From Oligoflexia bacterium (GTDB lineage: Bacteria > Bdellovibrionota > Bacteriovoracia > Bacteriovoracales > Bacteriovoracaceae): a stretch of DNA of 64,000 nt. The notes below the pieces were generated by a model, which worked only from the letters and a program-made list of their open reading frames with translations, was not told the DNA's origin and ran no database searches. The stretch is from positions 310,001 through 374,000 of the forward strand of contig JADGAN010000001.1 in NCBI GenBank assembly GCA_015231955.1, given 5' to 3'. This document shows positions 1 through 64,000 of the stretch, in pieces. The translations under genes and the position numbers were made by a program. Numbering within the stretch: the first letter of the stretch is position 1; each line of letters opens with the position of its first letter.

Positions 1-893
1 CTACTTGCATAGCGAATAATGATGCGAGAGTAGTCAATGCCAAGCAGATTGCACTGGGTAGTAATAATGTTGGGGTTACTGTGGGTTAAAAACAGGAAAT
101 AGACGTCACTATTTTTTCTCAAGAGAGCTTTATAAAACAGAAGCATCTCTTTGAGCAGGTACCAAGTACCAACGGAGCCAAGATAAGATAGTGTGAAAGA
201 GTGATCGGGTATTTGCAGTATTGCTTTTGCATGAGATCTTTTTTCTTCAGTAACGAGTGAAAAATGATTGAAATCTGCAACACAAGGAATGACATCAATG
301 GGGCGTTTTCCATCATAGGTTGGCCAACTAAGGATATCTTGTTTTGCCCGATTTGTAAGGACAACAATTGATTCAGACTCTCTGATGAAGTTAGCTTCTC
401 GGCGCTTGTAATATTGAAAAGCAAAGCGGTAAGGAAAATAGCGAAGATCCCATAATCCTGCATCAACGCGCTCATCGACCCAATATCCTCGGAAATCAAA
501 AATTAATTTTAGATTAAATTTTTTTTTGATTTTAGTTGAGAAAAACATTGGAACGTGCCCGCGGCAATGAAGAGCATCGATTTGTTTTCTTTTAATGAGA
601 GAGATAGCTTTTCTCCGCAGAAGAAACATGTCATAATATTTGGATGCGATAGGGGGGGATTGGTGGAAAAAGGTGTAATGCCAATCGATTCCATTAGCAG
701 TGCAGAGATCTTTGATTTCCTTGTTGTATTTTTCAAAATTATGATGTTTTTCGCAACTTAATAAAGTCATATGATAATGCTTACTCTGAGCAAGTCCAAT
801 AACATATGGAAGCACTTGAGATTGCCCCAAAGAATCAGTCATGCCATCATAGCTAATAAACAGAATATTCTTGGTAGGTGGAATTGCTGTCAT
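1..893 (-). CDS. Glycosyltransferase family 4-like, C-terminus cut by window edge
   Basis: Reading the minus strand from the ATG at 893 gives about 297 open codons with no stop before the left edge, so the gene is partial at its 3' end. The N-terminus (ILFISYDGMTDSLGQSQVL) and the motif FDFRGYWVDE near residue 130 are typical of GT4 glycosyltransferases of surface-glycan loci. A VVLTNRAKQDIL segment and the start of the donor-binding half (LSYLGSVGTWY) follow. GT4 enzymes transfer a sugar from a nucleotide donor at the cytoplasmic membrane face. The start codon overlaps the stop of the upstream gene by 4 bases (ATGA), which implies one transcript and translational coupling. Donor and acceptor cannot be deduced, and the C-terminal donor-binding domain lies mostly outside the window. 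Confidence 0.8.
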   Translation of the reverse strand, partial: MTAIPPTKNILFISYDGMTDSLGQSQVLPYVIGLAQSKHYHMTLLSCEKHHNFEKYNKEIKDLCTANGIDWHYTFFHQSPPIASKYYDMFLLRRKAISLIKRKQIDALHCRGHVPMFFSTKIKKKFNLKLIFDFRGYWVDERVDAGLWDLRYFPYRFAFQYYKRREANFIRESESIVVLTNRAKQDILSWPTYDGKRPIDVIPCVADFNHFSLVTEEKRSHAKAILQIPDHSFTLSYLGSVGTWYLLKEMLLFYKALLRKNSDVYFLFLTHSNPNIITTQCNLLGIDYSRIIIRYAS

Positions 894-2287
894 TCTTTAA
901 AGAACCTTCTATAAAAATTGAGAAGAGGCACAATGCAAACAAAGAGTGTAAGTCCACTAATGAACCAACAGGACACAATAGCATAGTAATATTTTTTCGT
1001 ATGATTAAAAATGTTCAAATTCCTAAATTTTAGAAGACCAAAAACAGACACAATTGTAATCAATGGTTCTATAAACATACGAAATCGAGAGAGTCCCAGA
1101 AAAATGAGGGCGATGGATATCATCAATAAAATTGGAAACAGGAGTATGAAAGTGCTTTTAACAGAAATTTCTAATGCAGAACTTTTGAACAAAAGGAGTG
1201 CTAATCCATAGAGGAAAAAAGGCATAATAAAAAAAAGGACATAATTAAATCCTGGGTTTCGTGCCTGTCCATCAGGAGACAATATATCCCAGTCAAATGG
1301 GGACCAAAAGTACCAAAATTTCTTGAGAGTTAGAGAGGGTATGTCCTCTAAATGCTGGAGGATATATTGCATCGATAGTTTTTTTAGCGCAGAGTCAGTT
1401 TCGGTTCTGCTCATTTTAGCAACAATCCCTGGGCCTCCAATTTTTGAAACATAATCACTGTTAAGATTTCCAAGTATTTTAAAATCGTATGAAGAGTAAA
1501 GTGTGATGCCACTACTTGTTGATAAGGGAATGAATTCGTTAAATTCGGAGTAGTTTCTTGCTATCCATGGAGAAAGGGCCAAAAAGAACCCTAAGAAGAA
1601 AAAGAGAAGAGAACGGATGGAATAAAAAAACTCAAGCAGAGAAAATTTGTACCAAATAGAATATATAAGGATAAACGGTATAAATGCGATTGCAATGGAT
1701 CGAACGAGCAATATTATTCCGAAAAGGAATCCGAGGGCCAGTGATCGGCGCATTTTGATGGGATAAGAGTTGCTTTGTATTAGCATAAAGAAAAAAATGA
1801 AAAATAGAGGCAGGGCGAGATTTTCAGAGAGAAGACGAGCAGGGAGCATTAAAAAAAGAGGGTTAAAAGTAACCAGTACGGTCGAGAGAAGAGATGCTTT
1901 ATGAGAAAGGAAAATGCGACTTATTTTATAAGAGAAAAAGCAAGAGATAGTCCCTAAAAAACAGTGAGTAAATTTTACAATCCATAGATTGTGGCCAAAA
2001 GGAAGATAAAGAAAAGATAAAAAAAGTGAATACAAAGGAGGATAGTGAGTTATTACATGGCCATTGATTTCATATTTTCCGTAGGATAAAATATTTTGAG
2101 CTGCTAAATCATAAGTAATGGCATCTCCCATTTGCGGGTGATTGTAAAATAGGACAATGATAAATTTAAGGCAAAAACCGACACACAATAGTGTGTATAG
2201 GGATAATTTTTGATCATCAATAAAAGCAAGACATGAATTGGTTTTGGTCAAAGCTCTCTCCCTCGTTTCCAGTTCATAAAGTCTCAA
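890..2287 (-). CDS. GT39/ArnT-like polytopic membrane glycosyltransferase
   Basis: A protein of 465 aa with about ten hydrophobic segments. After the first membrane span comes an acidic motif (GDAITYDLAAQNI, near residue 54) and then HYPPLYSLFLSFLY. This arrangement is typical of GT-C-fold enzymes of the PMT_2/ArnT type, which use polyprenyl-phosphate-linked sugars on the outer face of the cytoplasmic membrane. A later SRFRMFIEP segment also resembles this group. The first in-frame start is TTG at 2287. No ATG lies in frame before the first membrane span, so the true start is uncertain. It heads a minus-strand pair with the GT4 gene downstream. The likely role is adding a sugar to a lipid-linked glycan or lipid. 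The exact substrate is unknown. Confidence 0.7.
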   Translation of the reverse strand: MRLYELETRERALTKTNSCLAFIDDQKLSLYTLLCVGFCLKFIIVLFYNHPQMGDAITYDLAAQNILSYGKYEINGHVITHYPPLYSLFLSFLYLPFGHNLWIVKFTHCFLGTISCFFSYKISRIFLSHKASLLSTVLVTFNPLFLMLPARLLSENLALPLFFIFFFMLIQSNSYPIKMRRSLALGFLFGIILLVRSIAIAFIPFILIYSIWYKFSLLEFFYSIRSLLFFFLGFFLALSPWIARNYSEFNEFIPLSTSSGITLYSSYDFKILGNLNSDYVSKIGGPGIVAKMSRTETDSALKKLSMQYILQHLEDIPSLTLKKFWYFWSPFDWDILSPDGQARNPGFNYVLFFIMPFFLYGLALLLFKSSALEISVKSTFILLFPILLMISIALIFLGLSRFRMFIEPLITIVSVFGLLKFRNLNIFNHTKKYYYAIVSCWFISGLTLFVCIVPLLNFYRRFFKE

Positions 2288-2316
2288 TTGACACCGAAAA
2301 AGCGAAATGCTATCAG
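2288..2316 (+). promoter_or_regulatory. Candidate sigma70-type promoter for the plus-strand operon
   Basis: A perfect TTGACA (2288-2293) is followed after 17 bases by TATCAG (2311-2316), which matches TATAAT at four of six positions. It lies in the 74-base gap between two divergent genes and points toward the GT2 gene at 2362, so it could drive the 2.4-10.8 kb operon. The assignment rests on consensus matching only. Confidence 0.45.
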
Positions 2317-2361
2317 ACTATAAGAGGTCATTAATTTAAAGATCCCCAAAAGGAGTTTCCC

Positions 2362-3075
2362 ATAGAAACATTTAATGTCAATAACTATAGGAAAATATCA
2401 ATTGTTATTCCTGTTTACAATGAAATCGATACGATTCAAGAAATATTATCACGAATTGAATCTGTTGATTTAGGATTGGAGAAAGAGATCATTATTGTTG
2501 ATAATTGCTCAACAGATGGAACACGTGAGTTCTTGAAAGAAAGAAAGAATCATTATAAAGTTATTTTCCAAGAACAAAATATGGGGATGAGTAATTCTAT
2601 CAGAAAAGGATTGGCAATTGCGACTGGGGATTTGTTGATGAAGCAAGATGGTGATTTAGAATATGATCCTCAAGATATCAAAAAACTGATTGAACCAATT
2701 TTACAAAGGCGTGCCAACGTTGTTTACGGGTCACGTTTTTTAACCGGGGTGGATCATGCGGCGTGGAATTATAGGCATCTTTTGGGAAATAAATTTTTAA
2801 CTTTAGTTTCTAATCTTGTGACGAATATGTACCTGACAGACATGGAAACGTGCTATAAAGTTTATACCAAAGAAATTTATAACAAAATTAAGCTTAAGTC
2901 GAATAAGTTTGAGTTTGAGCCAGAAATAACCATTCAATTTGCTAAACATAAGGCCACCATTCGAGAAGTTGCTATTAGCTATCATCCGAGAGATTATAGC
3001 AAAGGAAAAAAGGTCAAGTGGTGGGATGGAATCCATGCTATTTGGACCATTTTCAAAATTGCATATTTGCATTAA
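2362..3075 (+). CDS. GT2 glycosyltransferase, dolichol-phosphate mannosyltransferase-like; probable ATA start
   Basis: A GT2 enzyme of the DPM1/polyprenyl-phosphate glycosyltransferase kind, expected to move a sugar from a nucleotide donor to a polyprenyl phosphate or acceptor. The GT-A fold is visible as SIVIPVYNE near residue 13, VDNCSTDGT near 46, the metal-binding QDGDLEYDP near 95 and VVYGSRFLTG. A TTG at 2476 would cut off the first beta strand, so the coding region must begin upstream. In that frame the only well-placed candidate is ATA at 2362, six bases after AGGAG (2351-2355). No ATG, GTG or TTG is in frame before the essential motif. At 237 aa the protein has the usual length for this family. 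It could supply the polyprenyl-linked donor used by the GT39-like enzymes of the locus (inference). Confidence 0.75.
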   Translation: METFNVNNYRKISIVIPVYNEIDTIQEILSRIESVDLGLEKEIIIVDNCSTDGTREFLKERKNHYKVIFQEQNMGMSNSIRKGLAIATGDLLMKQDGDLEYDPQDIKKLIEPILQRRANVVYGSRFLTGVDHAAWNYRHLLGNKFLTLVSNLVTNMYLTDMETCYKVYTKEIYNKIKLKSNKFEFEPEITIQFAKHKATIREVAISYHPRDYSKGKKVKWWDGIHAIWTIFKIAYLH

Positions 3076-3096
3076 TTAAGAATAAGGAAAACCGGA

Positions 3097-4227
3097 ATGT
3101 TAACTAATGTTTATCATGGAAAAAAAGTATTAGTTTTTGGGCACACAGGATTCAAAGGATCTTGGCTAACATCGTGGTTGTTGCGCCTTGGTGCCAATGT
3201 CGCTGGTTTTTCTAATGGAATTCCAACGAGCCCGTCTCTTTTTGAGGTTCTTGATCTTGCAAGTAACATTAGAGATTATCGTGGGGATGTTAGGGATTAC
3301 GAAAAAGTGCAAGAGGTAGTGAACGAATTTTCCCCTGATATTATTTTTCATTTGGCGGCTAAAGCAATTGTTCGCGAGTGCTTGGATAATCCCGTCTCTG
3401 CTTTTCATACTAATTTATTGGGAACAGTTCATGTTTTGGATGCAATTCGAAGTTGCAATTCAGTACAGAGCGCAGTGATTATTACCAGCGATAAATGTTA
3501 TGAAAATGTTGAATGGGAGTATGGATACCGGGAAGATGATCGCCTAGGTGGGAAAGATCCTTATAGTGCTTCAAAGGCCTCTGCTGAGCTAGCTTTTTCT
3601 TCATACTATAGATCTTACCTTATTCATCAAAAACCAAGGCTTCATATTTATACTGCACGAGCTGGTAATGTGATTGGAGGAGGGGATTGGGCCAGAGATA
3701 GAATCATCCCGGATTGCATGCGAGCGTGGTATCAAGGTTCGTCTGCAGAAATTCGAAGTCCAGAAGCTACGAGACCATGGCAACATGTTTTAGAGCCGCT
3801 GAGTGGATACCTTACTCTTGGTGCTTGGAAATATTTGACAAAAAAAATTGATTTGAGTGGGCACTCCTTTAATTTTGGCCCTTCTAGCGAAGTTAATCAA
3901 AGTGTTAGAGAATTGATTCTTGAAATGCAGCAGAGCTGGAAGTTTTCAGATCCAACTCAAGTATCTTTTTACACACCAGAAGCTTTTCAAAGAGAGAGCA
4001 TGAAGACTTCCAAGGAGGCGACTCTTTTAAAGTTATGCTGTGATAAATCGTTTTCTAAGTTGCAATGGAAGCCTACGCTCAATTTCAGAGAAACTGTTGC
4101 AATGACAGTGAACTGGTATAAAGAATTTAAAAATACACCCTCTAAAATTGCTTGCTTTACTCAAAATCAAATAGAAGAATATCAAAAGTTGGCAAAGGAA
4201 AGAGATATTTTTTGGAATTTGGAATAA
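3097..4227 (+). CDS. rfbG: CDP-glucose 4,6-dehydratase
   Basis: A short-chain dehydrogenase/reductase-type enzyme that converts CDP-D-glucose to CDP-4-keto-6-deoxy-D-glucose. The NAD-binding loop reads GHTGFKGSW (residues 15-23), ITSDKCYEN sits at about 129-137 and the catalytic YSASK at 156-160. ARAGNVIGGGDWARDRIIPD and RPWQHVLEPLSGY are signature segments of RfbG/DdhB proteins. The length of 376 aa is close to the family norm. Its partner, the cytidylyltransferase RfbF, is encoded 11 kb downstream on the same strand at 15204. An AAGGA sequence precedes the ATG at 3097. No RfbH-type 3-dehydratase is seen in the window, so the product is more likely a CDP-6-deoxyhexose than a 3,6-dideoxyhexose. 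Confidence 0.9.
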   Translation: MLTNVYHGKKVLVFGHTGFKGSWLTSWLLRLGANVAGFSNGIPTSPSLFEVLDLASNIRDYRGDVRDYEKVQEVVNEFSPDIIFHLAAKAIVRECLDNPVSAFHTNLLGTVHVLDAIRSCNSVQSAVIITSDKCYENVEWEYGYREDDRLGGKDPYSASKASAELAFSSYYRSYLIHQKPRLHIYTARAGNVIGGGDWARDRIIPDCMRAWYQGSSAEIRSPEATRPWQHVLEPLSGYLTLGAWKYLTKKIDLSGHSFNFGPSSEVNQSVRELILEMQQSWKFSDPTQVSFYTPEAFQRESMKTSKEATLLKLCCDKSFSKLQWKPTLNFRETVAMTVNWYKEFKNTPSKIACFTQNQIEEYQKLAKERDIFWNLE

Positions 4228-4239
4228 GGTCTAGTCTCA

Positions 4240-4704
4240 ATGATGAATATTGCGGATAAAAAGATTGAAGGGGTTAGCATCATCAAGCTGAAGCAAATAG
4301 CAGATCATCGAGGGAAGGTCATGCATATGCTTCGAAAGGATGCTCCTCATTTTGTTGATTTTGGGGAAGTATACTTTTCGATGGTTAACCCAGGTGTCAT
4401 TAAAGGGTGGAAGCAGCATAAGATCATGCAGCAGAATTTTGCAGTTCCTTCTGGAGCAATTAAAATCGTGCTGTTCGATGATCGATGCGATTCTGCAACA
4501 AAGGGAGTTGTCCAAGAAATTGTACTAGGAGAAGAGGAGTCTCTTTATAAACTTCTAATAATTCCTCCCAATATTTGGTACGGTTTTAAGGGAATTGCGC
4601 TTATGCCATCAATTATAGTTAACTGCTCAACTATTCCGCATGATCCCCAGGAGTCTTTGTCCTTAGAGATAACATCAGAAAAAATTCCTTATATTTGGAA
4701 CTAG
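4240..4704 (+). CDS. RmlC-like sugar-nucleotide 3,5-epimerase (cupin)
   Basis: A small cupin of 154 aa related to dTDP-4-dehydrorhamnose 3,5-epimerases. The segment GVIKGWKQHKIMQQNFAVPSG corresponds to the family's catalytic-His strand, and IIPPNIWYGFKGI to the later conserved strand. It directly follows the CDP-glucose 4,6-dehydratase with a 12-base gap. It may therefore epimerise CDP-4-keto-6-deoxyglucose at C3 and/or C5 rather than a dTDP sugar, although this is inferred from position only. It starts with two ATG codons (4240 and 4243). An alternative is a ketoisomerase of the FdtA/WxcM cupin type, which shares the fold. Confidence 0.7.
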   Translation: MMNIADKKIEGVSIIKLKQIADHRGKVMHMLRKDAPHFVDFGEVYFSMVNPGVIKGWKQHKIMQQNFAVPSGAIKIVLFDDRCDSATKGVVQEIVLGEEESLYKLLIIPPNIWYGFKGIALMPSIIVNCSTIPHDPQESLSLEITSEKIPYIWN

Positions 4705-4707
4705 TAG

Positions 4708-5877
4708 ATGCTGGACAATACAAATAGAAAAGTAAGATTACTTTTTTTAAATCCTTTTATTTATCCGATTCTTAGAGAAGACAAAGGAGATGATAGAGAT
4801 TATTCGGCCTGGAAAAAACATTTTGGAGGGGCCCAAGTAACGCTAGTATCAATTTTAAAAGGGCTTAGTGAACAGGGTATTTATAGAATTTTTATTTGGA
4901 CATGGAACGAATTTCTAGACAGAGGGCCGATAGTTAAAGAGGAAGACAAGATCTATTTAGGGGGGCTTTCTTTTAATTGGAATCGCTTTGGATGGATCTA
5001 TCGGTTTGTCTTAAAAATTTATTTAGGTTTTATACTTCTTCTTATTCGTCCAGATTATATTTTGAAAACAGATTATGCTCGATCATTAGAGGCCATTATT
5101 GTTTGGTACTGTAGACTATTTAAAAAAAAATATTTTTATTTTGTCTTGACCTCTCATGAATTAGAAACAAACACAAAAAAACTTGATCATTTTGTTTTTG
5201 AAATTTTAAGGGATGATCAAGTGACTTTTATATGTCAAAATGAATTTCAAAAAAATCAAGTTAAACGCGTCATTGGCTCAGAAAAGTGCCATGTGATTCA
5301 TAATCTATTTCGGGTCAATCCAAGCAATGTTCCTTTTGAAACGCAAAACACAGAGAAATTTGTTCTTTGGATTGGTCGCAATGAAGATAGTAAGAATTTT
5401 CAAGCATGGTTTAGGATCTGTTCGAATCTCCCACCGGAGATAAAAAAGACAATGATTTGCACGTTTAATGCGGGGAATTTTGTCACCTATGAGAATATGA
5501 AAGAGCAGGTGAAAAATATTTCAAATTTTATCTTAATAAAAAAAGATAAGTACGAGGATACACAGCCCTATTTTAAGAAGGCATTAGTTCTGGTAAACAC
5601 CTCCTTTTATGAAGGATTGCCAAATACATTTATTCAAGCTTCATTTGAGGGAATTCCCATCGGAACCCTTTTCTATGATACAGATGGAATGGTATCCTTG
5701 TCTGGTTGTGGATTTTGTTCTCAGGGCGTTGAAAAAAAACTGGCAGAGTTTATTTCTCGCTTGGCCTGTGATGAAAAATTTTTAATAGAGAGGAAAGAAA
5801 ATTCCAGAAGACTTTATTTGACCAAGTTTGATTATACCGCTAACGTAAATCGATTAATTCATATTATGAATCATTAA
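4708..5877 (+). CDS. Glycosyltransferase (GT4-like)
   Basis: A soluble protein of 389 aa with a two-domain GT-B appearance. The N-terminal half carries KHFGGAQVTLVSILKGLSEQG, resembling the acceptor-side glycine loop. The C-terminal half starts near residue 220 with KFVLWIGRNEDSKNF and ends with NTSFYEGLPNTFIQASFEGIP, the E-G-x-P donor-binding motif of GT4 enzymes. It probably adds one sugar to the growing lipid-linked repeat in the cytoplasm. The start codon lies four bases after the preceding stop, so the genes are tightly linked. Donor and linkage are unknown. Confidence 0.75.
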   Translation: MLDNTNRKVRLLFLNPFIYPILREDKGDDRDYSAWKKHFGGAQVTLVSILKGLSEQGIYRIFIWTWNEFLDRGPIVKEEDKIYLGGLSFNWNRFGWIYRFVLKIYLGFILLLIRPDYILKTDYARSLEAIIVWYCRLFKKKYFYFVLTSHELETNTKKLDHFVFEILRDDQVTFICQNEFQKNQVKRVIGSEKCHVIHNLFRVNPSNVPFETQNTEKFVLWIGRNEDSKNFQAWFRICSNLPPEIKKTMICTFNAGNFVTYENMKEQVKNISNFILIKKDKYEDTQPYFKKALVLVNTSFYEGLPNTFIQASFEGIPIGTLFYDTDGMVSLSGCGFCSQGVEKKLAEFISRLACDEKFLIERKENSRRLYLTKFDYTANVNRLIHIMNH

Positions 5878-5895
5878 GCTAAAATTAGGCAGCCC

Positions 5896-7827
5896 ATGTG
5901 TGGAATTTCTGGAATAATCAATTCCAATGCGATTACCCCTAACGATTGTGAGAACATGGAAAGCATGTTAGCAATCTTGAAGCACAGGGGCCCAGATTTT
6001 TCCCAGTCCGTAAAGATAGGAGATCATACTTTATTAGGACACAATAGATTGTCTATCATTGATCTTGATGATCGCTCTCATCAACCAATGAAGGATTCAT
6101 CGGGAAAACTATGGATTGTTTTTAATGGTGAGATTTACAATTATAAGCAAATTAAAAATGAATTAACAGAACTTGGATATTATTTTCGAACTTCATCTGA
6201 CACCGAGGTCATTCTATTGGCCTATAGAGAGTGGGGTCTTGAGTCAGTTCAGCTATTTAATGGGATGTTTTCCATTGCCATTTTTGATCAGGATCAAGAG
6301 CAACTTGTTTTAATGAGAGATAGGATTGGAAAAAAACCTCTCTATTACTGCATGATGGGAGAACGATTTATTTTTTCCTCCGAACTCAAAGGCATATTAC
6401 AGTGTGGTATAAGCGATACAATCGATTTTGATGCCCTTAATTTTTTTTTGAGTTTTGGTTATATTTCAGGTCAGCAATCCATTTTTACTAAGGTTAAAAA
6501 GCTACTTCCCGGACACTATCTTGTTCTTGATCTTAAAGCGGCCAAGCATAGAAAGGAGTGGTCTCCTCAAATAACGCAATATTGGAATCTATCCTCTATG
6601 TTGGCTGGCAAAATATCAAAAAATATTGATTATCAAGAAACCATGGATGTGTTTGAAGGTCTTATAGAGGATAGTGTAAAACTGCGTCTATGTTCCGATG
6701 TCCCAATAGGATCCTTTTTGAGTGGAGGAATTGACTCTTCACTTGTTTCATTCTATGCAAGTAGGCATCTTTCTAAGCTTAAAACTTACTCTATTGGGTT
6801 TAATCATGAGCGCCTCAATGAACTTGCTTATGCAAAACAAGTCGCCAATCGACTCAGCACAGACCATACAGAATTTATAGTGGATATAGAGGAGACAAAA
6901 TCCATAATGGATGATGCGTTTTTTGCTTATGATGAGCCCTTTGCAGACACCTCGATGATTCCTACCCTTTGGGTATCGAAACTAGCTAGAAAAGAGGTAA
7001 CAGTTGCCTTAACGGGAGATGGAGGAGATGAGCTTTTCGGAGGATACTCCAATTACTATTTTCGAAGGCACAGTTTTGGAGAGATGATCCCTCGTGTGTT
7101 ACGTCCAATGATTCGATCATTGAGTATGATTATTCCAGAGAATACAAAAGGAAAATATTTCTTATATGGATTAGGAGAGGGTAAAAAAGGAAGTTTTGTG
7201 AACACGCACAATCTTTTTCGACCAATGGAAAGAGGATCCTATCTCCAAAAAAGACATTTTTTCGATAAGCAAAGTGTGTGCTTGCCAGAAGAATACTATA
7301 AAAGCTTTATGGGCCTTGAGGATAATTTACTGAATTTTACTCATGCAGATATTAAGATTTATCTTTGCGATGATTTGTTAGTTAAAGTGGATAGGGCCAG
7401 TATGGCCAATTCCTTGGAAACAAGAAGTCCACTCCTTGATTTTAGAATTATTGAGTTGGCCCTAGGAGGTCTAGAAAAAGAACATAAGTGTGTTGGTAAA
7501 TCAAAAAAATACTTACTAAAACAGCTGGCCCGGAAAAATTTAGGAGAAGATTACTATCAGGCAAATAACCATCGCAAGCATGGATTTGGTATTCAGGACT
7601 TACTGCAGCAGTGGTTTGAAAAGGGAGGATGGCTGGCGAATGATTACCAAGAAATTGTTACATCAACAGATGATGAATATATTTCAAAACAGGAATCCTT
7701 AAAACTATTGAAAAAATTCCAAAAATCCTATGTTCTGGACAAGTATATGGCATCAAGAAAATTATTTACGCTTTATGCTTATTTTAAATGGAAAAATATT
7801 TGGGGAAGGGGTGTTCATGCAAGCTGA
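5896..7827 (+). CDS. asnB: Asparagine synthetase B-like amidotransferase (paralogue 1)
   Basis: A class II glutamine amidotransferase fused to an ATP-pyrophosphatase synthetase domain. Cys2 of MCGISGI would be the glutaminase nucleophile after Met removal. LKHRGPD near 29 and FNGEIYNY near 76 build the glutaminase site. The synthetase site shows SGGIDS at 276-281 and LTGDGGDELFGGY. In polysaccharide loci such proteins are thought to amidate carboxyl groups of uronic or other acidic sugars, as proposed for WbpS-type proteins, rather than make free asparagine. It is one of three paralogues in this window. An AGG lies six bases before the ATG. The stop overlaps the next gene's start by 11 bases. 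The substrate here is inferred only. Confidence 0.88.
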   Translation: MCGISGIINSNAITPNDCENMESMLAILKHRGPDFSQSVKIGDHTLLGHNRLSIIDLDDRSHQPMKDSSGKLWIVFNGEIYNYKQIKNELTELGYYFRTSSDTEVILLAYREWGLESVQLFNGMFSIAIFDQDQEQLVLMRDRIGKKPLYYCMMGERFIFSSELKGILQCGISDTIDFDALNFFLSFGYISGQQSIFTKVKKLLPGHYLVLDLKAAKHRKEWSPQITQYWNLSSMLAGKISKNIDYQETMDVFEGLIEDSVKLRLCSDVPIGSFLSGGIDSSLVSFYASRHLSKLKTYSIGFNHERLNELAYAKQVANRLSTDHTEFIVDIEETKSIMDDAFFAYDEPFADTSMIPTLWVSKLARKEVTVALTGDGGDELFGGYSNYYFRRHSFGEMIPRVLRPMIRSLSMIIPENTKGKYFLYGLGEGKKGSFVNTHNLFRPMERGSYLQKRHFFDKQSVCLPEEYYKSFMGLEDNLLNFTHADIKIYLCDDLLVKVDRASMANSLETRSPLLDFRIIELALGGLEKEHKCVGKSKKYLLKQLARKNLGEDYYQANNHRKHGFGIQDLLQQWFEKGGWLANDYQEIVTSTDDEYISKQESLKLLKKFQKSYVLDKYMASRKLFTLYAYFKWKNIWGRGVHAS

Positions 7828-8728
7828 CTTACAATGCCCGATGTGTACAAGCAGAAGTATTGAAAATTATTTTTTAGGAAAACATTATTACCCTAAGAAA
7901 AATTTTAATTATCAGTATGTCAAATGCAAGCACTGTTCTGTTGCCTTTGTTTCTCCTATGCCAGATGAAGAAATTTTATCAGAAATTTATCAGCAAGATC
8001 ATTACTATGATGTTTATAGGAAAGAGGAGGATGAAAAGAAAGCACACTCTTTTCAATTAAGAAAGGATCTTGAAAAACTAACAGAGGTTTTTAAATTGTT
8101 TTCTGCAGAAAAAGGGTTTAAAACTTTTCTTGATTTTGGATGTGGAGATGGGAAATTTTTGGCGTTTGCTCGAGGGTTTGGTTTGGATGTCATGGGGTAC
8201 GAGCCGATTCCTTTGAATGCCAAGCAGACTTCTGCTCGAATTGGAGAAAAAGTTCTATCAGGAAGCTTGAGTTCCTTGATAGAGACACAAAAAACTTTTG
8301 ATTTTATCTTATTGGCCGACGTGATTGAACATTTGACCAATCCGAAGCAAGTACTAGAACAATTGAAGAAGATGCTTACGCCACAGGGATTTTTTATATT
8401 TATAGTGCCGTTAGAGGCCCAAATCAATTTAGGGCAGGCCATGATTTTTTTATCAAGAAAGATGAAAAGAAATATCATTCAAGCACCACCTTATCATGTC
8501 TTTCTTTTCTCTGATCATTCCTTAACCAATGTTTTAAAGATATTCCATTTTCAGCAGATTATGCAACTATCCTATTCTACTGATTGGCCATTCATTGATA
8601 ATCGTGGCCAAAGTTTAATAAAAAGGATGATCTTTCAAATGCTTGGAAGAAGCAATGTTATAATTGGAGATCACTTTTTTGGAAGATTACTTAATCTTCC
8701 AAATAGAACAATTGTAGTGGCAAGATAA
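7817..8728 (+). CDS. Class I SAM methyltransferase with N-terminal zinc ribbon
   Basis: A protein of 303 aa when started at the ATG at 7817. That start is preferred because AGGGG precedes it and the product begins directly with the zinc ribbon. Residues 5-45 carry two CxxC pairs (CPMC and CKHC). The SAM-binding domain follows with FLDFGCGDGKFLAF, then LLADVIEHLTNPKQVL, typical of methyltransferase families 11/12/23. Proteins with this layout are frequent in glycan loci and are presumed to methylate a sugar or sugar nucleotide. The start overlaps the end of asnB by 11 bases, which suggests translational coupling. The position methylated cannot be read from the sequence. Confidence 0.82.
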   Translation: MQADLQCPMCTSRSIENYFLGKHYYPKKNFNYQYVKCKHCSVAFVSPMPDEEILSEIYQQDHYYDVYRKEEDEKKAHSFQLRKDLEKLTEVFKLFSAEKGFKTFLDFGCGDGKFLAFARGFGLDVMGYEPIPLNAKQTSARIGEKVLSGSLSSLIETQKTFDFILLADVIEHLTNPKQVLEQLKKMLTPQGFFIFIVPLEAQINLGQAMIFLSRKMKRNIIQAPPYHVFLFSDHSLTNVLKIFHFQQIMQLSYSTDWPFIDNRGQSLIKRMIFQMLGRSNVIIGDHFFGRLLNLPNRTIVVAR

Positions 8729-8732
8729 ATTT

Positions 8733-9878
8733 ATGGAATCAAAAAAGAATGTTTTATTTGTTATCCCTAATCTTTGTGGTGGAGGTGCTGAGCGCCAGGT
8801 TACGTATCTAGTGAATGGTCTTGATAGAACACAATTTAATATCTTTTTATACTTATTTGAAAATAAGGGTGTATTTAAAGAAAACTTAAAAAAGGATGTT
8901 CATCTTCTATCAACTCCCGATGTTGTGAATAGTTTTTTTTCCAGGATTCCTTTTGTTCGTCAGTTTATTCATATTCCTTTTCTTATTTGGTGGATTAGGA
9001 AGCATAAAATTCAAGTGATTAATTCGCGAATGTGGATGCCTGCAATTATTGTCTACTTATCGCTGCTGTTTTTAAGAAGGAAAGAAAAGATAAAATTTTA
9101 TCCAGTAGATGACTGCTTTCCAGAAAAAGATCTTTCCTTGATTCAAACACGATTTACTAAAGGCAAGCGTTTTTTGGTAAAGAAGGCCTATCAGTCTTCC
9201 TCGAAGCTGGTTTCTATTTCTAATGAAATGACAAAAAGTTTTTGCAGTTTTTACTCTCTTTCAAAAAATGATATTGTCACTATCTACAATGGAATTGATC
9301 TGACACACTTCGCTTTCAAGAGTAAAGCAATAAAAAAAAATCATCCATTTCGGTTGTTATCGGTGGGACGATTGAATCCTCAGAAAGGATTTGATCTTCT
9401 TATACAAGCTGTTCACGATTTGGCCCAAAAGGATTGTAAAATTTCAGTGACCATTTTAGGCGACGGACTAGAGAGAGAGAATCTTTTGAAATTAAAGCAA
9501 GAGTGCAATCTTTCGGATGAGATGCTTCTCATTAGGCCGTTTACTAGTGATATCGTAAAAGAGTTTTATGAACATGACCTTTATGTTTTGTCATCAAGGT
9601 ATGAAGGGCTAGTTTTAATTTTGATGGAGGCGCTTGCTAGTGGTATTCCTATTGTTGCTACCAATTGTAAGTCTGGTCCAGCGGAAATTTTAGATAATGG
9701 TCGCTGTGGGCTCTTAGTGCAATCGGAATCTCCACTTGCCATAGCAAAGGGCATTGTAGATGCCATCAATGACTATCCTTGTTTTATAGAGCGATCAAAA
9801 TTGGGTAGAAAGTTTGTTGAAGATCATTTTGATATTAACGCAACGATTAGAAAATTTGAGTCTCTTTTTGCACAATAA
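8733..9878 (+). CDS. Glycosyltransferase family 4
   Basis: A protein of 381 aa with the GT4 layout. The N-terminus reads VLFVIPNLCGGGAERQV, with the acceptor-side glycine-rich loop. The second Rossmann domain begins near residue 205 with LLSVGRLNPQKGFDLLI. The donor site reads SSRYEGLVLILMEALASGIPIVAT, where a Glu of the usual E-x7-E pair is visible. It probably acts at the inner face of the cytoplasmic membrane during repeat-unit assembly. The gene starts four bases after the preceding stop and continues the same operon. Relatives include N-acetylgalactosaminyl- and galactosyltransferases, but the sugar specificity is not readable. Confidence 0.85.
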   Translation: MESKKNVLFVIPNLCGGGAERQVTYLVNGLDRTQFNIFLYLFENKGVFKENLKKDVHLLSTPDVVNSFFSRIPFVRQFIHIPFLIWWIRKHKIQVINSRMWMPAIIVYLSLLFLRRKEKIKFYPVDDCFPEKDLSLIQTRFTKGKRFLVKKAYQSSSKLVSISNEMTKSFCSFYSLSKNDIVTIYNGIDLTHFAFKSKAIKKNHPFRLLSVGRLNPQKGFDLLIQAVHDLAQKDCKISVTILGDGLERENLLKLKQECNLSDEMLLIRPFTSDIVKEFYEHDLYVLSSRYEGLVLILMEALASGIPIVATNCKSGPAEILDNGRCGLLVQSESPLAIAKGIVDAINDYPCFIERSKLGRKFVEDHFDINATIRKFESLFAQ

Positions 9879-9897
9879 AGAGACCTGGGAGAATAGT

Positions 9898-10764
9898 ATG
9901 AATGAATATCTCTTTAATATAAAATCAAGATTGAATATACTTTTTAAATTAAAGGTGATGCCACTAAAGGAAAGAATTCAAATTGTATCGAAATATCATA
10001 TTAATAATAAGGCCAGTGAAATAATCAAAGATCGCTATTTAGTCAGAAATAAAAATGAGAAGGGGTATTTTTTGTTTGGTCGCAATAGGTTTTATTTTGA
10101 CGTTGACTATCATGTTAATAACTATGAGATATTGAAAGTTGGAGTGTCTCAAACCATTGTTGAAGCATTTGTTAATCCCTTGCTTTTTTCGAAAAAAGTA
10201 AAAATCAACCCAGGAGATGTTTGCTTTGATTTAGGAGCAAATATTGGAACGACAAGTGTGATTTTTTCACAACTATCGGGGAATAATGGCAGGGTTTATG
10301 CGTTTGAACCGGTTATTCCTCATCTTCTCAAAAAAAATATGACTATAAATAACGCAAAGAATGTTACTGTTTTTGACTATGGTATTTCGGATAAAGATGG
10401 TTCGGTAGAAATAGAGATTTCTGATTTTTGTAGCGACTCTTCGATTGCTAAGAGGAAATTTTCGGATGGTTTTTACTCTTGTAAAAAAACAATATCAACG
10501 ATAACTTTGGATACTTTTATTCAAAAGTATAATTTAGATAGAGTGGATTTTATTAAGATAGATATTGAAGGTGCCGAAGAACTGGCAATAAGAGGTGCTG
10601 ATGTTTTAATTAAAAGATTTAAACCAAAATTTTCAATATCGTCTTACCATATTGATTTTCAAAATCAGCCTCAGCACTCTAAGTTGGTGCAAATTTTGAA
10701 GCGAGATTATGGATACAAGATTGAAACATTGGGGAGGAAGCATATTTTTGCATGGAAAGATTAG
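9898..10764 (+). CDS. FkbM family methyltransferase
   Basis: A protein of 288 aa. The ATG at 9898 is chosen because a GGGAG motif lies just upstream, whereas upstream in-frame starts would run into the previous gene. The FkbM-type SAM fold shows VCFDLGANIGTTS near residue 107, VYAFEPVIPHLLKKN and VDFIKIDIEGAEELAIRGA. FkbM proteins are O-methyltransferases and many act on sugars in surface glycans. The gene ends the 2.4-10.8 kb operon and meets a minus-strand gene tail to tail after a 13-base gap with no visible terminator. The methyl acceptor is unknown. Confidence 0.85.
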   Translation: MNEYLFNIKSRLNILFKLKVMPLKERIQIVSKYHINNKASEIIKDRYLVRNKNEKGYFLFGRNRFYFDVDYHVNNYEILKVGVSQTIVEAFVNPLLFSKKVKINPGDVCFDLGANIGTTSVIFSQLSGNNGRVYAFEPVIPHLLKKNMTINNAKNVTVFDYGISDKDGSVEIEISDFCSDSSIAKRKFSDGFYSCKKTISTITLDTFIQKYNLDRVDFIKIDIEGAEELAIRGADVLIKRFKPKFSISSYHIDFQNQPQHSKLVQILKRDYGYKIETLGRKHIFAWKD

Positions 10765-10777
10765 TTCTCCTTTGGCC

Positions 10778-12739
10778 TCAATAATGCCCGTAAGAGGGGT
10801 GAGAGCAATGGAAAGGATGAGAGATAAAATCCTTACTGATATATAAGGTAAAGATGGGAGTTAACTCTTCTTTGTCAAAATATTTCTTATCTGCTACCGA
10901 AGAGAGGAAGTTTTTTGCGTAAATTGATTTCGTATTTGCAGAATTGGGATTCCAGTGACCAGAAATTTCTCCTATTCTGCTTTTATAGCTTTGTCCATTA
11001 ACAATGAATTTATTGTTTTTTGTGACGTACGAACTCAGATGGAAATGCAATGATCTTAGTGTCTTAACATGTTTTTTATTCCATACTGGAAAAGTTGATT
11101 CAAGATAGTCTTCATTGGCAACTATCCCATTATTAAAAAAACGTTCTCCAGCAGAGACAGGTATTCCGTGCAGTGACAAGAAAAATTCAGTGTACCCATC
11201 ACTGATATAAATTTTTCTTGTAGGTAAGGGTTGCTGTTTAAGAATGGGTATAAGAGGAGTGACTGATCGTCCATCTCCTTCCGGAGGGATTTTTTTTGTA
11301 AGCATGTAACTTCGTCCGCCTATAGGTGTGGTTTTTGCAAAGGAGACAATTATAAAAAGAAGGGATAAAACCAGTATGATGAAATTTTGCTTTCTTTGGA
11401 AGGAAGGAAGGAATTTTTTTAGAATAAAAGCAGTCCATAGGAAAAGAAACAGAGGAAAGGTTATCCAATAAAGGGATCCATAGAGAAGTCGATAAAAAAG
11501 ATAACAGTCCATAAAGTGACCAAGAAAATAGACGGCAGGGGGACATAAAATAATGAGAAAAGGGACTAATGAGATGATAGCAAGGATCAGATACTTCTGC
11601 TCAAAATATTTTTTGAACAAGATTGTAACTAGGGTTAGCCCAATGGAAGCGATGCCAAAAGCCCCTAAAGTCTTCATTACAGGGGATGAAAAGTGTATAT
11701 TAGGTATCATGGCCCATGAGGGTAGCCAAGGAAGAATGGTGTTTAGGCATAAGAGATTTTGAGGATCGAAGCAGAAGTTCTTCTTTTTAAGGAAAAAGAT
11801 CATGAGTGGAGAGAGGAGAACGTTGAAAATCGAGAACAAGGTTAGAATTTTGAAAAATGTCTGTTGGAGAAGAGATCTATTAAGAAGAACTATAATCATT
11901 GGTAATAGGATGGCTTGAATATAGATTAGCAATGCTTCTTGTAAATGATTAATTATACAATATAGAAAGAGTGGAATGCACAGAATAGGGAAAATTTTTT
12001 GTTTCAGCTCAATAGCAGAAACAAATAGGATAGTAAATTCTAAATAGGCAAAATATGTAAAAAATGTCTTTGAAAAAGGATAGTAACGGTAGAAACTAAA
12101 GATATTGGTTCCAAAAAAGCAAAGGGAAAAGATCGCGCAAAGGAGAGATAGGAAAATATTTTTTGTAAATAAAAATGCAATTCGGTAGAATAAAAAGAAT
12201 AGAGTTACGCAAAAAAGGGCAGAGAATATGTTGATATTTGAGTAGTGTGTTGCAAAGTTGACTTTTCCAAGGAGTATTCCGATAAAATAATAGGGAAAAA
12301 AATTGAATGGAATTTTATTAAGAGTTTCGACAGAAGAAAAACGAGAGACATTCAATATATGTTGAACAGGGTCTGATGGATATTCAAGATAAGGTCCTAT
12401 AAAGATAAAGAAGAAGAATAGAATTAAAAGAGGAAAAAAAATATTTTTTGAAGATAAAAATTTTGTAGAAATAGGGAGTGAGAAATATGAAAAAATATTG
12501 GAGAAAAGCCCTGTAAGTGAAAATAAGAGGAGAGTTGTTTTTATCGAAGGTGCAAATGGTCTAATGGCACAAAAAAGGGCAAAATAGGCAAAAAGGCCAT
12601 AAGAGAAAATAGGAAGTTGTATTTGAGTGAATTTATTTATGAAGCGATTAATGACCGCATTGAGTGTAAATATGGAAAGGAAAATATTAATTCCTATGGC
12701 AAAATCAGTAAAATGAAGATTAGCAAAAAAATATCCCAT
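10778..12739 (-). CDS. Polytopic membrane protein of unknown function with C-terminal soluble domain
   Basis: A protein of 653 aa. The first 440 residues hold about 12 hydrophobic segments. The last 180 form a soluble tail that is probably outside the cytoplasmic membrane (inference). No family was recognised with certainty. The layout (acidic residues after early spans, such as YPSDPVQHI near residue 120, and a soluble C-terminus) would fit a GT-C-fold glycosyltransferase or a glycan polymerase. It sits alone on the minus strand between two plus-strand operons. Its ATG at 12739 lies inside the 5' end of the divergent gene at 12713, an unusual arrangement. It is one of several candidates for the missing Wzy-type polymerase. 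Confidence 0.6.
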   Translation of the reverse strand: MGYFFANLHFTDFAIGINIFLSIFTLNAVINRFINKFTQIQLPIFSYGLFAYFALFCAIRPFAPSIKTTLLLFSLTGLFSNIFSYFSLPISTKFLSSKNIFFPLLILFFFFIFIGPYLEYPSDPVQHILNVSRFSSVETLNKIPFNFFPYYFIGILLGKVNFATHYSNINIFSALFCVTLFFLFYRIAFLFTKNIFLSLLCAIFSLCFFGTNIFSFYRYYPFSKTFFTYFAYLEFTILFVSAIELKQKIFPILCIPLFLYCIINHLQEALLIYIQAILLPMIIVLLNRSLLQQTFFKILTLFSIFNVLLSPLMIFFLKKKNFCFDPQNLLCLNTILPWLPSWAMIPNIHFSSPVMKTLGAFGIASIGLTLVTILFKKYFEQKYLILAIISLVPFLIILCPPAVYFLGHFMDCYLFYRLLYGSLYWITFPLFLFLWTAFILKKFLPSFQRKQNFIILVLSLLFIIVSFAKTTPIGGRSYMLTKKIPPEGDGRSVTPLIPILKQQPLPTRKIYISDGYTEFFLSLHGIPVSAGERFFNNGIVANEDYLESTFPVWNKKHVKTLRSLHFHLSSYVTKNNKFIVNGQSYKSRIGEISGHWNPNSANTKSIYAKNFLSSVADKKYFDKEELTPIFTLYISKDFISHPFHCSHPSYGHY

Positions 12740-14161
12740 AATATTTTTCGATATCCTTTCGTTATATTTTTTGTTTATACACTTTTAGTTATTATTACTG
12801 TAAAAATTTTATCTGCAAAAGTTTTATCTGAGAACAAGTTGGAGGATGGTTTCCTGAGTCATGATTCATATTGTTATTATACTCGATCTGTTGAGTTTGC
12901 TGGCTTTATAAAAAGTAATCAAGTGAATCTTGATTTGATTCATAAAAATATTTATGAAGGATTTGGAGTTGCTGTTATTGTGGGCTGTGTTCAATATCTT
13001 TTGGGGCCTTATAAAATTGTCCTCTATGCTCTCAATGCAATATTGCATTCTTTATCAGCTTACCTTCTCTTTATAATACTTTACTCAATTTATCAAAATC
13101 GCCGGTATTCATTTTATGCCACCCTTCCCTTTTTATTGTTTGTGACCCCAATGTATTGGTATACTCAGCTGCTAAAAGATACCTTTACGATCTTTGGTTT
13201 TTTCTTGTTTCTCTATGCAATGTTGCTTTTTTGCAATATCCATAAAGGAAATAGAGAAAAATTATTAAAAGGGGTACCTATTTTTCTTTGTGGTGTGATC
13301 ATCTCTTATTTGTCGAGAAACTATTTTCTAGAAATATTTAGGGTATTAACATTTTTTATAGTCTCGACTTTTTTTGTTTTCATTGCTCTTCGTGTAAAAG
13401 GAAAGTGGAAAGAGGTGACTCTGTATAAGGGAGTGATAGCAATTACTCTCTCTGTTTTTATTTTAGCAATTCTGGTCAATGAAGAAAGGTTTAAACCACT
13501 GACCAGTTCAAAAATATACTATATTCCTTTTATTAATAAAGATGCAGGAGGAGAAAAATCTATTGATAGCAGTTCAATCAATATGAGTGAGGCAAAGCAA
13601 AAAGCATCGTTAAATTATACAACTAGATATCTTAAGGATAAAGATGGTACAGTGAAGGAAGATCAGTTCTCTTACTTGGATAAGTTATTGGCGAAAATTA
13701 AAGCTGTCCGGTTTACATTTAACCTTAATGAGGGCAGAACCTCTTTGGATACAGATGTTGTTTTTAACAATAATATGGATCTTATTAAGTATTTACCAAC
13801 GGCAGTAGGCATTGGATTATTTGCCCCTTTTCCAGCACAACTTTTTAAGGGAACCGGATTTTGGGATACAGATGGGTTTATGAATTTTATCATCTTTGCT
13901 GAGATGGTTATAGTTTATATCTTAGTCTTAGGATTGGTTTTCATTATTAAAAACATAAAAAATAGATTTAATTTTTTTATAGTTTTTGCCATCTCTTTTT
14001 CGATGACGACTCTTTACGGATTGATGATATCAAATGTTGGGACTTTGCACAGAATGAGATACCCCTATCTTATGATCATTGTTGGATCAGGACTCATTGG
14101 ATGGATTTCTTTCTTTGACAGCAAAAAATTGAAGTGCTATCAGAATAGAATATCTGATTAA
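12713..14161 (+). CDS. Polytopic membrane protein, paralogue of the protein at 30151-31812
   Basis: A protein of 482 aa with about nine membrane spans. The ATG at 12713 is chosen because it puts the first span near residue 12; TTG codons at 12617 and 12623 are alternatives. It shares clear blocks with the protein at 30151-31812: a TPMYWYTQLLKDTFTIF block against TPAFWYTQFLKDNVTIF, GLFAPFP against GFTAPFP, and SNVGTLHRMRYPYLM against SNLGTLHRFRYPFLM. The G-T-L-x-R-x-R-Y-P block near the C-terminus is reminiscent of membrane proteins in glycan loci. No function is established. A polymerase or GT-C role is a reasonable guess. The hydrophilic loop at about residues 250-330 lacks the tandem repeats present in the paralogue. 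Confidence 0.65.
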   Translation: MKISKKISHNIFRYPFVIFFVYTLLVIITVKILSAKVLSENKLEDGFLSHDSYCYYTRSVEFAGFIKSNQVNLDLIHKNIYEGFGVAVIVGCVQYLLGPYKIVLYALNAILHSLSAYLLFIILYSIYQNRRYSFYATLPFLLFVTPMYWYTQLLKDTFTIFGFFLFLYAMLLFCNIHKGNREKLLKGVPIFLCGVIISYLSRNYFLEIFRVLTFFIVSTFFVFIALRVKGKWKEVTLYKGVIAITLSVFILAILVNEERFKPLTSSKIYYIPFINKDAGGEKSIDSSSINMSEAKQKASLNYTTRYLKDKDGTVKEDQFSYLDKLLAKIKAVRFTFNLNEGRTSLDTDVVFNNNMDLIKYLPTAVGIGLFAPFPAQLFKGTGFWDTDGFMNFIIFAEMVIVYILVLGLVFIIKNIKNRFNFFIVFAISFSMTTLYGLMISNVGTLHRMRYPYLMIIVGSGLIGWISFFDSKKLKCYQNRISD

Positions 14162-14206
14162 CATTAATTTCGAAATAATCTAAAAGAGTAGCAATCGGGT
14201 TTAAAT

Positions 14207-15241
14207 ATGAAGATATTGGTAACCGGTGGAACTGGATATATTGCCGGCGCAGTTGTGAGTGAACTTTTGCACCAATCTCCTACTTGCGAAATTATTGTGG
14301 CCGATCGTGATTTACGTGCGGCCCATGAAGTGATGTTGTTTCAAGATGCAAGAATAGAGTTGCAAGAATTTGATCTTTTGAATCCAGAATCGTTTAGTGT
14401 AGTATTGAAAAAGGTTAACGCTGTTGTGCATCTTGCGGCCCTGAATTATCAAGAGTCTTTTGAAAATATTGAGATGGCCAATAAGGTTAACCATCTTGGC
14501 ACTGCAAACTTTCTTGAAAGTTGCATTAAGAGAGGTGTTGATCATTTTATCTATTTTTCCACCTTTCACCTTTATACTGAGAATTCTTTTATTCATGAAA
14601 ATTCTCCTTTAAAAGCAGGGATCTTGGAGGATGTTGTTGTCGATCCAGCGCTGGCCTATGCTCATACTCACTATCTTGCTGAAAAACATCTTCTTCGTTA
14701 TCATGAGAAGGGAGCTATTAAGGGAAGTATCTTTCGATTATCGAATGCCATTGGAGCACCTACAAATCCCTACAGCAATACTTGGATGCTCGTTTGTAAC
14801 GATCTTTGTCGACAAGCAGTGACGAAGAGGAATTTAGTATTAAAGTCGTCAGGAATTCAAAAAAGGAATTTTATTCCAATTAAAGATGTTGCATGTGCTG
14901 TTTACTATCGTTTATTTCATGGAAAAGATCATGATCCGTTTCCGGTCTTTAATTTAGGGGGAGATCAATCTATATCGATCCTGGAGCTAGCGACCATTAT
15001 TCAAAAAAAGTCATTAGAAGTCTTGGGTTTTACTCCATCCATAGAGATTCAAGAAAAAAATTCTAAGGAGGCCTTTGACTTCACTTTTTGTTCTGATAAG
15101 ATCAAATCATTTGGTTTTAGGTATAGTCATTCCATTGAAAGTGCGGTGGAAGATACTCTACTCTTTATAGACAGAGTAGAGAATTTTAGGGGGAAGAGTA
15201 CACATGAAGACAGTGCTACTTTGCGGGGGATTGGGAACTAG
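14207..15241 (+). CDS. NAD(P)-dependent sugar-nucleotide epimerase/reductase (extended SDR)
   Basis: A protein of 344 aa beginning with the nucleotide-binding motif VTGGTGYIAGAV (residues 5-16). The catalytic region reads FSTFHLYTE, followed by HTHYLAEK, a Y-x-x-x-K pair. The C-terminal substrate domain includes NFIPIKDVACAV and FNLGGDQSISI. Its 3' end overlaps rfbF by 38 bases, so the two are coupled. The simplest reading is a C4 reductase or epimerase acting on CDP-4-keto-6-deoxyhexose made by RfbF and RfbG, as in pathways to abequose-, paratose- or 6-deoxygulose-type sugars. The stereochemistry of its product is unknown. Confidence 0.78.
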   Translation: MKILVTGGTGYIAGAVVSELLHQSPTCEIIVADRDLRAAHEVMLFQDARIELQEFDLLNPESFSVVLKKVNAVVHLAALNYQESFENIEMANKVNHLGTANFLESCIKRGVDHFIYFSTFHLYTENSFIHENSPLKAGILEDVVVDPALAYAHTHYLAEKHLLRYHEKGAIKGSIFRLSNAIGAPTNPYSNTWMLVCNDLCRQAVTKRNLVLKSSGIQKRNFIPIKDVACAVYYRLFHGKDHDPFPVFNLGGDQSISILELATIIQKKSLEVLGFTPSIEIQEKNSKEAFDFTFCSDKIKSFGFRYSHSIESAVEDTLLFIDRVENFRGKSTHEDSATLRGIGN

Positions 15242-16082
15242 ATTAGGTGAAAAAACTACTTTAATGCCTAAGCCACTGGTTGAAGTTGGAGAGCATCCAA
15301 TTTTATGGCATATCATGAATATCTACTCCTACCATGGGTTCAATGATTTTGTTCTTGCTCTTGGCTACAAGGGTAAAGCGATAAAGGATTACTTCTTAAA
15401 TTTTCATGCCTTAAATAACAACTTAGAGATCAATCTCCAGAATGGGGCCATAAAACATTTTGAGAATCTTTCTCAAGATTGGCGTGTTTCTTTGGTAGAT
15501 ACTGGTGAAAATACAATGACAGGAGGACGTCTACTGCGTTTGCGCTCCTACTTGGAGAAAGAAGAAATCTTCATGTTAACTTACGGTGATGGGGTTGCAA
15601 ATGTTGATATAAAGAAACTTGTTGAGTTCCATATAAGGCATAAGCGAATCGCAACCTTAACTATTGTCAGGCCCCCCTCTCGTTTTGGAGTGATGCATTT
15701 TGATGGGGATAGAGTCATTTCATTTCAGGAGAAGCCACAAACAGAGGATGGATGGATCAATGGCGGATTCTTTGTTTTTAGAAGAGAAGTTTTTGATTAT
15801 CTCGATAATGATATTACTATTTTAGAAAGAAAACCGTTAGAGCGGTTGGCAGCAGATGGTCAATTGATGGCCTATCGACATAGCGATTTTTGGCAATGCA
15901 TGGATACTATGAGAGATAAAAATTTTCTAAATGAGATTTGGAATTCAGGAGATGCTCCATGGTTTAATAAGGGGATGGTGAATAAGGATAATCGTAGTAA
16001 TCGCAATGTGACTGCAGAGGAGAAAAGTGCTCCTACTTTTATTACAGCAAATCCAGAGAAGGAAAAATTTAATGTTCTATAA
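15204..16082 (+). CDS. rfbF: Glucose-1-phosphate cytidylyltransferase
   Basis: Makes CDP-glucose from CTP and glucose-1-phosphate, the first step of CDP-deoxyhexose synthesis. The nucleotidyltransferase loop LCGGLGTRLGEKTTLMPKPL is at residues 6-25, followed by GDGVANVDI and the family signature FQEKPQTEDGWINGGFFVF. A block around YRHSDFWQCMDTMRDKNFL is also characteristic. An SD-like GGGGGAAG precedes the ATG. At 292 aa it is about 35 residues longer than typical RfbF proteins (about 257). The extra part is a hydrophilic tail after NSGDAPWF. It works with the dehydratase at 3097 and probably with the overlapping reductase. Confidence 0.9.
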   Translation: MKTVLLCGGLGTRLGEKTTLMPKPLVEVGEHPILWHIMNIYSYHGFNDFVLALGYKGKAIKDYFLNFHALNNNLEINLQNGAIKHFENLSQDWRVSLVDTGENTMTGGRLLRLRSYLEKEEIFMLTYGDGVANVDIKKLVEFHIRHKRIATLTIVRPPSRFGVMHFDGDRVISFQEKPQTEDGWINGGFFVFRREVFDYLDNDITILERKPLERLAADGQLMAYRHSDFWQCMDTMRDKNFLNEIWNSGDAPWFNKGMVNKDNRSNRNVTAEEKSAPTFITANPEKEKFNVL

Positions 16083-16101
16083 TGATGATTGCTTATAATT
16101 T

Positions 16102-17964
16102 ATGTGTGGAATATTTGGGAGTGTTGCTCCCTATTTGATTGATGCAAAAAAATCGATATCTCTTCTTAACCATAGAGGGCCCGATCACTTAAATTACCTG
16201 GATACCCAGTCTCTCGGCCATTTTATCTCTCTGGCGCATGCACGTCTCTCCATTATCGATCTGAGCGATGTTGCTAATCAGCCTCTTCGACGAGAAGACC
16301 TGGGTTTAGTTATTGTATTTAATGGTGAGATTTATAACTATGCTACGTTAAGAGAGGAGCTTCTCTCTCAAGGGTGTACCTTCAAAACCCAGTCCGATAC
16401 AGAAGTGATTTTGGTTGGATATGCCCATGAAGGATCTAGTTTTTTAAATAAGATGAGAGGCATGTTCGCTTTTGCTATCTATGACCAGAGGCGAGGAAAT
16501 ATTTTTCTCGCGCGTGATCGCGTAGGAAAAAAGCCCCTCTATTTTTATAGGAAAGATGGTGTTTTATTATTTTCATCAGAAATTAAATCTCTGCTTACGT
16601 GTGAAGGTGTTGGTCGATCCCTTAATCTAATGGCACTCGAAGAGTATTTAAGTTTGGGATATATTCCGGCCCCGAAGACTATTTACCAAGAAATTCAGGT
16701 ATTAAATCCTGGTCACTATTTACTCCATCATATTGGAGGAGGGACAGAAATTTTTCGATACTGGAGAGTTCATTATGAATCAGCGCAAAAAAGTTTAAAC
16801 CATGTGGAAGCAATTACGTCGCTGATTGATGATTCGGTCAAGATCAGAATGTTGGCCTCTGATGTTCCGGTGGGCGCGTTTTTAAGTGGTGGTATCGATA
16901 GTAGTGCGGTTGTTGCCTTTGCAAGCAAGTATGTAGAGAAGCTAAAAACATTTTCTATCAAATTCCAAGAGAATTCCTTTGATGAATCTCGATATGCTGA
17001 GTTGGTGGCCAAAAAATTTCGAACGGATCATCATCAATTTACACTGGATTCTGATCTAGTTCACCTACTGCCAAAGATTGTATGGCATTTTGATCAGCCG
17101 TTCGCGGATTCTTCATCACTACCAACTTTTTATCTCTCTCAAAAGACATCAGAGCATGTAAAGGTTGTTTTAAGTGGGGATGGAGGGGATGAAAGTTTTG
17201 TTGGTTATGAACGCTATTTGGCCCATCTTATTGGAGAAAAATTTGAAAACCTTCCCGGGGTAGCAAGAAAAATATTGAGGCTTATAGCGAATTCTATTAC
17301 GACGACAGAACCAAAGCATTTTCTTTTTAAACTTAGACGGATGATTCATTTTTTGTTGGAAGATGGATGTTATCAACGATATTTAGGAACAATTCAAATA
17401 TTTTCTCCAAGGGAAATTTTAGAGTTAACAGGTCGGAATATTGCGGCCGGAACAATGAAAGAGATTTTGGATCGATTTTCTTCTGTTTTGGCCAATAAGA
17501 GCATTAATAAGGTGATAGGCTTTGATTTTGAAAACTATCTTCCAGACGATTTGCTGGTTAAAGTAGATCGTGCAAGCATGGCGCACTCTTTGGAGGTCAG
17601 ATCCCCCTTTTTAGATCACAAGTTGATTGAATATATGTCTGCGCTACCAATGCATATAAAATTAAAGCATTTTCATTTGAAACATTTATTAAAAAATAAG
17701 GTTTTAAGAGGTGTGCTTCCAGACGAGGTCTTATTTAGAAAGAAGATGGGGTTTGGAGTTCCCATTCATCAATGGTTTAAAAAAGATATTATTGCTTTGA
17801 CCGAAGAAAGATTATTTGATTCCTCTTTAGGAGTTATTCCCCTGAATCAGAATTATATGGAGAAAATTTTACAAGAACATAAAGAGGAAAAACAGAATCA
17901 TGCTTATAAATTGTGGTCGTTGTTAATGTTAAGAATGTGGGAAGATCAATGGGGAAGAAAGTAA
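16102..17964 (+). CDS. asnB: Asparagine synthetase B-like amidotransferase (paralogue 2)
   Basis: A protein of 620 aa with an N-terminal glutaminase domain (Cys2 in MCGIFGS, NHRGPDH, FNGEIYNY) and a synthetase domain (SGGIDS at 262-267, LSGDGGDESFVGY). All key ATP- and glutamine-binding features are present, so it should be active. It probably amidates a sugar carboxylate. The adjacent Gfo/Idh oxidoreductase fits uronic-acid or aminouronic-acid metabolism (inference). The 3' end overlaps the next gene by 16 bases. It differs from paralogue 1 through much of the synthetase half, so this is not a recent duplication. Confidence 0.88.
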   Translation: MCGIFGSVAPYLIDAKKSISLLNHRGPDHLNYLDTQSLGHFISLAHARLSIIDLSDVANQPLRREDLGLVIVFNGEIYNYATLREELLSQGCTFKTQSDTEVILVGYAHEGSSFLNKMRGMFAFAIYDQRRGNIFLARDRVGKKPLYFYRKDGVLLFSSEIKSLLTCEGVGRSLNLMALEEYLSLGYIPAPKTIYQEIQVLNPGHYLLHHIGGGTEIFRYWRVHYESAQKSLNHVEAITSLIDDSVKIRMLASDVPVGAFLSGGIDSSAVVAFASKYVEKLKTFSIKFQENSFDESRYAELVAKKFRTDHHQFTLDSDLVHLLPKIVWHFDQPFADSSSLPTFYLSQKTSEHVKVVLSGDGGDESFVGYERYLAHLIGEKFENLPGVARKILRLIANSITTTEPKHFLFKLRRMIHFLLEDGCYQRYLGTIQIFSPREILELTGRNIAAGTMKEILDRFSSVLANKSINKVIGFDFENYLPDDLLVKVDRASMAHSLEVRSPFLDHKLIEYMSALPMHIKLKHFHLKHLLKNKVLRGVLPDEVLFRKKMGFGVPIHQWFKKDIIALTEERLFDSSLGVIPLNQNYMEKILQEHKEEKQNHAYKLWSLLMLRMWEDQWGRK

Positions 17965-19004
17965 GGCTAGGAATAATCGGGGCATCAAATATTGCAAAGC
18001 AAGTTATACCTTTGTTTTCTGCAGTTCCTGGGCTGGAGTTGTCTGCAATTGCTGCCAGGTCATTGGCCCGAGCAAAAAAAATTGCTCACAATGTTGATGG
18101 GGTAAATTACTATGGTAATTATTACGATTTACTAAGTGATGATCGTATTGATGCGGTCTATATAACATTACCGAACGCTTTACACTTTCGATGGGCAAAA
18201 CTTGCATTATTAGCAAAGAAGCATGTCCTTTGTGAAAAACCAATTGTCTTGAAACAATCCCATCTTTATGAACTTAAGGAGATAGCAGGAAAGCAATCTT
18301 TGGTGTTGATGGAAGCTATGTGGTATCGATTTCATCCTTTGATTGATTCCATTCGAGAGAGCGTTCAAGGAGGAGATATTGGAACTGTTCAAGCATTTCA
18401 TAGCACACTAGGTTTTCAAAACCCAAAAAACAATATTCGCTGGAGCCGCAAACTTGGTGGTGGTGCTCTCAATGATCTCTTTTGTTATCATCTTGATGCT
18501 ATTACGTACATTATGAATCAAAGGGTATCAATGCTTAGAAAGGGAGTTATCTCTTGTTGCAAGAAACGAGGAGTAATAGCTTCTCTTGCTGGGGAGTTAT
18601 CTTTCAATTCTGATTGCTATGCTTTACTAGCATCATCAATAGAAAATAAATGGGAAAATAGAACAACTATTGTTGGGAGCAAAGGAAGTATTTCAGTTCC
18701 AAATCTTCTTGTCTTTCCACTATTATCAGAAGCAGTCTATCGGATTTCAACAGCAGATGGATGTGTGTCTCGAAAATTTAATGAGTTCAATGCTTATGAG
18801 GAAATGTTTAGAGCTTTTGTTGAGATGATTCATGGGGAAAGAAATCATGATTTCTTATTGAATAACTCGCTAGAAACAATTAAGCTACTCGAATATGTTA
18901 ATCAACTGTGCCATGAGAAGTTGCTACCAAGAGCTTTTATTCAAAAAATAATAAGAAAAGTTACCTTTCATGTTAACAAGGTTTTATATGGACAGAATTG
19001 TTAG
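17949..19004 (+). CDS. Gfo/Idh/MocA family oxidoreductase
   Basis: A protein of 351 aa started at the ATG at 17949. The N-terminal Rossmann fold shows LGIIGASNIAKQVIP (residues 7-21) and VYITLPNALHF. The conserved CEKPIV carries the catalytic-site Lys of this family. The C-terminal half has GGGALNDLFCYHLDAI, corresponding to the G-G-G-x-x-x-D-x-x-x-H-x-x-D motif. Members oxidise or reduce hydroxyl or keto groups of sugars and nucleotide sugars, including WlbA-type 3-dehydrogenation of UDP-sugars. It is coupled to AsnB2 by a 16-base overlap and to the following GT2 by a 17-base overlap. Its substrate is unknown. Confidence 0.85.
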   Translation: MGKKVRLGIIGASNIAKQVIPLFSAVPGLELSAIAARSLARAKKIAHNVDGVNYYGNYYDLLSDDRIDAVYITLPNALHFRWAKLALLAKKHVLCEKPIVLKQSHLYELKEIAGKQSLVLMEAMWYRFHPLIDSIRESVQGGDIGTVQAFHSTLGFQNPKNNIRWSRKLGGGALNDLFCYHLDAITYIMNQRVSMLRKGVISCCKKRGVIASLAGELSFNSDCYALLASSIENKWENRTTIVGSKGSISVPNLLVFPLLSEAVYRISTADGCVSRKFNEFNAYEEMFRAFVEMIHGERNHDFLLNNSLETIKLLEYVNQLCHEKLLPRAFIQKIIRKVTFHVNKVLYGQNC

Positions 19005-19821
19005 TATTATTCTTCCTTACTATAATGGAAAGGCCTATATTGACGAAACCCTTCAATCAATAATTGATCAGACATACAAAAATTTTGAAGTCCTTGTTAT
19101 AGATGATGGCTCTCCAAATGAAGATCATGCTATGTATATTAGGCAACGATTAATTGAATTGAATGATCAGCGGTTTCAATATATCCATAAAATGAATGGA
19201 GGCCTATCTGATACCAGGAATTTTGGGATTGCTAAAGCTAACGGATTTTATATTGCTTTCATAGATCAAGATGATATTTGGGTTCAAGAAAAATTAGAAG
19301 AACAATTGAAAATTTTTGAAAATGATGAGTCGATACCCTTTATTTTCTCAAATATGGATATCATCACAGCTGCTGGAGAGAGGCGTTCTAATATTTTTCC
19401 AAAATGGTTTACCTACAAGACTTCCTCGTATGTAAAGCGGCCATACGACCTTATGCTTAGAGGAAATTTTGTGACTTGTTCTTCGGTGATTTTCAAGAAA
19501 GAATTAGCAATCGCAGCAGGGCCTTCAAATAGATTCTTTGTAACTTGCCCAGACTACGAACTTTTTATACGAATGGCAAAAGTGGCAAACTGTTTTTACT
19601 ACATAAATAAGCCTCTTTTTACTTATCGAATCCATAATGAAAATTCCAGTAATAATGCAGTAAGGGTTATGAGTGAATGCTTGTGGATTTTGTTTAATGG
19701 CCAACTGGACTCTTTTGTTCGGCGAAAAAATGCCATGTTAAATTTTTGTAGAATGATGTACTCTTTGGCATACTGCTGGGGAAGCAAAATTTATAGATCT
19801 TATAGAGTCAATGCTCGGTAG
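18988..19821 (+). CDS. Glycosyltransferase family 2
   Basis: A protein of 277 aa. ATG 18988 is preferred over 18970 because AAGG lies six bases upstream and the fold starts at once (VSIILPYYNG). GT-A motifs are VLVIDDGSPNE near residue 35, GGLSDTRNFGI, AFIDQDDIW (the metal-binding D-x-D region) and a late TCPDYELFIRMA block that carries the probable catalytic base. It should add a sugar from a nucleotide donor in the cytoplasm. It overlaps the oxidoreductase gene and precedes AsnB3. Confidence 0.85.
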   Translation: MDRIVSIILPYYNGKAYIDETLQSIIDQTYKNFEVLVIDDGSPNEDHAMYIRQRLIELNDQRFQYIHKMNGGLSDTRNFGIAKANGFYIAFIDQDDIWVQEKLEEQLKIFENDESIPFIFSNMDIITAAGERRSNIFPKWFTYKTSSYVKRPYDLMLRGNFVTCSSVIFKKELAIAAGPSNRFFVTCPDYELFIRMAKVANCFYYINKPLFTYRIHNENSSNNAVRVMSECLWILFNGQLDSFVRRKNAMLNFCRMMYSLAYCWGSKIYRSYRVNAR

Positions 19822-19867
19822 GAAACAGTCAAATTTGTGCTAAGCGAATGGGATTAAAGGGGGAAAA

Positions 19868-21766
19868 ATGTGTGGGATTGCTGGATACATAGGATTTAGA
19901 CCGCAAGATCAGCATGAAGTTATTTGTTCTATGACATCTACAATTCAACATAGGGGGCCTGATCATTCGGAAATTTTCACCCACAACCTGGCATGTGTCG
20001 GATTCAATCGTTTATCAATACTAGATCTTTCCGAAAAGGGAAATCAGCCGTTTTCAGCAGGAGAGACCACAATCTATTGTAATGGGGAGATTTATAATTA
20101 TCTTCAATTAAAGAAGGAACATAAATTAGAAGATTTTTGCAAATCGAGTTCAGATGTAGAAATCTTGCCTTATCTGTATAATTTATATGGACTAGATTTT
20201 TTAAAAAAAATCAATGGCATGTTTGGAATGGTCATCCTCGATAATAAAAAAAATGAAGTACACCTGGTGACTGATTATTGGGGGAAAAAGCCAATCTACT
20301 ATATTCAAAGGAAGGAAGGGATCTTTTTTTGTTCAGAACTAAAAGGTCTTATTTTGGGATTGGGGGATCTATCAGTTGATAGAGAGAATTTAGCACTAGG
20401 ACTCAATCTTGGATATTTTTTGTCTCCACTTACACCTGTAAAAGGCGTTTTAAAATTAAAACCAGCAACTCTTCTTACGTTAAAAAACAATAAAAATATA
20501 TCGATTCAACAGTGGTATGTTTTAAAACCAGATTATAGTATTAACAATTTAAATGATCGTGATCTGGAAGAACTCTACTATACTCATTTAGATGAATCGG
20601 TAAAAATGAGATTACAGGCCGATGTGGATGTCGGTGTTTTTTTAAGCGGAGGAATGGATTCAACTACAGTTGCTGAATCGGCAGCAAGACAGTATGGAAA
20701 GAAAATTCATGCTTTTGTAGGATTGACAGAAGGACGTGAAAATAGCACTGACTATGTGAACTCCTTGAAATTTACAGAGGGAAAAAATTTTATTATTCAC
20801 AAGTGTTACAATGATGCAAACTCATATTCCAATTTTCTGGTGCCTACTTGCTTTTCCTATGATGATATTCCTTTTGAATCTGGTATTTTGAATTTCATGA
20901 CAATAACGAAGGCGGCCCAACCACATGTAAAAGTTTTACTTGATGGAGTAGGTGGCGATGAGCTTTTTCTTGGATATCATTGGCACGAGGGGGTCTTTAA
21001 ACGTGTCAACCCTTTTTTGCGTAATCTAATTCCCTTTGGAGGTCGTTTTTTCTTTGATATGTTTAAGAATAATAGTCGAATGATGCTAAGGAGCATGATC
21101 CTTGGAAATATGGAAAAATGGGTTTATTTTACAAGGAATTATATTTCCTATGATTCCATGCGATTGTCTAAACATTACAATCCTCAAAAACTCTTTAGCA
21201 TTCTTGATGAAGCCTTGCCTTCATATGCCAAAGAATTTAAAAACACAACCGATCTGAATTGCCTTGCTTATTTAGAGCTGCTGGGAATTAGGACATTACA
21301 ACACTCCTTTTCAGACAGAACTTGCATGGCCTACTCTATTGAAAATAGAAGTCCACTGTCAGATTATAAACTTTTTGAAAAATTTCTAGGCGTGAGCGAA
21401 AAGAGAAAATTGGCCCATGGGAAGAAATTTTTAATGAAAAAGATATCATCTCGTCTACCTGAATGCATCAGAGGAGGGGAGAAAGAAGGCTTTAGTTCAC
21501 CACTTTACTTATGGTTTTTAAAAGACAAAAAATTACTGAACACAATTATTTCTTATATTAAAAATAAAAGATATATTTTAGATGATCTTGTTGATCATGC
21601 ATTACTAAATCAAATATTATCAAAATGGGAAAAAAGAGAGCTCTTGTCATGGCCGGATGGGATTCAACTTCATATGATGATTAGTGTACTCATTTGGCAT
21701 GAGATCTTTTTTGAAAAACGTTATCGAAACAGACCAGATATTAATATCTTTGAATTTTGCGAATGA
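19868..21766 (+). CDS. asnB: Asparagine synthetase B-like amidotransferase (paralogue 3, divergent)
   Basis: A protein of 632 aa. The glutaminase part is intact (Cys2 in MCGIAGY, QHRGPDH, CNGEIYNY). The synthetase P-loop reads SGGMDS (260-265). The second synthetase loop reads LLDGVGGDELFLGY near residue 356, where paralogue 1 has LTGDGGDELFGGY, so the ATP/acceptor site has drifted. Of the three AsnB-type proteins this is the least canonical. It may use a different acid substrate. It sits immediately before the GAPDH-like gene, at the boundary of the unusual metabolic block. The ATG follows a GGGGG stretch. Confidence 0.85.
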   Translation: MCGIAGYIGFRPQDQHEVICSMTSTIQHRGPDHSEIFTHNLACVGFNRLSILDLSEKGNQPFSAGETTIYCNGEIYNYLQLKKEHKLEDFCKSSSDVEILPYLYNLYGLDFLKKINGMFGMVILDNKKNEVHLVTDYWGKKPIYYIQRKEGIFFCSELKGLILGLGDLSVDRENLALGLNLGYFLSPLTPVKGVLKLKPATLLTLKNNKNISIQQWYVLKPDYSINNLNDRDLEELYYTHLDESVKMRLQADVDVGVFLSGGMDSTTVAESAARQYGKKIHAFVGLTEGRENSTDYVNSLKFTEGKNFIIHKCYNDANSYSNFLVPTCFSYDDIPFESGILNFMTITKAAQPHVKVLLDGVGGDELFLGYHWHEGVFKRVNPFLRNLIPFGGRFFFDMFKNNSRMMLRSMILGNMEKWVYFTRNYISYDSMRLSKHYNPQKLFSILDEALPSYAKEFKNTTDLNCLAYLELLGIRTLQHSFSDRTCMAYSIENRSPLSDYKLFEKFLGVSEKRKLAHGKKFLMKKISSRLPECIRGGEKEGFSSPLYLWFLKDKKLLNTIISYIKNKRYILDDLVDHALLNQILSKWEKRELLSWPDGIQLHMMISVLIWHEIFFEKRYRNRPDINIFEFCE

Positions 21767-21781
21767 TTTCAGGGGGTGGGC

Positions 21782-22834
21782 GTGATAAAAAGTAAGGTGT
21801 TTATCAATGGCTTTGGAAGAATTGGTCGATGTGTTGCGAGGTTGATGCAAGGGCATCCAGCATTGGATGTGGTTGGGATCAATGATATTGTTCAAGATAT
21901 TCATAACTTTAAATATCTTTACAACTACGATTCAACCTATGGGATTGCAGAGAAAAAAGCAGAAGTTAAAGACAATTTTTTAATCATAGATGGAAAAAGT
22001 ATTGGGTTTTACTCTGCTTCTTCACTTTATGATATTCCTTTCGATAAACTTGGAGTTGACATCCTGATAGAAAGCTCTGGCAGAAGTGAAAGTTTGGCCA
22101 TATGTAATGATCTTGTAGAACAAAAGCGCATAAAAAAAGTTGTATCAACAAATTCTCCAAAATCTGGAGTGGATAAAATCATTATTATGGGAGTGAATGA
22201 AAGCTGTTATGATCACTCTTGCGATCATGTTATTGGAAGCAGCATATGTGATGCAAATGCGATTGCTCATTTGGTAAAATGTATTGGTGAAAATTTAGGG
22301 ATTAAGCGAGGAATGGTAACAACGTTGCATCCGTGGCTTTCCTATCAAAATCTTGTTGATGGACCAATACGCTATCGACTTAACCCTGAAAATACCACTG
22401 TTGATTATTCTCTCGGAAGATCTTGCGTTGCCTCGCTTATTCCTAAAAACACCACAGCTATTGATGCTGTACTTCAAGTTCTTCCTGAATATACTGGTAA
22501 ACTAGAAGCAATGTCTTTTAGGATTCCTACAAATATTGTTACTTGTGCAGATTTAACATTTGAACTTAATACTAAGTGTAGTCTTGCTACTGTAAAAGAG
22601 ATCCTCGGTGCTTTGGCGAAGGAGAATCGTTTCTTAGAATTAGGCCAAGAGCATCTTATAAGTATTGATTATCTTAAAACTACAAAATCGTGTATTATTG
22701 ATGACCAATGGACAAGGGTCATTGATGATAGCATGGTGAAAATTATTTTATGGTATGATAATGAATGGGGATACAGTGCAAGAGTCGTTGATTTGATGGA
22801 GCATATCTCTGTCCATTTAAGGAGTAGAGTGTGA
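21782..22834 (+). CDS. Glyceraldehyde-3-phosphate dehydrogenase-like protein
   Basis: A protein of 350 aa. GTG at 21782 is chosen because AGGGGG lies five bases upstream; GTG at 21776 is an alternative. The NAD site is VFINGFGRIGRC. The catalytic region reads SSICDAN where GAPDH has SCTTN. Cys (about 156) aligns with the nucleophile and the catalytic His is present in TTLHPW (about 183). The C-terminal domain keeps LPEYTGKLEAMSFRIPT and WYDNEWGYSAR. It should oxidise a phosphorylated aldehyde to an acyl phosphate or acid. The altered loop and the glycan-locus context suggest a substrate other than glyceraldehyde-3-phosphate, for example a four-carbon or sugar aldehyde phosphate (inference). 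Confidence 0.83.
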   Translation: MIKSKVFINGFGRIGRCVARLMQGHPALDVVGINDIVQDIHNFKYLYNYDSTYGIAEKKAEVKDNFLIIDGKSIGFYSASSLYDIPFDKLGVDILIESSGRSESLAICNDLVEQKRIKKVVSTNSPKSGVDKIIIMGVNESCYDHSCDHVIGSSICDANAIAHLVKCIGENLGIKRGMVTTLHPWLSYQNLVDGPIRYRLNPENTTVDYSLGRSCVASLIPKNTTAIDAVLQVLPEYTGKLEAMSFRIPTNIVTCADLTFELNTKCSLATVKEILGALAKENRFLELGQEHLISIDYLKTTKSCIIDDQWTRVIDDSMVKIILWYDNEWGYSARVVDLMEHISVHLRSRV

Positions 22835-23565
22835 TGCTCAAAAAAGTTGTCGCGCTTGATTTTGACGGAGTGATTTGCGATAGTGCTAAAGAGTGCATGT
22901 TTGTTTCTTATATGGCCTATGTAAAAAGCAGTGATAATCATATTAAAATCAATACGAAACTTCGGGAAAGCTTTTTAAATCATCGTTATCTTGTTCGTGA
23001 TCCTAAAAATTTTTATCTTCTCTGGAAAGTGATTATCGAGGGATCCATTTCACAATATGCTGGAAAACAGGATCTGTTTGAGGAAAGAGCAAAAAACGAA
23101 AAAGATGAGAATTTCAACTCGTTTAGAGAGAGGTATTTTCAAACAAGAAAAAAATTAAAAGTAACTAATATCAAAACATGGTTAAGAAAAAATCCACTGT
23201 ATCCAAATGTAGAAGCTGTAATCAATAAGCTACTTGTTGATTATCCTGTTTATATTATAACTACTAAGGACATTGAATCTGTACAAGATATTTTGTATTT
23301 CCATGGGATCACACCTACAAAAATTTATGATGGATCGACATTCACACAGAAGGGTATGATTATTAATCAGCTTCAGGCCCAACATTCTAAAGAAGGAAAA
23401 AAATGTGTGATTTATTACGTTGATGATCAGTTTAGTGATCTTCAGTCTTGTCAATCTGCAGGAGCAGTTGTTCGTTGGGCAACGTGGGGTTATGGTTTGA
23501 AGCCTGAATCTATAACGGCACTAGAATCATTTGCAGAGATACCTCATTTTGTCCATTCAGTTTAG
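22834..23565 (+). CDS. HAD superfamily hydrolase (probable phosphatase)
   Basis: A protein of about 243 aa. Motif I is LDFDGVICDS near residue 8, where the first Asp is the nucleophile and the second the acid/base. Motif II is YIITTKD near 140, and the late acidic motif is YYVDDQFSDLQS. A helical cap of about 100 residues follows motif I, as in phosphoglycolate-phosphatase-like enzymes. The ATG at 22834 overlaps the GAPDH-like stop by one base; GTG at 22831 is also possible. Its position after the GAPDH-like gene suggests it dephosphorylates an intermediate of the same pathway (inference). Confidence 0.8.
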   Translation: MLKKVVALDFDGVICDSAKECMFVSYMAYVKSSDNHIKINTKLRESFLNHRYLVRDPKNFYLLWKVIIEGSISQYAGKQDLFEERAKNEKDENFNSFRERYFQTRKKLKVTNIKTWLRKNPLYPNVEAVINKLLVDYPVYIITTKDIESVQDILYFHGITPTKIYDGSTFTQKGMIINQLQAQHSKEGKKCVIYYVDDQFSDLQSCQSAGAVVRWATWGYGLKPESITALESFAEIPHFVHSV

Positions 23566-23580
23566 TAAAGGATCATATTT

Positions 23581-25134
23581 ATGCTAAGAAAAAATGTTGT
23601 TTTGGTGAACTTAACTAGTGATATGATTAGAGATCGAGAGTTTTATCGAAAAAATAAGGGGCAAAATTTTATTAATATTGGACTGCTGGTAGTTGCAACC
23701 ATGTTAAAAAAGCAGGGATATAATATTTCAATCATTGATATGGCCTATGAAGAAAATTACCAGCAACTCATTAGAAGTTCATTAGATGAAACAACTGCAT
23801 TTGTCGGATTGTCTGTGATGACCTCGCAAGTACCTGCTGCGTTGGAAATTAGTCGTCTTGTGAAAAATATTAATCCATCTATACCAGTTGTTTGGGGAGG
23901 ACCTCATCCAACTTTTTTCATTGAAGAGACAGCTCGTAGCTCGCTGGTTGATGTGGCGGTAGTGAATGAGTCATTGAAAATTTTACCGGAGCTGGCAAAA
24001 AGGTTAAGTGAAAGAGATCTATTAACAGGATTGCATGGAATAGCTTATAAAAATGATAAGCAAATTATTTATGCACCAAACACAGACTTAGATGATATTT
24101 ACGACCTTGGGGCCATTGATCATAGTTGTTATGATTCAACTCTATATACTAAAAGCCCATTATTTACGCCACCTCTTAATAAGGATCAAGTTGTTTCATA
24201 TCCTTTAATTACTGGATTAGGCTGTTGTTTTAAATGTCGTTTTTGTCTCAATGTTATTTTAAAGAGAAAGTATCGCTCCAAAACTCCTGAGGTAATCATA
24301 GAGGAGCTAAAAGATCTTCAGAAAAAATATGGCGCTAATGCAATTTGGTTTATGGATGAAGATTTTTTTATTAACAAGAAAAGAACAATTGAATTGTTTA
24401 AGCTTGTTGAAAAAGAAAACTTGAAGTTTTATTGGCGTAGTTGGGTACGAGTTGATCATTTTAAAGAAAATTATCTCGATAAAAAAACCGTAAGTTGGCT
24501 TACCGATTTGGGATGGGTCTGGTCTTCTCTTGGAGCGGAAAGCGGAAGTGTGAAATCGTTAACGTATATTCAAAAAGGGATTCAGCCAGAGCAGATTATC
24601 AATTCGGCCAAGATTTTATCTGAAGTATCGAGCAAAAATCAGCACTGGGCGCGGTACACATTTATTGTCGGACTTCCTAATGAAACCATTGACGATGTAC
24701 TCAAAACTTTTTCACTGGCCTCAAAAATCAGGATGATTAATCCTCTCACCGATATAACGATTGCTATCTTTCGCCCTTATCCTGGTTCTCCAATGTCTAA
24801 AGAACTTATGGATAAAGGAAATTTAAGTTATCCAGAAAAACTGGAAGATTGGGAGGGAGTGTTCTCTAACCATGGGTTTATGGATGAGAGTAGCACTCCT
24901 TGGTTATCGCAAAAGGAAAGAAGTGAGATTGCTACTTTACATGCTTTCTTTGGAATGATCAAAGGAGGATCAATTCAGAAAATTGGATTACTAAGGTATT
25001 TTATCAATCAATGGATATTATGGAGAATCGAGAACAATTTCTTTTTATTTCCAATAGAAAAAATTTTATTTTACTCTTTCTGGATTCGGATTAGGATGTA
25101 TTTTCTAAGTAGATCTCAATTGAAAAGGGCTTAA
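23581..25134 (+). CDS. B12-binding-domain radical SAM protein
   Basis: A protein of 517 aa. Residues 1-140 look like a cobalamin-binding Rossmann domain (IGLLVVATMLKKQGYNISIIDM, VVWGGPHPTF), although the classic D-x-H-x-x-G is not evident. The radical SAM cluster motif C-x-x-x-C-x-x-C is in GLGCCFKCRFCL near residue 217. Further blocks are WFMDEDFFI, SLGAESGS and FIVGLPNETIDDV, typical of BchE/HpnP-like proteins. Such enzymes do C-methylations, ring rearrangements or oxidations. AAGGA stands eight bases before the ATG. The substrate is unknown. Its place between a HAD hydrolase and a hydroxyacid dehydrogenase suggests it modifies a small-molecule precursor. Confidence 0.83.
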   Translation: MLRKNVVLVNLTSDMIRDREFYRKNKGQNFINIGLLVVATMLKKQGYNISIIDMAYEENYQQLIRSSLDETTAFVGLSVMTSQVPAALEISRLVKNINPSIPVVWGGPHPTFFIEETARSSLVDVAVVNESLKILPELAKRLSERDLLTGLHGIAYKNDKQIIYAPNTDLDDIYDLGAIDHSCYDSTLYTKSPLFTPPLNKDQVVSYPLITGLGCCFKCRFCLNVILKRKYRSKTPEVIIEELKDLQKKYGANAIWFMDEDFFINKKRTIELFKLVEKENLKFYWRSWVRVDHFKENYLDKKTVSWLTDLGWVWSSLGAESGSVKSLTYIQKGIQPEQIINSAKILSEVSSKNQHWARYTFIVGLPNETIDDVLKTFSLASKIRMINPLTDITIAIFRPYPGSPMSKELMDKGNLSYPEKLEDWEGVFSNHGFMDESSTPWLSQKERSEIATLHAFFGMIKGGSIQKIGLLRYFINQWILWRIENNFFLFPIEKILFYSFWIRIRMYFLSRSQLKRA

Positions 25135-25137
25135 GAG

Positions 25138-26175
25138 ATGAAAAAAAAATATAAAGTTGTCATTTCCGAGGGCAAGAGACCTTCGATGTATTTAAAGCAT
25201 ATTGAGAATATCAAAAAAGAAATTTTCGGTGAAGATTTTGAAGTTATTTTGGCAAAGGATTTGGAAGAAGAGACTCTTATTGAGAAAATTGTTGATGCCG
25301 ATTCTCTTATTATTCGCCCGGGAATGATGTTTACTAGCAAAAGTATAAAAAAATTAAAGCAATGCCAATGCATTGTTAGTTTGGCGGTTGGGTATGATCA
25401 TATCGATATTGATTGTGCGAGTAAGCAGAAAATTAAAGTTTGCAATGTCCCTGATTATGGTTGTGAAGAGGTTGCGGACACGGCAATAGCACTCCTTTTG
25501 AATGCTGTAAGGAAAATTGGTTTTTACAATACGGTCTTAAAGGAGAATATTTGTAAATGGGATTGGCAGGTCGGAATACCGATGCATCGATTACGAAGTC
25601 AAAAATTGGGGATAATCGGCTTAGGCCGGATAGGCTCTGCTGTTGCCGTTAGGGCCAAGGCCTTTGGTATGGATGTGTGCTATTTTGATCCTTATAAAGA
25701 GTGTGGTTATGATAAATCACTTGGTATTTCAAGGATTGAAGCTATTGAAGATCTTTTAAGTTCATCAGACATTATAACAATCCATACCCCTTTAAATGAA
25801 GAGACGAAAGGTATGGTGAATAGATCGTTCATTGAAAAGATGAAGAGAGGGGCCATCCTGCTTAATACTGCGAGAGGAGCCATTTTTGATAGTCTGGATA
25901 CAATCTATTTTAGCTTGCAAAATGAGATTTTATCATTTGTTGCAACGGATGTTCTTCCAATTGAACCACCTATAGATGGAAAACATTTGTTATTAGAATC
26001 TTGGTCTACCGCCAGTTCCTTGTTTGATCAACGACTGGTTATAACACCTCATATGGCCTTTTATTCAGAAGAGGCCAGTTATGAGTTATGCTGTAAAGCT
26101 GCAGTTGCAGCGAGGAATTCTGTTCTGGGAAAAAGAGTTGATAATATTATTAATAGTGACAAATTTTTATATTGA
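25138..26175 (+). CDS. D-2-hydroxyacid dehydrogenase (NAD-dependent)
   Basis: A protein of 345 aa of the phosphoglycerate dehydrogenase/CtBP superfamily. The NAD motif LGIIGLGRIGSAV lies near residue 157. The catalytic Arg is in NTARGAIFDS, the Glu is probably in VLPIEPP and the His is in ITPHMAFYS. It interconverts a 2-hydroxyacid and a 2-ketoacid. A unique insertion (LLLESWSTASSLFDQ) precedes the His loop. The gene is three bases after the radical SAM gene. Its stop codon shares two bases with the target-site duplication of the small mobile element at 26174. Together with the GAPDH-like protein it resembles the Epd/PdxB order of steps (aldehyde phosphate, acid, 2-keto acid), but that is an analogy only. 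Confidence 0.87.
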   Translation: MKKKYKVVISEGKRPSMYLKHIENIKKEIFGEDFEVILAKDLEEETLIEKIVDADSLIIRPGMMFTSKSIKKLKQCQCIVSLAVGYDHIDIDCASKQKIKVCNVPDYGCEEVADTAIALLLNAVRKIGFYNTVLKENICKWDWQVGIPMHRLRSQKLGIIGLGRIGSAVAVRAKAFGMDVCYFDPYKECGYDKSLGISRIEAIEDLLSSSDIITIHTPLNEETKGMVNRSFIEKMKRGAILLNTARGAIFDSLDTIYFSLQNEILSFVATDVLPIEPPIDGKHLLLESWSTASSLFDQRLVITPHMAFYSEEASYELCCKAAVAARNSVLGKRVDNIINSDKFLY

Positions 26176-26295
26176 AAAAAAGTAACTGCTCACACCCTTC
26201 AGCCATCTACCCTCTACCGGATGCTGAAAGTTGCTTAGCTAACAGCATTTGGTTGAGAGGTGAAGGTTGAGGGGTGTGAGCAGTTACGAAAAAAA
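26174..26295. mobile_element. 106-bp IS66-like MITE with 8-bp target duplication
   Basis: The core at 26182-26287 is bounded by perfect 16-base terminal inverted repeats, GTAACTGCTCACACCC at the left and its complement at the right. Pairing continues imperfectly to 30 of 37 positions. An inner pair (ATGCTG at 26221-26226 with CAGCAT in 26243-26248) would extend the hairpin. The core is flanked on both sides by the identical 8-mer GAAAAAAA (26174-26181 and 26288-26295). Ends beginning GTAA plus 8-bp duplications are the known signature of the IS66 family. No transposase is encoded, so this would be a non-autonomous derivative. It separates the hydroxyacid dehydrogenase from the KARI-like gene and could fold in the mRNA. 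Confidence 0.75.
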
Positions 26296-26328
26296 TATAT
26301 TAACTTTAAAATTTTTCAAGGGAAAACA

Positions 26329-27336
26329 ATGGGAAAAGTTTATTATGATAAGGATGCAGATCTTAAGGAAATAAAAAAACAGACAATTGCAATTATTGGA
26401 TATGGTATTCAAGGCAGGAACCAATCACTCAATATGCGTGAATCAGGTTTGAATGTCATTGTTGGAAATATTGATGACCATTATGCTCCGAATGCAATTA
26501 AAGATGGCTTCAAATTGTATTCTCCTGAAGCCGCCGCCGAAAGAGCAGATATCATCTATATGCTAATTCCTGACGATGCACAGGGATATGTTTATGAACA
26601 GTATATTCGCCAGCATATGACGAAAGGAAAAGCTATTGTCTTTGCTCATGGCTTTTCTATTCGCTATGGACGTATTGTTCCTCCTAAAGATGTTGATGTT
26701 ATGTTGATGGCACCAAGAATGCCTGGAAAGCAAATTCGGGAGTATTTTTTAAATGGAAGTGGTGCGCCTGTGTTTATTGGTGTTCATCAAAATTACACAA
26801 AAAGAGCAAAACACAGAGTTCTTGCAATGGCAAAAGCAATTGGAGCAACTCGCATTGGTGCACTAGAGGTTTCTTTTGAAGAGGAAACAGAAGTTGATCA
26901 TTTCATAGAACATTTTCTTTTGCCCATTATTGTTCGTGCTATAAGAGTTTCTTATGATGCACTTGTTGAGGAAGGATATAGCAAAGAGGTTGCTTTGCTT
27001 GAAACTTATGCATCTGGAGAAATCGGGGAGCTTATTCTTGAGGCATCGAGAGTTGGTTTATATCAAGTTTTTCAGCAAAACACATCTCCCACTGCTCAAT
27101 TTGGCATGGCCCATTATGCAGAAAAAGTTTTTCCTGATTCAAATAAGAAGATGATTAAAGATATTTTAAAGAAGATTAAGAATGGTGAATTTGAAAAAGT
27201 TTTAAAGAAAGAAGGACTATCTGGCTATAAGCATTTAAAAAAGGTAGTTAAAGATAATAATCAATCTGATCTTATAAAAACGCATCATCGTTTACAAAAA
27301 ATGATTAAAATTAGTGGGAATGAGGCCGTAAAATAA
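26329..27336 (+). CDS. Ketol-acid reductoisomerase-like protein with altered active-site Lys
   Basis: A protein of 335 aa from the ATG at 26329, with AGGG just upstream. In-frame codons further 5' come from the MITE and are not native. It follows class I KARI (IlvC) closely at the start (VYYDKDADL, AIIGYGIQGRN at 21-31, FAHGFSI with His107, Asp190 and Glu194 in VDHFIEH). At position 130, where IlvC has Lys in APKGPG, this protein has Arg (APRMPG). The C-terminal metal-site glutamates are only partly matched (E225, E231). IlvC performs an alkyl shift plus NADPH reduction of acetolactate. The substitution and the glycan-locus neighbours point to a different branched ketol-acid substrate or a simple reductase role (inference). 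Confidence 0.85.
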   Translation: MGKVYYDKDADLKEIKKQTIAIIGYGIQGRNQSLNMRESGLNVIVGNIDDHYAPNAIKDGFKLYSPEAAAERADIIYMLIPDDAQGYVYEQYIRQHMTKGKAIVFAHGFSIRYGRIVPPKDVDVMLMAPRMPGKQIREYFLNGSGAPVFIGVHQNYTKRAKHRVLAMAKAIGATRIGALEVSFEEETEVDHFIEHFLLPIIVRAIRVSYDALVEEGYSKEVALLETYASGEIGELILEASRVGLYQVFQQNTSPTAQFGMAHYAEKVFPDSNKKMIKDILKKIKNGEFEKVLKKEGLSGYKHLKKVVKDNNQSDLIKTHHRLQKMIKISGNEAVK

Positions 27337-27355
27337 TTGTAAAAGGAGATTGGTC

Positions 27356-28114
27356 ATGGTTGTAGGTCTTCTCGTAGGTAAAGATAGAAGTATTGGTTTT
27401 CCAGATAAACATAAAAAGTTAATTTTAGGTAGGCCACTTGTGGAGTACGCTTTTCTTTCTGCCACTCATTCAAAAAAAATTGAGAGACTTTTTGTTTCGT
27501 CGGATTCTCCATTCATTATGGACATAGGAGAAAAGTATGGTGCAACGACTCTTTTAAGACCAAAAGAGCTAGCTCAACCAGATACTCTTTTAGAGGATTC
27601 TTTGATTTATGCTTATAAGCAAATGGAAGCAGTTCTTGAAACAAGCATTGATACTGTTGTTCTCTTTTTTGCTAATGCTCCAATGATCCCGCCAGGCTCT
27701 ATTGATAAGGGGATAGAGTTATTGCAAGAGAAATCAGAATATGACTCTGTTTTTTCTGTTTGCAAATATAACATGTTTTCACCTGCTAGGGCCTATAAAT
27801 TGACCAATGAAAGTGAGATTGCTCCCTTTATTGATAAAAATGCATTTGATCTTGAGAAAAGAGTAACTTCTATTCGTGATAGTCAGGGTGATTGCTTTTT
27901 CTGCACTCTCCAAGTTCAGATTCTTCGAGGACGATGTTTTACTCATATGGATGAAGGTCAATTGACTTATAAATGGATGGGACGTCGTTCTTATGCCATG
28001 GTTACAGACATTGGTTTTGATATTGATTATGACTGGCAAATCCCAACTGTTGAGGGATGGCTTGTGAAGACTGGTTTTACAGATAAAAGCACGCCTTATG
28101 ATTTATTAAGGTGA
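27356..28114 (+). CDS. CMP-sugar synthetase-like nucleotidyltransferase (divergent NeuA/KdsB family)
   Basis: A protein of 252 aa. ATG 27356 is preferred because AGGAG lies seven bases upstream. The N-terminal loop reads VGKDRSIGFPDKHKKLILGRPLVEY, corresponding to the A-R-G-G-S-K-x-x-P-x-K-N loop of acylneuraminate cytidylyltransferases but diverged. RLFVSSDSPFI and ATTLLRPKELAQPDTLLED match the following conserved blocks, and TDIGFDIDYDWQI matches the end of the family. It should activate an acid or ulosonic acid, usually with CTP. The unusual loop leaves nucleotide and substrate open. It is the last gene of the plus-strand block and overlaps the convergent gene by 19 bases. Confidence 0.75.
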   Translation: MVVGLLVGKDRSIGFPDKHKKLILGRPLVEYAFLSATHSKKIERLFVSSDSPFIMDIGEKYGATTLLRPKELAQPDTLLEDSLIYAYKQMEAVLETSIDTVVLFFANAPMIPPGSIDKGIELLQEKSEYDSVFSVCKYNMFSPARAYKLTNESEIAPFIDKNAFDLEKRVTSIRDSQGDCFFCTLQVQILRGRCFTHMDEGQLTYKWMGRRSYAMVTDIGFDIDYDWQIPTVEGWLVKTGFTDKSTPYDLLR

Positions 28115-29511
28115 TCCAAAATTGTTTTCGGCCAATCATAGAGAATAAAAGCTCCTGAAGAGTGTGGTTGGCCGGATATATGATAAAGATGATCCGTGAT
28201 TTTTTTCGTTTGCACGGAGGGGTAAACTTGTGTTGTAACAAGTTGATCTGCATGATGGACAAGCTGATAGACAGAATATCCAGATTCTAGTGCTTCAAAA
28301 ATGATTGTTGAAAATCCACCGACAATAATTTCAGTGGCATTGCGATTTAAGGGAATACTTTCGACAATTTTCTTGAGCAAAGGATGATTTCTAAAAACAG
28401 GATGCAAGACAATCGAAGAGCATTGAAGAGCATTGGATAGGATAAGCTCCTTTGCGAGAAGTAGTATCTCTTGCGCCGACTGCAGCCCGTAAGGCAAGAA
28501 GAGTTTCCCTTCAAGATCGTTTTTTGTTCTCTTGGTATGATATCGAGCAGATTGAATCAGTAGAGTTTCTTGAGGAGTGTGGCCAATTTGAGCTAATATT
28601 TCTTGATGATCTCGTCCATGAATAAATAAGTGTTTGGGAAATGCTTTCTTAAAGTTTGAATTGCCTGCGATATAACGGCCAGCAAAAAGTGGGTTGTTGG
28701 TTAGGCTCGAGTGAATATATCCAAAAATATTTGCTCCAGACTCTTGGGCCGCTAAACATATGGCCCTTTGCTCTGGTTGCCCTTCCCATGGAATCAGGAT
28801 TTTTTTCCCCTCTATAATATTTTTAAAAGAATTTTTGCAATGACGATAGGTGGAGAGAGAGAGAATTGTGCGATAATTGATAAAAGAAGCTAGAAAATAG
28901 AAAAATGTATCAATTCTTTTGAAATTAAAGATTGCTTTAGAGAGCGTAGTGAATGAGTAGCAAATAGAAAGAAGTAGAGACCGCAAAGAGATAAAGCCAT
29001 GTGGATTCAAGACAAGGCATTGATGTTCTAAAAGTAAATCGAGCTCTTTTTTAGAAGGAGAAAAAAGAAGCTGAAGAATCAATTGTGGTTTTTTTCCTTT
29101 TTGAATTAAATCACCAATAAGGTTTCCCCAGTAAGGATCAGATTGTTTTTTTATAACGGACAAACAATTTTCACAAGAAGTGACCCAGGTCAATATAAAA
29201 ATATCAGATTCAGGAAGAATCTTCCCATAGATAAAGGGGGTAAAGAGGATTTGTTTTTTTACCTTTTTTAAAAGAGAAAGCATTAGCCGATATGATGTTT
29301 CTTTACATTGAGAGCATAGGAATAAAAAAGACCTAAAAATCGCGTGGAATGAATATTGGGGAGGATGATTATAAACCCAATCACCTTCATGACCTCCAGT
29401 GTAACTTCTGTCCATGGGCCAAAAAAATGGTAGAAATAGGATAATGGGATTTTTGCACCCTATTTTATTGATATCAATATTGATCTTTTTAAATACTTCC
29501 AAAACGTTCAT
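28096..29511 (-). CDS. TIGR04326-like surface carbohydrate biosynthesis protein
   Basis: A protein of 471 aa from the ATG at 29511, where AAGGAG lies just upstream; an ATG at 29553 would add 14 residues but has no ribosome site. Features include FWPMDRSYTGGHEGDW-like N-terminal text, IPWEGQPEQRAI near residue 260, a segment YIHSSLTNNP, and a C-terminal EIIVGGFSTIIFEALESGYSVYQLVHH block. The last resembles the donor-binding end of GT-B enzymes with an S-T-x-x-x-E pattern. I recognise the overall pattern as the TIGR04326 group, seen in Leptospira-type surface-glycan loci. Its enzymatic role is not established. A glycosyltransferase or a transferase for a non-sugar group is likely. Confidence 0.6.
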   Translation of the reverse strand: MNVLEVFKKINIDINKIGCKNPIILFLPFFWPMDRSYTGGHEGDWVYNHPPQYSFHAIFRSFLFLCSQCKETSYRLMLSLLKKVKKQILFTPFIYGKILPESDIFILTWVTSCENCLSVIKKQSDPYWGNLIGDLIQKGKKPQLILQLLFSPSKKELDLLLEHQCLVLNPHGFISLRSLLLSICYSFTTLSKAIFNFKRIDTFFYFLASFINYRTILSLSTYRHCKNSFKNIIEGKKILIPWEGQPEQRAICLAAQESGANIFGYIHSSLTNNPLFAGRYIAGNSNFKKAFPKHLFIHGRDHQEILAQIGHTPQETLLIQSARYHTKRTKNDLEGKLFLPYGLQSAQEILLLAKELILSNALQCSSIVLHPVFRNHPLLKKIVESIPLNRNATEIIVGGFSTIIFEALESGYSVYQLVHHADQLVTTQVYPSVQTKKITDHLYHISGQPHSSGAFILYDWPKTILDHLNKS

Positions 29512-29569
29512 ATGCTCCTTGACAGTAGGGGGCTTGCGTATAAGTAAAAACATTGGTTTTGTTTTTATT

Positions 29570-30133
29570 TTATTTTTTTACCCTAAAGACGTACTCTATT
29601 TCATCAAATCCACCGACCCAAAAGCACCATAGTTTTGAGCAAAGGAATGGTGAGGCATTGGCCAAGCAATCAATGAAAAATCCAAGTGATTTGCCTAAAA
29701 GGTATTGACTGGTTCTAAGCGTTTTCTTCTTGAGATACGGTTGTCCAAACCAACACAAATGCATTGAAATAAGTTCTAATTCAAACCCTTGATACCCTCC
29801 AATAAAATTTTTATTAAAATACAATGGAAAACTGACATCAAATCCTGCTTTATGCTCAGGATGGGTAAGTCCTCTAGTAAAATGAGGCACACTTATACAT
29901 AAAAGCCCCTCTGGTTTTGTTATGCGAAATAACTCTTTCATTACACAAAAAGGCCTTGATAAATGTTCAAGAACATGGCGTGCTTCAATTATTGAGAATT
30001 GATTTTCGCTAAAAGGGTACGGAAAAATATCCAAATCATGGGTTACATCCCCTGGGGTTACAGAGAAATAGTCGAGATTAATATATCCAGTTTTTTTAAA
30101 TTCACCACAACCAATATTAAGCTTATCTGACAT
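29570..30133 (-). CDS. Class I SAM-dependent methyltransferase (small)
   Basis: A protein of 187 aa. It starts KLNIGCGEFKKTGYINLD, a shortened SAM-binding loop with D at the end of strand 2. IIEARHVLEHLSRPFCVMKE and RITKPEGLLCISVPHF follow. Members with this H-V-L-E-H pattern are common in glycan loci and may methylate sugars, or may bind SAM without methylating. AAAGGA precedes the ATG by five bases. It lies 16-17 bases from both neighbours, so it is part of the 28.1-32.6 kb operon. Substrate unknown. Confidence 0.8.
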   Translation of the reverse strand: MSDKLNIGCGEFKKTGYINLDYFSVTPGDVTHDLDIFPYPFSENQFSIIEARHVLEHLSRPFCVMKELFRITKPEGLLCISVPHFTRGLTHPEHKAGFDVSFPLYFNKNFIGGYQGFELELISMHLCWFGQPYLKKKTLRTSQYLLGKSLGFFIDCLANASPFLCSKLWCFWVGGFDEIEYVFRVKK

Positions 30134-30150
30134 AATATTCCTTTTAGTCT

Positions 30151-31812
30151 TTATTCTGACCTAAAAGATTTTTTTGAAAAATTTTTACTGTGTGTTTTTA
30201 GGGAGAAGTATATGTATTTCAGCCCAATAACTCCAAGCCCAGTAAATGTCATCAAAAAGGGATATCGAAAGCGATGAAGAGTACCAAGATTAGATACGAC
30301 TAAAGTGTACATGATCAACATTCCAATGGAAATATAAACAACAATCCAAAGCTCTGGATTGCTCCTTTGAACGAGCAGTGTGCATGGCAATCCCAATAGG
30401 CAAGCATATATAATAATCATCTCTAGGAATGTAATTTTTCTTGCAATTGTCATAAATTTGGAAGAGCCTTTCTGTAATAAAAGTTCTGGAAAAGGTGCGG
30501 TAAAACCAATTTGAATTGCTCTTGGCAAATATAAAATAATATCACTTAAACCTGTGAAGTTCACATTAGAATCAATAATAGAGGGGCCACCGGTTATATT
30601 AAATCCACTTCTCAACCTTGCTATTTGATCAATTACTCCTTGGAAAAACTCGATAATTTTTTTTAGGTTGAGTTGAATGAAATTATTTTTAGGAATATTT
30701 TCCTGTGCTAAATTATTTACAAGGGGATCTGAATTACTCGCAAGGAGATCTGAATTACTCGCAAGGAGATCTGAATTACTCGCAAGGGGATCTGAATTAC
30801 TATTGCTTGAAATTTTTTTTAATCGTTTTTTAGAGTCGGCGAATATCCCCGCACTCAAAGCATCATCTTCTGCAGAATCCAAAAGATCATTTTTGGAGTG
30901 TGTTATTTTCTCTAGTGCGGTAAATTTCTGCTTTTTTTCCATTGCAATTTTCTGCTCTTTTTCTATTAAAGCGTTCTGCTCATTTTCTATTGCGATAGGA
31001 TGGTTCATCTCAACGGAACCATCGAGCAGAGAGGGTTCCCTGAGAAGATAATTACCAATAGGAAGAATGCCAAAGATGATCCCCCATGCAGTGGCAATGT
31101 GAAAAAGAGATTTCATTAAAGAAAACTTTTTTCTAATAAAAAAGAATGTGTAATAAATAAGAGGAACAAAGGCAATTAGCATTAATAAGTGTCGTAGTAT
31201 TTCAATACTGTATGGGCGAACAATGAATCCCAGGAATGTGCCAAAAGAGATAGCGACAGCTCCCCCTGCAATTTTTTTTAATTTCGATGTTTCATAAGTC
31301 ATTAACAAAAGACATCCATATAACCATAAGAAATGAGAAAAAATGGTGACATTATCTTTTAGAAATTGCGTATACCAAAAAGCAGGGGTTAAAAACAGTG
31401 CAAAAGGGATGGTGCCATAAAAGGATCCAGATCGATCATTGTTTGATAGTAATCGCAGGATCTGAAACAATAAGAGACACGAAAAGGAATGAAGTAAAAC
31501 ATTTGTGATCACGAGGGCATAGAAGGAGCTTGAAATATAGTGAACAATAAATGCATAAAAAAGTGACAGTCCTAATGATCCTCTTACTTTTGCCAGGATA
31601 TAACTCAAATTAATTTTATTCGTGGCCATTTCGTCTGCAACTAAAAAAGCATTGCCAAAATGAAAAGTGGAGTCGGTGCCGCGAACGATTCCTCCTCCTC
31701 TGTTTAAATCTGTATAAACATAATGGATTAAAAGTTGAAATGCCAGAACTACTATTAATGTGTATATAAAAAAAATGAACCAAACCTTAAATGTAGAGTT
31801 AATAACTTTCAT
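30151..31812 (-). CDS. Polytopic membrane protein with repetitive loop, paralogue of 12713-14161
   Basis: A protein of 553 aa. ATG 31812 is chosen; a TTG at 31866 would overlap the upstream gene. About nine membrane spans share WYTQ-x-LKD, APFP and GTLH-x-x-RYP blocks with the protein at 12713. Between the sixth and later spans is a loop of about 130 residues, with charged 8-residue quasi-repeats (IAIENEQN, ALIEKEQK, IAMEKKQK). About four 7-residue repeats of the type ASNSDLL follow. The loop is hydrophilic and low in complexity, so it is probably disordered. The function is unknown, and a polymerase or GT-C role fits the context. It sits between a deacetylase and a methyltransferase gene. 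Confidence 0.65.
   Translation of the reverse strand: MKVINSTFKVWFIFFIYTLIVVLAFQLLIHYVYTDLNRGGGIVRGTDSTFHFGNAFLVADEMATNKINLSYILAKVRGSLGLSLFYAFIVHYISSSFYALVITNVLLHSFSCLLLFQILRLLSNNDRSGSFYGTIPFALFLTPAFWYTQFLKDNVTIFSHFLWLYGCLLLMTYETSKLKKIAGGAVAISFGTFLGFIVRPYSIEILRHLLMLIAFVPLIYYTFFFIRKKFSLMKSLFHIATAWGIIFGILPIGNYLLREPSLLDGSVEMNHPIAIENEQNALIEKEQKIAMEKKQKFTALEKITHSKNDLLDSAEDDALSAGIFADSKKRLKKISSNSNSDPLASNSDLLASNSDLLASNSDPLVNNLAQENIPKNNFIQLNLKKIIEFFQGVIDQIARLRSGFNITGGPSIIDSNVNFTGLSDIILYLPRAIQIGFTAPFPELLLQKGSSKFMTIARKITFLEMIIIYACLLGLPCTLLVQRSNPELWIVVYISIGMLIMYTLVVSNLGTLHRFRYPFLMTFTGLGVIGLKYIYFSLKTHSKNFSKKSFRSE
30721..30804 (-). repeat. 21-bp in-frame tandem repeat (3.7 copies)
   Basis: Units of 21 bases (consensus AAGGRGATCTGAATTACTCGC on the plus strand) begin at 30721, 30742, 30763 and 30784. 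The second and third are identical, and the first differs by one base. The fourth is cut short after 18 bases. On the coding strand they give repeats of ASNSDLL or ASNSDPL. Because 21 is divisible by three, slippage changes loop length without breaking the frame. Confidence 0.9.
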
Positions 31813-31837
31813 GCTGAAAAGCCTACAAAAACACGAT

Positions 31838-32602
31838 TTAATATCGATTCTCTCTCTGTTTATCAAGTTGTTCCCGTTTTAATAAATAATTTCTTAACAT
31901 TTGAATATTATCTTCCATGGAAGATAGCATATAATCTCTTGCTTCATAACAGTGACTTCGGAAATTATCTTCCCAATTTTCATGCCACTTTGTCCATGAA
32001 TAAGGGTGAATCAAAATATGGAATTGATTAATCTGACCTATTTTATCAAGAACACATCCCTCTCTCCATCTACGACCTGAATCCCCAAAATAGGGTATCT
32101 CTTTTATGAAGTAAGGGTGGTAAGTGTCTATATATTTTTCCCACAATTTTGAATATACCAGAGAGAGAGATGGGTTATGCTGGCTAATGCTGGTGATTTT
32201 CAAGTCCAAAATCTTTTCCAGGATTTCAACATCGTTTAAAATTCCCTCAACGACATTTCTCTCCATCCCTTCAAAAAATTGACTTTCGTAGTGTAATCCC
32301 AATTCATGGCCGTAGGATTTAATCATCAATAATTTACGCAGAGTACCTGCATCCATTACATTATAATAGGGGCAATGCAATCTTATATAATAGGAGCTGC
32401 GAACACCCATGGAGTATTCAATTTCCGCCATCTCTAGGGCGGCAGAAACGCTAACATCGATATCGTGTCGGATAAGTAAAAAGCGTTTCTCTTGAGGATA
32501 GCGAGTAAGACCTAGTTCTGAAACCAGCGGCAGCCAATATCCAAAATTTTTTGCTTTTTTAAGAATTTCTCCATACCTCTCCATCGAAAACTCTTTGCTC
32601 AT
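31838..32602 (-). CDS. NodB-like polysaccharide deacetylase family protein
   Basis: A protein of 254 aa with a partial NodB-homology fold. The metal motif appears as LIRHDIDVS (H-D-x-D type) near residue 44, followed by HELGLHYES, corresponding to the second conserved motif with two His residues. FHILIHPYSWTKW provides a late His. The protein could deacetylate an N-acetyl sugar. Many relatives in glycan loci have unknown activity. It is the first gene of a minus-strand operon. An AGGGG lies about ten bases upstream of the ATG, and a candidate promoter lies behind it. Confidence 0.75.
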   Translation of the reverse strand: MSKEFSMERYGEILKKAKNFGYWLPLVSELGLTRYPQEKRFLLIRHDIDVSVSAALEMAEIEYSMGVRSSYYIRLHCPYYNVMDAGTLRKLLMIKSYGHELGLHYESQFFEGMERNVVEGILNDVEILEKILDLKITSISQHNPSLSLVYSKLWEKYIDTYHPYFIKEIPYFGDSGRRWREGCVLDKIGQINQFHILIHPYSWTKWHENWEDNFRSHCYEARDYMLSSMEDNIQMLRNYLLKREQLDKQRENRY

Positions 32603-32625
32603 TTTTTATTTTCCCCTCATTCAAA

Positions 32626-32655
32626 ATCAAATAAACTAATCCATATCATTGTCAA
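32626..32655 (-). promoter_or_regulatory. Candidate promoter upstream of the deacetylase operon
   Basis: On the minus strand TTGACA (plus positions 32650-32655) is followed after 18 bases by TTTGAT (32626-32631), four of six matches to TATAAT. It lies in the divergent gap between the deacetylase and the E1-alpha gene. No equally good plus-strand promoter was found in this 239-base gap. Consensus evidence only. Confidence 0.35.
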
Positions 32656-32841
32656 TAAGTAATTGCTGGTAAAGTATTTTTCTTTATTTTATGATTGTTT
32701 TTTAGTTGCACTTAAGTGTCAACATTCAGTAGATCAATTTCAAACTGGGCCCTGCGTCGTGATTACACCTCTTGCTTTTTTGTCAAAATACCTAGAACAT
32801 TGTACTTTTACCACTCATCGAAAAATTTTGGAAGATCCTTT

Positions 32842-33816
32842 ATGCGCCACTCACAAAACAACATTAAAACTCTACAACGCTATTATCACGATATGCTTTT
32901 GATTAGAAGGTTTGAGGAAAAAGTTCTCTCCTTTTTTGATGTTAGTAATAAAAATAAAATTTTTGGAACTACACACGTCTACATTGGTCAAGAGGCAGTT
33001 GCTGTTGGTGTATGTTCAAAATTAAGGCAAAATGACTTCATTACCAGTACTCATCGAGGGCATGGCCATTTTTTAGCAAAAGGAGGAGACCCTGCTCGAA
33101 TTATGGCAGAGCTCTTCGGAAAAGTTACAGGTTATAGCAAAGGCAAAGGCGGTACTCAACATATGGGCGATCTCTCCATCGGTCATTTGGGTTCGAATGG
33201 AATTACAGGTGGAGGGCTTCCTATTGCTACTGGGGCCGGATTTTCTATCCAATATCAAAAGCAAGACCAGGTTGTCGTTTGTTTCTTTGGCGATGGTGCT
33301 GCCAACGAAGGTATGTTTCACGAAAGCTTAAACATGGCCGCTATATGGAGCCTGCCTATCATTTTTATATGCGAAAACAATCTTTATGCTATGTCAACGC
33401 CCATAAAAAATTCATTTTCCGTTCCTGATATTGCAACACGTGCTTGTGCTTATGGAATTGAAGGAGTCATCGTGGATGGAATGTGTGTTTTGGATGTCGC
33501 TGCTAAAACTGAAGCTGCGGTTGAAAAAGCAAGAGGTGGAGGCGGCCCCACTCTTTTAGAGTGCAAAACCTATCGGTTTTTGGGGCATTCTAAAAATGAT
33601 CTTTGTGCTTATAGAACTAGAGAGGAGGAGAGTGAGTGGAGAAAAAAAGATCCTTTGGTTCAGATGGAGACCTGTTTGCATCACGAAGGTATGAGTTTAC
33701 AAGAATTCACCGCTATATCGAATGAAGTTAATCAGACGATTGAAGATGCCGTGCGCTTTGCTGATGATAGCCCTTGGCCATCGTCTCAAGAACTATTTAC
33801 AGATCTCTACTGTTAA
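32842..33816 (+). CDS. Thiamine-diphosphate dehydrogenase E1 component, alpha subunit
   Basis: A protein of 324 aa from the ATG at 32842, with GGAAGA six bases upstream. A longer frame exists 5' but its residues do not look like E1. Conserved blocks are THVYIGQEAVAVG, STHRGHGHFLAKG and YSKGKGGTQHMGD. The TPP/Mg motif runs from CFFGDGAANEG to ENN (about residues 140-175), and YRFLGHSKND is the regulatory-loop region. Length and motifs match pyruvate/acetoin-type E1-alpha. No E2 or E3 is encoded nearby. The pair may catalyse TPP-dependent decarboxylation or two-carbon (acetyl) transfer on a sugar or keto acid for the glycan, rather than feed central metabolism (inference). Confidence 0.88.
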   Translation: MRHSQNNIKTLQRYYHDMLLIRRFEEKVLSFFDVSNKNKIFGTTHVYIGQEAVAVGVCSKLRQNDFITSTHRGHGHFLAKGGDPARIMAELFGKVTGYSKGKGGTQHMGDLSIGHLGSNGITGGGLPIATGAGFSIQYQKQDQVVVCFFGDGAANEGMFHESLNMAAIWSLPIIFICENNLYAMSTPIKNSFSVPDIATRACAYGIEGVIVDGMCVLDVAAKTEAAVEKARGGGGPTLLECKTYRFLGHSKNDLCAYRTREEESEWRKKDPLVQMETCLHHEGMSLQEFTAISNEVNQTIEDAVRFADDSPWPSSQELFTDLYC

Positions 33817-33834
33817 CTCTTAAAAGGAATTACC

Positions 33835-34872
33835 GTGAAAAATGTTTTCTACTTAAAGGCCATTCAAGAAGCTTTGATTGAAGAGATTGAACGAGATCCC
33901 TCTGTCTTTCTCATGGGAGAGGATATTGGAGAGTATGGAGGTTGCTTTGGCGTCACGAGAGGAATGCTAAAAACCTTTGGATCCAAAAGAGTTGTAGATC
34001 TTCCGATGTCTGAAACTAGCTTTATGGGCATGGCGGTCGGTGCGGCCATCACCGGCCTAAGACCTATTGTAGAAATCATGTTCATGGATTTTATTACTCT
34101 AAGTTCAGATGCCATTATCAATCATGCTATTAAACTACGTTATATCTTTGGTGGTGGAGTAAAAGTTCCCTTAGTTATTAGGGCCCCTTCTGGAGCAGGA
34201 AAACGATACGGTTCTTCTCACTCTCAATCGCTGGAGAGTCTATTTATGAACTTTCCAGGCCTGAAAATTGTGGCGCCTTCAACTCCTGCAGATGCCAAAG
34301 GCCTTTTGAAATCTGCAATCAGAGATGATAATCCAGTCCTCTTTATTGAGAATAAAGGTCTCTACTGGACCAAAGGAAATATCCCTGAGTCAGAATGTCT
34401 CATTCCAATTGGAGTTGCTAACATTCGGAGAGAAGGTTGTGATGTTACAATAGCAACATACTCCAGAATGGTGGATCTTGCCTTAGAGGCGGCCCAAGAT
34501 TTGGCCACTGAGGGTATCCATGTGGAAGTCCTTGATCTTCGCTCACTTGCTCCATTGGATACCGATACTTTATTTAACTCTGTATCTAAAACTGGAAGGC
34601 TTGTCACTTTGGAAGAAGGGTATCTTCCAACAGGTGTGGGTGCAGAACTTTCTTCTCTGGTGGTTGAACATCTCTTTTCGCGACTCAAATCTCCAATATA
34701 TCGAATTGCTTGCGAAGCTGTTCCTATTCCTTACAGTCCCGTTTTGGAAGATTTGGCCATTCCCAGTAAAGATAAAGTCATTGCTACAATAAAAAAATCG
34801 TGCAACTTTCAATCGAATACTATCTATGTGAGAAACAAATGGAACCATCAAGAACACAGAATGGATATCTAA
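33835..34872 (+). CDS. Thiamine-diphosphate dehydrogenase E1 component, beta subunit
   Basis: A protein of 345 aa starting with GTG at 33835, after AAAGGA. Recognisable E1-beta blocks are MGEDIGEYGGCFGVTRG (the conserved Glu that activates TPP), DLPMSETSFMGMAVGAA, EIMFMDFI and APSGAGKRYGSSHSQSLE. The C-terminal domain shows VLDLRSLAPLDTDTL and TLEEGYLPTGVGAE. It forms the alpha2beta2 enzyme with the gene upstream (gap 18 bases). The 3' end overlaps the acyltransferase gene by 34 bases, a strong sign that the three act together. Donor and acceptor are unknown. Confidence 0.9.
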   Translation: MKNVFYLKAIQEALIEEIERDPSVFLMGEDIGEYGGCFGVTRGMLKTFGSKRVVDLPMSETSFMGMAVGAAITGLRPIVEIMFMDFITLSSDAIINHAIKLRYIFGGGVKVPLVIRAPSGAGKRYGSSHSQSLESLFMNFPGLKIVAPSTPADAKGLLKSAIRDDNPVLFIENKGLYWTKGNIPESECLIPIGVANIRREGCDVTIATYSRMVDLALEAAQDLATEGIHVEVLDLRSLAPLDTDTLFNSVSKTGRLVTLEEGYLPTGVGAELSSLVVEHLFSRLKSPIYRIACEAVPIPYSPVLEDLAIPSKDKVIATIKKSCNFQSNTIYVRNKWNHQEHRMDI

Positions 34873-35951
34873 ACGAAGATTTTTTGAATCTTATAAAAAA
34901 AGATCGAGAACATTTTTCAAAGCTGTCTTCTGATACTAAAATCTGGCTCTATCGAGTTCATGGTGCCATTATTGGTGGAGATATGCGATTTTCACCAGGA
35001 TCGATTATCTTAAGCAAGCATATCGAAATAGGAGAGAGCGTTTTTATTGGAAATGATGTAGTGATTGAAACGGACTCTCTTTGCCTGGGTACATTGAGTT
35101 ATATCGGACACTCGTCTACGATTCATGCACGAAAAGTTTTCTTTCATGAAAATGTTTTTTTAAGTAAGAATGTGGAGGTTGGTGGTGGAGGCTTTCGTGA
35201 TCCAGAGTCGGAAATTGAAATTCACTCACATTGTCATATTGGACAAGACGTTCACCTTAATTGTTGTAGACGTATTGAGATTGGAGAAGAATCGACGATC
35301 ACCATTGGTACCATGATCATGACCCATTGTTTTGCGAATTCAGTTCTAGAGGGATATCCTGTTGTCTTTTCTCCTGTCAAGATCGGTCGCAATGTTCAAA
35401 TTGGTCTTCGTTGTACTATATTTCCTGGGGTGACTATCGAGGATGGAGCAGTTGTTGGATCCAATTCTAATGTTATGTCAAAAGTTTCTGCAGAAACTTA
35501 TTATTGTGGGGTACCTGCCAAAGCATTGGGTCCTGCAAAAAAAACGTATTCTCCTGAGCGCCAATACAAAATTGCTACAGATCTTGTTCTTGATTTTATC
35601 AAGCAACTTACTTTGTTGAAATACAATGTTGAAGTTTTGCGTGGAGGATACGATGAAATTAATTGCACAGTGACCTTAGACCAAAAAAAAATGAAGTTAA
35701 TTTTTAGAAAAGTTATTGAAATTGATCAATTGCATGAAGTAATAGATCAATCAGATGAAACTCTTTATATCTGTTTAAGTGCAATGCCATCACATTTACA
35801 AAATGTAGAAAAAATTGCGGTTATTGGATTGCTTGAAAAAAAAATCATTGGAACATCTGGTCTTTTGACAAATACGCTTAGAGAATTTTTAAGGAAAAGA
35901 GGAATTCGGTTAATTCCTAAAACATGGAGTTATCGAGGTGGATTGATTTAA
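34839..35951 (+). CDS. Left-handed beta-helix (hexapeptide) acyltransferase with C-terminal extension
   Basis: A protein of 370 aa from the ATG at 34839. Residues 55-240 are hexapeptide repeats ([LIV]-G-x-x-x-x), ending in the classic TIFPGVTIEDGAVVGSNSNVMSKV and YYCGVPAKALG blocks of sugar O-/N-acetyltransferases. Residues 245-370 form an extra domain that I do not recognise. The start lies inside the E1-beta gene. In pyruvate dehydrogenase an acyltransferase (E2) takes the acetyl group from E1. Here a sugar-type acyltransferase occupies that place genetically, though it lacks a lipoyl domain and so cannot accept the group in the same way. Confidence 0.8.
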   Translation: MEPSRTQNGYLNEDFLNLIKKDREHFSKLSSDTKIWLYRVHGAIIGGDMRFSPGSIILSKHIEIGESVFIGNDVVIETDSLCLGTLSYIGHSSTIHARKVFFHENVFLSKNVEVGGGGFRDPESEIEIHSHCHIGQDVHLNCCRRIEIGEESTITIGTMIMTHCFANSVLEGYPVVFSPVKIGRNVQIGLRCTIFPGVTIEDGAVVGSNSNVMSKVSAETYYCGVPAKALGPAKKTYSPERQYKIATDLVLDFIKQLTLLKYNVEVLRGGYDEINCTVTLDQKKMKLIFRKVIEIDQLHEVIDQSDETLYICLSAMPSHLQNVEKIAVIGLLEKKIIGTSGLLTNTLREFLRKRGIRLIPKTWSYRGGLI

Positions 35952-35981
35952 ATACAACTAGCAAAATAGGCAACGTTTTCT

Positions 35982-37508
35982 ATGGATTCAATGAAAAAGC
36001 GATACTTTTATAAGTTATCGACAAATGTGATTACTTTGATCTTGAGCTTTGCCACCGCAGGGATTGTCCCACGGGCCTTGGGGCCTAATGATTACGGAAA
36101 TTTTAATTTCCTTGCAAATTTTTTTGGACAGATTGCAAATTTTTTGGATATGGGGACTTCGACCTGTTTTTATACAAGGCTTTCAAAAGATAATAAAAAT
36201 ATAAAGTTAATAACTATATATTTTGGCTATTTCCTCATTCTTTTTTCCATTGCGAGTTTATTAGTTGTTTTTTTGTCATATACAAAATGTGGTGAATTTA
36301 TATGGCCTCAGCAGATGCCATGGCATATTCAGCTGGCCTTTGTTTATGCTATGTTGATGTTTTTTAGCACCATTTTTGATAAAATTCTTGATGCCCTTGG
36401 GTATACGGTTTTTTCAGAAAGCGTAAGGCTTGGAATAAGGTTTTTAAGTGTCGCAGTCCTTGTTTACATGTTTACGTTAGGATTTTTAAACATATCAAAA
36501 CTATTTTATTACCATATTGCTGTCACTGCTATCACGATATTTTGTTTTGGGCTTTGTTTGTGGAAAAAAAAGATTCGAATAAGTTTTGACATTAGTGCAA
36601 ATGATTTTAAAAGCACTGCACTTGATTTTTACAAATACTCTGGGCCGTTGTTTGTTGTGATCTTGATAGATTCACTTATTTCACTGGGAGAACGGAGGTT
36701 GCTTCAAGGGTTTTCTGGTAGTTCAGAGCAAGCGTATTATGGAATAGCGTACGTTGTAAATTCATTTTGCTCAATATTTTCTTCATCGATGACTCCACTT
36801 TTCTTACGAGAATACTCAATTGCTTATGGTGAAAATAATTTGGACATGATGAAACGGTTACTTGTTCGATATCAAATGCTTCTTTATTCGGTTGCTTCGT
36901 ATTTTGCATGTTTTATTTTTTCGCAGGTTGATTTTGTGGTTAATGTCATAGCAGGGAGTGAGTATGTAGGAGCGATTCCGGCAATTTCAGTTATGGCCTT
37001 GTTTCCTTTGCATCAGACATATGGACAAATTCATAGTTCTATCTTGTATGCCACAGATAGAACTAAAACTTATAGAAATATAACGATTATCATGTCGGTT
37101 ATAGGGATTGTTGCTTCTTTCTTTTTGCTAGCACCGCAAAGATATGGAGGGTGGGATTTAGGGGCATTTGGTCTTGCCTTTAAGGCACTAGTGATGAATG
37201 TTTTTATTGTGAATTTATTTTGCTATATGAATATGAAAAAGTTAGAGCTTTGTTATACTAAAGCATTGTTGCACCAGATAGGTATCGTTTCTCTGTTTTT
37301 ACTGTTAGCATTTGCTAGTAAGTTACTTGTGGCCGAGTTTAGTTTTTTTTATCAGAATCAAATTGTGATTTTTGTTGTATCAGGAGTATTGTATACCATA
37401 TTTTGCTTATTTCACCTTTTGTTGTTTCCAAAAATTTTTGGACTTTCTCAAGGAGAAGTGAAACAGATGATGATTCAGGTGGTTCAACATTTGAAAAGTA
37501 TAAAATAA
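35982..37508 (+). CDS. wzx: Polysaccharide flippase (Wzx-like, MOP superfamily)
   Basis: A protein of 508 aa with about 12-14 membrane spans across its length. The N-terminal region (LSTNVITLILSFATAGIVPRALGPNDYGNFNF) matches the start of the polysaccharide transport family, in which the R-x-L-G-x-x-x-Y-G motif follows span 1. It should flip undecaprenyl-linked repeat units to the periplasmic face. It is the only flippase candidate seen in the window. No clear Wzy or Wzz is present, although several unassigned membrane proteins could be Wzy. Two ATGs (35982, 35991) are possible starts. Confidence 0.85.
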   Translation: MDSMKKRYFYKLSTNVITLILSFATAGIVPRALGPNDYGNFNFLANFFGQIANFLDMGTSTCFYTRLSKDNKNIKLITIYFGYFLILFSIASLLVVFLSYTKCGEFIWPQQMPWHIQLAFVYAMLMFFSTIFDKILDALGYTVFSESVRLGIRFLSVAVLVYMFTLGFLNISKLFYYHIAVTAITIFCFGLCLWKKKIRISFDISANDFKSTALDFYKYSGPLFVVILIDSLISLGERRLLQGFSGSSEQAYYGIAYVVNSFCSIFSSSMTPLFLREYSIAYGENNLDMMKRLLVRYQMLLYSVASYFACFIFSQVDFVVNVIAGSEYVGAIPAISVMALFPLHQTYGQIHSSILYATDRTKTYRNITIIMSVIGIVASFFLLAPQRYGGWDLGAFGLAFKALVMNVFIVNLFCYMNMKKLELCYTKALLHQIGIVSLFLLLAFASKLLVAEFSFFYQNQIVIFVVSGVLYTIFCLFHLLLFPKIFGLSQGEVKQMMIQVVQHLKSIK

Positions 37509-37564
37509 ATTTATTATTGAATACCTTTAGTTATATGAAAGCATAAAGCCAAAAAAGGAATTTT

Positions 37565-39202
37565 ATGAATGCAGGTTCTTCTCTGAAATTTGCGATTATT
37601 TATCCTCCTTTAAGAAATCAAGCAGATATTTTTCCTCCTTATGGTTGTTTGTCTATTATAAATGCACTCACTGCAGTGGGCGTTCAAGTCGATTTTATGA
37701 ACTTAGACTATGATCGTAAGCTGTTGTTGAAAGATGTCTTGCTGAGGATAAAAGAGACTCTTCCTGATGTTATTGGAATTTCTGCAGTGACAAGTACAAC
37801 GTATGCTTTTATTAAGGAATTGATATTCGAAGTTAAAAAAAATATATCGAAGAAGATCATTTTTATTGTTGGCGGAAATATTGTTTCTAACGCAGAAGTC
37901 TTAATTGGGAAAGCAGGAGTTGATATTTGTTTCATTGGAGAGTCCTATTACACTATTCAAGAATTTGTTAAATGCTTTGATGGAAAAACATTATTACCGG
38001 ATGAGCTTTCAAAAGTAAAAGGATTGGTTTTTGAGAGGAATAAAGAGCTCTTTTATTCTGGACGAAGGTCTTTAGAGGATATTAACACTATTCCCTTGAT
38101 TAGGAATTTTGATTTACTTGATACGGATCACTATTTTCCTCTGATTAATAAGCAAGATTTTAGAAATTACCCAGAACAAATGCAGCGAAAAATCGAGCGA
38201 CTACCTAGTGGCAAGCGAAGGGCCATAGTCTTGATTGGCAGTGGCTGTCAGAATGCATGTACTTTTTGCCATCGTAATGTTAGAGGAATTCGACAACGTT
38301 CAATTGATGCTGCTTTTGAGTATTTAGATGAATTAATTAAAAAGTATGATTTAGGGTTGATTCATTTTGGAGATGAGTCTTTCTTTTTTAAAGAGGATTG
38401 GCTCAAGAGTTTTACAGAAGAGATTTCGAAGAGAAAAATTTGCTTTGGCTTTTCTGGGGTTAGAGCAGATATGGTTGTGAAATATCAAAAATATGTACAA
38501 GAGATGGCAGAAAATGCTGGTTTGATAGACATTGCAATTGGTCTTGAGTCCGGAAGCCAGAAGATGCTAGATATTATGAATAAGAATATTTCTGTTGAAG
38601 TGAATGAGATGGCAATCGATATTGTTAATGGTCTGAATATTTACCACACTCCGCAAATCATTTTAGGGATGCCAGGGGATGGACCTCGAGAAATTGTGCA
38701 ATCTCAGAAAATCATTGAAAGATGTAAATCGAATTCTGGGCTAGCATCGATTAATGTTGCTCAAGTTCTGCCAGGAACTCCTCTCTATTGGTTTGCAATG
38801 AAAAATAGATTGATTCAAGATGAAGAAGCCTATTTGCTTTCGATCTCAAATAAGAATGCTTTTGATTTAAGTGGTACGATCTCTGTTTCTGAATACCCTA
38901 TTCAAATTTACGCTGTGGCAAGGCATCGATTGTGGATTAATTCTCAAATGAAAAAAACTCAATTTAGGGCAGTGGCCTCTGCTTCGAAAGGATTTTTGAA
39001 ATTTTTATTTGAGATTACAAAAAGTCCGCGAATTAGTAGGCGAGACAAAATAAGCATACTTTGTTATGCATTTCTTGGGAAAACGTTCAAAACCAGGCCT
39101 TTTGCATTTGATATTAGACCTTTAAATCGAATGATGAATGAAGATATTAGAAAAAATATCAGTGAAAATGGAGTTGAAGCAATTAAGTACGGACACCAGT
39201 GA
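37565..39202 (+). CDS. B12-binding-domain radical SAM protein (second copy)
   Basis: A protein of 545 aa. The N-terminal domain (IIYPPLRNQADIFPPYGCLSI, VDFMNLDYD, FIVGGNIVSNAE) is a B12-binding-like Rossmann domain. The cluster motif C-x-x-x-C-x-x-C is in GSGCQNACTFCHRN near residue 226. FGDESFFF, AIGLESGSQKML and ILGMPGDGPRE follow in the usual order. AAAGGA lies upstream of the ATG. It is not closely similar to the radical SAM protein at 23581. The reaction is unknown. C-methylation or a rearrangement of a sugar precursor is possible. It ends head-on with the minus-strand radical SAM gene at 39236. Confidence 0.83.
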   Translation: MNAGSSLKFAIIYPPLRNQADIFPPYGCLSIINALTAVGVQVDFMNLDYDRKLLLKDVLLRIKETLPDVIGISAVTSTTYAFIKELIFEVKKNISKKIIFIVGGNIVSNAEVLIGKAGVDICFIGESYYTIQEFVKCFDGKTLLPDELSKVKGLVFERNKELFYSGRRSLEDINTIPLIRNFDLLDTDHYFPLINKQDFRNYPEQMQRKIERLPSGKRRAIVLIGSGCQNACTFCHRNVRGIRQRSIDAAFEYLDELIKKYDLGLIHFGDESFFFKEDWLKSFTEEISKRKICFGFSGVRADMVVKYQKYVQEMAENAGLIDIAIGLESGSQKMLDIMNKNISVEVNEMAIDIVNGLNIYHTPQIILGMPGDGPREIVQSQKIIERCKSNSGLASINVAQVLPGTPLYWFAMKNRLIQDEEAYLLSISNKNAFDLSGTISVSEYPIQIYAVARHRLWINSQMKKTQFRAVASASKGFLKFLFEITKSPRISRRDKISILCYAFLGKTFKTRPFAFDIRPLNRMMNEDIRKNISENGVEAIKYGHQ

Positions 39203-39235
39203 TAGGCTTTTTTATCATGGATAGCATGGAACACT

Positions 39236-40165
39236 TTAAAGCATATTATTAATTAAGTCTGGATGAGTTGTGATTATTCCTGCATTTCTGTGTGTGTTTG
39301 AAGAGTAAACTAAAGCACCACTTCGATCTGATGTCTGATCGCATTTTTTGCAGATGATGTTTTCTGGAAAAGTTAAGTCTTTGTGCATTGATCTGATTCT
39401 TTCGAGCTTTTCTCCTTGCAGGATGTCTTTTAGTTTTTCTTTTCTTAAGTCCCCGATGATTAAATTTTTATTATAATCGAAGCAACAAATAGAAACTTCT
39501 CCGTTGGCATGCACATAGGGATTGCCATGAAGAGGTCTTCCGCAAGATTGTATTGCTAAGGGTGTTACTGAATCAGAGGGATAGGTACCGTTCCAGTTGT
39601 GGGGCTTCCACAGCATGATTTCATCAGATTTTGATTCCCATTCTTCTTTCCATTGTTCAGCTTCGTGGCGATTTTCTGGGAGCACTACAAATAGCATTAT
39701 TATGTATGGTCGCTTGCTCTTTTCGGTTTCAATGATTCGGTTGATGTTCTTTTTAATCTTTTCAAAGTTTAACTTTTCTCCATGGATTTTACCGTATGTC
39801 TCCTTGGATGTTGCATAGATACTTATTTTTAAAGTATCTATGGTCTCTATAATCCACTGGTAGCGATTTTCATCGCATAAATGTCCTGTTGTGCTGTTGT
39901 ATGTTTTAACAAAAGGATATCTTTCTTTTGTGAGACGTAACTTTTTCTCGAATTCTGGATCCATAAAAGAGTCACCAAAGCCGCAAGTATCAAGTGATAT
40001 TACCCCTAGCTCTGCTGCTTGATCCATGATCTCCATGAAAAAATCAGTATTCATATGCTCCCAATTGGACGAATATTTTGAGCGAGGACAAACGATACAA
40101 TTGGCACCACAGTAGGTTGTGTTTTCTATGGTAATCTCTTTTGTTGGAATCAAATTCAAAGACAT
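39236..40165 (-). CDS. Radical SAM/SPASM-type protein
   Basis: A protein of 309 aa. The cluster motif C-x-x-x-C-x-x-C is NTTYCGANCIVCPRSK near residue 22, followed by the substrate barrel (SLDTCGFGDSFMDP, TLKISIYATSKETY, a KIHGEKLNFEKI block). C-terminal cysteines (GEVSICCFDYNKNLIIGDL and IICKKCDQTS) indicate SPASM-type auxiliary iron-sulfur ligands. Such enzymes modify peptides, sugars or aminoglycosides. It is followed upstream by a methyltransferase and the ulosonic acid genes. Substrate unknown. Confidence 0.83.
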   Translation of the reverse strand: MSLNLIPTKEITIENTTYCGANCIVCPRSKYSSNWEHMNTDFFMEIMDQAAELGVISLDTCGFGDSFMDPEFEKKLRLTKERYPFVKTYNSTTGHLCDENRYQWIIETIDTLKISIYATSKETYGKIHGEKLNFEKIKKNINRIIETEKSKRPYIIMLFVVLPENRHEAEQWKEEWESKSDEIMLWKPHNWNGTYPSDSVTPLAIQSCGRPLHGNPYVHANGEVSICCFDYNKNLIIGDLRKEKLKDILQGEKLERIRSMHKDLTFPENIICKKCDQTSDRSGALVYSSNTHRNAGIITTHPDLINNML

Positions 40166-40168
40166 GGC

Positions 40169-41173
40169 TTAATCCTTTTGTTTTTTTCTAGCAATAACGA
40201 ATAGCCTACTTCCTAATAGGTTTTCATGAATCCATTCGGGGGTTAAAAAATTTGTCCATTGTTCATTTTTTGGCTCGGCGAAATAAGGGTCATTGAATTC
40301 CAAATAATTTTTTATATTGGATATTTCTGAAATGACAGTCTCTTTGTGGACTATCTCAAAACCTAAGGTTTCTAAAAGAGGAATTAAGTTTTTCATTGAA
40401 AAATAATTAGTATGTTCGATATTGAAGGTAGGTGATTTATCTCGGATTATTCTTGATGCTAAAGAGTAAAAATTGGGAACAATAATGGCAAATATGCCTT
40501 GTTTGGCTAAAGATAGATGGATTTCAGTTAAGGTTTTTTTGAAGTCAATGATATGCTCTAGGACGTCAAACATGGTAACAAGTTCTAGGTTGTTATATTT
40601 TTTTGACAGATCTAAGTCCATAGATGTTTCTATGTGAAAATTTTTCTGATAAAAAGGACTTCGCTTGATCTGGCTTGTGTCTGCTTCTATCCCGTGAATG
40701 ATTTGAACGCCCTCTTCCGCGCACGTATTAAGGAAGATTCCTGAGGATGATCCAATGTCTAGTACGGACTGGGGAGAAATAAATCGTTTAACTAATTGAA
40801 AAACGTATTGAAACTTGATTTTGTCTAATTTGTTAGATGTCTCATTTAGATATAAACTTTCATACCGGGAGCTTTGATCATACAATTTAAAAGAACTTTC
40901 TTTTTTAACTCGAGGATTCAAAAAACCAAAATCGCATGAATTGCACCTATATACTTTAAGTCTTTTTTTTCTTATGAATTCATTGATTTCTTCTCCGTTA
41001 CACATGGGGCACTGTTTTAGTGTTTCCAAATCCTTATCGGAAATATTATGCTTTTCGAATTCATCGCTTTCGTTAACATCAGTAATGACATCTATTCGTC
41101 CTGTTAGTCCATGATAAGTTTTCCCACCGTAGACTAAATTCCCATCGAAATCATTCTTATGATACTCTTTCAT
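40169..41173 (-). CDS. Class I SAM methyltransferase with zinc ribbon
   Basis: A protein of 334 aa. A zinc ribbon with CPMC (near residue 56) and CNSC (near 77) precedes the SAM domain, which shows VLDIGSSSGIFLN and TMFDVLEHIIDFKKTL. The layout matches the proteins at 7817 and 42184, although the three are clearly divergent from each other. The extra N-terminal 50 residues before the zinc ribbon are hydrophilic and unusual. It probably methylates a sugar intermediate. An AAGGA lies about 12 bases before the ATG. The gap of about 106 bases behind it (41174-41279) shows no other feature. Confidence 0.8.
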   Translation of the reverse strand: MKEYHKNDFDGNLVYGGKTYHGLTGRIDVITDVNESDEFEKHNISDKDLETLKQCPMCNGEEINEFIRKKRLKVYRCNSCDFGFLNPRVKKESSFKLYDQSSRYESLYLNETSNKLDKIKFQYVFQLVKRFISPQSVLDIGSSSGIFLNTCAEEGVQIIHGIEADTSQIKRSPFYQKNFHIETSMDLDLSKKYNNLELVTMFDVLEHIIDFKKTLTEIHLSLAKQGIFAIIVPNFYSLASRIIRDKSPTFNIEHTNYFSMKNLIPLLETLGFEIVHKETVISEISNIKNYLEFNDPYFAEPKNEQWTNFLTPEWIHENLLGSRLFVIARKKQKD

Positions 41174-41279
41174 GTTAGATAGGATCCTTGAATTGCAATT
41201 TGGTCTTGCTTTTTCAATAGTGATTTATCTTATTTCTTTGGTCATTTTTTTTTATTCCAGTGAATTTTATGAAATATAA

Positions 41280-42161
41280 TTAATGACCTCGTAATTTTTT
41301 ACGAACAGATAGTTCGTTTTCTGTCAATCGCTTAACACCATCGCCTAATACGGTCTCGAGTTCTCTGATTCTTCTGCATAAAATATCCATGCCCGTAACT
41401 TCAATGCTTGCAAAATGATCCGATCCCCACATCGAATGATCAAGGGTAATATGTCTCTCAATAATTCTGGCCCCGAGTAGAACGGAGGTTACTGTTGGCT
41501 CAAGACCATACTCATGTCCGCTGTATCCCACAATACAGTTGTATCGATCTTTTAGAGACTGTATTATTTTTAGATTAAGTTCTTGTGGTGGGGTTGGGTA
41601 TGTGGAATTGGTATGCATTAAAATATAATCACCATTGGTATGCTTTTCTAATATATTGACTGCCTCATCGATTTCATCGTAGTTGCTCATGCCCGTAGAT
41701 AGTATAATAAGCTTATTGGTTTTTGCTGCATGGATAAGTAACTCTTTTTCCGTTAACTTGGAAGAAGGGATTTTTAGAAAAGGAACATCGTAATTTAATA
41801 TGAAATCAATACTTGGAATATCCCAGACAGAAGCAGACCACTCGATGGGTTTTTCTTTGCAATAGTGATCAATATAAGAATATTCAAGCTGGCCAAATTC
41901 TAACTTGTACCTGTAGTCCAGGTATGTCATTCTTCCCCATGGAGTGTCTCTCATAACGCCTTTTTGGTGCTCTGGAACGCAAATACTGGGCGTTCTTTTT
42001 TGGAATTTAACACAATTCCAGTTGCACGCAAAAGCCGCATCGATCAGCTTTTTTGTAATGGTAAGATCACTGTTGTGGTTAATTCCAATTTCTGCGATCA
42101 AATAGACGGGACTGTTGTCGGAAATAGTATGATTCAAAATCTTAACAATCTTATTTGCCAT
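41280..42161 (-). CDS. neuB: NeuB-like ulosonic acid synthase lacking the SAF domain
   Basis: A protein of 293 aa that condenses phosphoenolpyruvate with an aldose or aldose phosphate to form a 2-keto-3-deoxy acid. The TIM-barrel motifs are VYLIAEIGINHNSDL near residue 18, VKFQKRTP, SASVWDIPSIDF, ILSTGMSNYDEI, NSTYPTPP, GYSGHEYGLEP and ERHITLDHSMWGSDHFAS. Ordinary NeuB proteins (about 340 aa) end in a SAF antifreeze-like domain of about 60 residues. Here the protein stops at RKKLRGH, with no such domain. It lies with a CMP-synthetase/phosphatase fusion and KdnA/KdnB-like genes. Its product could be an 8- or 9-carbon ulosonic acid. Confidence 0.87.
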   Translation of the reverse strand: MANKIVKILNHTISDNSPVYLIAEIGINHNSDLTITKKLIDAAFACNWNCVKFQKRTPSICVPEHQKGVMRDTPWGRMTYLDYRYKLEFGQLEYSYIDHYCKEKPIEWSASVWDIPSIDFILNYDVPFLKIPSSKLTEKELLIHAAKTNKLIILSTGMSNYDEIDEAVNILEKHTNGDYILMHTNSTYPTPPQELNLKIIQSLKDRYNCIVGYSGHEYGLEPTVTSVLLGARIIERHITLDHSMWGSDHFASIEVTGMDILCRRIRELETVLGDGVKRLTENELSVRKKLRGH

Positions 42162-42183
42162 AGATCTACCACCCCATTAATAT

Positions 42184-43032
42184 TTATAGATTAATACTAG
42201 AAAAAATCGTATCACAGATACCAAGTGCTGCCAATTGTTCTTCGTAAGCTTGATTTAATCCTGGAGAATTTAAAAAATGAAAATGCTTGTGTCCTCCAGG
42301 GGATTTTTTTGAAAGCCAGTATAGATGATTGGCGAGAGGATATCTTTGGATTTGCTTGATATAGGAAATTTTGAAGCCACAATTATTGAAAAGCTTTGCA
42401 AGAGTTTGGCCATTGTATAAAAACAGATGACAACTCCAGTAGGTGAAATTTGAGAACTCTTGTGATTCATACAAAGTGAGTAATGCATCGGCTGAATTAG
42501 GTACTTCAATAATGATTTTCCCACCAGGGGTGAGGTGTTGTTTAAGCTGATTTAAAAAATTGATAGGATCAGCAATATGTTCTAGAACATGAAATAGTGT
42601 GATAAAATCAAAACGATCATTAGTGGAGAGATGATTTATGCTTTCAACTGTATGCAAATTTTTTTTTTGATGATAATCCCGAGCATTTATTTCCAGTTCG
42701 ACACCCATGGTAAGAGAAGTTTTTTTTGCAGCTTTTAATAAAAAACCACCATTCCCACAGCCGACGTCAAGCAATGATTTGTTTTCAATAAGCTGATGAA
42801 GAACCTTATATCTTCTTGAGTCGTCATCTTCTGTTTCTGTTAACCATTTATCAATATCAACTTGTTTGTCATGCATTCCAGATTGTTCATAAAAATCAAC
42901 TGGAAGGTGCTTGTCCGAGGGTAAAAACACGAGAGAGCAGTTGTTGCATTCATAGATTGGAAGTGATGGATTATCACGAACCTTTCCTTGTCGTGTTTTG
43001 TGGGAATTACTTCCACAAAGGTAGCAGATCAT
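42184..43032 (-). CDS. Class I SAM methyltransferase with zinc ribbon
   Basis: A protein of 282 aa. It starts directly with the zinc ribbon (ICYLCGS, then CNNC near residue 31). SAM-binding motifs are SLLDVGCGNGGFLL and TLFHVLEHIADPINFL, and PGGKIIIEVPNSADALL follows. It lies between the NeuB-like gene and the CMP-synthetase fusion with a gap of only two bases to the latter, so its substrate may be the ulosonic acid or its precursor (inference). It is the third member of this methyltransferase type in the locus. Confidence 0.82.
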   Translation of the reverse strand: MICYLCGSNSHKTRQGKVRDNPSLPIYECNNCSLVFLPSDKHLPVDFYEQSGMHDKQVDIDKWLTETEDDDSRRYKVLHQLIENKSLLDVGCGNGGFLLKAAKKTSLTMGVELEINARDYHQKKNLHTVESINHLSTNDRFDFITLFHVLEHIADPINFLNQLKQHLTPGGKIIIEVPNSADALLTLYESQEFSNFTYWSCHLFLYNGQTLAKLFNNCGFKISYIKQIQRYPLANHLYWLSKKSPGGHKHFHFLNSPGLNQAYEEQLAALGICDTIFSSINL

Positions 43033-43034
43033 GA

Positions 43035-44174
43035 TTATTCTCCATTATGCACATTAATTATGAGATCACAAAACTCTCGAACTGCTCCTTCTCCTCCCTT
43101 TCCGAGAGTAATATAAATGGCAACAGACTTGTTTGCAGAAGAAGCATTGGCAACAGTCACGGGGCATCCGACGATTTTTAAAGCAGACAGGTCATTTAGG
43201 TCATCGCCAATATATGCAAGTTGGTTTAATGTTATGTTTTCCATTTGTGCTAATTTTTTCACCACATCGGATTTTTCTTTTATTCCTTGATAGAGATGGT
43301 CTATTTTTAATTTGTTTGCTCGTCTGGCCACAATCTCAGTGTTTTCACTTGTCACAATAGCTGTTTTAATTCCAAGAGATCGTATCAGCTCTATGCCCTT
43401 TCCATCTCTTGTATTGAACTTCTTGATTTCATCACCATTTTCACTGTAATACATACTCCCATCTGTTAGGACACCATCGACATCAAGAATAAGCATTTTT
43501 ATATTCTTGATTTTTTCTCTTAAAGAAAGAGGAATGCACTCTGGATGGAAGCGCTTTAGTAGTAGTTGTTCTACAATGAAAAAATCAGTGTCATCGTCGA
43601 TCTCGTAACTAAGTTCTTTGCTCGAGATCATTCTTTCAATTTTCCCGCCAAACCAAAGTCCTTGCTCAACTAGTTCTTTCTTTAAAATATAGATATTTCC
43701 ATCGTCATAAAAAAATCCCTTAATTTGTTGGCGGGGGAGGTTGCAATGAGTTGCATACTCTTTTATTTTTGTATAATAACCACTTGCTAACGTATCACTC
43801 ATGGTGTTGTTGAATGAATGAATGGCCTCGTCAATCGTAGATGGATTACGAATGGGGGATGTTGGTTGTAAAACAACGACCGCAGTGATTTTTCCTTTTA
43901 AAGGATGATGTTCGACGATGTGCTTGAGCAATTCTATTGTCGTTGTGTCATCTTCTGCTAAGTCAGATGGACGCTGGAGTACCTTGGCCCCATATTGTTG
44001 AGCTATCTGAGCAATCTCATCATCCTCTGTAGAGACATAAAATTCATCCAGTAATTTTGAGTTCTTTGCGGCTTCAATTGTCCAATAGATGAGAGGAAAT
44101 CCTGCTATTGGTTTTATATTCTTCCTTGGAATTCCCTTGCTTCCACCTCTTGCTGGAATAATTCCGATAATCAT
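43035..44174 (-). CDS. CMP-ulosonate synthetase fused to KdsC-type HAD phosphatase
   Basis: A protein of 379 aa with two domains. Residues 1-205 are an acylneuraminate/KDO cytidylyltransferase (PARGGSKGIPRKN near 7, LQPTSPIRNPSTID near 102). Residues 225-375 are a HAD phosphatase of the KdsC type (LILDVDGVLTDG near 229, AIVTSENTE, YIGDDLNDL). The first domain activates a 2-keto-3-deoxy acid with CTP. The second would remove a phosphate, which fits a NeuB-like synthase producing a phosphorylated ulosonic acid. Animal CMAS has the same order, but bacterial fusions are less common. A GGAG precedes the ATG. Confidence 0.87.
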   Translation of the reverse strand: MIIGIIPARGGSKGIPRKNIKPIAGFPLIYWTIEAAKNSKLLDEFYVSTEDDEIAQIAQQYGAKVLQRPSDLAEDDTTTIELLKHIVEHHPLKGKITAVVVLQPTSPIRNPSTIDEAIHSFNNTMSDTLASGYYTKIKEYATHCNLPRQQIKGFFYDDGNIYILKKELVEQGLWFGGKIERMISSKELSYEIDDDTDFFIVEQLLLKRFHPECIPLSLREKIKNIKMLILDVDGVLTDGSMYYSENGDEIKKFNTRDGKGIELIRSLGIKTAIVTSENTEIVARRANKLKIDHLYQGIKEKSDVVKKLAQMENITLNQLAYIGDDLNDLSALKIVGCPVTVANASSANKSVAIYITLGKGGEGAVREFCDLIINVHNGE

Positions 44175-44190
44175 ATTTTCAATGTTCTCC

Positions 44191-45267
44191 TTAAAGCATT
44201 CTTAAGAAAAGCTGCTTGATCTTTTCTCTTGGTAGTAGATCTCTCCAATTAGGGCCTAGAGCATTATGCAGAGGCTTTTCCATGAGTAAGGTAATATCCA
44301 CCATTTTTTCTAGAAGTGAATCTGTGATTTGATATTGCGGTGGACTGAGTTTGTTGATTTCAATATGATTTTTTTGCAGCATCAATTGAAACTCTTTAAC
44401 ATAATGAGGATAATAATCTTCAAGATAGTTGAATACAATACAATTAGCTTCTCCATGGTGAATCTTGAAGGCGTAGCTAATTCCATAGGAAAGAGCATGG
44501 CAAATTCCTACTTCAGAATAAACTATGGATTGTCCCCCAAGATAGGAAGCAACCATTAAATCGGCATTGTTGAATGTATTTAGAAAGCTTTGCTGACACA
44601 ATGATAAAGCTTTTTCTGCAAAGGCCTTACTGAATTCATTTAAAAAAGTGCCACAAAGGGCCTCAACACTGTGAATGTAACAATCCATTCCAGTATAAAA
44701 AGCTTGCTTTAAGGGAACTGTTTCAAGCAGGTTGGGATCAAGAATGATTTGATTAAAAATTGAATAGTCGCTGTTGATTCCTTGTTTTTTTTGGGGACTA
44801 ATCAGAACTGCAGTTCTAGAGACTTCAGCGCCTGTTCCTGAGAGTGATGGAATGCCTATTTTATAGATAGGCCTGGTTTTGACGAGATCCCATCCTTGGT
44901 AGTTTTCAGCTTTCCCCTCATTAGTCAATAAAACCGAAACAGCTTTGGCCATATCCATGGTTGAGCCTCCACCAATGGCAACAATAGCAGCGGGAGATGT
45001 TGCACGTTGATTTTTTATCGATTGAACAATAGAATCCACATCATTTGTCAGAGGTTCACGAGAGGTATTGACAAAAAAAGTTAAATCAGTCTCAGGGGAA
45101 AAGTTAAAAAAAGGTAGTGGACTTGATTTAAAAAAATGATCAATGATAAAAACAATTACTCCCTTGTCTTCTCTGAGTGGAATAAGAGTTGCGTCTAGTT
45201 GAGAGAATGAGCCTTTGCCAAAAATAACATTGGGAACGGATTTAAAATTTTTATAGGATGTCATCAT
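44191..45267 (-). CDS. kdnB: Iron-containing alcohol dehydrogenase, KdnB-like
   Basis: A protein of 358 aa. AIGGGSTMDMAKAVS near residue 95 is the NAD and metal-site motif. GIPSLSGTGAEVSRTAV, NSDYSIFNQIILDP, GMDCYIHSVEAL and IHHGEANCIVFNYL follow, all in the order of the KdnB-type group. In Shewanella, KdnB oxidises C8 of KDO and the aminotransferase KdnA then makes Kdo8N. Here the aminotransferase gene is directly upstream (gap four bases), so I assign the same pair. The actual substrate could instead be a nine-carbon acid made by the NeuB-like protein. Confidence 0.8.
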   Translation of the reverse strand: MMTSYKNFKSVPNVIFGKGSFSQLDATLIPLREDKGVIVFIIDHFFKSSPLPFFNFSPETDLTFFVNTSREPLTNDVDSIVQSIKNQRATSPAAIVAIGGGSTMDMAKAVSVLLTNEGKAENYQGWDLVKTRPIYKIGIPSLSGTGAEVSRTAVLISPQKKQGINSDYSIFNQIILDPNLLETVPLKQAFYTGMDCYIHSVEALCGTFLNEFSKAFAEKALSLCQQSFLNTFNNADLMVASYLGGQSIVYSEVGICHALSYGISYAFKIHHGEANCIVFNYLEDYYPHYVKEFQLMLQKNHIEINKLSPPQYQITDSLLEKMVDITLLMEKPLHNALGPNWRDLLPREKIKQLFLRML

Positions 45268-45271
45268 TCAT

Positions 45272-46465
45272 TTATCCTCTAAGTTTTTGTAAGGATTTTT
45301 TTAAACAATCGATTAGATATTGAAGATCTTCACTGCTCATATCTGTAGAGAAAGGAAAGGAGATCATATTGTTGAAAAAATCCTCTGTATTGGGGCAAAA
45401 ATCTTTTTCAGAATAACCATTGTTTTTAAATAGTTCATAACGGTAGAGTGGGTAATACTGCACGGCACATTTGATGCCAAACTGAGAATAAAGTTGCTCA
45501 ATTAAACTATCTCGATTTTTATTATACTTTCCTCCATTGTATTTTGCTGGAAGTAGGTGATGAGCAGATAGACAGTTCGAAGGAATTTTTTGAAATTGTA
45601 ACTCAGGAAAATCAGCAAGTTCTTTGACGATCACTTCAGTATTTCTTCTTCTGATCGCATTAATTTGTTCAATCCGTTTTAGCAGCAGAATGCCTGCAAA
45701 AGCTTGAATTTCTCCTAATCCAAAATTGTGTGGATATTCTCCAGGGATGGCCTCGACAATATTAGACATTGCGGGTTTCCAGTATTGCTCTTGATCTATA
45801 AAAGGGCGAGCACCAATTTTTCGAAGGCCGAGAATTTTTTCACAATACTTGTCATTATTTGTAACTAACATTCCCCCCTCTCCAAGTGTGGTAATATTTT
45901 TTTGTCCATGAAAACTGAAGCAACCAAAATCGCCAAAAGTTCCAACTTTCTTCCCTTTGTATTCAGCACCAGGGGATTGAGCGCAATCTTCGATAACGAT
46001 CAGATTTTTTTCAGTTGCAATATCTAGTACCTCATCCATAGCGATAGGGAGACCATAAAGATGAACAGGAACGATGACTTTCGACCTGGGTGACAATTTG
46101 TTCTTTAAGGATTGCAAATCCATGACAAATGTTTCTGGATGGATATCTACAAAGACAATTTTTGCCTTCTTTCTTAAAAAAGGTAATGCAGAAGCTGTGA
46201 AGGTATGAGCTGGAACAAGGATTTCATCATTTGGGCCGATATTGGATATCATAGCAGCAATTTCAAGAGCCGCGGTGCAGCTACTTAAGCCAAATGCAAA
46301 TTTAATGTTTAGATAGTCAGCAAAATTTTTTTCAAACTCTTTAAGATAAGGGCCCATCGTTAACGCTGTTGCTGACCTTATTGCTTTTGAAAGTTGATCA
46401 ACTTCTACATCAGTCAAACGTGTTTGTATATTAGGAAAGTCTAGTTTTAATTGAGTAGAAAGCAT
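45272..46465 (-). CDS. kdnA: DegT/DnrJ/EryC1 aminotransferase, KdnA-like
   Basis: A protein of 397 aa. The ATG at 46465 is preferred because GGAG lies nine bases upstream. PLP-dependent sugar aminotransferase motifs are FGLSSCTAALEIA, VPAHTFTASA, IEDCAQSPGAEYKG and the Lys-bearing CFSFHGQKNITTLGEGG, where Lys of about 189 should bind PLP. The next gene is the KdnB-like dehydrogenase, so the pair would convert a primary alcohol to an aldehyde and then to an amine, as described for Kdo8N in Shewanella. Other sugar aminotransferases of this family are alternatives if the pairing is misleading. Confidence 0.8.
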   Translation of the reverse strand: MLSTQLKLDFPNIQTRLTDVEVDQLSKAIRSATALTMGPYLKEFEKNFADYLNIKFAFGLSSCTAALEIAAMISNIGPNDEILVPAHTFTASALPFLRKKAKIVFVDIHPETFVMDLQSLKNKLSPRSKVIVPVHLYGLPIAMDEVLDIATEKNLIVIEDCAQSPGAEYKGKKVGTFGDFGCFSFHGQKNITTLGEGGMLVTNNDKYCEKILGLRKIGARPFIDQEQYWKPAMSNIVEAIPGEYPHNFGLGEIQAFAGILLLKRIEQINAIRRRNTEVIVKELADFPELQFQKIPSNCLSAHHLLPAKYNGGKYNKNRDSLIEQLYSQFGIKCAVQYYPLYRYELFKNNGYSEKDFCPNTEDFFNNMISFPFSTDMSSEDLQYLIDCLKKSLQKLRG

Positions 46466-46505
46466 ATAGATTATCTCCATCTGTTCATGTTAAAGGTGTC
46501 TGGCT

Positions 46506-47510
46506 TTAAAGCGCATAGAAACTTTTTGAGCATTGCTGGCAGGATTGTAGGGAGTAGTTCTTTGAGAGAGAATTTTCTCTAATGAGATTTAATTGAGCAT
46601 TGTTATTAAAAATATCTTCCAATTTATCGCGATAAACATTCCCCAAAACAAGATCGTAACCATACCAGGTGCAACATGGAAGAATATCCCCATTGGCCCT
46701 GATAATCAGTTTTTTAAAAACTTCACTACAAGAAAAATCTTGAACTTGCTTTGCTCCAAGAGGAATAAAATCATCGGTTTCGGTATGAAATTTTTGAAAA
46801 GATTGAAATTCGATAAAGTCCACAAAACTAGAAAATTTACTTATAAAGTCGTTAATTTGTGTTTGATTATAGCGAGAGACGACAAATGATGCTCTGATAA
46901 TCGGATAGAGGCCACCATTAAGAGCATTACGAATTTTGTTGAAGTTTTTAATGTTGAGCAAAACCTTGTCAAAAAAACTTTCTCCTCGGATTTTTTCATA
47001 GGTACTTGCTTCTGCTGCATCAATTGAAAAGAGAACGTGAGACACTCCTGCTTGAATTATTTTTTCAGCAACGGACTCATTCATCAATGTTCCATTGGTG
47101 GTCAAAAAGATCTCCATAATATCTGCTTCGCGGCATTTTTTTATGCGAACATCAATATCCTTCAGGAGTAGAGGCTCATCATTAGAATGCATTGAAATAG
47201 CAGGAAGAGAGTGACTTTTTGCTTGTGCAAGGATGGAATCAAGAAGGTCAATTGGCATGACAGATTTTTGCAGATGTTTTTTTTTGTATCCGGTGTGTTT
47301 ATCAGAGTGAATACAGGTAATGCATTTTAGATTGCATAGGAATGATTGCTCAAGCATGAGGTACATAGGGAACGTGACTTGACTTAATATTTCTTCAAGC
47401 GGTGATTCCCAATGTTTTCGATAATCGAGATACCTTTTCCCAAATTTTTCATATTGGAACTCTTGAAATCGTTTTAAATTTTTTTCAGAGACCACTACTC
47501 GATTTAACAT
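46506..47510 (-). CDS. Radical SAM/SPASM-type protein
   Basis: A protein of 334 aa started at the ATG at 47510, with AGG six bases upstream. C-x-x-x-C-x-x-C is in LCNLKCITCIHSD near residue 58. SMHSNDEPLLL, FLTTNGTLMNES and FSIDAAEASTYEKIRG are typical of the MoaA/SPASM group. C-terminal cysteines (DILPCCTWYGYDLVLGNV, CQQC) bind auxiliary clusters. It is the first gene of the 39.2-47.5 kb minus-strand operon. Its reaction is unknown. Being next to KdnA/KdnB it may act on the ulosonic acid or an amino derivative. Confidence 0.83.
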   Translation of the reverse strand: MLNRVVVSEKNLKRFQEFQYEKFGKRYLDYRKHWESPLEEILSQVTFPMYLMLEQSFLCNLKCITCIHSDKHTGYKKKHLQKSVMPIDLLDSILAQAKSHSLPAISMHSNDEPLLLKDIDVRIKKCREADIMEIFLTTNGTLMNESVAEKIIQAGVSHVLFSIDAAEASTYEKIRGESFFDKVLLNIKNFNKIRNALNGGLYPIIRASFVVSRYNQTQINDFISKFSSFVDFIEFQSFQKFHTETDDFIPLGAKQVQDFSCSEVFKKLIIRANGDILPCCTWYGYDLVLGNVYRDKLEDIFNNNAQLNLIRENSLSKNYSLQSCQQCSKSFYAL

Positions 47511-47836
47511 AGATGACCTATTTGGAGATGATGCTTGAATTAAAACATAATATAACATTTTATTGTTAAATCAAGGATAAAGTTTGGCGTTGAAAATTTG
47601 AAAAATTATTATCATTTACATACCAATGGTGAATGGTTGGTTTTTATAGAAAAAGGAAACTGCTCCTGTGTCAATCTTTCTGTGCAAGCAATTGAAAAAG
47701 AATATTTTCAACAGTGATTTGATCTTGTCATCAAGGAGAAGTAGATTGATACTCACTGATAAGTTGTCCTATATGTACCACTGTTTTTGGATATGCTTAC
47801 GGTGACTAAGTTTTTCGATAAGAATCGGGTCTGTAT
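47511..47836. other. Divergent intergenic region of 326 bases
   Basis: No gene is seen. The region lies between divergent operons and holds a candidate minus-strand promoter (47547-47574). A weaker plus-strand candidate has TTGATA at 47746-47751 and TATATG at 47770-47775, with an 18-base spacer. It is otherwise AT-rich and without clear repeats, hairpins or riboswitch-like folds by eye. Confidence 0.6.
47547..47574 (-). promoter_or_regulatory. Candidate sigma70-type promoter for the ulosonic acid operon
   Basis: On the minus strand TTGATT (plus 47569-47574) is followed after 16 bases by TATTAT (47547-47552), five of six matches to TATAAT. It lies 37 bases upstream of the chosen start of the radical SAM gene at 47510. 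Consensus evidence only. Confidence 0.45.
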
Positions 47837-49612
47837 ATGTTTCTAATTAAAACTGCATTGACAAGATATTGGCAGGAACAAGAAGAGGATCCTCTGTTTT
47901 TGGGGCAATGGTGTTTGAATTTTGAGAACCGAGAGCATGCTTTGCTATCCAAAAAACATGCCATATTGGACTACCATTGGGATGATAAAAAAAAATTAGA
48001 AAGAGATTACTGTTATTTAAATAAATTAACACAAAAGGTGCTAGAGCAGCTTAGAGATAATTTGAATTCAATGAAAGGGAATCAGTATCCAGTTCGGCAT
48101 TATGAGATTATTTTTGGATTTTGGCTGAGGATGTATTTAAGCGTTATTTTCGATAGATATGCTTGCCTAATGCTTGCATCACAAAGATATAAAATAAGTG
48201 GTACTCTGATTTCCACATATAGAGAAGATGAGTTTATTGCAGATAATATCTATTATCTTTTTGATCAATATCCCAGTGATGAATACAATCATTACTTATA
48301 TTCAAAGATTATTTCGATGACCGATATCCTTCCTTATCAAGTTAGCAATGAACAAAAGAAGATTGATATTGCTCAAGTTAAAAATAGTTTTGCTAAAAGA
48401 GCTGGATTCAGAAGTAATGCATTGTTTTGGAAATTTTTAATAAAAAAGTATCTTAGATTTTTGCATAAAAAAAATCGCGTGTTTTTATCTTCTTTATTAA
48501 AAGATACTAAGGAAGAGAATGATTTCTTGCTAAAGATGAAGGAACGCCCTTTTTTTTTTGGATTTCCAAGCAAGGGATTTTTGCACTTTCAGTATGACTC
48601 CTCCTTAAGAAAAAAGTTAATATTTGATCTTGGAGAGGGAGATTTTGAAAAATTGCTTAACAAATTGCTTCCAATGCAATTGCCGATTAATTACCTCGAA
48701 GGATACGATAAAACTGGAGTGTTATGCAGGGAAGTTTATCCTGAAAATATTAAAGTTTTTGTTGCATCATCTGCTATTTATTCTAATGAGTATTTTGCCA
48801 GATTTGTTGCAGACAAGGTTTGTGATGGAGCAAAGTTAATTTGCTCTCAGTACGGAGGAGGGTACGGTGTTTTAAAGTATACAGCTTTTCAAGACTATGA
48901 ATTGTCGATTTGTGATCATTACTTTAGCTGGGGGTGGTGTGGCCAAGAGAAAGATAGACACAAGATTATTCCAAATCCCTCCATCTTGATCAACAAAGAG
49001 AAAATTACGCCGCAAGTTAATGGATATATATTGTCTGCTCTTTTTGAACAGCCAAGGTATTCCTATGAAATTCTTTCTTTTCCTATTTCTGCAAGTGGAG
49101 GAAAAAGATCTTTTCGGCTGTTAAGTGATTTTTTATCACTATTGCCAGCAAGCATTAGGAATAGGATGCTCATTCGACCTCCGTTATACAATTTTGGACA
49201 AAATCAGCGAGGGATGCTTCAAGAGCAATTTCCAGATATTGCTCTTTGTGAAAATAAAAAAAGCTTTAGAGAGCGATTGAGTGAAAGCTGTCTTTTTATA
49301 GGAACATATAATTCGACTGCCTTTCTCGAGACTTTAGGGATGAATTATCCTACGTTGGTTTTTTTTAATACTAAAGAGTGGGAATTGTCGGAAGAGGCCA
49401 TTCCATATTTTGATCTCCTAACAGATGCAGGCATTTTATATGCCGATCCCATGGAGATTGCTCAAGAACTTTCTCGTATTATAGAAGATGTTTCTCTGTG
49501 GTGGAATCATGAGAAAAGACAAGTCGCAGTTGCAGCTTTTATTGAAAAATTTGCAAAGAATGACGAAAAATGGAAGGATACTTGGGTAAAGGCCATTAGT
49601 GCAATAGGATGA
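47837..49612 (+). CDS. LIC12162-type putative transferase (TIGR04331-like)
   Basis: A protein of 591 aa. The N-terminal signature combines FLGQWC near residue 22, then YHWDDKKKLERDYCYLNKL, with a following RHYEIIFGFWLRMYLSVIFDRY segment. This is the pattern I know from LIC12162-type proteins of Leptospira and other surface-glycan loci. The second half has SAIYSNEYFARFVADK, LICSQYGGGYGV and a late GTYNSTAFLETLGMNYPTLVFF block, like the end of a GT-B donor site. The biochemical role is unproven. A transferase of a sugar or phosphorylated group is expected. It is the first gene of a two-gene plus-strand unit. Confidence 0.75.
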   Translation: MFLIKTALTRYWQEQEEDPLFLGQWCLNFENREHALLSKKHAILDYHWDDKKKLERDYCYLNKLTQKVLEQLRDNLNSMKGNQYPVRHYEIIFGFWLRMYLSVIFDRYACLMLASQRYKISGTLISTYREDEFIADNIYYLFDQYPSDEYNHYLYSKIISMTDILPYQVSNEQKKIDIAQVKNSFAKRAGFRSNALFWKFLIKKYLRFLHKKNRVFLSSLLKDTKEENDFLLKMKERPFFFGFPSKGFLHFQYDSSLRKKLIFDLGEGDFEKLLNKLLPMQLPINYLEGYDKTGVLCREVYPENIKVFVASSAIYSNEYFARFVADKVCDGAKLICSQYGGGYGVLKYTAFQDYELSICDHYFSWGWCGQEKDRHKIIPNPSILINKEKITPQVNGYILSALFEQPRYSYEILSFPISASGGKRSFRLLSDFLSLLPASIRNRMLIRPPLYNFGQNQRGMLQEQFPDIALCENKKSFRERLSESCLFIGTYNSTAFLETLGMNYPTLVFFNTKEWELSEEAIPYFDLLTDAGILYADPMEIAQELSRIIEDVSLWWNHEKRQVAVAAFIEKFAKNDEKWKDTWVKAISAIG

Positions 49613-49641
49613 CATTGTTTTCTATATGAAAGAGGGAGCGG

Positions 49642-51432
49642 ATGTATATCGCAGGAATTCATTTTTTAAGAATCATTGGGGCCATGATTATATTTCTAGT
49701 GACATTAGTTTATGTGGAATTTTTTTTAGGGCCATTTTTTATTAATTATTATTGGCTAAAAGAAAAGATAAATAAAATTTCTTCTAGTGGAGAATCATTG
49801 CTATTTACTCAGGTTTTCTTTGACAATATGTTCTTCAAATTTAAATTTTTTTTAATTGCTGTGGTCGTACTGAGTGTGGTGATGCTACTTTTGAGAAGTA
49901 AAATTAAGCATTATTTTTCTCGCGTATACCGAGATTTTATAGATATAAATAATTTTTTTTATAGCATAATCAAAAAATCTATAGCTAAAGACAGCATGGC
50001 TTATCGCTGTACTTTTGGGATCGTACTTATTTTTTCATGCGCAATCAGGTTGTACTACTTAAATGCACCTCTTCGCTATGATGAAGCTTTTACTTATAAT
50101 AATTATGCAAGTAAGTCTCTTTTGATAGCTTTGTCCAATTATTCGGCCCCAAACAATCATCTTTTCCATACCTTGCTTGCGCACATTTCAACATCGCTAT
50201 TGGGTGATGGGGAGTGGGCCATAAGACTACCAGCATTTTTTGCTGGAATCTTACTCTTGATTTCTGTCTATACCTTTTTCCGAATGATTCATGGAAAGTA
50301 TTTGGCAGTAGTTACACTTGGGCTGATTGGACATAACTCCTATTTTATAGAATACTCAACAAGCGCTAGAGGCTATGTTTTTGTTGGACTTTTCTTTTTT
50401 TGCATAATGATTTTTGTTGAGCTGTTACGTAAACGGCAAAATGAATTTCTATGGTTTATGATTGCTGTTTTTGCGGCCCTTGGACTTTATGCAATTCCAA
50501 CGATGGTCTACTGTCTTGGGGTTGTGATTGCTTGGGCGATTATACCTTTGGCATTGGAAAGGCCACGAGATTGGAAAAAAATTACGCATTTTTCAGGAAA
50601 ATTAGCAACCTATTTGGTTTTAGGTGGAGTTATTACAATTGTTTTGTATGCACCAATTTTTGTAACAGGATTTGGAAGTTACTCATCAAAAATATTACTA
50701 GAAAAACTTCCCATAGACATTGTCATACGGGATTTACCCCAAGCAATCTCTGCTATCGGATTGTTGTGGACTAGGGCAATGCCTGATTGGGCGCGTCTAG
50801 TTTGCTCCATCTTAGTTGCACTTGGGGTATTCGTGGGCAATAAATCGTTAAAGAACAATTTCTTGCTTTTTTGCTCAATCCTTCTTCCATCCCTGGTTAT
50901 CATTTTAGTGCAAAGAAAAATTCCATTTACAAGGAATTGGTTTTTTTTGTTTCCAGTTTTTGCTGGATTCATCTCCATGGGGATCATGTTGTTTTTAGAA
51001 CGATTGAAAGAAAAAAAGGGGTATGATTTTTTCATCATTGCCGTTGTTCTAATGGTTTTTATTCCATGGATGATCTTCGAATGGAAGCAAAGAAGTATTC
51101 TATCATTATCTGAAGATAAAACGTTACTTGCTGCAAAGGAGGTCAGTCTTTATTTACGACCATTGCTCTCGTCCGAAGATAGAGTTATGGCAAAATGCCC
51201 TGCCGATGCACCACTGGAGTATTATTTTGGAAGGTATAATATCCCAAAGAAAGGGTTGATTGTTCCAAAAGCAACTCCTCGCAATATCTATTTAGTACAA
51301 AGAAAGGAACAATCTATAGAGGCGATATTTATTGCTAATCAGGAAAAAGGATTACTACCAGGAGAAAGTCTAAGAGCGATTTATGAAGCTAAGGATGCAA
51401 TTGTTTACAAGGTGGTGAACGAAAACCTATGA
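49642..51432 (+). CDS. GT39/ArnT-like polytopic membrane glycosyltransferase
   Basis: A protein of 596 aa with two N-terminal spans, then a GT-C-type core of about ten spans. The acidic motif RYDEAFTYNNYA near residue 150 and PNNHLFHTLLAH near 173 are standard for PMT_2-type enzymes. The C-terminal 130 residues are soluble and probably periplasmic. It may transfer a polyprenyl-phosphate-linked sugar to the glycan outside the membrane. AGAGGGAG precedes the ATG. Its 3' end overlaps the convergent YfhO-like gene by 44 bases. Confidence 0.78.
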   Translation: MYIAGIHFLRIIGAMIIFLVTLVYVEFFLGPFFINYYWLKEKINKISSSGESLLFTQVFFDNMFFKFKFFLIAVVVLSVVMLLLRSKIKHYFSRVYRDFIDINNFFYSIIKKSIAKDSMAYRCTFGIVLIFSCAIRLYYLNAPLRYDEAFTYNNYASKSLLIALSNYSAPNNHLFHTLLAHISTSLLGDGEWAIRLPAFFAGILLLISVYTFFRMIHGKYLAVVTLGLIGHNSYFIEYSTSARGYVFVGLFFFCIMIFVELLRKRQNEFLWFMIAVFAALGLYAIPTMVYCLGVVIAWAIIPLALERPRDWKKITHFSGKLATYLVLGGVITIVLYAPIFVTGFGSYSSKILLEKLPIDIVIRDLPQAISAIGLLWTRAMPDWARLVCSILVALGVFVGNKSLKNNFLLFCSILLPSLVIILVQRKIPFTRNWFFLFPVFAGFISMGIMLFLERLKEKKGYDFFIIAVVLMVFIPWMIFEWKQRSILSLSEDKTLLAAKEVSLYLRPLLSSEDRVMAKCPADAPLEYYFGRYNIPKKGLIVPKATPRNIYLVQRKEQSIEAIFIANQEKGLLPGESLRAIYEAKDAIVYKVVNENL

Positions 51433-53863
51433 GCAGCGAAAAATTAATGAAAAGAAAACCAAGAAATGATAGCAGGTATGACCAGTAAAATATTGGTTCT
51501 GCAAAGTTTAGCTCAATATTGTTTTTTCCACTATTCTCTAAAAAAACTGCCTGAAATGCATGATCGGCCTTGAATATTTTAGTTTTCACTCCATTAATAC
51601 TGGCATGCCAATTGGGGTGATAATTGTTAAGGATTAGCATAAAACCAGGTGATGGATTAGTGACCTCTAGTTTGATATAATCGGGATGATATGTCTTAAT
51701 GGCAATATCAGCGCTTGCGGATCTCTTCTCGGTAGTGATTGGTGGGAGGGGAGCTGTTTTTTCAAGGAAAACATATTGGCGAAGATCACTTTCTGTTGCC
51801 TGTGCGAGTGCTATAAAAAGATCTTTACCATCATTAAAAAGCTTAGAATTGGGAATAAACATAAATCGGGGGAAAGGTTTTTTTATTTCATAAATATAGA
51901 TTGGTTTGTCGTAAGGAGATGCAAGAGGGTGTAGAAACTTTTTCTTTTCTTGAGGGAGGAGTTTAATCTCATTGGATGAAATCTGTTTAATTTGCTCATA
52001 GGGATTAAGCGAGAAAATATAGCGAAGATTGAGTAGTTTTAAATGAGGAACAGAGAAAAATTGAGAGAGATCTTGGCGTGAATCAAGATCAATTCCTAAA
52101 TAGAGGTCGTACCAATATTCATCAAAGTGTTTGCGATGTTTCTTGTCTTTGAGTTGTGGTTCAATGGCCAGACCGAAGAGATCTTTATAGTATCGATTAA
52201 AAATGGGGCTCCTTGATTCGACAGATTCAAGTCCTTTGATCTGGAGTAAACAAGGGTAATCAAAATCAACGCTTCCTACTCGAAATGGAGAGGATTGAGT
52301 ATCAATGAGATTGGTAGAGTAGACCATATTGAGGTATTTTTCATACATAAGGCCTTCGTTTCCCAGACCAAAATATCTCATAAATCGAACTTGAATTACC
52401 AGAAGTAGAATCGCTAAGAGGGGAAGAAAGAGTTTGAACGGCTTGGCAGTGAATGCAGTTATGCGATATTTTCTGATAAAAAAGATTGAAAATATTATAA
52501 GGTACAAGGGGATATTGATGAAGAATTTATTTTTATTAACAGTGTTAAAATTCCATTCGTAGGCCAATATAATGAGTAGGAATACAAATCCTACTGAAAA
52601 GAGAAGATTGTTTTTTTTAGAGGGGATAGAAAAACGAATGCTAATAAAAAGATAAAAAGCATAAGCTGAAAAGCAATTTCCAATAGAAAAAGTATATCGG
52701 AGTTCATCGCTGTAAAACAATAAAGAGTAGATTAGCGTTGCGATGATAGATACAATGAATGATGGGAGAATGGATATAGGTCTTTTTTCAAGTTCATCAA
52801 TGTAACTTAGAATAAAGCAAAGGAATAGGAAGGGGGTTGTCCATACAAGATGAGCAAGATCCATTTTCTCAAGGAAGGATCCTTTTATAATAGGTGTCGA
52901 TAGAGTAAATAGTGTCGAAATAATAAAAGTTAAAATAATACAAATAAAAATCCAGCGAGAACGTTTGAAAGAATACAAAAAAGGAATGCCGAATGCCATC
53001 GGCGCTATAGTCAAAGTCCTACCTACGTAATCAAAAAAGGTAATTAAAAAAGTTGATGCAAAGTTGGTTAGATTAAATGCTTCAAAAAAAGCATAGCTTC
53101 GATGAGAAAAGGGGATAAATTGTATAAGGGACCAGAGGACAGGGAAGCAAAGAAGAGAAAATCCAAACCAGAAACCAATGTTACGTACGATGTAGTAGTT
53201 GACAAAAAGAGGTTTCCACCCTCGAAAGATGAGGAATAATGAAAATTGTAAAAAGATAAAATAAGGGAGAGTTAATATAGGAGAGGAAATAAATAGAAAA
53301 AAATTTATGAAAATAATTTTTAGTATCCAAAAACGGTCATGTAATCTTTTATCCTTCAGCATGAGTTGATCAAGAAAAACAAAAGTAAGAGGAAAAGCGT
53401 AGTAAATTGTAATATGCATGATTGAGTGTGGATGAATTTGTGAGGTGAGAGCGTAGAAAATTCCTGCGAATAGAGAGGGAATGGGTGAGAAATTACAAAA
53501 TTTTTTAAAAAAGAGGAAAGTGCCCAATCCAGCAATAAACATGTAGAAAATGATAAAGAAGTTGTAGATCAGCCATGTGGGAAATATAGTGCATAGAAGT
53601 GTTGCTAGATAGCTGACGGAAAAGTGTGAGGTTTGTGATGGGATTCCTCCTGGAAAGTGAGGGAACCATTGGAATAGGCCAAATTGTTTGAGCAAATCGG
53701 CATGGATAGCAAAGCGATAGAAATCAGCATCAAAAGTGTCGTGAACCATTACAGTGGCCCAAGGGCCAAGGATAATTTTGTCAATATAGAAAATGGTGGA
53801 AAAAAGAAGAAAGAAAAAGAAGGTAGATTTGAGGTTAAGTTTGTATGTTGTCAATAAATGCAT
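51389..53863 (-). CDS. YfhO-like large polytopic membrane protein
   Basis: A protein of 824 aa from the ATG at 53863, with GAGG four bases upstream; a start at 53944 would overlap the upstream gene. About 13 spans are followed by a soluble region of 300 residues. Near the C-terminus comes the typical NNYHPNWHASINGVKTKIF block of the YfhO group, where a tryptophan-rich G/N-W-x-A-x-I/V-D/N-G motif precedes the last span. YfhO proteins take part in adding sugars to cell-envelope polymers. Early residues VMVHDTFDADFYRFA may correspond to a GT-C acidic motif. The exact role here is unknown. Confidence 0.72.
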   Translation of the reverse strand: MHLLTTYKLNLKSTFFFFLLFSTIFYIDKIILGPWATVMVHDTFDADFYRFAIHADLLKQFGLFQWFPHFPGGIPSQTSHFSVSYLATLLCTIFPTWLIYNFFIIFYMFIAGLGTFLFFKKFCNFSPIPSLFAGIFYALTSQIHPHSIMHITIYYAFPLTFVFLDQLMLKDKRLHDRFWILKIIFINFFLFISSPILTLPYFIFLQFSLFLIFRGWKPLFVNYYIVRNIGFWFGFSLLCFPVLWSLIQFIPFSHRSYAFFEAFNLTNFASTFLITFFDYVGRTLTIAPMAFGIPFLYSFKRSRWIFICIILTFIISTLFTLSTPIIKGSFLEKMDLAHLVWTTPFLFLCFILSYIDELEKRPISILPSFIVSIIATLIYSLLFYSDELRYTFSIGNCFSAYAFYLFISIRFSIPSKKNNLLFSVGFVFLLIILAYEWNFNTVNKNKFFINIPLYLIIFSIFFIRKYRITAFTAKPFKLFLPLLAILLLVIQVRFMRYFGLGNEGLMYEKYLNMVYSTNLIDTQSSPFRVGSVDFDYPCLLQIKGLESVESRSPIFNRYYKDLFGLAIEPQLKDKKHRKHFDEYWYDLYLGIDLDSRQDLSQFFSVPHLKLLNLRYIFSLNPYEQIKQISSNEIKLLPQEKKKFLHPLASPYDKPIYIYEIKKPFPRFMFIPNSKLFNDGKDLFIALAQATESDLRQYVFLEKTAPLPPITTEKRSASADIAIKTYHPDYIKLEVTNPSPGFMLILNNYHPNWHASINGVKTKIFKADHAFQAVFLENSGKNNIELNFAEPIFYWSYLLSFLGFLFINFSLLIGFRSPPCKQLHP

Positions 53864-53903
53864 GGTGCCTCTTATGGTATTCAGGATTGCTGTTTTTTTT
53901 ATA

Positions 53904-54998
53904 TTAGAATCGAGAGAGCATTTTTCCTTTACGAATTTTTTCAATTAAATCGCGTGAAACAACTTTAATACCTGTTGCATTCCAGTGGTTGTCATCTTTA
54001 TGAAAGACAGCAGAGGATTGTTTTGTGGACTCTTCAAAAATTTTTTGTGTATCAATCGTTGTGACGCCCATACTGTTTAATTCAGTGATCAATTTGCGCA
54101 AAAATTGAGGTTGAGTGGGGATGCCTAGTTTTGCAAAAAGGATGTTTTCTTTAATAGGGATTGGTAAAAAGATAAATTCAATGCCGAGTGAATTAAGAGA
54201 TTCTTTGTATTTTTTCAGAGTGAGAGCAATATCGTGAACATAGTTAATATCCACTGTTTCGATCCTTTCTAAAATAGACTTGCCATCAAAGAATAACTCA
54301 TCGTTCACGTGAGGATACATTGGACGGGTTCCTGTTAGTTCTCTGGAGCGAGATTTTATATAGTTCAGCATATTCGATTTATGAAATCGATCAAGTAATA
54401 GATAGTATTGAAGGAGAAGATTATTATTTATTAATGGAAGATCAATATATTGATTATTTTGTGGTGGACGTAGGTTTAAAAAATCTTTCAAGGAAGTAAT
54501 GTATCGCTCATTTCGAGCAAGAATGACTAATTTAGGTGGATTATCGTGAAATCTTTTTAGACTGAGAAATTTATTTTTTAGCTCATCAGAACTGGGAGCC
54601 AAAGGGTAGACAGAGGCATGAAGTTCATTTTCGAGAACTACTGACAGAAGATTTTCTTGATCTGTTTTTTCTGCATAGATATCCGATTCTCCGACAATTA
54701 CAATATCATAGTGATTGAGATCGCGATCTTTTGTTCTGTAACCATAACGATCTGTAATCCAAGTTACAGTTTCTTTAACAGCAAAAGGAGTGCGGTATCC
54801 TAGAGCTCCTTCAACAGATCGAGTAATAATCCTATTTGGGTAGTATGGGCCAGGTAGTTTATCGGACATCTTGATAACGTAAAGGGTCTCTAGTTGGCGA
54901 TAGTGAAAAAAATCCTCAGGAAGAATAAAAAGGTCTAGGCCAATAAAGAGGATAAAAGGAGAAAGAAATAGAAGTGTTTTGAGAATTAATTTTTTCAT
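53904..54998 (-). CDS. AlgJ/AlgX-like SGNH-type acyltransferase partner protein
   Basis: A protein of 364 aa with one N-terminal hydrophobic segment (residues 5-27), so it is a membrane-anchored periplasmic protein. A Ser-containing block near residue 100 (DIVIVGESDIYAE) and a late DDNHWNATGIKVVS block with D-x-x-H-W match the alginate O-acetyltransferase AlgJ/AlgX pattern. It follows the MBOAT gene, as AlgJ follows AlgI. It probably transfers the acyl group delivered by the MBOAT protein onto the glycan. The acyl group need not be acetyl, because an ACP module precedes it. Confidence 0.8.
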   Translation of the reverse strand: MKKLILKTLLFLSPFILFIGLDLFILPEDFFHYRQLETLYVIKMSDKLPGPYYPNRIITRSVEGALGYRTPFAVKETVTWITDRYGYRTKDRDLNHYDIVIVGESDIYAEKTDQENLLSVVLENELHASVYPLAPSSDELKNKFLSLKRFHDNPPKLVILARNERYITSLKDFLNLRPPQNNQYIDLPLINNNLLLQYYLLLDRFHKSNMLNYIKSRSRELTGTRPMYPHVNDELFFDGKSILERIETVDINYVHDIALTLKKYKESLNSLGIEFIFLPIPIKENILFAKLGIPTQPQFLRKLITELNSMGVTTIDTQKIFEESTKQSSAVFHKDDNHWNATGIKVVSRDLIEKIRKGKMLSRF

Positions 54999-55009
54999 GT
55001 TGTGTCAGT

Positions 55010-56449
55010 TTAAAATTGGAAGTAAATAAATTGTTGTTTGCCAAACTTACCAAGGAAAATAATAGCAAGAACGACTGTGTAATAGAGAGACCATCGCACG
55101 AAGAGTGGAGAATTGGAAATCTTTGAACGAATACTTCCCTGTCGCTCTTGAAGCAGGTGGGTTGCTTCCACGAGCAAAAGCAAAAAAAGTACAATCAAGA
55201 AGGGCATCATTCGCTTTTCCTCAAGGAAAAGGGCGTCTCTTATAAAATCAAAATCGAACAGATTGGACCATCCCAAGGTGATTCTAGACAAGATGGTTTT
55301 TGCATCAGCAATAGAATTGGCCCTGAAAAAAATAAGAGAGAAGCTAAAAATCGAAAAGGTATAGAACATTGATATGGCATTAAAGACCCACTCCTGCCTC
55401 TTCGGGAATAAAGGGTAAATGTATTTTTTTCTAAATTTTTTTGTTAAGATTTCAGCAGAGATTGCAAGACCTTGAATCAGTCCAAAAACAATGAAGGTCC
55501 AATTGGCGCCGTGCCAAAGACCAATGAGTAAATTGGTGAAGAGCACAGAAAAGAGAAGTCCTGCTCGACCATAATCTCTGGTCGCAATGGTGAGTGGTTT
55601 AAAGACGTAGTCTTGAAGCCATGAAGAGAGTGAGATATGCCATCTTCGCCAAAAGTCGGAGATTGATGTTGCATAAAAAGGTCTTTGAAAATTGTTGATC
55701 AATTGAATCCCAAACATCTGTGCTGAGCCAATGGCCATATCGGAGTAGGCCGAAAAATCGCAGTAGACTTGAAAGGTAAAAAAGATCGCAACCATGATAA
55801 TGGATAGGCCTTGGTACGACTCTGGTGAAGCATAGACAGTATCAACATAGATTTTCAGACGATCTGCTATTACAAGTTTTTTAAAAAGTCCCCATAAGAA
55901 GAGTTGGGCCCCATAGACCACTTGTGAGTAGTTAAAGTTGATCTTGGCAGTGAGCTGAGGAATGAGTTGATTGGATCTTCCGATGGGCCCGGCCAAGAGC
56001 TGTGGAAAAAAGGAGACATAAAGGGCATAAATGCCTAAATTTTTCTCCGGCATTCGATCCCCTCGGTAAACGTCGATGAGGTATCCTACCGATTGAAAGA
56101 TATAAAAAGAGATCCCAATAGGAAGAATGAGATTTAAGGCCGGAAAGGAGGTTAGAGTAGAAATGGAAAAATTGAGATATTTAAAAGTGAAGAGCACACC
56201 CAAATTGAAAAAGAGTGCAAGTAGTAGAATTAGCTTTTTAGCAGAAGAGTATTTTTCAAATAAGAGAGCGGAAAGATATCCTGTCAAAGTAATGCCGACT
56301 AGAAACCAAAGGTAGTGAAAGTTCCAACATAGATAATAGAAGTAGCTTGCTGCCAGCAAAAGGATCCAGCGGCGCTGGTAGGGGAGGAGGTAGTAACAGA
56401 AAAAGATACAGGGAAGAAAAAGAAGGTATTCGATGGAATTAAATAACAT
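55010..56449 (-). CDS. MBOAT family acyltransferase (AlgI/DltB-like), module 1
   Basis: A protein of 479 aa from the ATG at 56449, with GGAGG five bases upstream. About ten spans. The MBOAT signature includes FFPQLLAGPIGRSNQLIPQL, DFSAYSDMAIGSAQMFGI, DFWRRWHISLSSWLQDY and the catalytic-His loop IGLWHGANWTF near residue 305. It should move an acyl group across the membrane to the periplasmic SGNH protein encoded next. The start overlaps the end of the SDR gene by 11 bases, so it is coupled with the acyl-synthesis genes upstream. Confidence 0.9.
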   Translation of the reverse strand: MLFNSIEYLLFLPCIFFCYYLLPYQRRWILLLAASYFYYLCWNFHYLWFLVGITLTGYLSALLFEKYSSAKKLILLLALFFNLGVLFTFKYLNFSISTLTSFPALNLILPIGISFYIFQSVGYLIDVYRGDRMPEKNLGIYALYVSFFPQLLAGPIGRSNQLIPQLTAKINFNYSQVVYGAQLFLWGLFKKLVIADRLKIYVDTVYASPESYQGLSIIMVAIFFTFQVYCDFSAYSDMAIGSAQMFGIQLINNFQRPFYATSISDFWRRWHISLSSWLQDYVFKPLTIATRDYGRAGLLFSVLFTNLLIGLWHGANWTFIVFGLIQGLAISAEILTKKFRKKYIYPLFPKRQEWVFNAISMFYTFSIFSFSLIFFRANSIADAKTILSRITLGWSNLFDFDFIRDALFLEEKRMMPFLIVLFLLLLVEATHLLQERQGSIRSKISNSPLFVRWSLYYTVVLAIIFLGKFGKQQFIYFQF

Positions 56450-57161
56450 GAGCGCCTCCATTCATGACCAGGTTGATCCCGTTAATATAAGGAGAGCAGT
56501 GGAGAAGAAAGTGAACACTCTCTGCCACCTCTGTTGGAGTAAGCAGTTTTTTAAAGGGTGCTTGCTCGATCATCTCTGACACCATCCTCTCGTCGATTAG
56601 AGAGCTCATGTTCGTTTGCATAAAAGAGGGGGAGATGCAATTTGCTGTAATATTAAACTTTGAATTTTCACTGGCCCAAGATTTGGAGAGGGATTCAATA
56701 TAGGCCTTATTAGCAGTATATTCGGACCACCCTAGAGGTGGTTTGTTGATTAGAGCGGAAGAGAGAATTGAGATGATTCGCCCCTGTTTTTTTTTTCGAA
56801 AAAGAGAGAGTGCTGCCTGTGTAATATTGATGACAGGGAGAATATTGTGCTTAAAGCTCAACTCAAAGGTAGCAAGATCTTCTTTGTGGAAATATTGAAT
56901 TTGTGGGCGAAGGTAAGCATTGTTGATTAGGACATCAAGATTCATATCATTCATTTGCTCTAAAAGATGATGGACTGATGCTTTATCATGGAAGTTACAA
57001 GCGTGCTTGACTGTATTGGAAAAGCGATGCTCTAGGTAGGTTGCTTTGTCGAGAGAAGAGTAAAAAGTAAAGTGGATTTTACTATGGGGGTTGTTCTGGG
57101 CAAGATGATCCGTGATGGCGCCACCAAGTCCTGATGCCCCACCAGTGATTAAGATGTTCAT
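56439..57161 (-). CDS. Short-chain dehydrogenase/reductase, FabG-like
   Basis: A protein of 240 aa. NAD(P) motif ILITGGASGLGGAI (residues 3-16), then DVLINNAYL. The active site is SILSSALINKPPLGWSEYTANKAY, giving the Ser, Tyr and Lys of the SDR triad. NCISPSFMQT follows. In this operon it probably reduces a keto group of an ACP-bound acyl chain. Alternatively it may act on a sugar. It lies directly after the MaoC-like gene (stop and start are adjacent) and before the MBOAT gene. Confidence 0.85.
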   Translation of the reverse strand: MNILITGGASGLGGAITDHLAQNNPHSKIHFTFYSSLDKATYLEHRFSNTVKHACNFHDKASVHHLLEQMNDMNLDVLINNAYLRPQIQYFHKEDLATFELSFKHNILPVINITQAALSLFRKKKQGRIISILSSALINKPPLGWSEYTANKAYIESLSKSWASENSKFNITANCISPSFMQTNMSSLIDERMVSEMIEQAPFKKLLTPTEVAESVHFLLHCSPYINGINLVMNGGAHVI

Positions 57162-57554
57162 TTAAATTATCCCCACTTGAATAGTTCCTTTGGCCACTAG
57201 ATGCTCTTTTTTATAAAAGCTATACTTGATTTCGATAAGATTGACTGAAGAGAAAATGTCCACAATCTCTGCTTTGAAGAGGATTGAGTCGTTTAGGTAT
57301 ATTGGTTTATTATACTTAATTGATTGAGAAAGTAATATCACATTTTTTATGGGTAAACACTCTCCAACAAAGTAAGAGATAAGGCCATTAAGAATATTTC
57401 CATGCATGACTTTATCTGAAAATCCTTTACTTTTGGCATGGGTACTGTCGGTATGAAGAGGGTTGTAATCTTTAAATATTTGTAGAAAACCATTATAGAT
57501 TTCCTCAGATATAACCAGGGGAATTTCAAATTTTTGACCTTTTTCCATATGCAA
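57162..57554 (-). CDS. MaoC-like (R)-specific hydratase/dehydratase
   Basis: A protein of 130 aa with a hot-dog fold. The hydratase motif is DYNPLHTD (residues 32-39) followed by AKSKGFSDKVMHGNILNGL, containing the Asp and His of MaoC/PhaJ-type enzymes. It would hydrate an enoyl thioester or dehydrate a hydroxyacyl thioester attached to CoA or the nearby ACP. Together with the FabG-like SDR this gives a minimal set for making a short 3-hydroxyacyl group. A second ATG is two codons downstream (57548). Confidence 0.83.
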   Translation of the reverse strand: MHMEKGQKFEIPLVISEEIYNGFLQIFKDYNPLHTDSTHAKSKGFSDKVMHGNILNGLISYFVGECLPIKNVILLSQSIKYNKPIYLNDSILFKAEIVDIFSSVNLIEIKYSFYKKEHLVAKGTIQVGII

Positions 57555-57571
57555 TAGTAAAAAAGTTAAGA

Positions 57572-57811
57572 TTAAACTTTGGTCAGAAGGTTATCGCACA
57601 TCTCACCGACATTTTTAAAACCTTGGATTTCACCAGAGGAGAAGCGTATTTTAAAATGTTTTTCGATGGCCACCACAAGTTGAATATGGCTTAGAGAATC
57701 CCACTCCTCAATATCTTTGGCAGTTGTTTCTCGGGCCAAAACGATATTATCATTATCGAGAATATTAATAAAAATAGAATTAACACTTTTGATCATTTCT
57801 TCAAAGGTCAT
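57572..57811 (-). CDS. Acyl carrier protein, module 1
   Basis: A protein of 79 aa. The phosphopantetheine site is EEWDSLSHIQLVVAIEK, with Ser about 39 in a D-S-L motif. Size and acidic composition are usual for ACPs. GGGAG lies upstream of the ATG. It lies between the FkbH-like and MaoC-like genes, so it most likely carries the acyl or glyceryl group loaded by the FkbH-like protein. It must be converted to the holo form by a phosphopantetheinyl transferase, and none is seen in this window. Confidence 0.88.
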   Translation of the reverse strand: MTFEEMIKSVNSIFINILDNDNIVLARETTAKDIEEWDSLSHIQLVVAIEKHFKIRFSSGEIQGFKNVGEMCDNLLTKV

Positions 57812-57824
57812 TACTTTCTCCCAT

Positions 57825-59561
57825 CTAATTTTTAAAAATAAAAGTAGTTTTTTCTTGATAGTCAGAGATGTTTAATATCCAGTGACTACCATATTGGATC
57901 ATCCCGAGATTTTTGTAAAGGTCTTGGACGAGAGCATTTTTTTTAGTTGGCAAATATTCACCAAGAATTGTTGAGTATCCATTTTGTTTTGCCAAAGTGA
58001 CGATTTGATTTAGGATAAATTGTTCCATGCCTCTTTTAAGAACTCTACAGCTCATAACCCAAGTATCAATGAAGAGGGCCTTCGCTTGCTTTTTTTCTTC
58101 AACTTCTTTTAAGATAATAGAGCTTATGAGACCATGATCACCAAATTTATCTTTTAGTGTAAAAGAGAGAGTATGGTGTATTTTTGAGCTAGCAATTTGT
58201 TTAATTTCATCTTCGGTATAACGAATTGTGCGAAGGTTGAATTGGTTGGATCGTTGAGTAAGTTGTGCAATTCTAGGAATATTGTAGGTGCTAAATGTAC
58301 CGACATCGGAGCTCATTTCAAGGTTTCGAAGGAAATCGTCTTCATTAATAAAAGTTTTTTCAAAAATAACTCGGTTTGCCTCTTCCTTGTATTGTTGAGT
58401 TCGAATGGAATCGTTTTCAGAGTAGGAAGCTGTTTCAAAAAGGTTGAGTGAACTGAGGTAAGGGAGATACTCTGCTGGATCAACAGGAAGATCGGGAACG
58501 GTGACTGCCGGAAGGTGAATTTTAACCATCTCACGTTCAACAGGATTATCATCTATAAAAACCATGGAGTCTAGGCCGATATTGAGTGTGGATTGGATAA
58601 ACTGGATGTTTTGCGCCTTGTTGTGCCAGTTGGCAACAAAAAGTGCTATATCCTCGAGGCGTAAAATCATTTCAGGATGATTTTCAAAAGGTGCTTTGGC
58701 AATGTTTTCTTCATTTTTGCTACAGACAGCAAGGATTACTCCTCTTTGCTTTAACTCCTTGGTCCACATTTGAATTTCAGTAAAAATTTTACCTATCCCC
58801 AGTTGTCCGATTTGAATATTTTCAATCCCATCATCTCCGATAACACCTCCCCAGAGAGTGTTATCCAAATCCAAAATAAGACATTTGTTAAAACGTCCAA
58901 TAATGGAAAAGATAATATCCAAAAGATGCTTGGAGACAATTGGCAAAAAATCCAAACTAAAAAGGAGTTCTGTCGTTGCAAAAATTTTAGGATCAGTGAT
59001 AAAGGATTGGCCATAAGATGATAACAATGAGGCAAGATCTAGAATGAAGAGGTCGCTACACTTTTGACCAAGATCCATAAGTCCTAGATTAATTTTTCGG
59101 ACTTGATAGCGAAAGGAGATATTGGTTTTATTGGCAAAGTGTCCAAAAAGGTTATCATCTAACTCTTGAAAATTAAAATAGATGATTTTTGAGGAGCTGT
59201 TATAACATTTTATGCTTTCGTAGTAGGCACAAACTTTATTGAGGTGGTTGGTAGCAAAATCGATGCGTTGCTTGTCTTCGGGAAGTTTATAATAGTTTTT
59301 TTTAATTTTTGGGGTGGATTGAAAAATAATGATAAAATCAAAAACTTTTTGATAAAGTTCAGAAGACCTATTTAAGACAAGTGTATCCACTTGATCATAG
59401 TCCGCTTCAAAGATCTCTAAGTTCACTTCATACTCGTATCCTAGCCCTCTTAGTGCGGTGTGAAGCAGCTGGGTAGAGCTATCGCCAAGGAGCGCGATAG
59501 AGATTTTTTTATGACTTGAAAAATCTTTTTTAAGATTTTTCTTAAGGGAAGAAAAATTCAT
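57825..59561 (-). CDS. FkbH-like HAD subfamily IIIC protein with SGNH and GNAT-like regions
   Basis: A protein of 578 aa. N-terminal region with SIALLGDSSTQLLHTAL (SGNH-like, residues 21-37). The HAD core begins at LILDLDNTLWGGVIGDDG (DLDNT about 231-235), followed by VCSKNEE and FIDDNPVEREMV. The C-terminal third (DKFGDHGLIS, then DTWVMSCRVLKRGMEQFIL) is GNAT-like. FkbH proteins load glyceryl from 1,3-bisphosphoglycerate onto an ACP. Relatives in glycan loci work with ACPs in the same way. Next to ACP, MaoC and SDR genes it is the likely priming enzyme of module 1. The acyl group is not known. Confidence 0.85.
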   Translation of the reverse strand: MNFSSLKKNLKKDFSSHKKISIALLGDSSTQLLHTALRGLGYEYEVNLEIFEADYDQVDTLVLNRSSELYQKVFDFIIIFQSTPKIKKNYYKLPEDKQRIDFATNHLNKVCAYYESIKCYNSSSKIIYFNFQELDDNLFGHFANKTNISFRYQVRKINLGLMDLGQKCSDLFILDLASLLSSYGQSFITDPKIFATTELLFSLDFLPIVSKHLLDIIFSIIGRFNKCLILDLDNTLWGGVIGDDGIENIQIGQLGIGKIFTEIQMWTKELKQRGVILAVCSKNEENIAKAPFENHPEMILRLEDIALFVANWHNKAQNIQFIQSTLNIGLDSMVFIDDNPVEREMVKIHLPAVTVPDLPVDPAEYLPYLSSLNLFETASYSENDSIRTQQYKEEANRVIFEKTFINEDDFLRNLEMSSDVGTFSTYNIPRIAQLTQRSNQFNLRTIRYTEDEIKQIASSKIHHTLSFTLKDKFGDHGLISSIILKEVEEKKQAKALFIDTWVMSCRVLKRGMEQFILNQIVTLAKQNGYSTILGEYLPTKKNALVQDLYKNLGMIQYGSHWILNISDYQEKTTFIFKN

Positions 59562-60595
59562 TATTCTCCTCCAAGAGAGTGTTTATTTATAAGATTGTGC
59601 TCTAAGATGAAGTTTTTAATTTTGGCAGCAACAATCTCATTTCCGTTGGGACTTAAGTGCATTCCATCAAGACACAGAGACTTATCTTTGACATCAACAG
59701 CAAGAGAGAGATCCAAATAAAAAACCCGATCGGAATACTGCTCTTTGATCATGGCCTCTACGAGCTCCTGCTTTATACGATTAGGACTACCAGGGTTGGA
59801 GATGTAGAGAACTATCTTGTGTCTTGCTATTAACCAATCAAAGGATCGTGAAAGATAAGATAGGTATTCTGCATAAGGTTTTTGATTAGCATCTTGAATC
59901 TTCCGCGCTTCTTTTTCATAGTGATTTACTTTGTCGGTAATTTGAGAAAAAAGGCCATGAACCTCATCAAGTGCCATGCCAACACGAAAGCGGACAGGGT
60001 TAGTTTTTTTTGCTTCTTGATCATCCATTTGGCCTAGATAGGCCTTATCCAAATTTTCAACACCATACTTTAGAATTTTTGTTTTCTCACTAAGATAGAG
60101 AGGAAGAATAGGCATATATCCAAAAGTTCTAAAAAAGAAATTTGCTCCTCGATAGTCTAAAAAATCGATTGCTTTTGGGTCGGGATCGGCATTGCTATTA
60201 TAAAGGATAGCGATATTGTAATTGAGATTTTCATAGTATTGGAGATCTTGGAAAACGCCATAGATGCCTTGGTTGTTCCAGCCTAAATTGGCAACAGAGA
60301 CAAATTTATCAATCATTTTAAATTGTTTTTCCAAGAGCGCGGGCCAAGATTCTGTTGGGCCTACAAAATATCCATAGACGGTACTGGCCCCAAAGCAAGC
60401 AACTCTCCACTCCTTTTGGTCTTTGGCGGAGAGAACTTTTCCCCGATATCCTTTATAGTTATAGCCGAGCTGTTTGGAGAGGTGTTGGTGCATGAAAAGA
60501 TCTGCTGCTAAAATAAGCAGAAGAATAAGTGCAAAAGAGGAGAGAAAGAATAGAGTGTAAAAGAATAAATATTTTTTGCTAAGCAATTTAATCAT
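59561..60595 (-). CDS. SGNH hydrolase-type acyltransferase partner, module 2
   Basis: A protein of 344 aa with an N-terminal membrane anchor (residues 10-31). SGNH blocks are ACFGASTVYGYFV (Ser in G-x-S), VANLGWNNQG and a late LCLDGMHLSPNGNEIVA with Asp and His. It occupies the position of DltD or AlgJ relative to the MBOAT gene just upstream. The catalytic side is probably periplasmic, where it would transfer the acyl group to the glycan. The stop overlaps the FkbH-like start by one base. Confidence 0.82.
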   Translation of the reverse strand: MIKLLSKKYLFFYTLFFLSSFALILLLILAADLFMHQHLSKQLGYNYKGYRGKVLSAKDQKEWRVACFGASTVYGYFVGPTESWPALLEKQFKMIDKFVSVANLGWNNQGIYGVFQDLQYYENLNYNIAILYNSNADPDPKAIDFLDYRGANFFFRTFGYMPILPLYLSEKTKILKYGVENLDKAYLGQMDDQEAKKTNPVRFRVGMALDEVHGLFSQITDKVNHYEKEARKIQDANQKPYAEYLSYLSRSFDWLIARHKIVLYISNPGSPNRIKQELVEAMIKEQYSDRVFYLDLSLAVDVKDKSLCLDGMHLSPNGNEIVAAKIKNFILEHNLINKHSLGGE

Positions 60596-60607
60596 GTTCG
60601 CCTCATC

Positions 60608-62011
60608 CTAGAATTCAAAATAGATAAATTTTTTTTCACCATGGACACTAAAAAAAAGAATGACAAAGAGAAGCAGAGAATAGAGGCACCAACTAAGAAG
60701 AAAAGGTACCCTTCTTAATTGTAGAGCAAACTTCTCTTTTTCTGTAACCGCTTCAAAAATAAAGAGAGTGATTAAAGAGACGATCATAACGATAGCGTCA
60801 TAGGAGTCTTGTTTAAAGAGAAACTGTTCTTTAGAATATGAAGTATTGTTGTAACAGAAAAGATTTTGAAGAACTGCCAAAGAGGTATAAATATTTTCTG
60901 CTCGAAAAAAAATCCAAGTGAGTGTGATCAATAGAAAAGTAATAATGATATTGAATCCACTTAAGAAAGGACTCTTTTTCAACCCAAGCTTTTGTACCAA
61001 GATGCTTCGAGGCCTTGCAGTGATGCCTGCTAAAATAATATAGGATCCATGCAAGCATCCCCAGATTACAAAATTGAAGGTTGTTCCGTGCCAGAGGCCA
61101 CAAACCAAGAATGTTATAAAGATGGCAAAGTGGACAGAAAAAGTTTTCTGTTTGCGAAGAGAAAAGGAGATTGGTTTGTAAAGATAATCCATTAACCACC
61201 GCGAAAGAGAGATATGCCAACGTCGCCAAAAATCTGCCACAGAGACAGCAAAATAGGGAGATCGAAAGTTATCGGTTAACTTGACTCCAAATAAGCGAGC
61301 TACCCCGAGAGCAGCATCGGTGTATCCAGAAAAATCAAAGTAGATTTGAAACGAATAGAGGCATAAGGGAATTAGGGCCAGCGGCCCCATATACTCCACG
61401 TGGTGATCATAGAATTCATCTACAAAAGGGGTGATCCTATCGGCAACCACAAATTTCTTAAAAGCACCTAGAAGAATAAAAAAGAGAGCATATTTCAAAT
61501 TTTCAAAGCAGTTTTTCCAGTTGATTTGTGAGGTGCTTTTGAGTTGCGGGAGAAGGTCATGAGCGCGTTCAATTGGTCCCTGCAGAACTTTAGGAAAAAA
61601 AGCTAGATAAAGAGCGTAGTGACCAAAATGATCTTCTGGTTCCGCAAGTTCAGTCGAGATGTCGATTAAATAGGCGATTGCTTGAAAGGTGAAGAAGGAA
61701 ACTCCAATAATACCCCAATGGAGATTAGGAACAAAGTGAGGTGCGTATTTAAGTATGAGCAGAGGTAGAAGATTAATAGCGATTCCCACTACGATAAAAT
61801 ATTTTTGTGCTGGTTTAGTTTGGTGGCGTTTAATAGCATGGCCCAAAAAATAGGTTGCAACGATAATCAGCATCAGGGTGATCAAGAGAGGTGTCCCCGC
61901 CATTGACCAATAAAAGCCAAAACTAACAGCAAGCAAGAAAAACCAATTCCACTGAGGGAAGGTGTAGAAGCAAACGAATAAAAGAATCAGTGAGATGATA
62001 GAGATGAACAT
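60608..62011 (-). CDS. MBOAT family acyltransferase (DltB/AlgI-like), module 2
   Basis: A protein of 467 aa with about ten spans. MBOAT motifs are FFPKVLQGPIERAHDLLPQL, DFSGYTDAALGVARLFG, FWRRWHISLSRWLMDYLYKP and the catalytic-His loop VCGLWHGTTFNF near residue 317. It is a second, clearly different MBOAT in the same operon. With ACP and ligase genes directly upstream it matches the DltA/B/C/D logic, in which an activated acid on a carrier protein is passed through the membrane. The substrate is unknown. Confidence 0.9.
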   Translation of the reverse strand: MFISIISLILLFVCFYTFPQWNWFFLLAVSFGFYWSMAGTPLLITLMLIIVATYFLGHAIKRHQTKPAQKYFIVVGIAINLLPLLILKYAPHFVPNLHWGIIGVSFFTFQAIAYLIDISTELAEPEDHFGHYALYLAFFPKVLQGPIERAHDLLPQLKSTSQINWKNCFENLKYALFFILLGAFKKFVVADRITPFVDEFYDHHVEYMGPLALIPLCLYSFQIYFDFSGYTDAALGVARLFGVKLTDNFRSPYFAVSVADFWRRWHISLSRWLMDYLYKPISFSLRKQKTFSVHFAIFITFLVCGLWHGTTFNFVIWGCLHGSYIILAGITARPRSILVQKLGLKKSPFLSGFNIIITFLLITLTWIFFRAENIYTSLAVLQNLFCYNNTSYSKEQFLFKQDSYDAIVMIVSLITLFIFEAVTEKEKFALQLRRVPFLLSWCLYSLLLFVILFFSVHGEKKFIYFEF

Positions 62012-62034
62012 TAATTCACTATTTTGTTTGAATA

Positions 62035-62274
62035 TTAATGAGATTGTAACTTGTGTTCAATATCTCGAATGAGGTCGGAGATATTTCTTTGTCGCATTAA
62101 CTCTTTTTGTGAGAATTGTATTTTAAAAGAGTTTTCAACCGTAAGAATCAGATTAATATGAGACATGGAATCCCAGCCATCGATATTGGCCGAGGTCATA
62201 TTTCCTGAGATTACGATAGAATCGTCATTAAAGACTTTACAGAATATTTGGTTCAATTCTGATTGAACATTCAT
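62035..62274 (-). CDS. Acyl carrier protein, module 2
   Basis: A protein of 79 aa. The carrier-protein site is GWDSMSHINLILTVENSFKI, with Ser about 36. GGGGGG lies upstream of the ATG. It is only distantly similar to the ACP at 57572, so the two modules probably have separate carriers. It lies between the AMP-ligase and the MBOAT, which is the expected position for a DltC-like carrier. Confidence 0.87.
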   Translation of the reverse strand: MNVQSELNQIFCKVFNDDSIVISGNMTSANIDGWDSMSHINLILTVENSFKIQFSQKELMRQRNISDLIRDIEHKLQSH

Positions 62275-62307
62275 AAAGAATCCCCCCTAGATTATAAATG
62301 TAACCAA

Positions 62308-63945
62308 TTATGAACCCATTAAGGTTGATGTGTCACCAACATCTTCATTGATATATTGTTTTTTTAATATTCTCCTCATAATTTTGCCACTATTATTTTT
62401 GGGGATATCATCAATAAAGTAAACTTCTTGGGGTGTGGCGGTAGAGGAAACACGATTGGAGACGTGCAAGCGAATTTGTAATTCTACTTCTTTTGAAGGT
62501 TGATATCCTGATTTTAGAGAGACAAATGCCACCACCTTTTCATAGAGAAGTGGATCTGAAACACCAATGACTGCCGATTCTGATACTGCACTATGTTCAA
62601 GAAGAGCGCTCTCAACTTCAAAGGGACTAACCAGATGTCCGGCCGTATTAATAATATCATCGGCCCTTCCTAAAAACCAAAGATATCCATCTTCATCTTG
62701 GTAAGCGCGATCTCCAGAGAAATAGTAACTATGAATAAATTTCTTTTGATAGATATCAGGATAATGGAGGTAGGTTGAAAAGAGAGAGGAAAAAGGAGCT
62801 ACTAAACAGAGATTGCCTTCACTTTTTGGAGGAAGAGGAACTCCATCATCGGAAATGATGACAGGAAAAATTTCATTGCAACTACTCTTTCCCATCGATC
62901 CTGCTTTGATCGGCAACCCTGGACGATTGGCAATCATAATTGCTCCGGTCTCGGTTTGAAACCAGGTGTCGTAGATATCTTTTCCAAGCACCTCTTTTCC
63001 CCAAGAGATTATCTCTGGGTTCAATGGCTCACCCACACTGGAGATGTGACGAAGGTGATGAAGCTCGTAATTTGTAAAAAGTGCTTCATCCTCTTTCATA
63101 AGCATACGTAAAGCCGTAGGGGCCGTATACCAAACATTCACTTGTTCACTCTCTAGAATGTTGAACCATACTTCAGGAGTGTAGGCACCAGCGTATTGAA
63201 TTTGAGTCGTTCCATTGCTCCATGGGCCAATGATTCCATAGCTGACTCCTGTTACCCAGCCTTGATCTGCAGTACACCAGTAGATATCGTTTTCTTGAAC
63301 AGAAAGAACTTCTCTAAACGTTTTTTTTTGCAAAGCAAGTGAGCGATGGTGATGGAGCACTCCTTTTGGTTTCCCCGTGGAGCCAGAGGTATAATGAAGA
63401 ACAGAGGGTGCCTCTGGAGAAGTCGGAGGCACTATAAACATTGTTGAAGCTTGGGCCAGAAGTTTTTTATAACTTAAAATAGTTGCATCTATATGCTCAT
63501 CGATATCAATCAAAAGAATATGCTTTAAATTGGGATAGAGTTCTTTGCTAAAATTAATTTTTTTTAGGAAATTTTTTTTTGTGATAATACAAGTGGCATT
63601 GGAGTCAATGATTCGTTCCGAGATAGCACTCTCTCCAAGAGAGGAGAAGAGGATGCCAGTAATCGCCTTATGCTTTAAGCTTCCAAGGAAGCTAAAAAAA
63701 AGCTCAGGTGTTTTAGGAAGAAGAATTAGCACCGTTTCCCCCTCTACGATGGAAAGGGTTGTTGAAAGAAAGTTGGCAATTTTATTACTTTCTGTATCTA
63801 GATCAAGAAAAGTATAGTCGACAGACGTTTGATCCGGAAAGATGAATTTTAAGGCGACCTTGTCTGCATGGCCATTTAAGAGCTGTTGAGTCGTGCAAGC
63901 GTATCCGATATTAAAAAAGTTGGACGAGGAAGAAGTCGTTGTCAT
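62308..63945 (-). CDS. AMP-forming acyl/amino-acid ligase (DltA- or acyl-CoA-synthetase-like)
   Basis: A protein of 545 aa of the ANL superfamily. P-loop LHYTSGSTGKPKG near residue 184. Other motifs are DTWFQTETGAIM, GDRAYQDEDGYLWFLGRADDIIN and, at the end, the catalytic Lys block PKNNSGKIMRRIL near 523. It activates a carboxylic acid as the acyl-AMP and passes it to CoA or the adjacent ACP. WCTADQGWVTGVSYGI resembles acetyl-CoA-synthetase-type proteins, so a short-chain acid is likely. It is the first complete gene of module 2. Its ATG overlaps the stop of the upstream gene by four bases. Confidence 0.88.
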   Translation of the reverse strand: MTTTSSSSNFFNIGYACTTQQLLNGHADKVALKFIFPDQTSVDYTFLDLDTESNKIANFLSTTLSIVEGETVLILLPKTPELFFSFLGSLKHKAITGILFSSLGESAISERIIDSNATCIITKKNFLKKINFSKELYPNLKHILLIDIDEHIDATILSYKKLLAQASTMFIVPPTSPEAPSVLHYTSGSTGKPKGVLHHHRSLALQKKTFREVLSVQENDIYWCTADQGWVTGVSYGIIGPWSNGTTQIQYAGAYTPEVWFNILESEQVNVWYTAPTALRMLMKEDEALFTNYELHHLRHISSVGEPLNPEIISWGKEVLGKDIYDTWFQTETGAIMIANRPGLPIKAGSMGKSSCNEIFPVIISDDGVPLPPKSEGNLCLVAPFSSLFSTYLHYPDIYQKKFIHSYYFSGDRAYQDEDGYLWFLGRADDIINTAGHLVSPFEVESALLEHSAVSESAVIGVSDPLLYEKVVAFVSLKSGYQPSKEVELQIRLHVSNRVSSTATPQEVYFIDDIPKNNSGKIMRRILKKQYINEDVGDTSTLMGS

Positions 63946-64000
63946 AGGCCATTACCTTTAAAAAAATGGTTTTTAATATAAGGATAAATTTCATCTGCCA
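63942..64000 (-). CDS. C-terminal end of an unidentified upstream gene
   Basis: The minus strand enters the window in an open frame whose last 18 residues read ADEIYPYIKNHFFKGNGL. It ends with TGA at 63942-63944, overlapping the next ATG by four bases. Only the tail is present and its family cannot be told. Coupling to the ligase gene suggests it belongs to the same acyl-transfer operon. Confidence 0.6.
   Translation of the reverse strand, partial: ADEIYPYIKNHFFKGNGL

Follow-up and report, generated by a model that had tools for sequence, protein, structure and literature searches.

The activated acidic sugars that go into surface glycans come mostly from PEP-dependent synthases or from oxidation of nucleotide sugars. 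Enzymes that handle small 2-oxo acids as enolates are known from other settings. BurG, an NAD-dependent cyclopropanol synthase of the KARI family (PDB 7PCC series), acts on hydroxypyruvate, which it binds, enolises and reduces to glycerate (PMC9359912). HpcH enzymes convert 2-oxo acids, including hydroxypyruvate, and hydroxyaldehydes into polyhydroxy 2-oxo acids (PMC7610986). We analysed a block of six genes at the 3' end of a glycan operon in a 64,000-nucleotide stretch of an Oligoflexia bacterium genome (contig JADGAN010000001.1; hereafter, the window). Two of the encoded enzymes have visibly been re-tooled from glycolysis and amino-acid synthesis. Judged from sequence, the chances are about even that the block is a dedicated route to a CMP-activated acidic sugar of the 2-oxo or 2-ulosonic acid type for the surrounding glycan operon. 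No description of this gene set or of related systems was found in the literature covered, which leaves out most subscription papers.

All six open reading frames lie on the + strand and are closely packed. Using Pfam models, we assigned them to Gp_dh_N/C, HAD hydrolase, B12-binding plus Radical_SAM, 2-Hacid_dh, KARI_N/C and CTP_transf_3. The intergenic gaps are 9, -4, 15, 3 and 13 nt. The single wider gap, between the 2-hydroxyacid dehydrogenase (2HADH) and KARI-like genes, is occupied by a palindromic mobile element (MITE) of 106 bp (26182..26287), which is inserted at the 2HADH stop codon. The genome holds at least 40 near-identical copies of this element; an 8-bp target duplication flanks most of the sampled copies, and the hairpin has a z of -14.5. 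Once the element and the duplicated target are subtracted, the gap is 39 nt. The operon is bounded by a gene that converges on it (28096-29553, - strand). At the other side, a gene for an AsnB-like glutamine amidotransferase (19868..21766, + strand; Asn_synthase and GATase_7 domains, N-terminal Cys2, SGGMDS motif) stops 9 nt 5' of the GAPDH-like gene. It probably belongs to the same operon, and its product might amidate a carboxylate or the pathway product. Thus, coordinates, Pfam families and gaps bear out a sequence-only reading of this DNA, which had described six genes of these families in one operon with mostly tight spacing.

The first gene (21776..22834, + strand) encodes a GAPDH-like dehydrogenase with Gp_dh_N/C domains, which reaches the cut-off of no GAPDH or Epd equivalog model (177.8 bits against the Epd model, cut-off 539). 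In a tree, it falls into a clade of seven rows marked by the motif SICDA[N/T], apart from both GAPDH and Epd (support 100/100). The clade retains the catalytic Cys149 and His176, and R231 as well. The inorganic-phosphate site of GAPDH (S148, T150, T208/G209) is not conserved: every member has S148I and T150D, and G209 is replaced by Thr or Ser. The S-loop is about 10 residues longer, and T179, which contacts the substrate phosphate, is Leu in all members. The protein is predicted from these residues to be a non-phosphorylating aldehyde dehydrogenase. Matches of 41–42% in G282 and G283, two genomes from another family, were considered as canonical GAPDH. This assignment was rejected: the locus content and the 2HADH matches on the same contigs make them members of the module. 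A separate canonical GAPDH is also encoded by G282.

The second gene (22831..23565, + strand) encodes a HAD-family hydrolase (PF00702; DFDGV and DD motifs), a predicted phosphatase. A HAD protein with 22–26% identity to it occupies the matching position in G282 and G283, and the one on viral contig L095 is different and smaller. A HAD match in Rouxiella had no module around it. The B12-binding radical SAM protein (23581..25134, + strand; PF02310 and PF04055, CxxxCxxC at residue 215) is the weakest member of the block. Such proteins are found near some of the related loci only, with 22–26% identity. The 2HADH (25138..26175, + strand; 2-Hacid_dh/_C) is of the PGDH/CtBP type. Its best model score is for phosphoglycerate dehydrogenase, and it reaches 89.1 bits against the PdxB equivalog model (cut-off 434). 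Residues R246, E276 and H305 are invariant across the module members. The last gene (27350..28114, + strand) encodes a CTP_transf_3 cytidylyltransferase with a DID motif, which fits the DxD metal motif. Among named families, the enzyme comes closest to PseF and NeuA, whose substrates are ulosonic acids, and the score against the PseF equivalog model is 71.3 bits (cut-off 205.7). CTP_transf_3 enzymes can act on phosphorylated compounds as well, a point against acid activation.

The listed start of the KARI-like gene, GTG 26260, falls within the mobile element; therefore, translation most likely begins at ATG 26329 (26329..27336, + strand). The protein has KARI_N/C domains, passes the TIGR00465 ilvC model and groups with BurG in the tree (100/98). 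We compared its active site with the residue roles reported for BurG (PMC9359912). The NAD loop N48/D51 and the catalytic Glu232 are present, the latter as Glu230 in the numbering of the window protein. The sulfonium contact Tyr133 is Pro both here and in the KARI-like protein of another genome, G093. The catalytic Lys of the IlvC APK-GPG loop is Arg, reading APRMPG, and the canonical KARI Glu230 position is Ser. It turned out that ilvD is absent from G000 and G093, the two genomes with a BurG-type KARI (the window genome is about 95% complete), and present in the relatives G008 and G086, both of which carry a canonical ilvC. Because ilvD is absent, the catalytic Lys is Arg and the protein groups with BurG, a role in branched-chain amino-acid synthesis was ruled out. 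The residues suggest instead an NAD-dependent enzyme that enolises 2-hydroxy or 2-oxo acids. AlphaFold confidence was low (pLDDT 60 for the KARI-like protein and 47 for the CTP transferase). A partial 44% match in the fecal phage H90 was set aside as a canonical IlvC fragment. A KARI search of the phylum of G369 gave no clear module member, and neither did one of the class of G370, where a strict cut-off and no positive control mean that the empty answer shows little.

We also assessed whether the block enzymes are linked elsewhere. The distinct loci came from the window, from G282 and G283, and from viral contigs, with the near-identical contigs L096-L098 counted as one. A CTP transferase lies near the GAPDH-like gene in 7/7 loci, a 2HADH in all six that extend far enough, and a HAD gene is beside it in five of the seven. 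In G282 and G283 the four genes form one operon. Viral contigs carry the GAPDH-like, CTP transferase and 2HADH genes, with or without HAD; hallmark genes were used to check viral origin for L099 only, and one module-carrying contig has phage structural genes. The window CTP transferase forms a clade with those of vL095, G282, G283, vL100 and vL102 (100/99), and the CTP transferases of the loci as a whole belong to two clades. The slot beside the 2HADH gene varies. It holds a KARI-like protein in the window and G093, and an FAH-family protein or an HpcH/HpaI aldolase in the others. Apparently, these are unrelated metal-dependent enzymes that work on 2-oxo-acid enolates. In L114 a compact operon contains only GAPDH-like, CTP transferase, HpcH and 2HADH genes, and G093 has a small compact operon of 2HADH, KARI-like and CTP transferase genes. 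The G093 2HADH in this operon is 45% identical to that of the window (next-best in G093, 32%).

In the sequence-only reading, a lack of co-occurrence in other genomes would have spoken against a common precursor pathway. The linkage was found in another family and in viral contigs. Four of the families (GAPDH-like, HAD, CTP transferase and 2HADH) recur, and the full set of six was found nowhere else. Together with the G093 operon, this recurrence supports the view that the block works as a precursor pathway, and the likely product of the four recurring enzymes is an acidic sugar activated with a nucleotide, formed by a route not yet described. The GAPDH-like enzyme would oxidise a (phospho)aldose directly to its free aldonic acid, with no acyl phosphate on the way, and the HAD enzyme would remove the phosphate. 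The 2HADH could then oxidise the C2 hydroxyl to give a 2-oxo acid. The Mg2+ cluster of the KARI-like enzyme would bind this acid as in BurG and, with NAD, take it through a 2-oxo/enolate state, so that C2-C3 may be epimerised or reshaped. In the related loci, the FAH-family or HpcH/HpaI enzyme would take this step. Finally, the cytidylyltransferase would form the CMP donor, and the radical SAM protein may alter the product by methylation or rearrangement. The KARI-like step may not be common to the loci, since it occurs with module partners in two genomes only and unrelated proteins fill the slot elsewhere. The low HAD identity, the differing HAD of L095, the presence of two CTP transferase clades and the lack of an aldolase or PEP-condensing enzyme in the window block also speak against the pathway. 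As this enzyme of the slot is exchanged, the loci probably do not all end in the same sugar acid.

It is possible, though rather improbable, that the block handles C3 compounds. The GAPDH-like enzyme would then give (phospho)glycerate, the 2HADH would act like PGDH and make hydroxypyruvate, the slot enzyme would condense, tautomerise or re-reduce the hydroxypyruvate enolate, and a CDP- or CMP-linked small acid would result. The best model score of the 2HADH fits this, as does the use of hydroxypyruvate by BurG and HpcH enzymes. However, glycolysis already yields 3-phosphoglycerate, and a dedicated enzyme for glyceraldehyde-3-phosphate would therefore be superfluous; the Leu at T179 across the clade also argues against it. 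We regard as unlikely the proposal of the sequence-only reading that the KARI-like enzyme carries out a true ketol-acid rearrangement and reduction to a branched-chain acid for the glycan. The fold, part of the Mg ligands and the passed ilvC model favour it. Against it stand the Lys to Arg and Glu230 to Ser changes, the NAD-type loop in place of the NADPH loop, the BurG clade and a block without an acetohydroxyacid-synthase-like partner. It is very unlikely that ordinary paralogs became neighbours in a glycan locus by chance. The KARI-like and GAPDH-like genes share no locus found outside the window, with FAH or HpcH replacing KARI in the other loci that have a GAPDH-like gene, and what resembles the radical SAM protein in other loci is only distantly related to it. 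Yet the linkage of GAPDH-like, CTP transferase, 2HADH and HAD genes is repeated in separate families and viral contigs, and the CTP transferase and 2HADH clades are related between loci. Moreover, the first three recur in loci retrieved with the GAPDH-like or 2HADH sequence alone, so the linkage is not due to chance. Malleicyprol-like cyclopropanol or sulfonium chemistry is the least credible: BurG is the closest characterised relative, but both the window and G093 proteins have Pro in place of Tyr133, and the block lacks a PKS/NRPS gene of the kind that adjoins BurG-type genes elsewhere.

If the route to an activated acidic sugar is real, it would add to the known ones, and new sugar acids would await discovery. 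BurG-type KARIs would also gain a second context and the origin of BurG a testable idea. Because module genes are carried on viral contigs, phages may provide a precursor for glycans of the host surface or the virion. More tentatively, bacteria and phages may share a new route free of PEP condensation, in which a re-tooled, non-phosphorylating GAPDH and a 2HADH yield a 2-oxo acid, and one of three interchangeable, unrelated metal-enolate enzymes (BurG-type KARI, FAH or HpcH) shapes it ahead of CMP transfer. In this proposal, the glycan-locus KARI-like proteins are perhaps ancestral to the malleicyprol BurG, because BurG nests among them in a small tree.

The block resembles several known systems in part. 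The KARI-like protein shares with BurG the clade, the N48/D51 loop, Glu232, and the APRM-x-G and SPTxQ motifs. It differs in Tyr133 and in lying in a glycan operon, whereas BurG belongs to a polyketide cluster; a sulfonium acid is an unlikely substrate. Compared to IlvC, the fold and some Mg ligands are kept, and the catalytic Lys, Glu230, the NADPH loop and a genomic ilvD are missing. The GAPDH-like protein has the fold and the Cys149, His176 and R231 residues of GAPDH and Epd, with SICDA[N/T] instead of SCTTN, the longer S-loop, an altered phosphate site and a clade of its own. As in the Epd-PdxB branch of vitamin B6 synthesis, aldehyde oxidation would precede 2-hydroxyacid oxidation. The analogy drawn earlier fails at the family level, with the GAPDH-like clade separate from Epd and the 2HADH far below the PdxB cut-off. 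The CMP-ulosonic acid pathways (NeuA, PseF or KdsB with NeuB or KdsA) likewise use a cytidylyltransferase of the NeuA/PseF kind for activation. In contrast to them, the window block has no PEP-condensing enzyme, and the acid apparently comes from oxidation and an exchangeable enolate enzyme.

The block was proposed by the sequence-only reading as a set of six linked enzyme genes, and it turned out that all six ORFs are present on the forward strand of the window (contig C26:310001-374000; genome of 5.6 Mb), with families that agree with Pfam. These are a GAPDH-like protein (21776-22834), a HAD-family hydrolase (HAD, 22831-23565), a B12-radical SAM protein (23581-25134), a 2-hydroxyacid dehydrogenase (2HADH, 25138-26175), a ketol-acid reductoisomerase-like (KARI-like) protein and a NeuA/PseF-like cytidylyltransferase (CTP, 27350-28114). 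A convergent gene was found 3' of the block, and an AsnB-like gene (19868-21766) precedes it by 9 nt. From this gene to CTP the intergenic gaps are 9, -4, 15, 3 and 13 nt, with the exception of the 2HADH-KARI gap. The latter contains a 106-bp palindromic MITE (26182-26287), of which the genome has at least 40 near-identical copies. Most of those sampled are flanked by an 8-bp target duplication. At the block the duplication is GAAAAAAA; it begins inside the 2HADH stop codon, which is the insertion site. The GTAA ends of the MITE resemble IS66-type elements. The KARI ORF was listed with a GTG start (26260) that lies within the MITE; its true start is likely ATG 26329.

The glycan region of the window holds three AsnB-like amidotransferase genes (5896, 16102 and 19868), which suggests amidated sugar acids. 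Dehydrogenase E1 alpha- and beta-type genes (32716-34872, +) lie in the same region. A second sugar-acid module (41280-46480, -) consists of NeuB, a NeuA-HAD fusion, Fe-ADH and a DegT aminotransferase; we take the Fe-ADH/DegT pair to resemble KdnB/KdnA of 8-amino-Kdo synthesis.

The families and linkage of the block are observed directly, as are the following clades and residue changes. In the tree, seven GAPDH-like sequences form a 100/100 clade separate from canonical GAPDH and two annotated Epd proteins. The clade retains Cys149, His176 and R231. All seven members carry Ile for Ser148, Asp for Thr150 and Leu for Thr179; Gly209 is replaced by Thr (Ser in one member), and the S-loop has some 10 additional residues. 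In GAPDH, Ser148, Thr150 and Gly209 belong to the inorganic phosphate site. Its loss suggests that these enzymes would hydrolyse to the free acid.

Recurrence of the six families was borne out for part-sets, and the full six were found together in the window only. In G093, the genome with a related KARI-like operon, a compact operon comprises GT1, CTP, 2HADH, the KARI-like protein, SDR and a second 2HADH. The G093 2HADH is 45% identical to that of the window, against 32% for the next-best G093 match. A KARI-like protein with module partners was found in two genomes only, and the loci overall are few. Separate GAPDH-like and 2HADH searches land on the same contigs of G282 and G283, two genomes from a different family of the phylum, where the order is GAPDH-like, HAD, CTP, FAH-family protein, 2HADH, SDR, accompanied by a divergent NeuB and another CTP_transf_3 gene. 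Identity to the window is 40-41% for GAPDH-like, 39-40% for CTP, 38-40% for 2HADH and 22-26% for HAD. At another locus (L090, 3959-8064), a 2HADH lies near two ATP-grasp-type enzymes, a FAH-family protein and an MFS transporter, possibly a small-molecule cluster.

Viral contigs were retrieved in scans that used the GAPDH-like and CTP alignments. L095 carries GAPDH-like, a small ORF, CTP, HpcH/HpaI aldolase and 2HADH; the small ORF, without a Pfam match, is named HAD-like by its DFDGV motif. L096-L098, near-identical and counted once, carry HAD, GAPDH-like, CTP, FAH, 2HADH, a short DegT and B12-radical SAM; Pfam was used to check the families of L095 and L096. A 175-kb contig (L114, 8001-11330) has a minimal four-gene module of GAPDH-like, CTP, HpcH-like and 2HADH. 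The best five matches of a separate 2HADH-alignment scan were again the L095, L096-L098 and L114 contigs. In L099, the one viral contig at which phage hallmark genes were looked at, GAPDH-like and CTP at the contig end adjoin tail-sheath stabiliser, head-closure and adaptor genes; this is a phage with part of the module. L100-L104 have CTP with B12-radical SAM, 2HADH or both close by, and additional loci pair CTP with small HAD-like ORFs, FAH or SDR.

Depending on the locus, the slot beside 2HADH is occupied by KARI-like, FAH or HpcH/HpaI. FAH-family enzymes are expected to work on 2-oxo acids via a metal-bound enolate. The HpcH enzymes, a group of metal-dependent 2-oxo-acid aldolases, take hydroxypyruvate as a substrate and yield polyhydroxy 2-oxo acids (PMC7610986). 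BurG, an NAD-dependent KARI-family cyclopropanol synthase, uses two Mg ions to stabilise the enolate of a 2-oxo acid, and hydroxypyruvate is bound by it in enolised form (PMC9359912). The common feature of the three enzyme types would be a 2-oxo-acid enolate, and activating a 2-oxo acid of this kind would suit a NeuA/PseF-like enzyme. We infer every reaction of the block, the reaction order, the substrate and the product.

The KARI-like protein passes the TIGR00465 ilvC model and does not reach the remaining ketol-acid reductoisomerase equivalog cut-offs. Among 129 genomes of the family, BurG-type KARI is found in the window genome and G093 only, and neither has ilvD. Strong KARI matches in three others (G086, G008 and G137) are canonical; in G008 and G086, ilvD shares a contig with canonical ilvC. 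A short, very divergent KARI-like type is found across the family, in one case (L002, 991-1944) beside a lysine-2,3-aminomutase-like gene. In the KARI tree, the window and G093 proteins, a frameshifted Rhizobium plasmid protein, an Eleftheria protein and BurG form a five-row clade (100/98); under small sampling and a midpoint root, BurG is nearer to the G093 protein than to the window protein. An Oscillibacter APRM-type KARI-like protein (L006, 9998-10996) neighbours this clade, and its locus is not a glycan one. Canonical KARIs and BurG served as references in an alignment of the two proteins from the window and G093. In both of these, the catalytic-Lys site of KARIs reads APRMPG and Glu230 of canonical KARIs is Ser. 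Their loop is of a shortened NAD type and contains the Asn and Asp by which BurG keeps out NADP, and both keep the equivalent of Glu232, the catalytic base of BurG (PMC9359912). However, where Tyr133 of BurG touches the sulfonium group, the window and G093 proteins have Pro.

Follow-up and report, generated by a model that had tools for sequence, protein, structure and literature searches.

A very probable IS66-derived MITE between a 2-hydroxyacid dehydrogenase gene and a KARI-like gene, and its copies in the same genome

In this study, we analyzed a 64,000-nucleotide stretch of bacterial DNA (the window) together with its source genome, and found that a 106-bp hairpin directly behind a D-isomer 2-hydroxyacid dehydrogenase gene is very probably an IS66-derived MITE, that is, a geneless element made of two ends of one IS66 kind (here called IS66A) lying back to back, which was moved in trans and inserted at this place (Table 1). 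The first-pass annotation had described a 106-bp core with perfect 16-base ends starting with GTAA and an exact 8-bp flanking duplication, the left copy of which shares two bases with the dehydrogenase stop codon. All of these were recovered at the positions listed, the shared bases being the last two of the stop codon TGA (26173-26175). The inverted repeat comprised 45 + 45 nt with 80% complementarity and a 16-nt spacer, and the open reading frame list contained no frame of at least 80 aa inside the 106 bp.

Table 1. Positions of the MITE and of the neighboring genes in the window
Feature	Position	Strand	Basis or remark
MITE core, 106 bp	26182-26287	+ (reference orientation)	Inverted repeat, copy comparison, folding
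Left terminal inverted repeat GTAACTGCTCACACCC, 16 perfect bases	26182-26197	+	Sequence
Right terminal inverted repeat, 16 perfect bases	26272-26287	-	Sequence
Left 8-bp target duplication GAAAAAAA	26174-26181	none	Begins with the GA of the TGA stop
Right 8-bp target duplication GAAAAAAA	26288-26295	none	Sequence
D-isomer 2-hydroxyacid dehydrogenase gene, 345 aa	25138-26175	+	Stop TGA 26173-26175 intact
KARI-like gene, 335 aa	26329-27336	+	Start ATG 26329
False in-frame upstream extension, partly MITE sequence	26260-26328	+	From GTG 26260

First, we examined how often this hairpin occurred. The 15-base MITE end had 58 + 54 occurrences in the genome, compared with 0 in a reversed control. The search for further copies with the same ends that the first-pass annotation had proposed yielded 47 two-ended copies, including that of the window, when a copy was defined by both ends (third-last end base free) with 60-90 bases between them. 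Thirty-three of them were identical over 106 bases (the window copy, which served as reference, is counted here), and the remaining copies comprised 10 with 1-3 differences, two of 92 bp and two belonging to a subfamily with 16 differences. The 8-bp duplication was exact in 35 of the 47 copies, had one mismatch in two and was absent in 10; when the left flank of one copy was compared with the right flank of another, none of the 2162 cross-pairs agreed. The A+T content of the target duplications was 82.5%, compared with 66.8% in the flanks. The family shows the features of a MITE: it is short, has terminal inverted repeats, lacks a transposase and occupies many duplicated, unrelated sites. Since many identical copies were present at independent sites, it appears to have spread in a recent burst. 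The two-ended pattern was found in 0 stretches of genome_contigs and in none of the 128 other genomes examined from the order (all 128 labelled as its own family). G062 had a related hairpin in which one end was good. In G025, a 2.3-Mb genome of the same family, there were 40 + 39 ends of the form GTAACTGCTCACNCC (e.g. in L088), C occupying the free base in almost all of them, and many GTAACTGCTCACCCC ends; elements with related ends have expanded separately there.

Folding of the hairpin was also analyzed. As single-stranded DNA it reached -36.5 kcal/mol (z -9.4; 0 of 200 shuffles as stable) and its sense RNA -74.0 kcal/mol (z -13.1), and on the minus strand it was followed by TTTTTTTC, which is supplied by the duplication. 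The stable RNA fold and the tract behind it on the minus strand are what one might expect if the hairpin were a functional RNA or an operon terminator rather than mobile DNA. However, no Rfam family matched the hairpin, a search for terminator-like sites in 25900-26500 gave none, the same 106 bases stood at 32 other places with unrelated flanks and mostly with their own exact duplication, and the corresponding gene pair of a relative (L146) had no hairpin; we therefore regard this explanation as highly improbable. A promoter scan near the hairpin found 3 candidates vs 2.2 expected, which is no excess. Being short, palindromic, mostly extragenic and multi-copy, the family also resembles REP/BIME-type palindromes spread by a RAYT (Y1) transposase. 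Such palindromes have no target duplication and a Y1 transposase gene nearby, whereas exact 8-bp duplications flanked 35 of the 47 copies here and the ends matched IS66, so that hardly any credence can be given to a REP/BIME origin.

Second, we searched for the source of the ends, and PF03050 (IS66 transposase) matched at 12 places in the genome. A complete tnpC-only IS66 (L079:1995-3559, 1565 bp) encodes one TnpC of 481 aa (232.9 bits vs an NCBIfam cut-off of 180) and has perfect 17-nt ends (GTAACTACTCACCCCCT) and the 8-bp duplication AGGATAAC. IS66A, a closer kind, was seen as fragments only: a left end followed by the tnpC start, a right end directly after a tnpC stop, and remnants. Several copies broke off where a contig ended, as is expected of a collapsed repeat. 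The left and right ends of IS66A agreed in 51 of 53 bases, and these ends of about 50 bp matched both MITE arms in 38-44 of 53 bases and, within the first 17, in 15-17; shuffled sequences scored far lower. Because the IS66A ends match both arms, the MITE looks like two IS66A terminal repeats placed back to back, with the middle lost. The IS66 link suggested in the first-pass annotation was thus borne out, as there are IS66 transposase genes in elements with matching ends and 8-bp duplications; the genome contained both further copies of the MITE and, in L079 and IS66A, IS66 elements with matching ends. Two larger candidates were rejected as the parent IS: a 2728-bp element on C45 (L043), which has the right ends, consisted of two copies of the MITE, both of them damaged at the inner end, and the larger element behind the junction GTGTGAGC/TAATGG was an IS110-like insertion within MITE copies (see below).

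Considering the end sequences and the duplications, the MITE was probably moved in trans by an IS66 TnpC. In the proposed mechanism, TnpC made elsewhere in the cell would bind the GTAACTGCTCAC ends and move the hairpin into an AT-rich 8-bp target, which would then be duplicated. Here the insertion hit the very end of the 2-hydroxyacid dehydrogenase gene and left its stop codon intact. A MITE of the same kind might instead have been moved by the TnpC of L079; no other tnpC-only IS66 was seen complete, with its two ends and a duplication, and L079 is identical to the MITE in 14-15 of the first 17 end bases. However, L079 showed no likeness across the arms, its match covering only about 17 bases compared with 53 for IS66A, and it is rather unlikely to be the mover. 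The MITE would belong to the ISBst12-type group of IS66. GTAA-starting ends together with an 8-bp duplication were found in the MITE, L079, L109-L111 and L104, and a single tnpC-type gene was present in L079, IS66A being read as tnpC fragments with adjacent ends. Among 18 named loci (L097-L114), four showed such ends with a duplication: three full elements of a Bryobacterales MAG (L109-L111; TnpC 43% identical to that of IS66A, ends GTAACTGCTCAGGCCCCTTC, three different 8-bp duplications) and one element of a gammaproteobacterial MAG with GTAACTACTCAC ends.

Several other arrangements involving IS66A-type sequences were observed. Two units with IS66A-type ends, L047:91-1785 (target duplication TATTTTTG) and L074:153-1156 (target duplication AATAAAAG), held a partial tnpC, a MITE or half a MITE, and a 23S rRNA IVP-like four-helix-bundle gene (PF05635, E 3e-37 in L047), and they look like a mobile cassette carrying the IVP gene. 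A repeat with a GTAAGTTTAAACTGGATTCCAG end was present at the starts of contigs C22, C27, C29, C39, C49, C50 and C51 of G000 (loci L192, L195, L197, L206, L214, L215 and L216), in L052 and L047, and also inserted within an IS66A tnpC remnant; it is possibly a further IS66-like end. Four of the 10 MITE copies lacking a duplication (L004, L010, L024 and L035) adjoined truncated IS66A pieces; the outer flanks of the first three were unpaired, and L035 lay within a larger unit with its own duplication. This position beside IS66A pieces suggests deletions beginning at the MITE end. A partner swap test of the copies without duplication showed no direct exchange, and the three inverted 8-mer matches among them were composed of A/T only and look like chance.

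With regard to the insertion site, the gap between the dehydrogenase and KARI-like genes is now 153 nt and becomes 39 nt when the MITE and one duplication are subtracted, the sequence expected for the empty site being TGAAAAAAATATATT; the sequence itself thus shows that the insertion moved the KARI-like gene to 153 nt from the dehydrogenase gene, compared with 39 nt before. In L146, from a relative of another genus, the two genes overlap by 4 nt (ATGA) without any insert and encode proteins 44-45% identical to those of the window. It was the only one of 14 relatives' loci compared in which the dehydrogenase adjoined a KARI-like gene. Because the L146 pair overlaps without an insert, the insertion separates two genes that at least one relative keeps directly coupled, which agrees with the earlier view that it splits this gene block; the window pair was probably non-overlapping before the insertion. 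An effect on coupling or expression is plausible. The RNA hairpin, although very stable, lacks a U tract on the sense strand, so that intrinsic termination may be less likely than uncoupling of the two genes or altered mRNA stability. The first-pass annotation had also proposed that the MITE supplies false upstream codons to the KARI-like gene, and the frame from GTG 26260 indeed proved to be an artefact: the KARI model aligned from residue 2 counted from ATG 26329, and AAGG lay upstream, so that this ATG is the gene's own start. Automatic start-codon calling 3' of the MITE may thus add false residues. The KARI-like genes of the window and of L146 (1489-2499) both lay beside a 2-hydroxyacid dehydrogenase gene, and the window neighborhood also contained a cytidylyltransferase gene with a weak PseF match. 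Because of these neighbors, the KARI-like protein may be something other than the usual IlvC of valine synthesis.

Insertion next to a stop codon was not confined to the window. Only 3 of the 35 duplicated copies lay deeper than 10 bp within an ORF of at least 100 aa, compared with 84% of random positions, and 11 of the 35 sites were within 10 bp of the 3' end of a gene. When tolerated A+T-rich sites including the last 10 nt of genes were considered, 11 of 32 were gene-end sites vs 12.8% expected (p 0.0015, an optimistic value because the last-10-nt cut was set after inspecting the site distribution). Strictly outside genes, no enrichment was observed (2 of 23 sites in the first 10 nt after a stop, p 0.45). 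All 11 gene-end insertions kept the length of the reading frame, and only the last residue was altered in three of them. In four of the 11 (L015, L030, L059 and L063), a single base remains between the duplication and the native stop; the last codon now takes its third base from the G of GTAA, and the TAA that follows takes over as the stop. The simplest reason for this pattern is selection against damaging insertions, and a targeting preference may also play a part. A more far-reaching idea, that the GTAA terminus serves as a portable stop, that TnpC prefers gene 3' ends and that MITE copies become safe harbors and hence landing pads for guide-RNA-directed IS110-type elements, seems doubtful to us. 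This genome illustrates that such elements can settle at gene ends without protein damage.

Finally, other mobile DNA uses the MITE as a landing site. In G000, 18 MITE copies (that in L044:729-1075 and 17 others) carried an IS110/IS1111-like insertion. Its left end, TAATGGAATGGACTCGCC, occurred 18 times in exact form, each time directly behind the ...GTGTGAGC of a MITE copy (one place with two mismatches, on C22, is left out of this count). These left ends occupied one fixed MITE position, six bases from the end, 10 at one end of the MITE and 8 at the other, so that a fixed target was seen in 18 of 18 exact left ends. TAATGGAATGGACTCGCC led into a putative N-terminal fragment of an IS110-type transposase (NF033542, E 2.8e-4, 20.1 bits vs a cut-off of 140). 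The fragment had no Pfam match, and PF01548 had no match in the contigs examined. The right junction and a guide-RNA match were not found in 55 contig starts (40 chosen for the right-junction search and 15 others) and 19 contig ends.

Among the papers listed by searches of the open PMC literature, none described an IS66-derived MITE in its title or abstract beginning; subscription papers and ISfinder were outside the scope of these searches. MITEs are a known kind of element, and the present IS66-derived family is a further member. It offers a clear case in which a probable IS66-derived MITE after a recent burst, related IS66 elements and an IS110-like parasite are present in one genome. Among known elements of the ISBst12 group, ISDge4 has ends GTGACTACTCAGCA / GTAACTGCTCAGCA, near-identical to those of the MITE, an 8-bp direct repeat and a single tnpC-like ORF; in contrast with the MITE, it is an autonomous element of Deinococcus, and the excerpted text mentions no miniature derivative (PMC12898284). 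Repeats of 8 bp are likewise given for ISPpa5a and ISPpa7 (PMC3281130). MITECca01 of Cardinium also spread recently, has its parental IS in the genome and is mostly intergenic or within mobile elements, whereas its parent belongs to the IS982 family (PMC9769881). QMITE2 of Coxiella burnetii is a small MITE with variable direct repeats of 7-11 nt, lies mainly in 3' UTR or intergenic positions and has a fixed internal site that is a hot-spot for an IS1111-type element; however, it differs in sequence, measures 150-190 bp and contains a REP, and no IS66 parent is named in the excerpted text (PMC5896051). IS110/IS1111 elements pick their targets by guide RNA and use transposon ends and palindromes (PMC11187229), and a Coxiella MITE is among these targets (PMC5896051, PMC10969869). 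IS4321/IS5075 and other members of the IS1111 group similarly target the terminal inverted repeats of a transposon, or REP or attC sequences, whereas the target in the present genome is the end of an IS66-type MITE (PMC11187229).

Follow-up and report, generated by a model that had tools for sequence, protein, structure and literature searches.

A KARI-family reductoisomerase paralogue of the Arg-type (BurG) clade in a surface glycan region of an Oligoflexia bacterium

Introduction

An intriguing question is what a protein of the KARI (reductoisomerase) family may do in the midst of genes for a surface glycan. The gene that raises it is located on a 64,000-nucleotide stretch of DNA, here called the window, from contig C26 of an Oligoflexia bacterium of the Bacteriovoracaceae (genome G000; 95% complete, 114 contigs). 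The original prediction for this gene was that of a reductoisomerase with Arg in place of the active-site Lys, repurposed to act on a glycan precursor. A precedent for a new role exists in BurG, an NAD+-dependent KARI-family enzyme that closes the cyclopropanol ring of malleicyprol via a hidden redox cycle and for which structures are available (PDB 7PCC-7PCT; PMC9359912). In the open-access literature searched, BurG was the only KARI member found with another demonstrated reaction, and open-access papers yielded nothing specific on KARI-like genes in glycan loci or on the gene module described below.

Results

From position 14207 onwards, the plus strand of the window carries genes for an epimerase, a nucleotidyltransferase, two asparagine-synthase-like proteins, a Gfo/Idh oxidoreductase and a glycosyltransferase, which are followed by the genes of interest in this order:

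21776-22834, plus strand: GAPDH-like dehydrogenase with candidate catalytic Cys and His
22831-23565, plus strand: HAD-superfamily hydrolase, a candidate phosphatase
23581-25134, plus strand: B12-binding radical SAM protein with CxxxCxxC, a candidate methyltransferase
25138-26175, plus strand: D-2-hydroxyacid dehydrogenase (2HADH) of the PGDH type
26182-26287, no strand assigned: palindromic repeat (hairpin) of 106 bp between the 2HADH and KARI-like genes
26329-27336, plus strand: Arg-type KARI-like protein of 335 amino acids (Pfam KARI_N/KARI_C, BurG alignment, tree)
27350-28114, plus strand: cytidylyltransferase (PF02348), PseF/NeuA-like

The window as a whole is a surface glycan region, since it encodes glycosyltransferases, acyltransferases and a protein of the flippase type as well as NeuB and a second cytidylyltransferase. 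It also features three asparagine-synthase-like amidotransferase genes (5896-7827, 16102-17964 and 19868-21766), genes for the alpha and beta subunits of an E1-type dehydrogenase followed by a hexapeptide-repeat protein (32716-35951), and a cluster of NeuB, a cytidylyltransferase-HAD fusion, an Fe-dependent alcohol dehydrogenase and a DegT aminotransferase (41280-46480), which we take to be reminiscent of 8-amino-Kdo genes.

The open reading frame of the KARI-like protein is complete and intact, with its stop at 27336. The near-perfect palindrome in front of it (arms GTAACTGCTCACACCC; RNA fold of -74 kcal/mol, z -12.5) has a second copy with equal spacing elsewhere in the same genome (L044) and is thus an interspersed hairpin repeat. 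The longer reading frame called automatically starts with a GTG (26260) inside this palindrome; since, in addition, the relative from Oscillibacter also opens with MGKVYYDKD, the ATG at 26329 is the likely start. Both KARI domains are detected far above the Pfam cut-offs (KARI_N, PF07991, E = 1.9e-58; KARI_C, PF01450, E = 5.8e-23), which places the protein in the KARI fold superfamily. Its best matches among solved structures are KARIs, with 5e4r (239 bits) followed by BurG (7PCC series, 230 bits); an AF2 model built from two sequences had a pLDDT of 54 and was too poor for a fold search.

Alignment confirms the central element of the original prediction, i.e. that Lys130 has given way to Arg: the APKGPG motif of KARIs reads APRMPG in the window protein (Arg130-Met131-Pro132), which thereby lacks the IlvC Lys feature, and the active-site Lys is present in all 20 comparison KARIs. 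His107, Asp190 and Glu194 are indeed found at the IlvC numbering proposed for them, and the residue set further includes Asn47, Asp50, Glu225, Ser229-Gly230-Glu231 and Ser253. The assignment of an NADPH loop holds for the Rossmann motif GYGxQG, which is retained, but not for the cofactor-specificity loop, VGNIDD, which is identical to that of BurG, where Asn48 and Asp51 exclude NADP (PMC9359912). As Asn47 and Asp50 of the window protein align with these two NAD-selective residues, an NAD loop is more likely than an NADPH loop, with the preference being based on these two aligned positions. Where only a partial match of the C-terminal glutamates had been noted, both turned out to be present: Glu225 aligns with KARI Glu226, and Glu231 corresponds to Glu232 of BurG, its catalytic, enolising base (PMC9359912). 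Whereas the second Glu is found four residues past the first in canonical KARIs, it is shifted in the window protein by a two-residue insertion common to the Arg-type group, and an equivalent of Glu231 is retained in all Arg-type members. Taken together, conserved metal ligands, an NAD-type loop and a BurG-type base suggest that the window enzyme may share the head-group chemistry of BurG. The printed BurG alignment also shows Arg where KARIs have Lys (PMC9359912), a change that we found discussed nowhere in the main text of that paper.

Is this Arg the mark of a lineage? Our tree comprised 25 sequences, i.e. 20 Lys-type KARIs, drawn from two phyla only, and five Arg-type proteins: the window protein, its relative from a second genome of the same family (G030), an Eleftheria protein of the BurG type (L005), which stood in for BurG itself, and two proteins from Bacillota (Oscillibacter, L003; G739, L039). 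The five Arg-type sequences form one branch (support 100/98) apart from all Lys-type KARIs, which persists when the trait columns are removed (SH-aLRT 94). Within it, the window, G030 and Eleftheria proteins group together (100/99), with a branching order inside this trio that may be influenced by long branches; the window protein is about 37% identical to the Eleftheria protein. The change from Lys to Arg is thus a trait of a clade that includes the structurally solved BurG, and the window protein is a member of this clade. A BurG-like gene on a plasmid of Rhizobium lusitanum (L004:12001-13541) extends over two open reading frames, adjoins decarboxylase, methyltransferase, PKS and TauD-family genes, and was omitted from the tree.

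Arg-type genes were infrequent in the genomes searched. Among the matches listed for 398 Bacillota genomes, two were Arg-type and three further ones at the threshold were Lys-type; in 368 genomes of the window's own phylum, a motif-pattern search, which could overlook variants, gave two confirmed matches among those listed (window and G030). Two other pattern matches (L029 and L030) were dismissed as chance matches within unrelated genes, and the viral contigs searched contained no relatives with an Arg-type alignment. The Bacillota proteins share APRM, Asp50, the insertion and the clade with the window protein, but are encoded outside glycan clusters and have Ser in place of His107. In G739, the gene adjoins those of a dehydratase of the IlvD family and an aldolase of the DapA family, and a 2HADH gene lies further along, an arrangement that suggests hydroxy-acid substrates; in Oscillibacter, the neighbours are a GntR-type regulator and a cystathionine/methionine-lyase-type gene.

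Could the protein nevertheless be an ordinary IlvC that tolerates the exchange of Lys for Arg? It does share with class I KARI IlvC (EC 1.1.1.86) both domains as well as His107, Asp190, Glu194 and Glu225 (KARI Glu226), and it scores above the cut-off of the broad model TIGR00465 (267.9 versus 226 bits). It remains, however, below that of the stricter model NF004017 (292 versus 336), and the Arg, the insertion, the NAD-type loop and the separate clade all set it apart. Moreover, IlvD had no match in its genome, whereas all 14 control genomes gave one, and acetolactate synthase was not detected above the cut-off there (best 383 versus 538 bits), which makes an IlvC function unlikely. The same pattern recurs within the family: IlvD had no match in G030 (86% complete), which also has an Arg-type gene, but is present in both G036 and G008, which have a Lys-type KARI. 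The claim that no other branched-chain gene is present applies to the window; the genome at large does contain a second, divergent KARI-like gene (L002:1486-2439, contig C22), which is of the Lys type, scores under the ilvC cut-offs and sits on a very long branch, yet there is no match to IlvD. This second gene adjoins a lysine 2,3-aminomutase-type gene. By the residues and the genome context tested, the window protein is not IlvC, and we give that reading hardly any chance; the idea of a repurposed reductoisomerase is well supported by the separate clade, the kinship with BurG and the distribution of IlvD in the family.

A cyclopropanol synthase that acts, like BurG, on a sulfonium acid would be in line with the shared clade, the NAD-type loop and the equivalents of Arg and Glu232. 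Yet Tyr133, which contacts the sulfonium in BurG (PMC9359912), corresponds to Pro132 in the window protein and is Pro in G030 too; no match to a TauD-type dioxygenase, which serves the BurC step, was found in the whole window genome, and no PKS, decarboxylase or TauD domain was detected among the window open reading frames scanned. The loss of the Tyr and the missing dioxygenase argue against a sulfonium substrate. Beyond the KARI fold and the traits just mentioned, the two systems diverge, with BurG belonging to a polyketide cluster and the window gene to a glycan cluster, beside which no gonydiol genes were found. A genuine BurG function is therefore unlikely, and we would accord it only a slim chance.

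Comparison of loci shows which neighbours travel together. In G030, which represents another genus, a glycosyltransferase gene is followed in turn by those of a cytidylyltransferase, a 2HADH, the KARI-like protein, an SDR and a second 2HADH; adjacency of 2HADH and KARI-like genes is therefore found in two genera, and the window 2HADH is 45% identical to the G030 copy beside the KARI-like gene. A cytidylyltransferase gene occurs in both loci, with no close kinship between the two proteins, and GAPDH, HAD and radical SAM genes were absent from the G030 stretch read. A search with the 2HADH in 356 genomes of the phylum gave, among the matches listed, four at 1e-62, i.e. window and G030 as the best ones plus G315 and G316, which belong to another family. 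In glycan loci of the latter two, the GAPDH/HAD/cytidylyltransferase/2HADH set occurs together, with identities to the window proteins of 40-42%, 24-25%, 38-39% and 38-40%, respectively, and the GAPDH-like motifs SICDANA and TTLHPWLSYQNL are common to all three. The stretches read in G315 and G316 contain neither a KARI-like nor a radical SAM gene; next to the 2HADH gene, where the window has its KARI-like gene, they have one of the FAA-hydrolase family (L055:10868-11689 and L056:8074-8913). Since these genomes keep the module without it, the KARI-like step looks like an optional add-on to a conserved dehydrogenase/cytidylyltransferase module. Plasmid searches with the HAD, GAPDH and cytidylyltransferase proteins returned generic relatives only.

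With its PF02348 cytidylyltransferase and HAD enzyme, this module resembles the NeuA/KdsB/PseF-type pathways of ulosonic and nonulosonic acid CMP activation, but differs by its GAPDH-like, 2HADH and KARI-like (or FAA-hydrolase-family) steps, none of which, to our knowledge, is part of any such pathway. Pairing of a cytidylyltransferase with a B12 radical SAM protein also occurs in fosfomycin and phosphinothricin biosynthesis, and a role of the window protein in a phosphonate or phosphinate pathway would fit with the cytidylyltransferase gene directly adjoining its own and with the radical SAM neighbour matching P-methyltransferase models, albeit far below their cut-offs. A PEP mutase is not detected above the cut-off in the genome, however (best 114 versus 320 bits), a result that led us to reject this pathway, and G315 and G316 retain the rest of the module with no radical SAM gene in the stretches read. 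We consider such a role very improbable.

Discussion

What, then, may the window enzyme do? The reading that we favour, with a confidence somewhat above even, is that of a BurG-clade KARI paralogue outside branched-chain synthesis that is NAD(H)-linked and acts on a small 2-oxo-3-hydroxy or 2,3-dihydroxy acid on its way to a probably CMP-activated glycan precursor. The glycan part of this reading, already put forward in the original prediction, is plausible in view of the conserved 2HADH/cytidylyltransferase neighbourhood from which the substrate is deduced, although neighbourhood can be a misleading guide in glycan clusters, whose genes are mobile.

In such a scheme, the protein would bind NAD(H) and two Mg2+ and hold the carboxylate and alpha-oxygen of the acid, which would be supplied by the adjacent 2HADH and, in the window, perhaps originate from an aldose phosphate through the action of the GAPDH-like protein. 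With Glu231 as the base and hydride transfer by the nicotinamide as in BurG, exchange of a hydride at C2 and of a proton at C3 on the two Mg2+ could result in the acid being enolised, epimerised, isomerised, reduced or altered in its skeleton. In a tentative order of steps, the product would then be dephosphorylated by the HAD enzyme, possibly C-methylated by the B12 radical SAM protein and CMP-activated by the cytidylyltransferase for transfer onto the surface glycan.

A simpler enzyme is conceivable, i.e. a plain NAD-dependent 2-oxo acid reductase that involves no skeletal rearrangement and, together with the D-specific 2HADH, inverts C2 of a hydroxy acid before activation. BurG itself reduces hydroxypyruvate with NADH, besides trapping 2-oxo-3-hydroxy enolates (PMC9359912), and a 2HADH gene adjoins the KARI-like gene in both genera. 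Nevertheless, the equivalent of the enolising base is conserved in all Arg-type members, and a pure reductase would have no obvious need for it, because the E232Q variant of BurG retained reductase activity (PMC9359912). We therefore see this as a possibility on the doubtful side.

Starting from the favoured reading of an NAD(H)-linked paralogue that serves a CMP-activated precursor, one may go a step further and speculate that the Arg-type branch is a wider hydroxy-acid or sugar-acid family, in which the acid formed by the window protein is rearranged, branched or ring-closed and becomes CMP-activated for the surface glycan. This we regard as a tentative and rather unlikely extension; if true, however, formation of such an acid would be a reaction undescribed for KARI enzymes outside BurG. 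In practical terms, if the Arg-type branch is broader, then Arg for Lys, an NAD-type loop and two extra residues ahead of the second C-terminal Glu would serve as a sequence rule for telling its enzymes apart from IlvC, a distinction that the broad annotation model TIGR00465 does not make. Such a branch, found in glycan loci and possibly also in loci for the catabolism of hydroxy acids, would likewise reveal the origin of BurG, and in the Oligoflexia bacterium studied here it points to an undescribed pathway for a CMP-linked acidic glycan precursor.

Follow-up and report, generated by a model that had tools for sequence, protein, structure and literature searches.

A six-gene FkbH cassette in a larger operon

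Six contiguous minus-strand genes in the window (the whole 64,000-nucleotide [nt] stretch that was analyzed) run from 59561 to 53904 in the order FkbH-ACP-MaoC-SDR-MBOAT-SGNH (Table 1). The successive gaps, from FkbH to SGNH, are 13, 17, 0, −23, and 11 nt; this range (−23 to 17 nt) and matches to curated family models confirm the initial annotation, which had described these genes as contiguous and overlapping or nearly touching. All six are real genes, but they are only the downstream half of an operon; the upstream half, which had been overlooked, is a ligase-primed twin unit consisting of AMP-ligase, ACP, MBOAT, and SGNH genes (63945 to 59561). The FkbH gene overlaps the last gene of the twin unit, which encodes an SGNH protein, by 1 nt. 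Beyond the end of the window, a further pair of SGNH genes is found upstream, along with a gene resembling a sugar nucleotidyltransferase (L006:4942-7732).

Table 1. Features of the operon. Scores are given versus the cutoff where one applies.
Feature	Coordinates	Strand	Length (aa)	Family matches	Motifs and remarks
Large membrane protein	51389..53863	(-)			Directly downstream, 40 nt past the SGNH gene
AlgX-type SGNH acyltransferase	53904..54998	(-)	364	PF16822, 49.7 vs 26.5	GES block, DxxH
MBOAT	55010..56461	(-)	483	PF03062, 93.9 vs 27	H317; C-terminal FIYFQF
Short-chain dehydrogenase/reductase (SDR)	56439..57161	(-)	240	PF13561, 102 vs 27; PF00106	Y148xxxK152
MaoC-type hot-dog dehydratase	57162..57554	(-)	130 (from listed TTG)	PF01575, 37.1 vs 27	Dyad D29/H34
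Acyl carrier protein (ACP)	57572..57811	(-)	79	PF00550, above cutoff	DSL motif, Ser39
FkbH-like glyceryltransferase/phosphatase	57825..59561	(-)	578	PF21211, 206 bits vs 27; TIGR01686, 307 vs 147	Putative priming enzyme; HAD residues D231/D233/T235, S281/K282, D337/D338; Cys505 in C-terminal domain
Twin-unit SGNH (GDSL) protein	59561..60595	(-)	344	PF00657, 29.5 vs 23.6	
Twin-unit MBOAT	60608..62011	(-)	467	PF03062, 94.2	C-terminal FIYFEF
Twin-unit ACP	62035..62274	(-)	79	Weak DltC/ACP NCBIfam matches	DSM; carrier Ser aligned
AMP-forming acyl ligase, acetyl-CoA synthetase type	62308..63945	(-)		PF00501, 214 bits	Twin-unit primer

Catalytic residues of the cassette enzymes

Alignment with homologues showed that catalytic residues are retained across the cassette enzymes. 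Among FkbH sequences of 450 to 900 aa, D231, D233, T235, and Cys505 (which we take to be the acyl-carrying Cys of FkbH) were conserved in all 60 aligned; thus, the HAD aspartates D231 and D233, whose loss the initial annotation had named as evidence against its reading, are present. The protein is 52 to 53% identical to BF1531 of Bacteroides fragilis (PDB 3slr) over the 377 aligned residues of the latter, an uncharacterized structure of the same family. In a B. fragilis strain, the clade FkbH locus (L075) includes an ACP gene but no MBOAT gene within 6 kb. A single-sequence genome scan for relatives found none.

The carrier Ser was conserved in 50/50 ACPs, the MaoC residues D29 and H34 in 21/21 sequences, and the SDR catalytic Y/K in 17/17, a set that takes in one SDR of L067 outside its cassette. 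Translation of MaoC probably begins not at the listed TTG but at an ATG two codons further in. By profile, the nearest solved folds to MaoC were 3-hydroxyacyl-thioester dehydratase 2 (3ir3) and (R)-specific enoyl-CoA hydratase (1iq6). The top NCBIfam matches of the SDR, all under cutoff, were 3-oxoacyl-ACP (beta-keto) reductases, not alpha-keto reductases.

The cassette MBOAT ends in an FXYXXF acyl-shuttle hexapeptide, and the MBOAT His and shuttle Tyr were found in all 33 MBOATs of 400 to 560 aa with scores of at least 200; this range leaves out those of L044, L055, and L056, which are shorter and have no FXYXXF hexapeptide. The cassette SGNH protein has a hydrophobic stretch at its N terminus. 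Because Pfam named only 2 of 10 SGNH candidates (DltD and AlgX, above cutoff), we used an alignment and a fold model to identify these proteins. In the alignment of the window protein with 17 cassette homologues, GxS was present in 18/18 and the His in at least 90%. The top Foldseek match of the L063 gene 3′ of MBOAT was DltD (3bma), with a model of moderate quality (mean pLDDT, 75; TM-scores, 0.3 to 0.4 on the query). By the alignment and model, the gene 3′ of MBOAT in the cassettes encodes an SGNH-like protein.

Conservation across FkbH loci

Of the 40 clade loci, 27 had an MBOAT gene no more than 6 kb from FkbH, as did 7 of 20 further loci from the same phylum (leaving out two genomes with FkbH matches, G250 and G362) and 3 of 5 plasmid loci. 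By chance, about 2% would be expected, taking 4 MBOAT genes per 3.3 Mb, the highest number found in any genome; this is a rough estimate, since acyltransferases abound in polysaccharide loci. The neighborhood search thus found the conserved FkbH/MBOAT co-occurrence on which the initial annotation had staked its reading. In an independent sample of six Bacteroidota loci, MBOAT was present in three, with the full set in L157, and absent from three.

The whole ACP, MaoC, SDR, and MBOAT set occurred in 11 of the 40 clade FkbH loci. The order FkbH-ACP-MaoC-SDR-MBOAT recurs in L059, L062, L064, L065, L067, L072, and L094, and FkbH-MaoC-SDR-ACP-MBOAT occurs in L066, L068, and L080. A bare FkbH-ACP-MBOAT-SGNH version with no tailoring gene was found in L063, L071, L074, L086, L089, and L097. 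L070, L076, and L095 have FkbH, ACP, and a methyltransferase, and some cassettes have a gene for a VOC-family protein in place of MaoC and SDR.

There was no MBOAT gene within 6 kb in 13 of the 40 clade loci, which argues that FkbH-ACP also serves other acceptors. Eight of these belong to the 31 loci that are complete and extend at least 5 kb downstream (9 of the 40 have a truncated FkbH or less than 5 kb downstream); in the remaining 5, FkbH is truncated or a contig end is near. Some MBOAT-less FkbH-ACP loci have a hexapeptide or WcbI-type transferase (L084 and L035), as would be expected if MBOAT and SGNH merely neighbored FkbH and the ACP product went to a nucleotide sugar in the cytoplasm. 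However, the immediate adjacency of the genes in most cassettes, with short gaps or overlaps, makes this improbable, as does the fact that MBOATs in the phylum do not usually have an ACP gene beside them (7 of the 29 non-own MBOAT loci do). Delivery through the MBOAT/SGNH pair, as first proposed, is well supported.

Proposed route and product

We think it reasonably probable from gene content that the six genes form a carrier-fed envelope acylation unit in which glyceryl is converted to lactyl-ACP and passed through MBOAT and SGNH to a glycan. By analogy with the FkbH family, Cys505 would accept glyceryl from 1,3-bisphosphoglycerate, and the HAD domain would remove the 3-phosphate before glyceryl is loaded onto the ACP. 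MaoC could then strip the beta-hydroxyl from glyceryl-ACP, giving enol-pyruvyl/pyruvyl-ACP, which the SDR would reduce to lactyl-ACP; of these two steps, the pairing of the genes is what is observed. MBOAT would carry the acyl group from the ACP through the membrane onto Tyr480, in the FXYXXF peptide at its own C terminus, and the SGNH protein would take it from the Tyr and esterify an extracytoplasmic glycan, presumably made by the surrounding polysaccharide genes. The available text of PMC12148441 describes such a transfer to the C-terminal FXYXXF Tyr for PatA with acetyl-CoA; we found no demonstration, in the literature consulted, of an ACP donor for an MBOAT with a fused shuttle.

MaoC and SDR occurred together, never singly, in 14/14 clade loci having either (n = 40 loci), and an FkbH tree of 36 rows (the window plus the 35 loci whose FkbH reaches 500 aa) implies at least six gains or losses of the pair. 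In addition, MaoC-SDR fusion proteins are encoded near divergent FkbH genes (L035, L038, L053, L058, L047, and L050); the SDR profile missed the SDR portions of the L038 and L058 fusions, both of which Pfam detects. In four distant loci (L048, L051, L056, and L057) MaoC lies near FkbH with no detected SDR, so MaoC may act differently there. These four loci, the bare version with the same core in six loci, and SDR best matches that are not lactyl specific would suit a different role for MaoC and SDR, on a second ACP substrate or in a sugar step, with glyceryl as the group delivered. We regard this as rather unlikely, given the clade genes' position between or beside FkbH, ACP, and MBOAT, their invariable pairing, the fusions, and the catalytic residues kept by both enzymes.

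The initial annotation had offered glyceryl, lactoyl, or 3-hydroxyacyl groups as products. Of these predicted products, lactyl is favored for cassettes that contain MaoC and SDR and glyceryl for those that lack the pair, in which the same machinery should deliver glyceryl. Longer 3-hydroxyacyl chains made on the ACP, with MaoC and SDR as fatty acid synthase II enzymes, would accord with the FabG-like SDR and the resemblance of MaoC to (R)-hydratases, and such a route is described for Flavobacterium O-antigen, with dedicated ketosynthases, in the available text of PMC6519341. But FkbH provides a C3 unit, no ketosynthase was found on the contig (C26; 409,610 bases), and among 65 FkbH loci a ketosynthase lies nearby in just two (L045 and the PKS-like L069); we consider such chains very unlikely.

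The cassettes with FkbH, ACP, and a methyltransferase recall a hydroxymalonyl/methoxymalonyl-type unit, as in the FK520 or tetronate pathways. No extender unit is required for transfer by MBOAT and SGNH, and a Pfam scan of the operon genes in the window found no acyl-CoA dehydrogenase, 3-hydroxyacyl-CoA dehydrogenase, or FabH; the FabH-type genes of the genome are on other contigs. The tetromadurin pathway includes these additional genes, according to the available text of PMC7489565. Because the partner genes are absent among the scanned operon genes, we rejected this pathway, to which we give hardly any credence. With the machinery otherwise unchanged, cassettes with a methyltransferase would deliver O-methylglyceryl, and those with a VOC-family protein possibly the opposite C2 epimer.

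Comparison with known systems

In the Dlt pathway (DltA, DltC, DltB, DltX, and DltD), a carrier protein likewise feeds an MBOAT, and an SGNH protein completes the transfer. However, Dlt is primed by an adenylating ligase, which only the twin unit shares, whereas the cassette has FkbH, which would use an acyl phosphate from glycolysis. The cassette has no DltX, its hexapeptide being fused to MBOAT. We found no DltX between the ligase gene and 51389, and there is no room for one there, as the largest intergenic gap is at most 40 nt. Against the DltB equivalog TIGR04091 (LTA_dltB; cutoff, 375), the cassette MBOAT scored 153.6 bits and the twin MBOAT 193.1. A classical Dlt system was therefore rejected. 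The twin ligase scored 634 against NF003313 (cutoff, 729) and so is not a called equivalog; the twin would be a parallel unit serving a second acyl group, and it illustrates an alternative priming route within the same operon.

The cassette has the features of the Pat/Alg-type O-acetyltransferases: the MBOAT His, the C-terminal FXYXXF Tyr, and an adjoining SGNH protein with Ser and DxxH. PatA/PatB and AlgI/AlgJ/AlgX likewise have the His, the Tyr, and a membrane-anchored SGNH partner, and non-Dlt pairs use acyl-CoA without a carrier protein, as outlined in the available text of PMC12148441. In contrast, a dedicated ACP is encoded in the cassette, and 24 of the 27 MBOAT-containing clade loci encode one too. 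By its genes, the cassette is a predicted variant of Dlt/Pat-type envelope acylation with a new pairing of carrier and fused shuttle, which breaks the two-class scheme of MBOAT-SGNH systems (carrier with DltX, or CoA with a fused shuttle peptide).

FkbH-like proteins with ACPs make glyceryl-ACP in Mad7/Mad8, Mad14/Mad12, AerB, and vioprolide, and in suomilide/varlaxin the glycerate is O-methylated (available text of PMC7489565, PMC8949500, and PMC10143770). Whereas tetronate, methoxymalonyl, and glycerate-peptide pathways put the acyl group into polyketides or peptides, the cassette is predicted to pass it to an MBOAT/SGNH exporter. The loading module of bryostatin BryA has FkbH, dehydratase, ketoreductase, and ACP domains and is proposed to make a D-lactyl starter from 1,3-bisphosphoglycerate. 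The same set (FkbH, dehydratase, reductase, and carrier) is present in the window, as separate genes predicted to feed envelope acylation rather than as megasynthase domains. Literature searches for FkbH with MBOAT matched only cyanobacterial aeruginosin-type peptides; nothing was found on FkbH in O-antigen, on lactyl loading by FkbH, dehydratase, and ketoreductase, on the gellan glyceryl acyltransferase of Sphingomonas, or on a lactate starter in bryostatin.

More tentatively, the loci may represent a modular C3-acyl system in which FkbH draws a glycolytic intermediate onto a carrier, with no acyl-activating ligase or CoA, and a common carrier-fed, self-shuttling MBOAT-SGNH exporter is combined with swappable tailoring (none, MaoC and SDR, a methyltransferase, or a VOC-family epimerase, for glyceryl, lactyl, O-methylglyceryl, or epimeric glyceryl, respectively). 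Given this exchange of tailoring genes, gene content could serve to predict which acyl group a glycan bears. If this is true, FkbH/ACP chemistry from natural products and MBOAT/SGNH transfer from the envelope would join in one widespread hydroxyacyl-decoration route, its cost would be met by a glycolytic acyl phosphate instead of ATP and CoA, and unexplained glyceryl and lactyl esters on polysaccharides would gain a candidate enzyme set.

The large membrane protein encoded downstream of the cassette had no match in a Pfam scan and is probably related to the envelope glycan; the ATG at 53863 is more likely to be its start than the listed TTG at 53944.

Two acyl-transfer units in one operon

The initial annotation described six contiguous genes, from FkbH to SGNH. 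These are the second of two units within one operon, because ligase, ACP, MBOAT and SGNH genes precede them in it (table); the observation is thus confirmed and enlarged to a two-unit operon. The first unit is ligase-primed and the second FkbH-primed, and each closes with MBOAT and SGNH genes. The six genes had been said to overlap or nearly touch, and indeed all gaps from the AMP-ligase gene to that of the large membrane protein are ≤40 nt, with several overlaps. The head of the operon, beyond the window end, contains a further pair of SGNH genes and one gene resembling sugar nucleotidyltransferases, this one identified from sequence alone.

Features of the operon, its surroundings and related loci (L numbers denote analyzed loci; L006 extends past the window end)
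Feature	Locus	Position	Strand	Remark
AMP-ligase	window	62308-63945	-	first of ligase-primed unit
ACP, ligase-primed unit	window	62035-62274	-	
MBOAT, ligase-primed unit	window	60608-62011	-	ends FIYFEF
SGNH, ligase-primed unit	window	59561-60595	-	
FkbH	window	57825-59561	-	
ACP, FkbH unit	window	57572-57811	-	
MaoC	window	57162-57554	-	
SDR	window	56439-57161	-	
MBOAT, FkbH unit	window	55010-56461	-	ends FIYFQF
AlgX-type SGNH	window	53904-54998	-	
Large membrane protein	window	~53863 to 51389	-	last in reading order
CTP_transf_3 + HAD	window	43035-44174	-	one protein
Operon head	L006	4942-7732		
Third MBOAT, then SGNH	L006	15119-17717	opposite	no ACP adjoining
Glyoxalase_4 (VOC) beside FkbH	L070	5248-5691		
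Glyoxalase_4 (VOC) beside FkbH	L073	5534-5950		
Glyoxalase_4 (VOC) beside FkbH	L077	4029-4430		
Glyoxalase_4 (VOC) beside FkbH	L087	11988-12398		
MaoC-SDR fusion, divergent FkbH	L035	11760-13265		
MaoC-SDR fusion, divergent FkbH	L038	10733-12199		
MaoC-SDR fusion, divergent FkbH	L053	10360-11586		
MaoC-SDR fusion, divergent FkbH	L058	11316-12662		
MaoC-SDR fusion, divergent FkbH	L047	1980-3578		
MaoC-SDR fusion, divergent FkbH	L050	1-1725		
FkbH-ACP pair	L075	9992-11978		Bacteroides fragilis strain
FkbH cassette and MBOATs	L157	5674-15304		Bacteroidota

The surroundings, with a CMP-sugar synthetase-HAD fusion, an aminotransferase and a PMT-type protein, are of the envelope glycan locus type. 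The fusion (CMP-sugar cytidylyltransferase/HAD phosphatase) adjoins an iron alcohol dehydrogenase and a DegT aminotransferase. Acyl-transfer genes are numerous at this locus and in its L006 extension. In an RpoB tree the source genome falls in a group (support, 100/99) that also holds a Bdellovibrionales MAG and two genomes from the source's own phylum, which makes Bdellovibrionota the probable placement.

Conservation of the arrangement

A profile built from the window FkbH and 3slr, the PDB structure of Bacteroides fragilis BF1531, retrieved 40 FkbH loci, mostly from Bacteroidota and one from Bdellovibrionales. Co-occurrence with MBOAT, the neighborhood check proposed initially, is conserved: within 6 kb of FkbH, MBOAT was found in 27 of the 40 and not found in 13 (background roughly estimated at ∼2%), ACP in 33, MaoC and SDR in 14 each, VOC-family proteins in 10 and methyltransferases in 3. 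When the count was limited to the 31 loci that have an uncut FkbH and ≥5 kb of downstream sequence, the numbers were 30 (ACP), 23 (MBOAT), 13 (MaoC) and 13 (SDR). Twenty other FkbH loci from the window's own phylum had ACP in 14, MBOAT in 7 and MaoC in 10; five plasmid loci had them in 5, 3 and 2. In an independent sample of 395 evenly drawn Bacteroidota genomes, 7 had a close FkbH, one already known, and MBOAT adjoined FkbH-ACP in 3 of the 6 new loci. Among these 3, L157 carries all of FkbH-ACP-MaoC-SDR-MBOAT and, as in the window, an adjoining second ACP-MBOAT unit; a third MBOAT stands in the row, echoing the tandem units. In L075, FkbH-ACP lies beside an FrhB-type protein and a MatE transporter, with no MBOAT within 6 kb.

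Weighing the other way, carrier-fed MBOATs are a minority in the phylum: ACP lay within 1.5 kb in 7 of 29 MBOAT loci other than the window's own (FkbH, 0 of 29).

The enzymes appear intact. FkbH scores above both curated family cutoffs, and it does not lack the HAD phosphatase Asp residues, whose loss would have undermined the initial proposal: D231 and D233, like T235, S281, K282 and Cys505, are present in 60/60 aligned sequences (D337 and D338, 59/60). Also kept are the MaoC dyad D29/H34 (21/21), SDR Y148/K152 (17/17; Ser 13 positions before the Tyr in 11/17, Ser or Thr 14 before in 17/17), ACP Ser39 (50/50), and MBOAT H317 and the C-terminal shuttle Tyr (33/33 each). The hexapeptide is absent from three short MBOATs, which, like the 13 loci with no MBOAT nearby, counts against the proposed reading.

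Exchange of the middle genes

FkbH, ACP, MBOAT and SGNH are constant across cassettes, and the middle genes vary. The middle may be empty (L063, L071, L074, L086, L089 and L097) or hold a methyltransferase (L070, L076 and L095), MaoC plus SDR, or VOC. On a quickly built FkbH tree (36 sequences; SH-aLRT support only), the MaoC+SDR label switches 9 times, and starred branches force at least 6 of these switches. Neither MaoC without SDR nor the reverse occurred in the 40 loci; against this, in four distant loci (L048, L051, L056 and L057), MaoC was present and SDR undetected. Because the two are fused, in loci with a divergent FkbH, beside a carrier-loading enzyme, and are gained and lost as a pair, they most simply work in succession on the FkbH-loaded group. 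In the fusions of L035, L047, L050 and L058, ∼150 to 190 residues without a Pfam match separate the domains.

The Glyoxalase_4 (VOC) family includes methylmalonyl-CoA epimerase, and for this reason the VOC protein is possibly a C2 epimerase of glyceryl-ACP.

Proposed acyl group and its export

Characterized FkbH-like enzymes transfer glyceryl from 1,3-bisphosphoglycerate to a carrier (PMC7489565 and PMC8949500). MaoC dehydratase would then β-eliminate water from glyceryl-ACP to give 2-hydroxyacryl-ACP (the enol of pyruvyl-ACP), which the SDR would reduce to lactyl-ACP, a route inferred from standard dehydratase and reductase chemistry. A similar lactyl loading by FkbH, DH and KR has been proposed for bryostatin. 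Of the solved structures, those closest to the MaoC family profile are human 3-hydroxyacyl-thioester dehydratase 2 (3ir3) and an (R)-specific enoyl-CoA hydratase (1iq6). The best-scoring SDR models are β-keto reductases, which counts against the lactyl reading. The interpretation first suggested, with a glyceryl, lactyl or 3-hydroxyacyl product, largely stands, narrowed to a C3 acyl group, most likely lactyl. Methyltransferase action on FkbH-loaded glycerate has precedent in suomilide and varlaxin (PMC10143770).

According to PMC12148441, PatA places acetyl on the Tyr in the FXYXXF peptide at its own C terminus, from which PatB takes it; Dlt systems have a carrier and a separate DltX, and MBOAT/SGNH pairs outside Dlt have no carrier protein. 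The window units share the carrier donor with Dlt, but their MBOATs bear Pat-like peptides instead of a separate DltX; they share the fused shuttle peptide with Pat, but add a carrier. Ending in FIYFQF and FIYFEF, these MBOATs would thus unite a Dlt donor with a Pat shuttle. The twin unit (59561-63945, minus strand) is Dlt-like in layout, with an acetyl-CoA-synthetase-type ligase and a predicted self-shuttling MBOAT. That the MBOAT's partner gene encodes a putative SGNH protein is supported by alignment and by a moderately confident structure model of the L063 partner, for which DltD ranks first (E, 9e-5; query-normalized TM, 0.38).

FkbH is not new to glycan biology as such, because cj1302, an fkbH-domain gene, lies in the Campylobacter flagellar glycan locus (PMC7099621). 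In the open-access papers searched, FkbH was paired with MBOAT only for cyanobacterial peptides and no link to O-antigen was found; an earlier description may exist elsewhere, in subscription journals or preprints. The BF1531 structure 3slr, listed as uncharacterized, could now be assigned.
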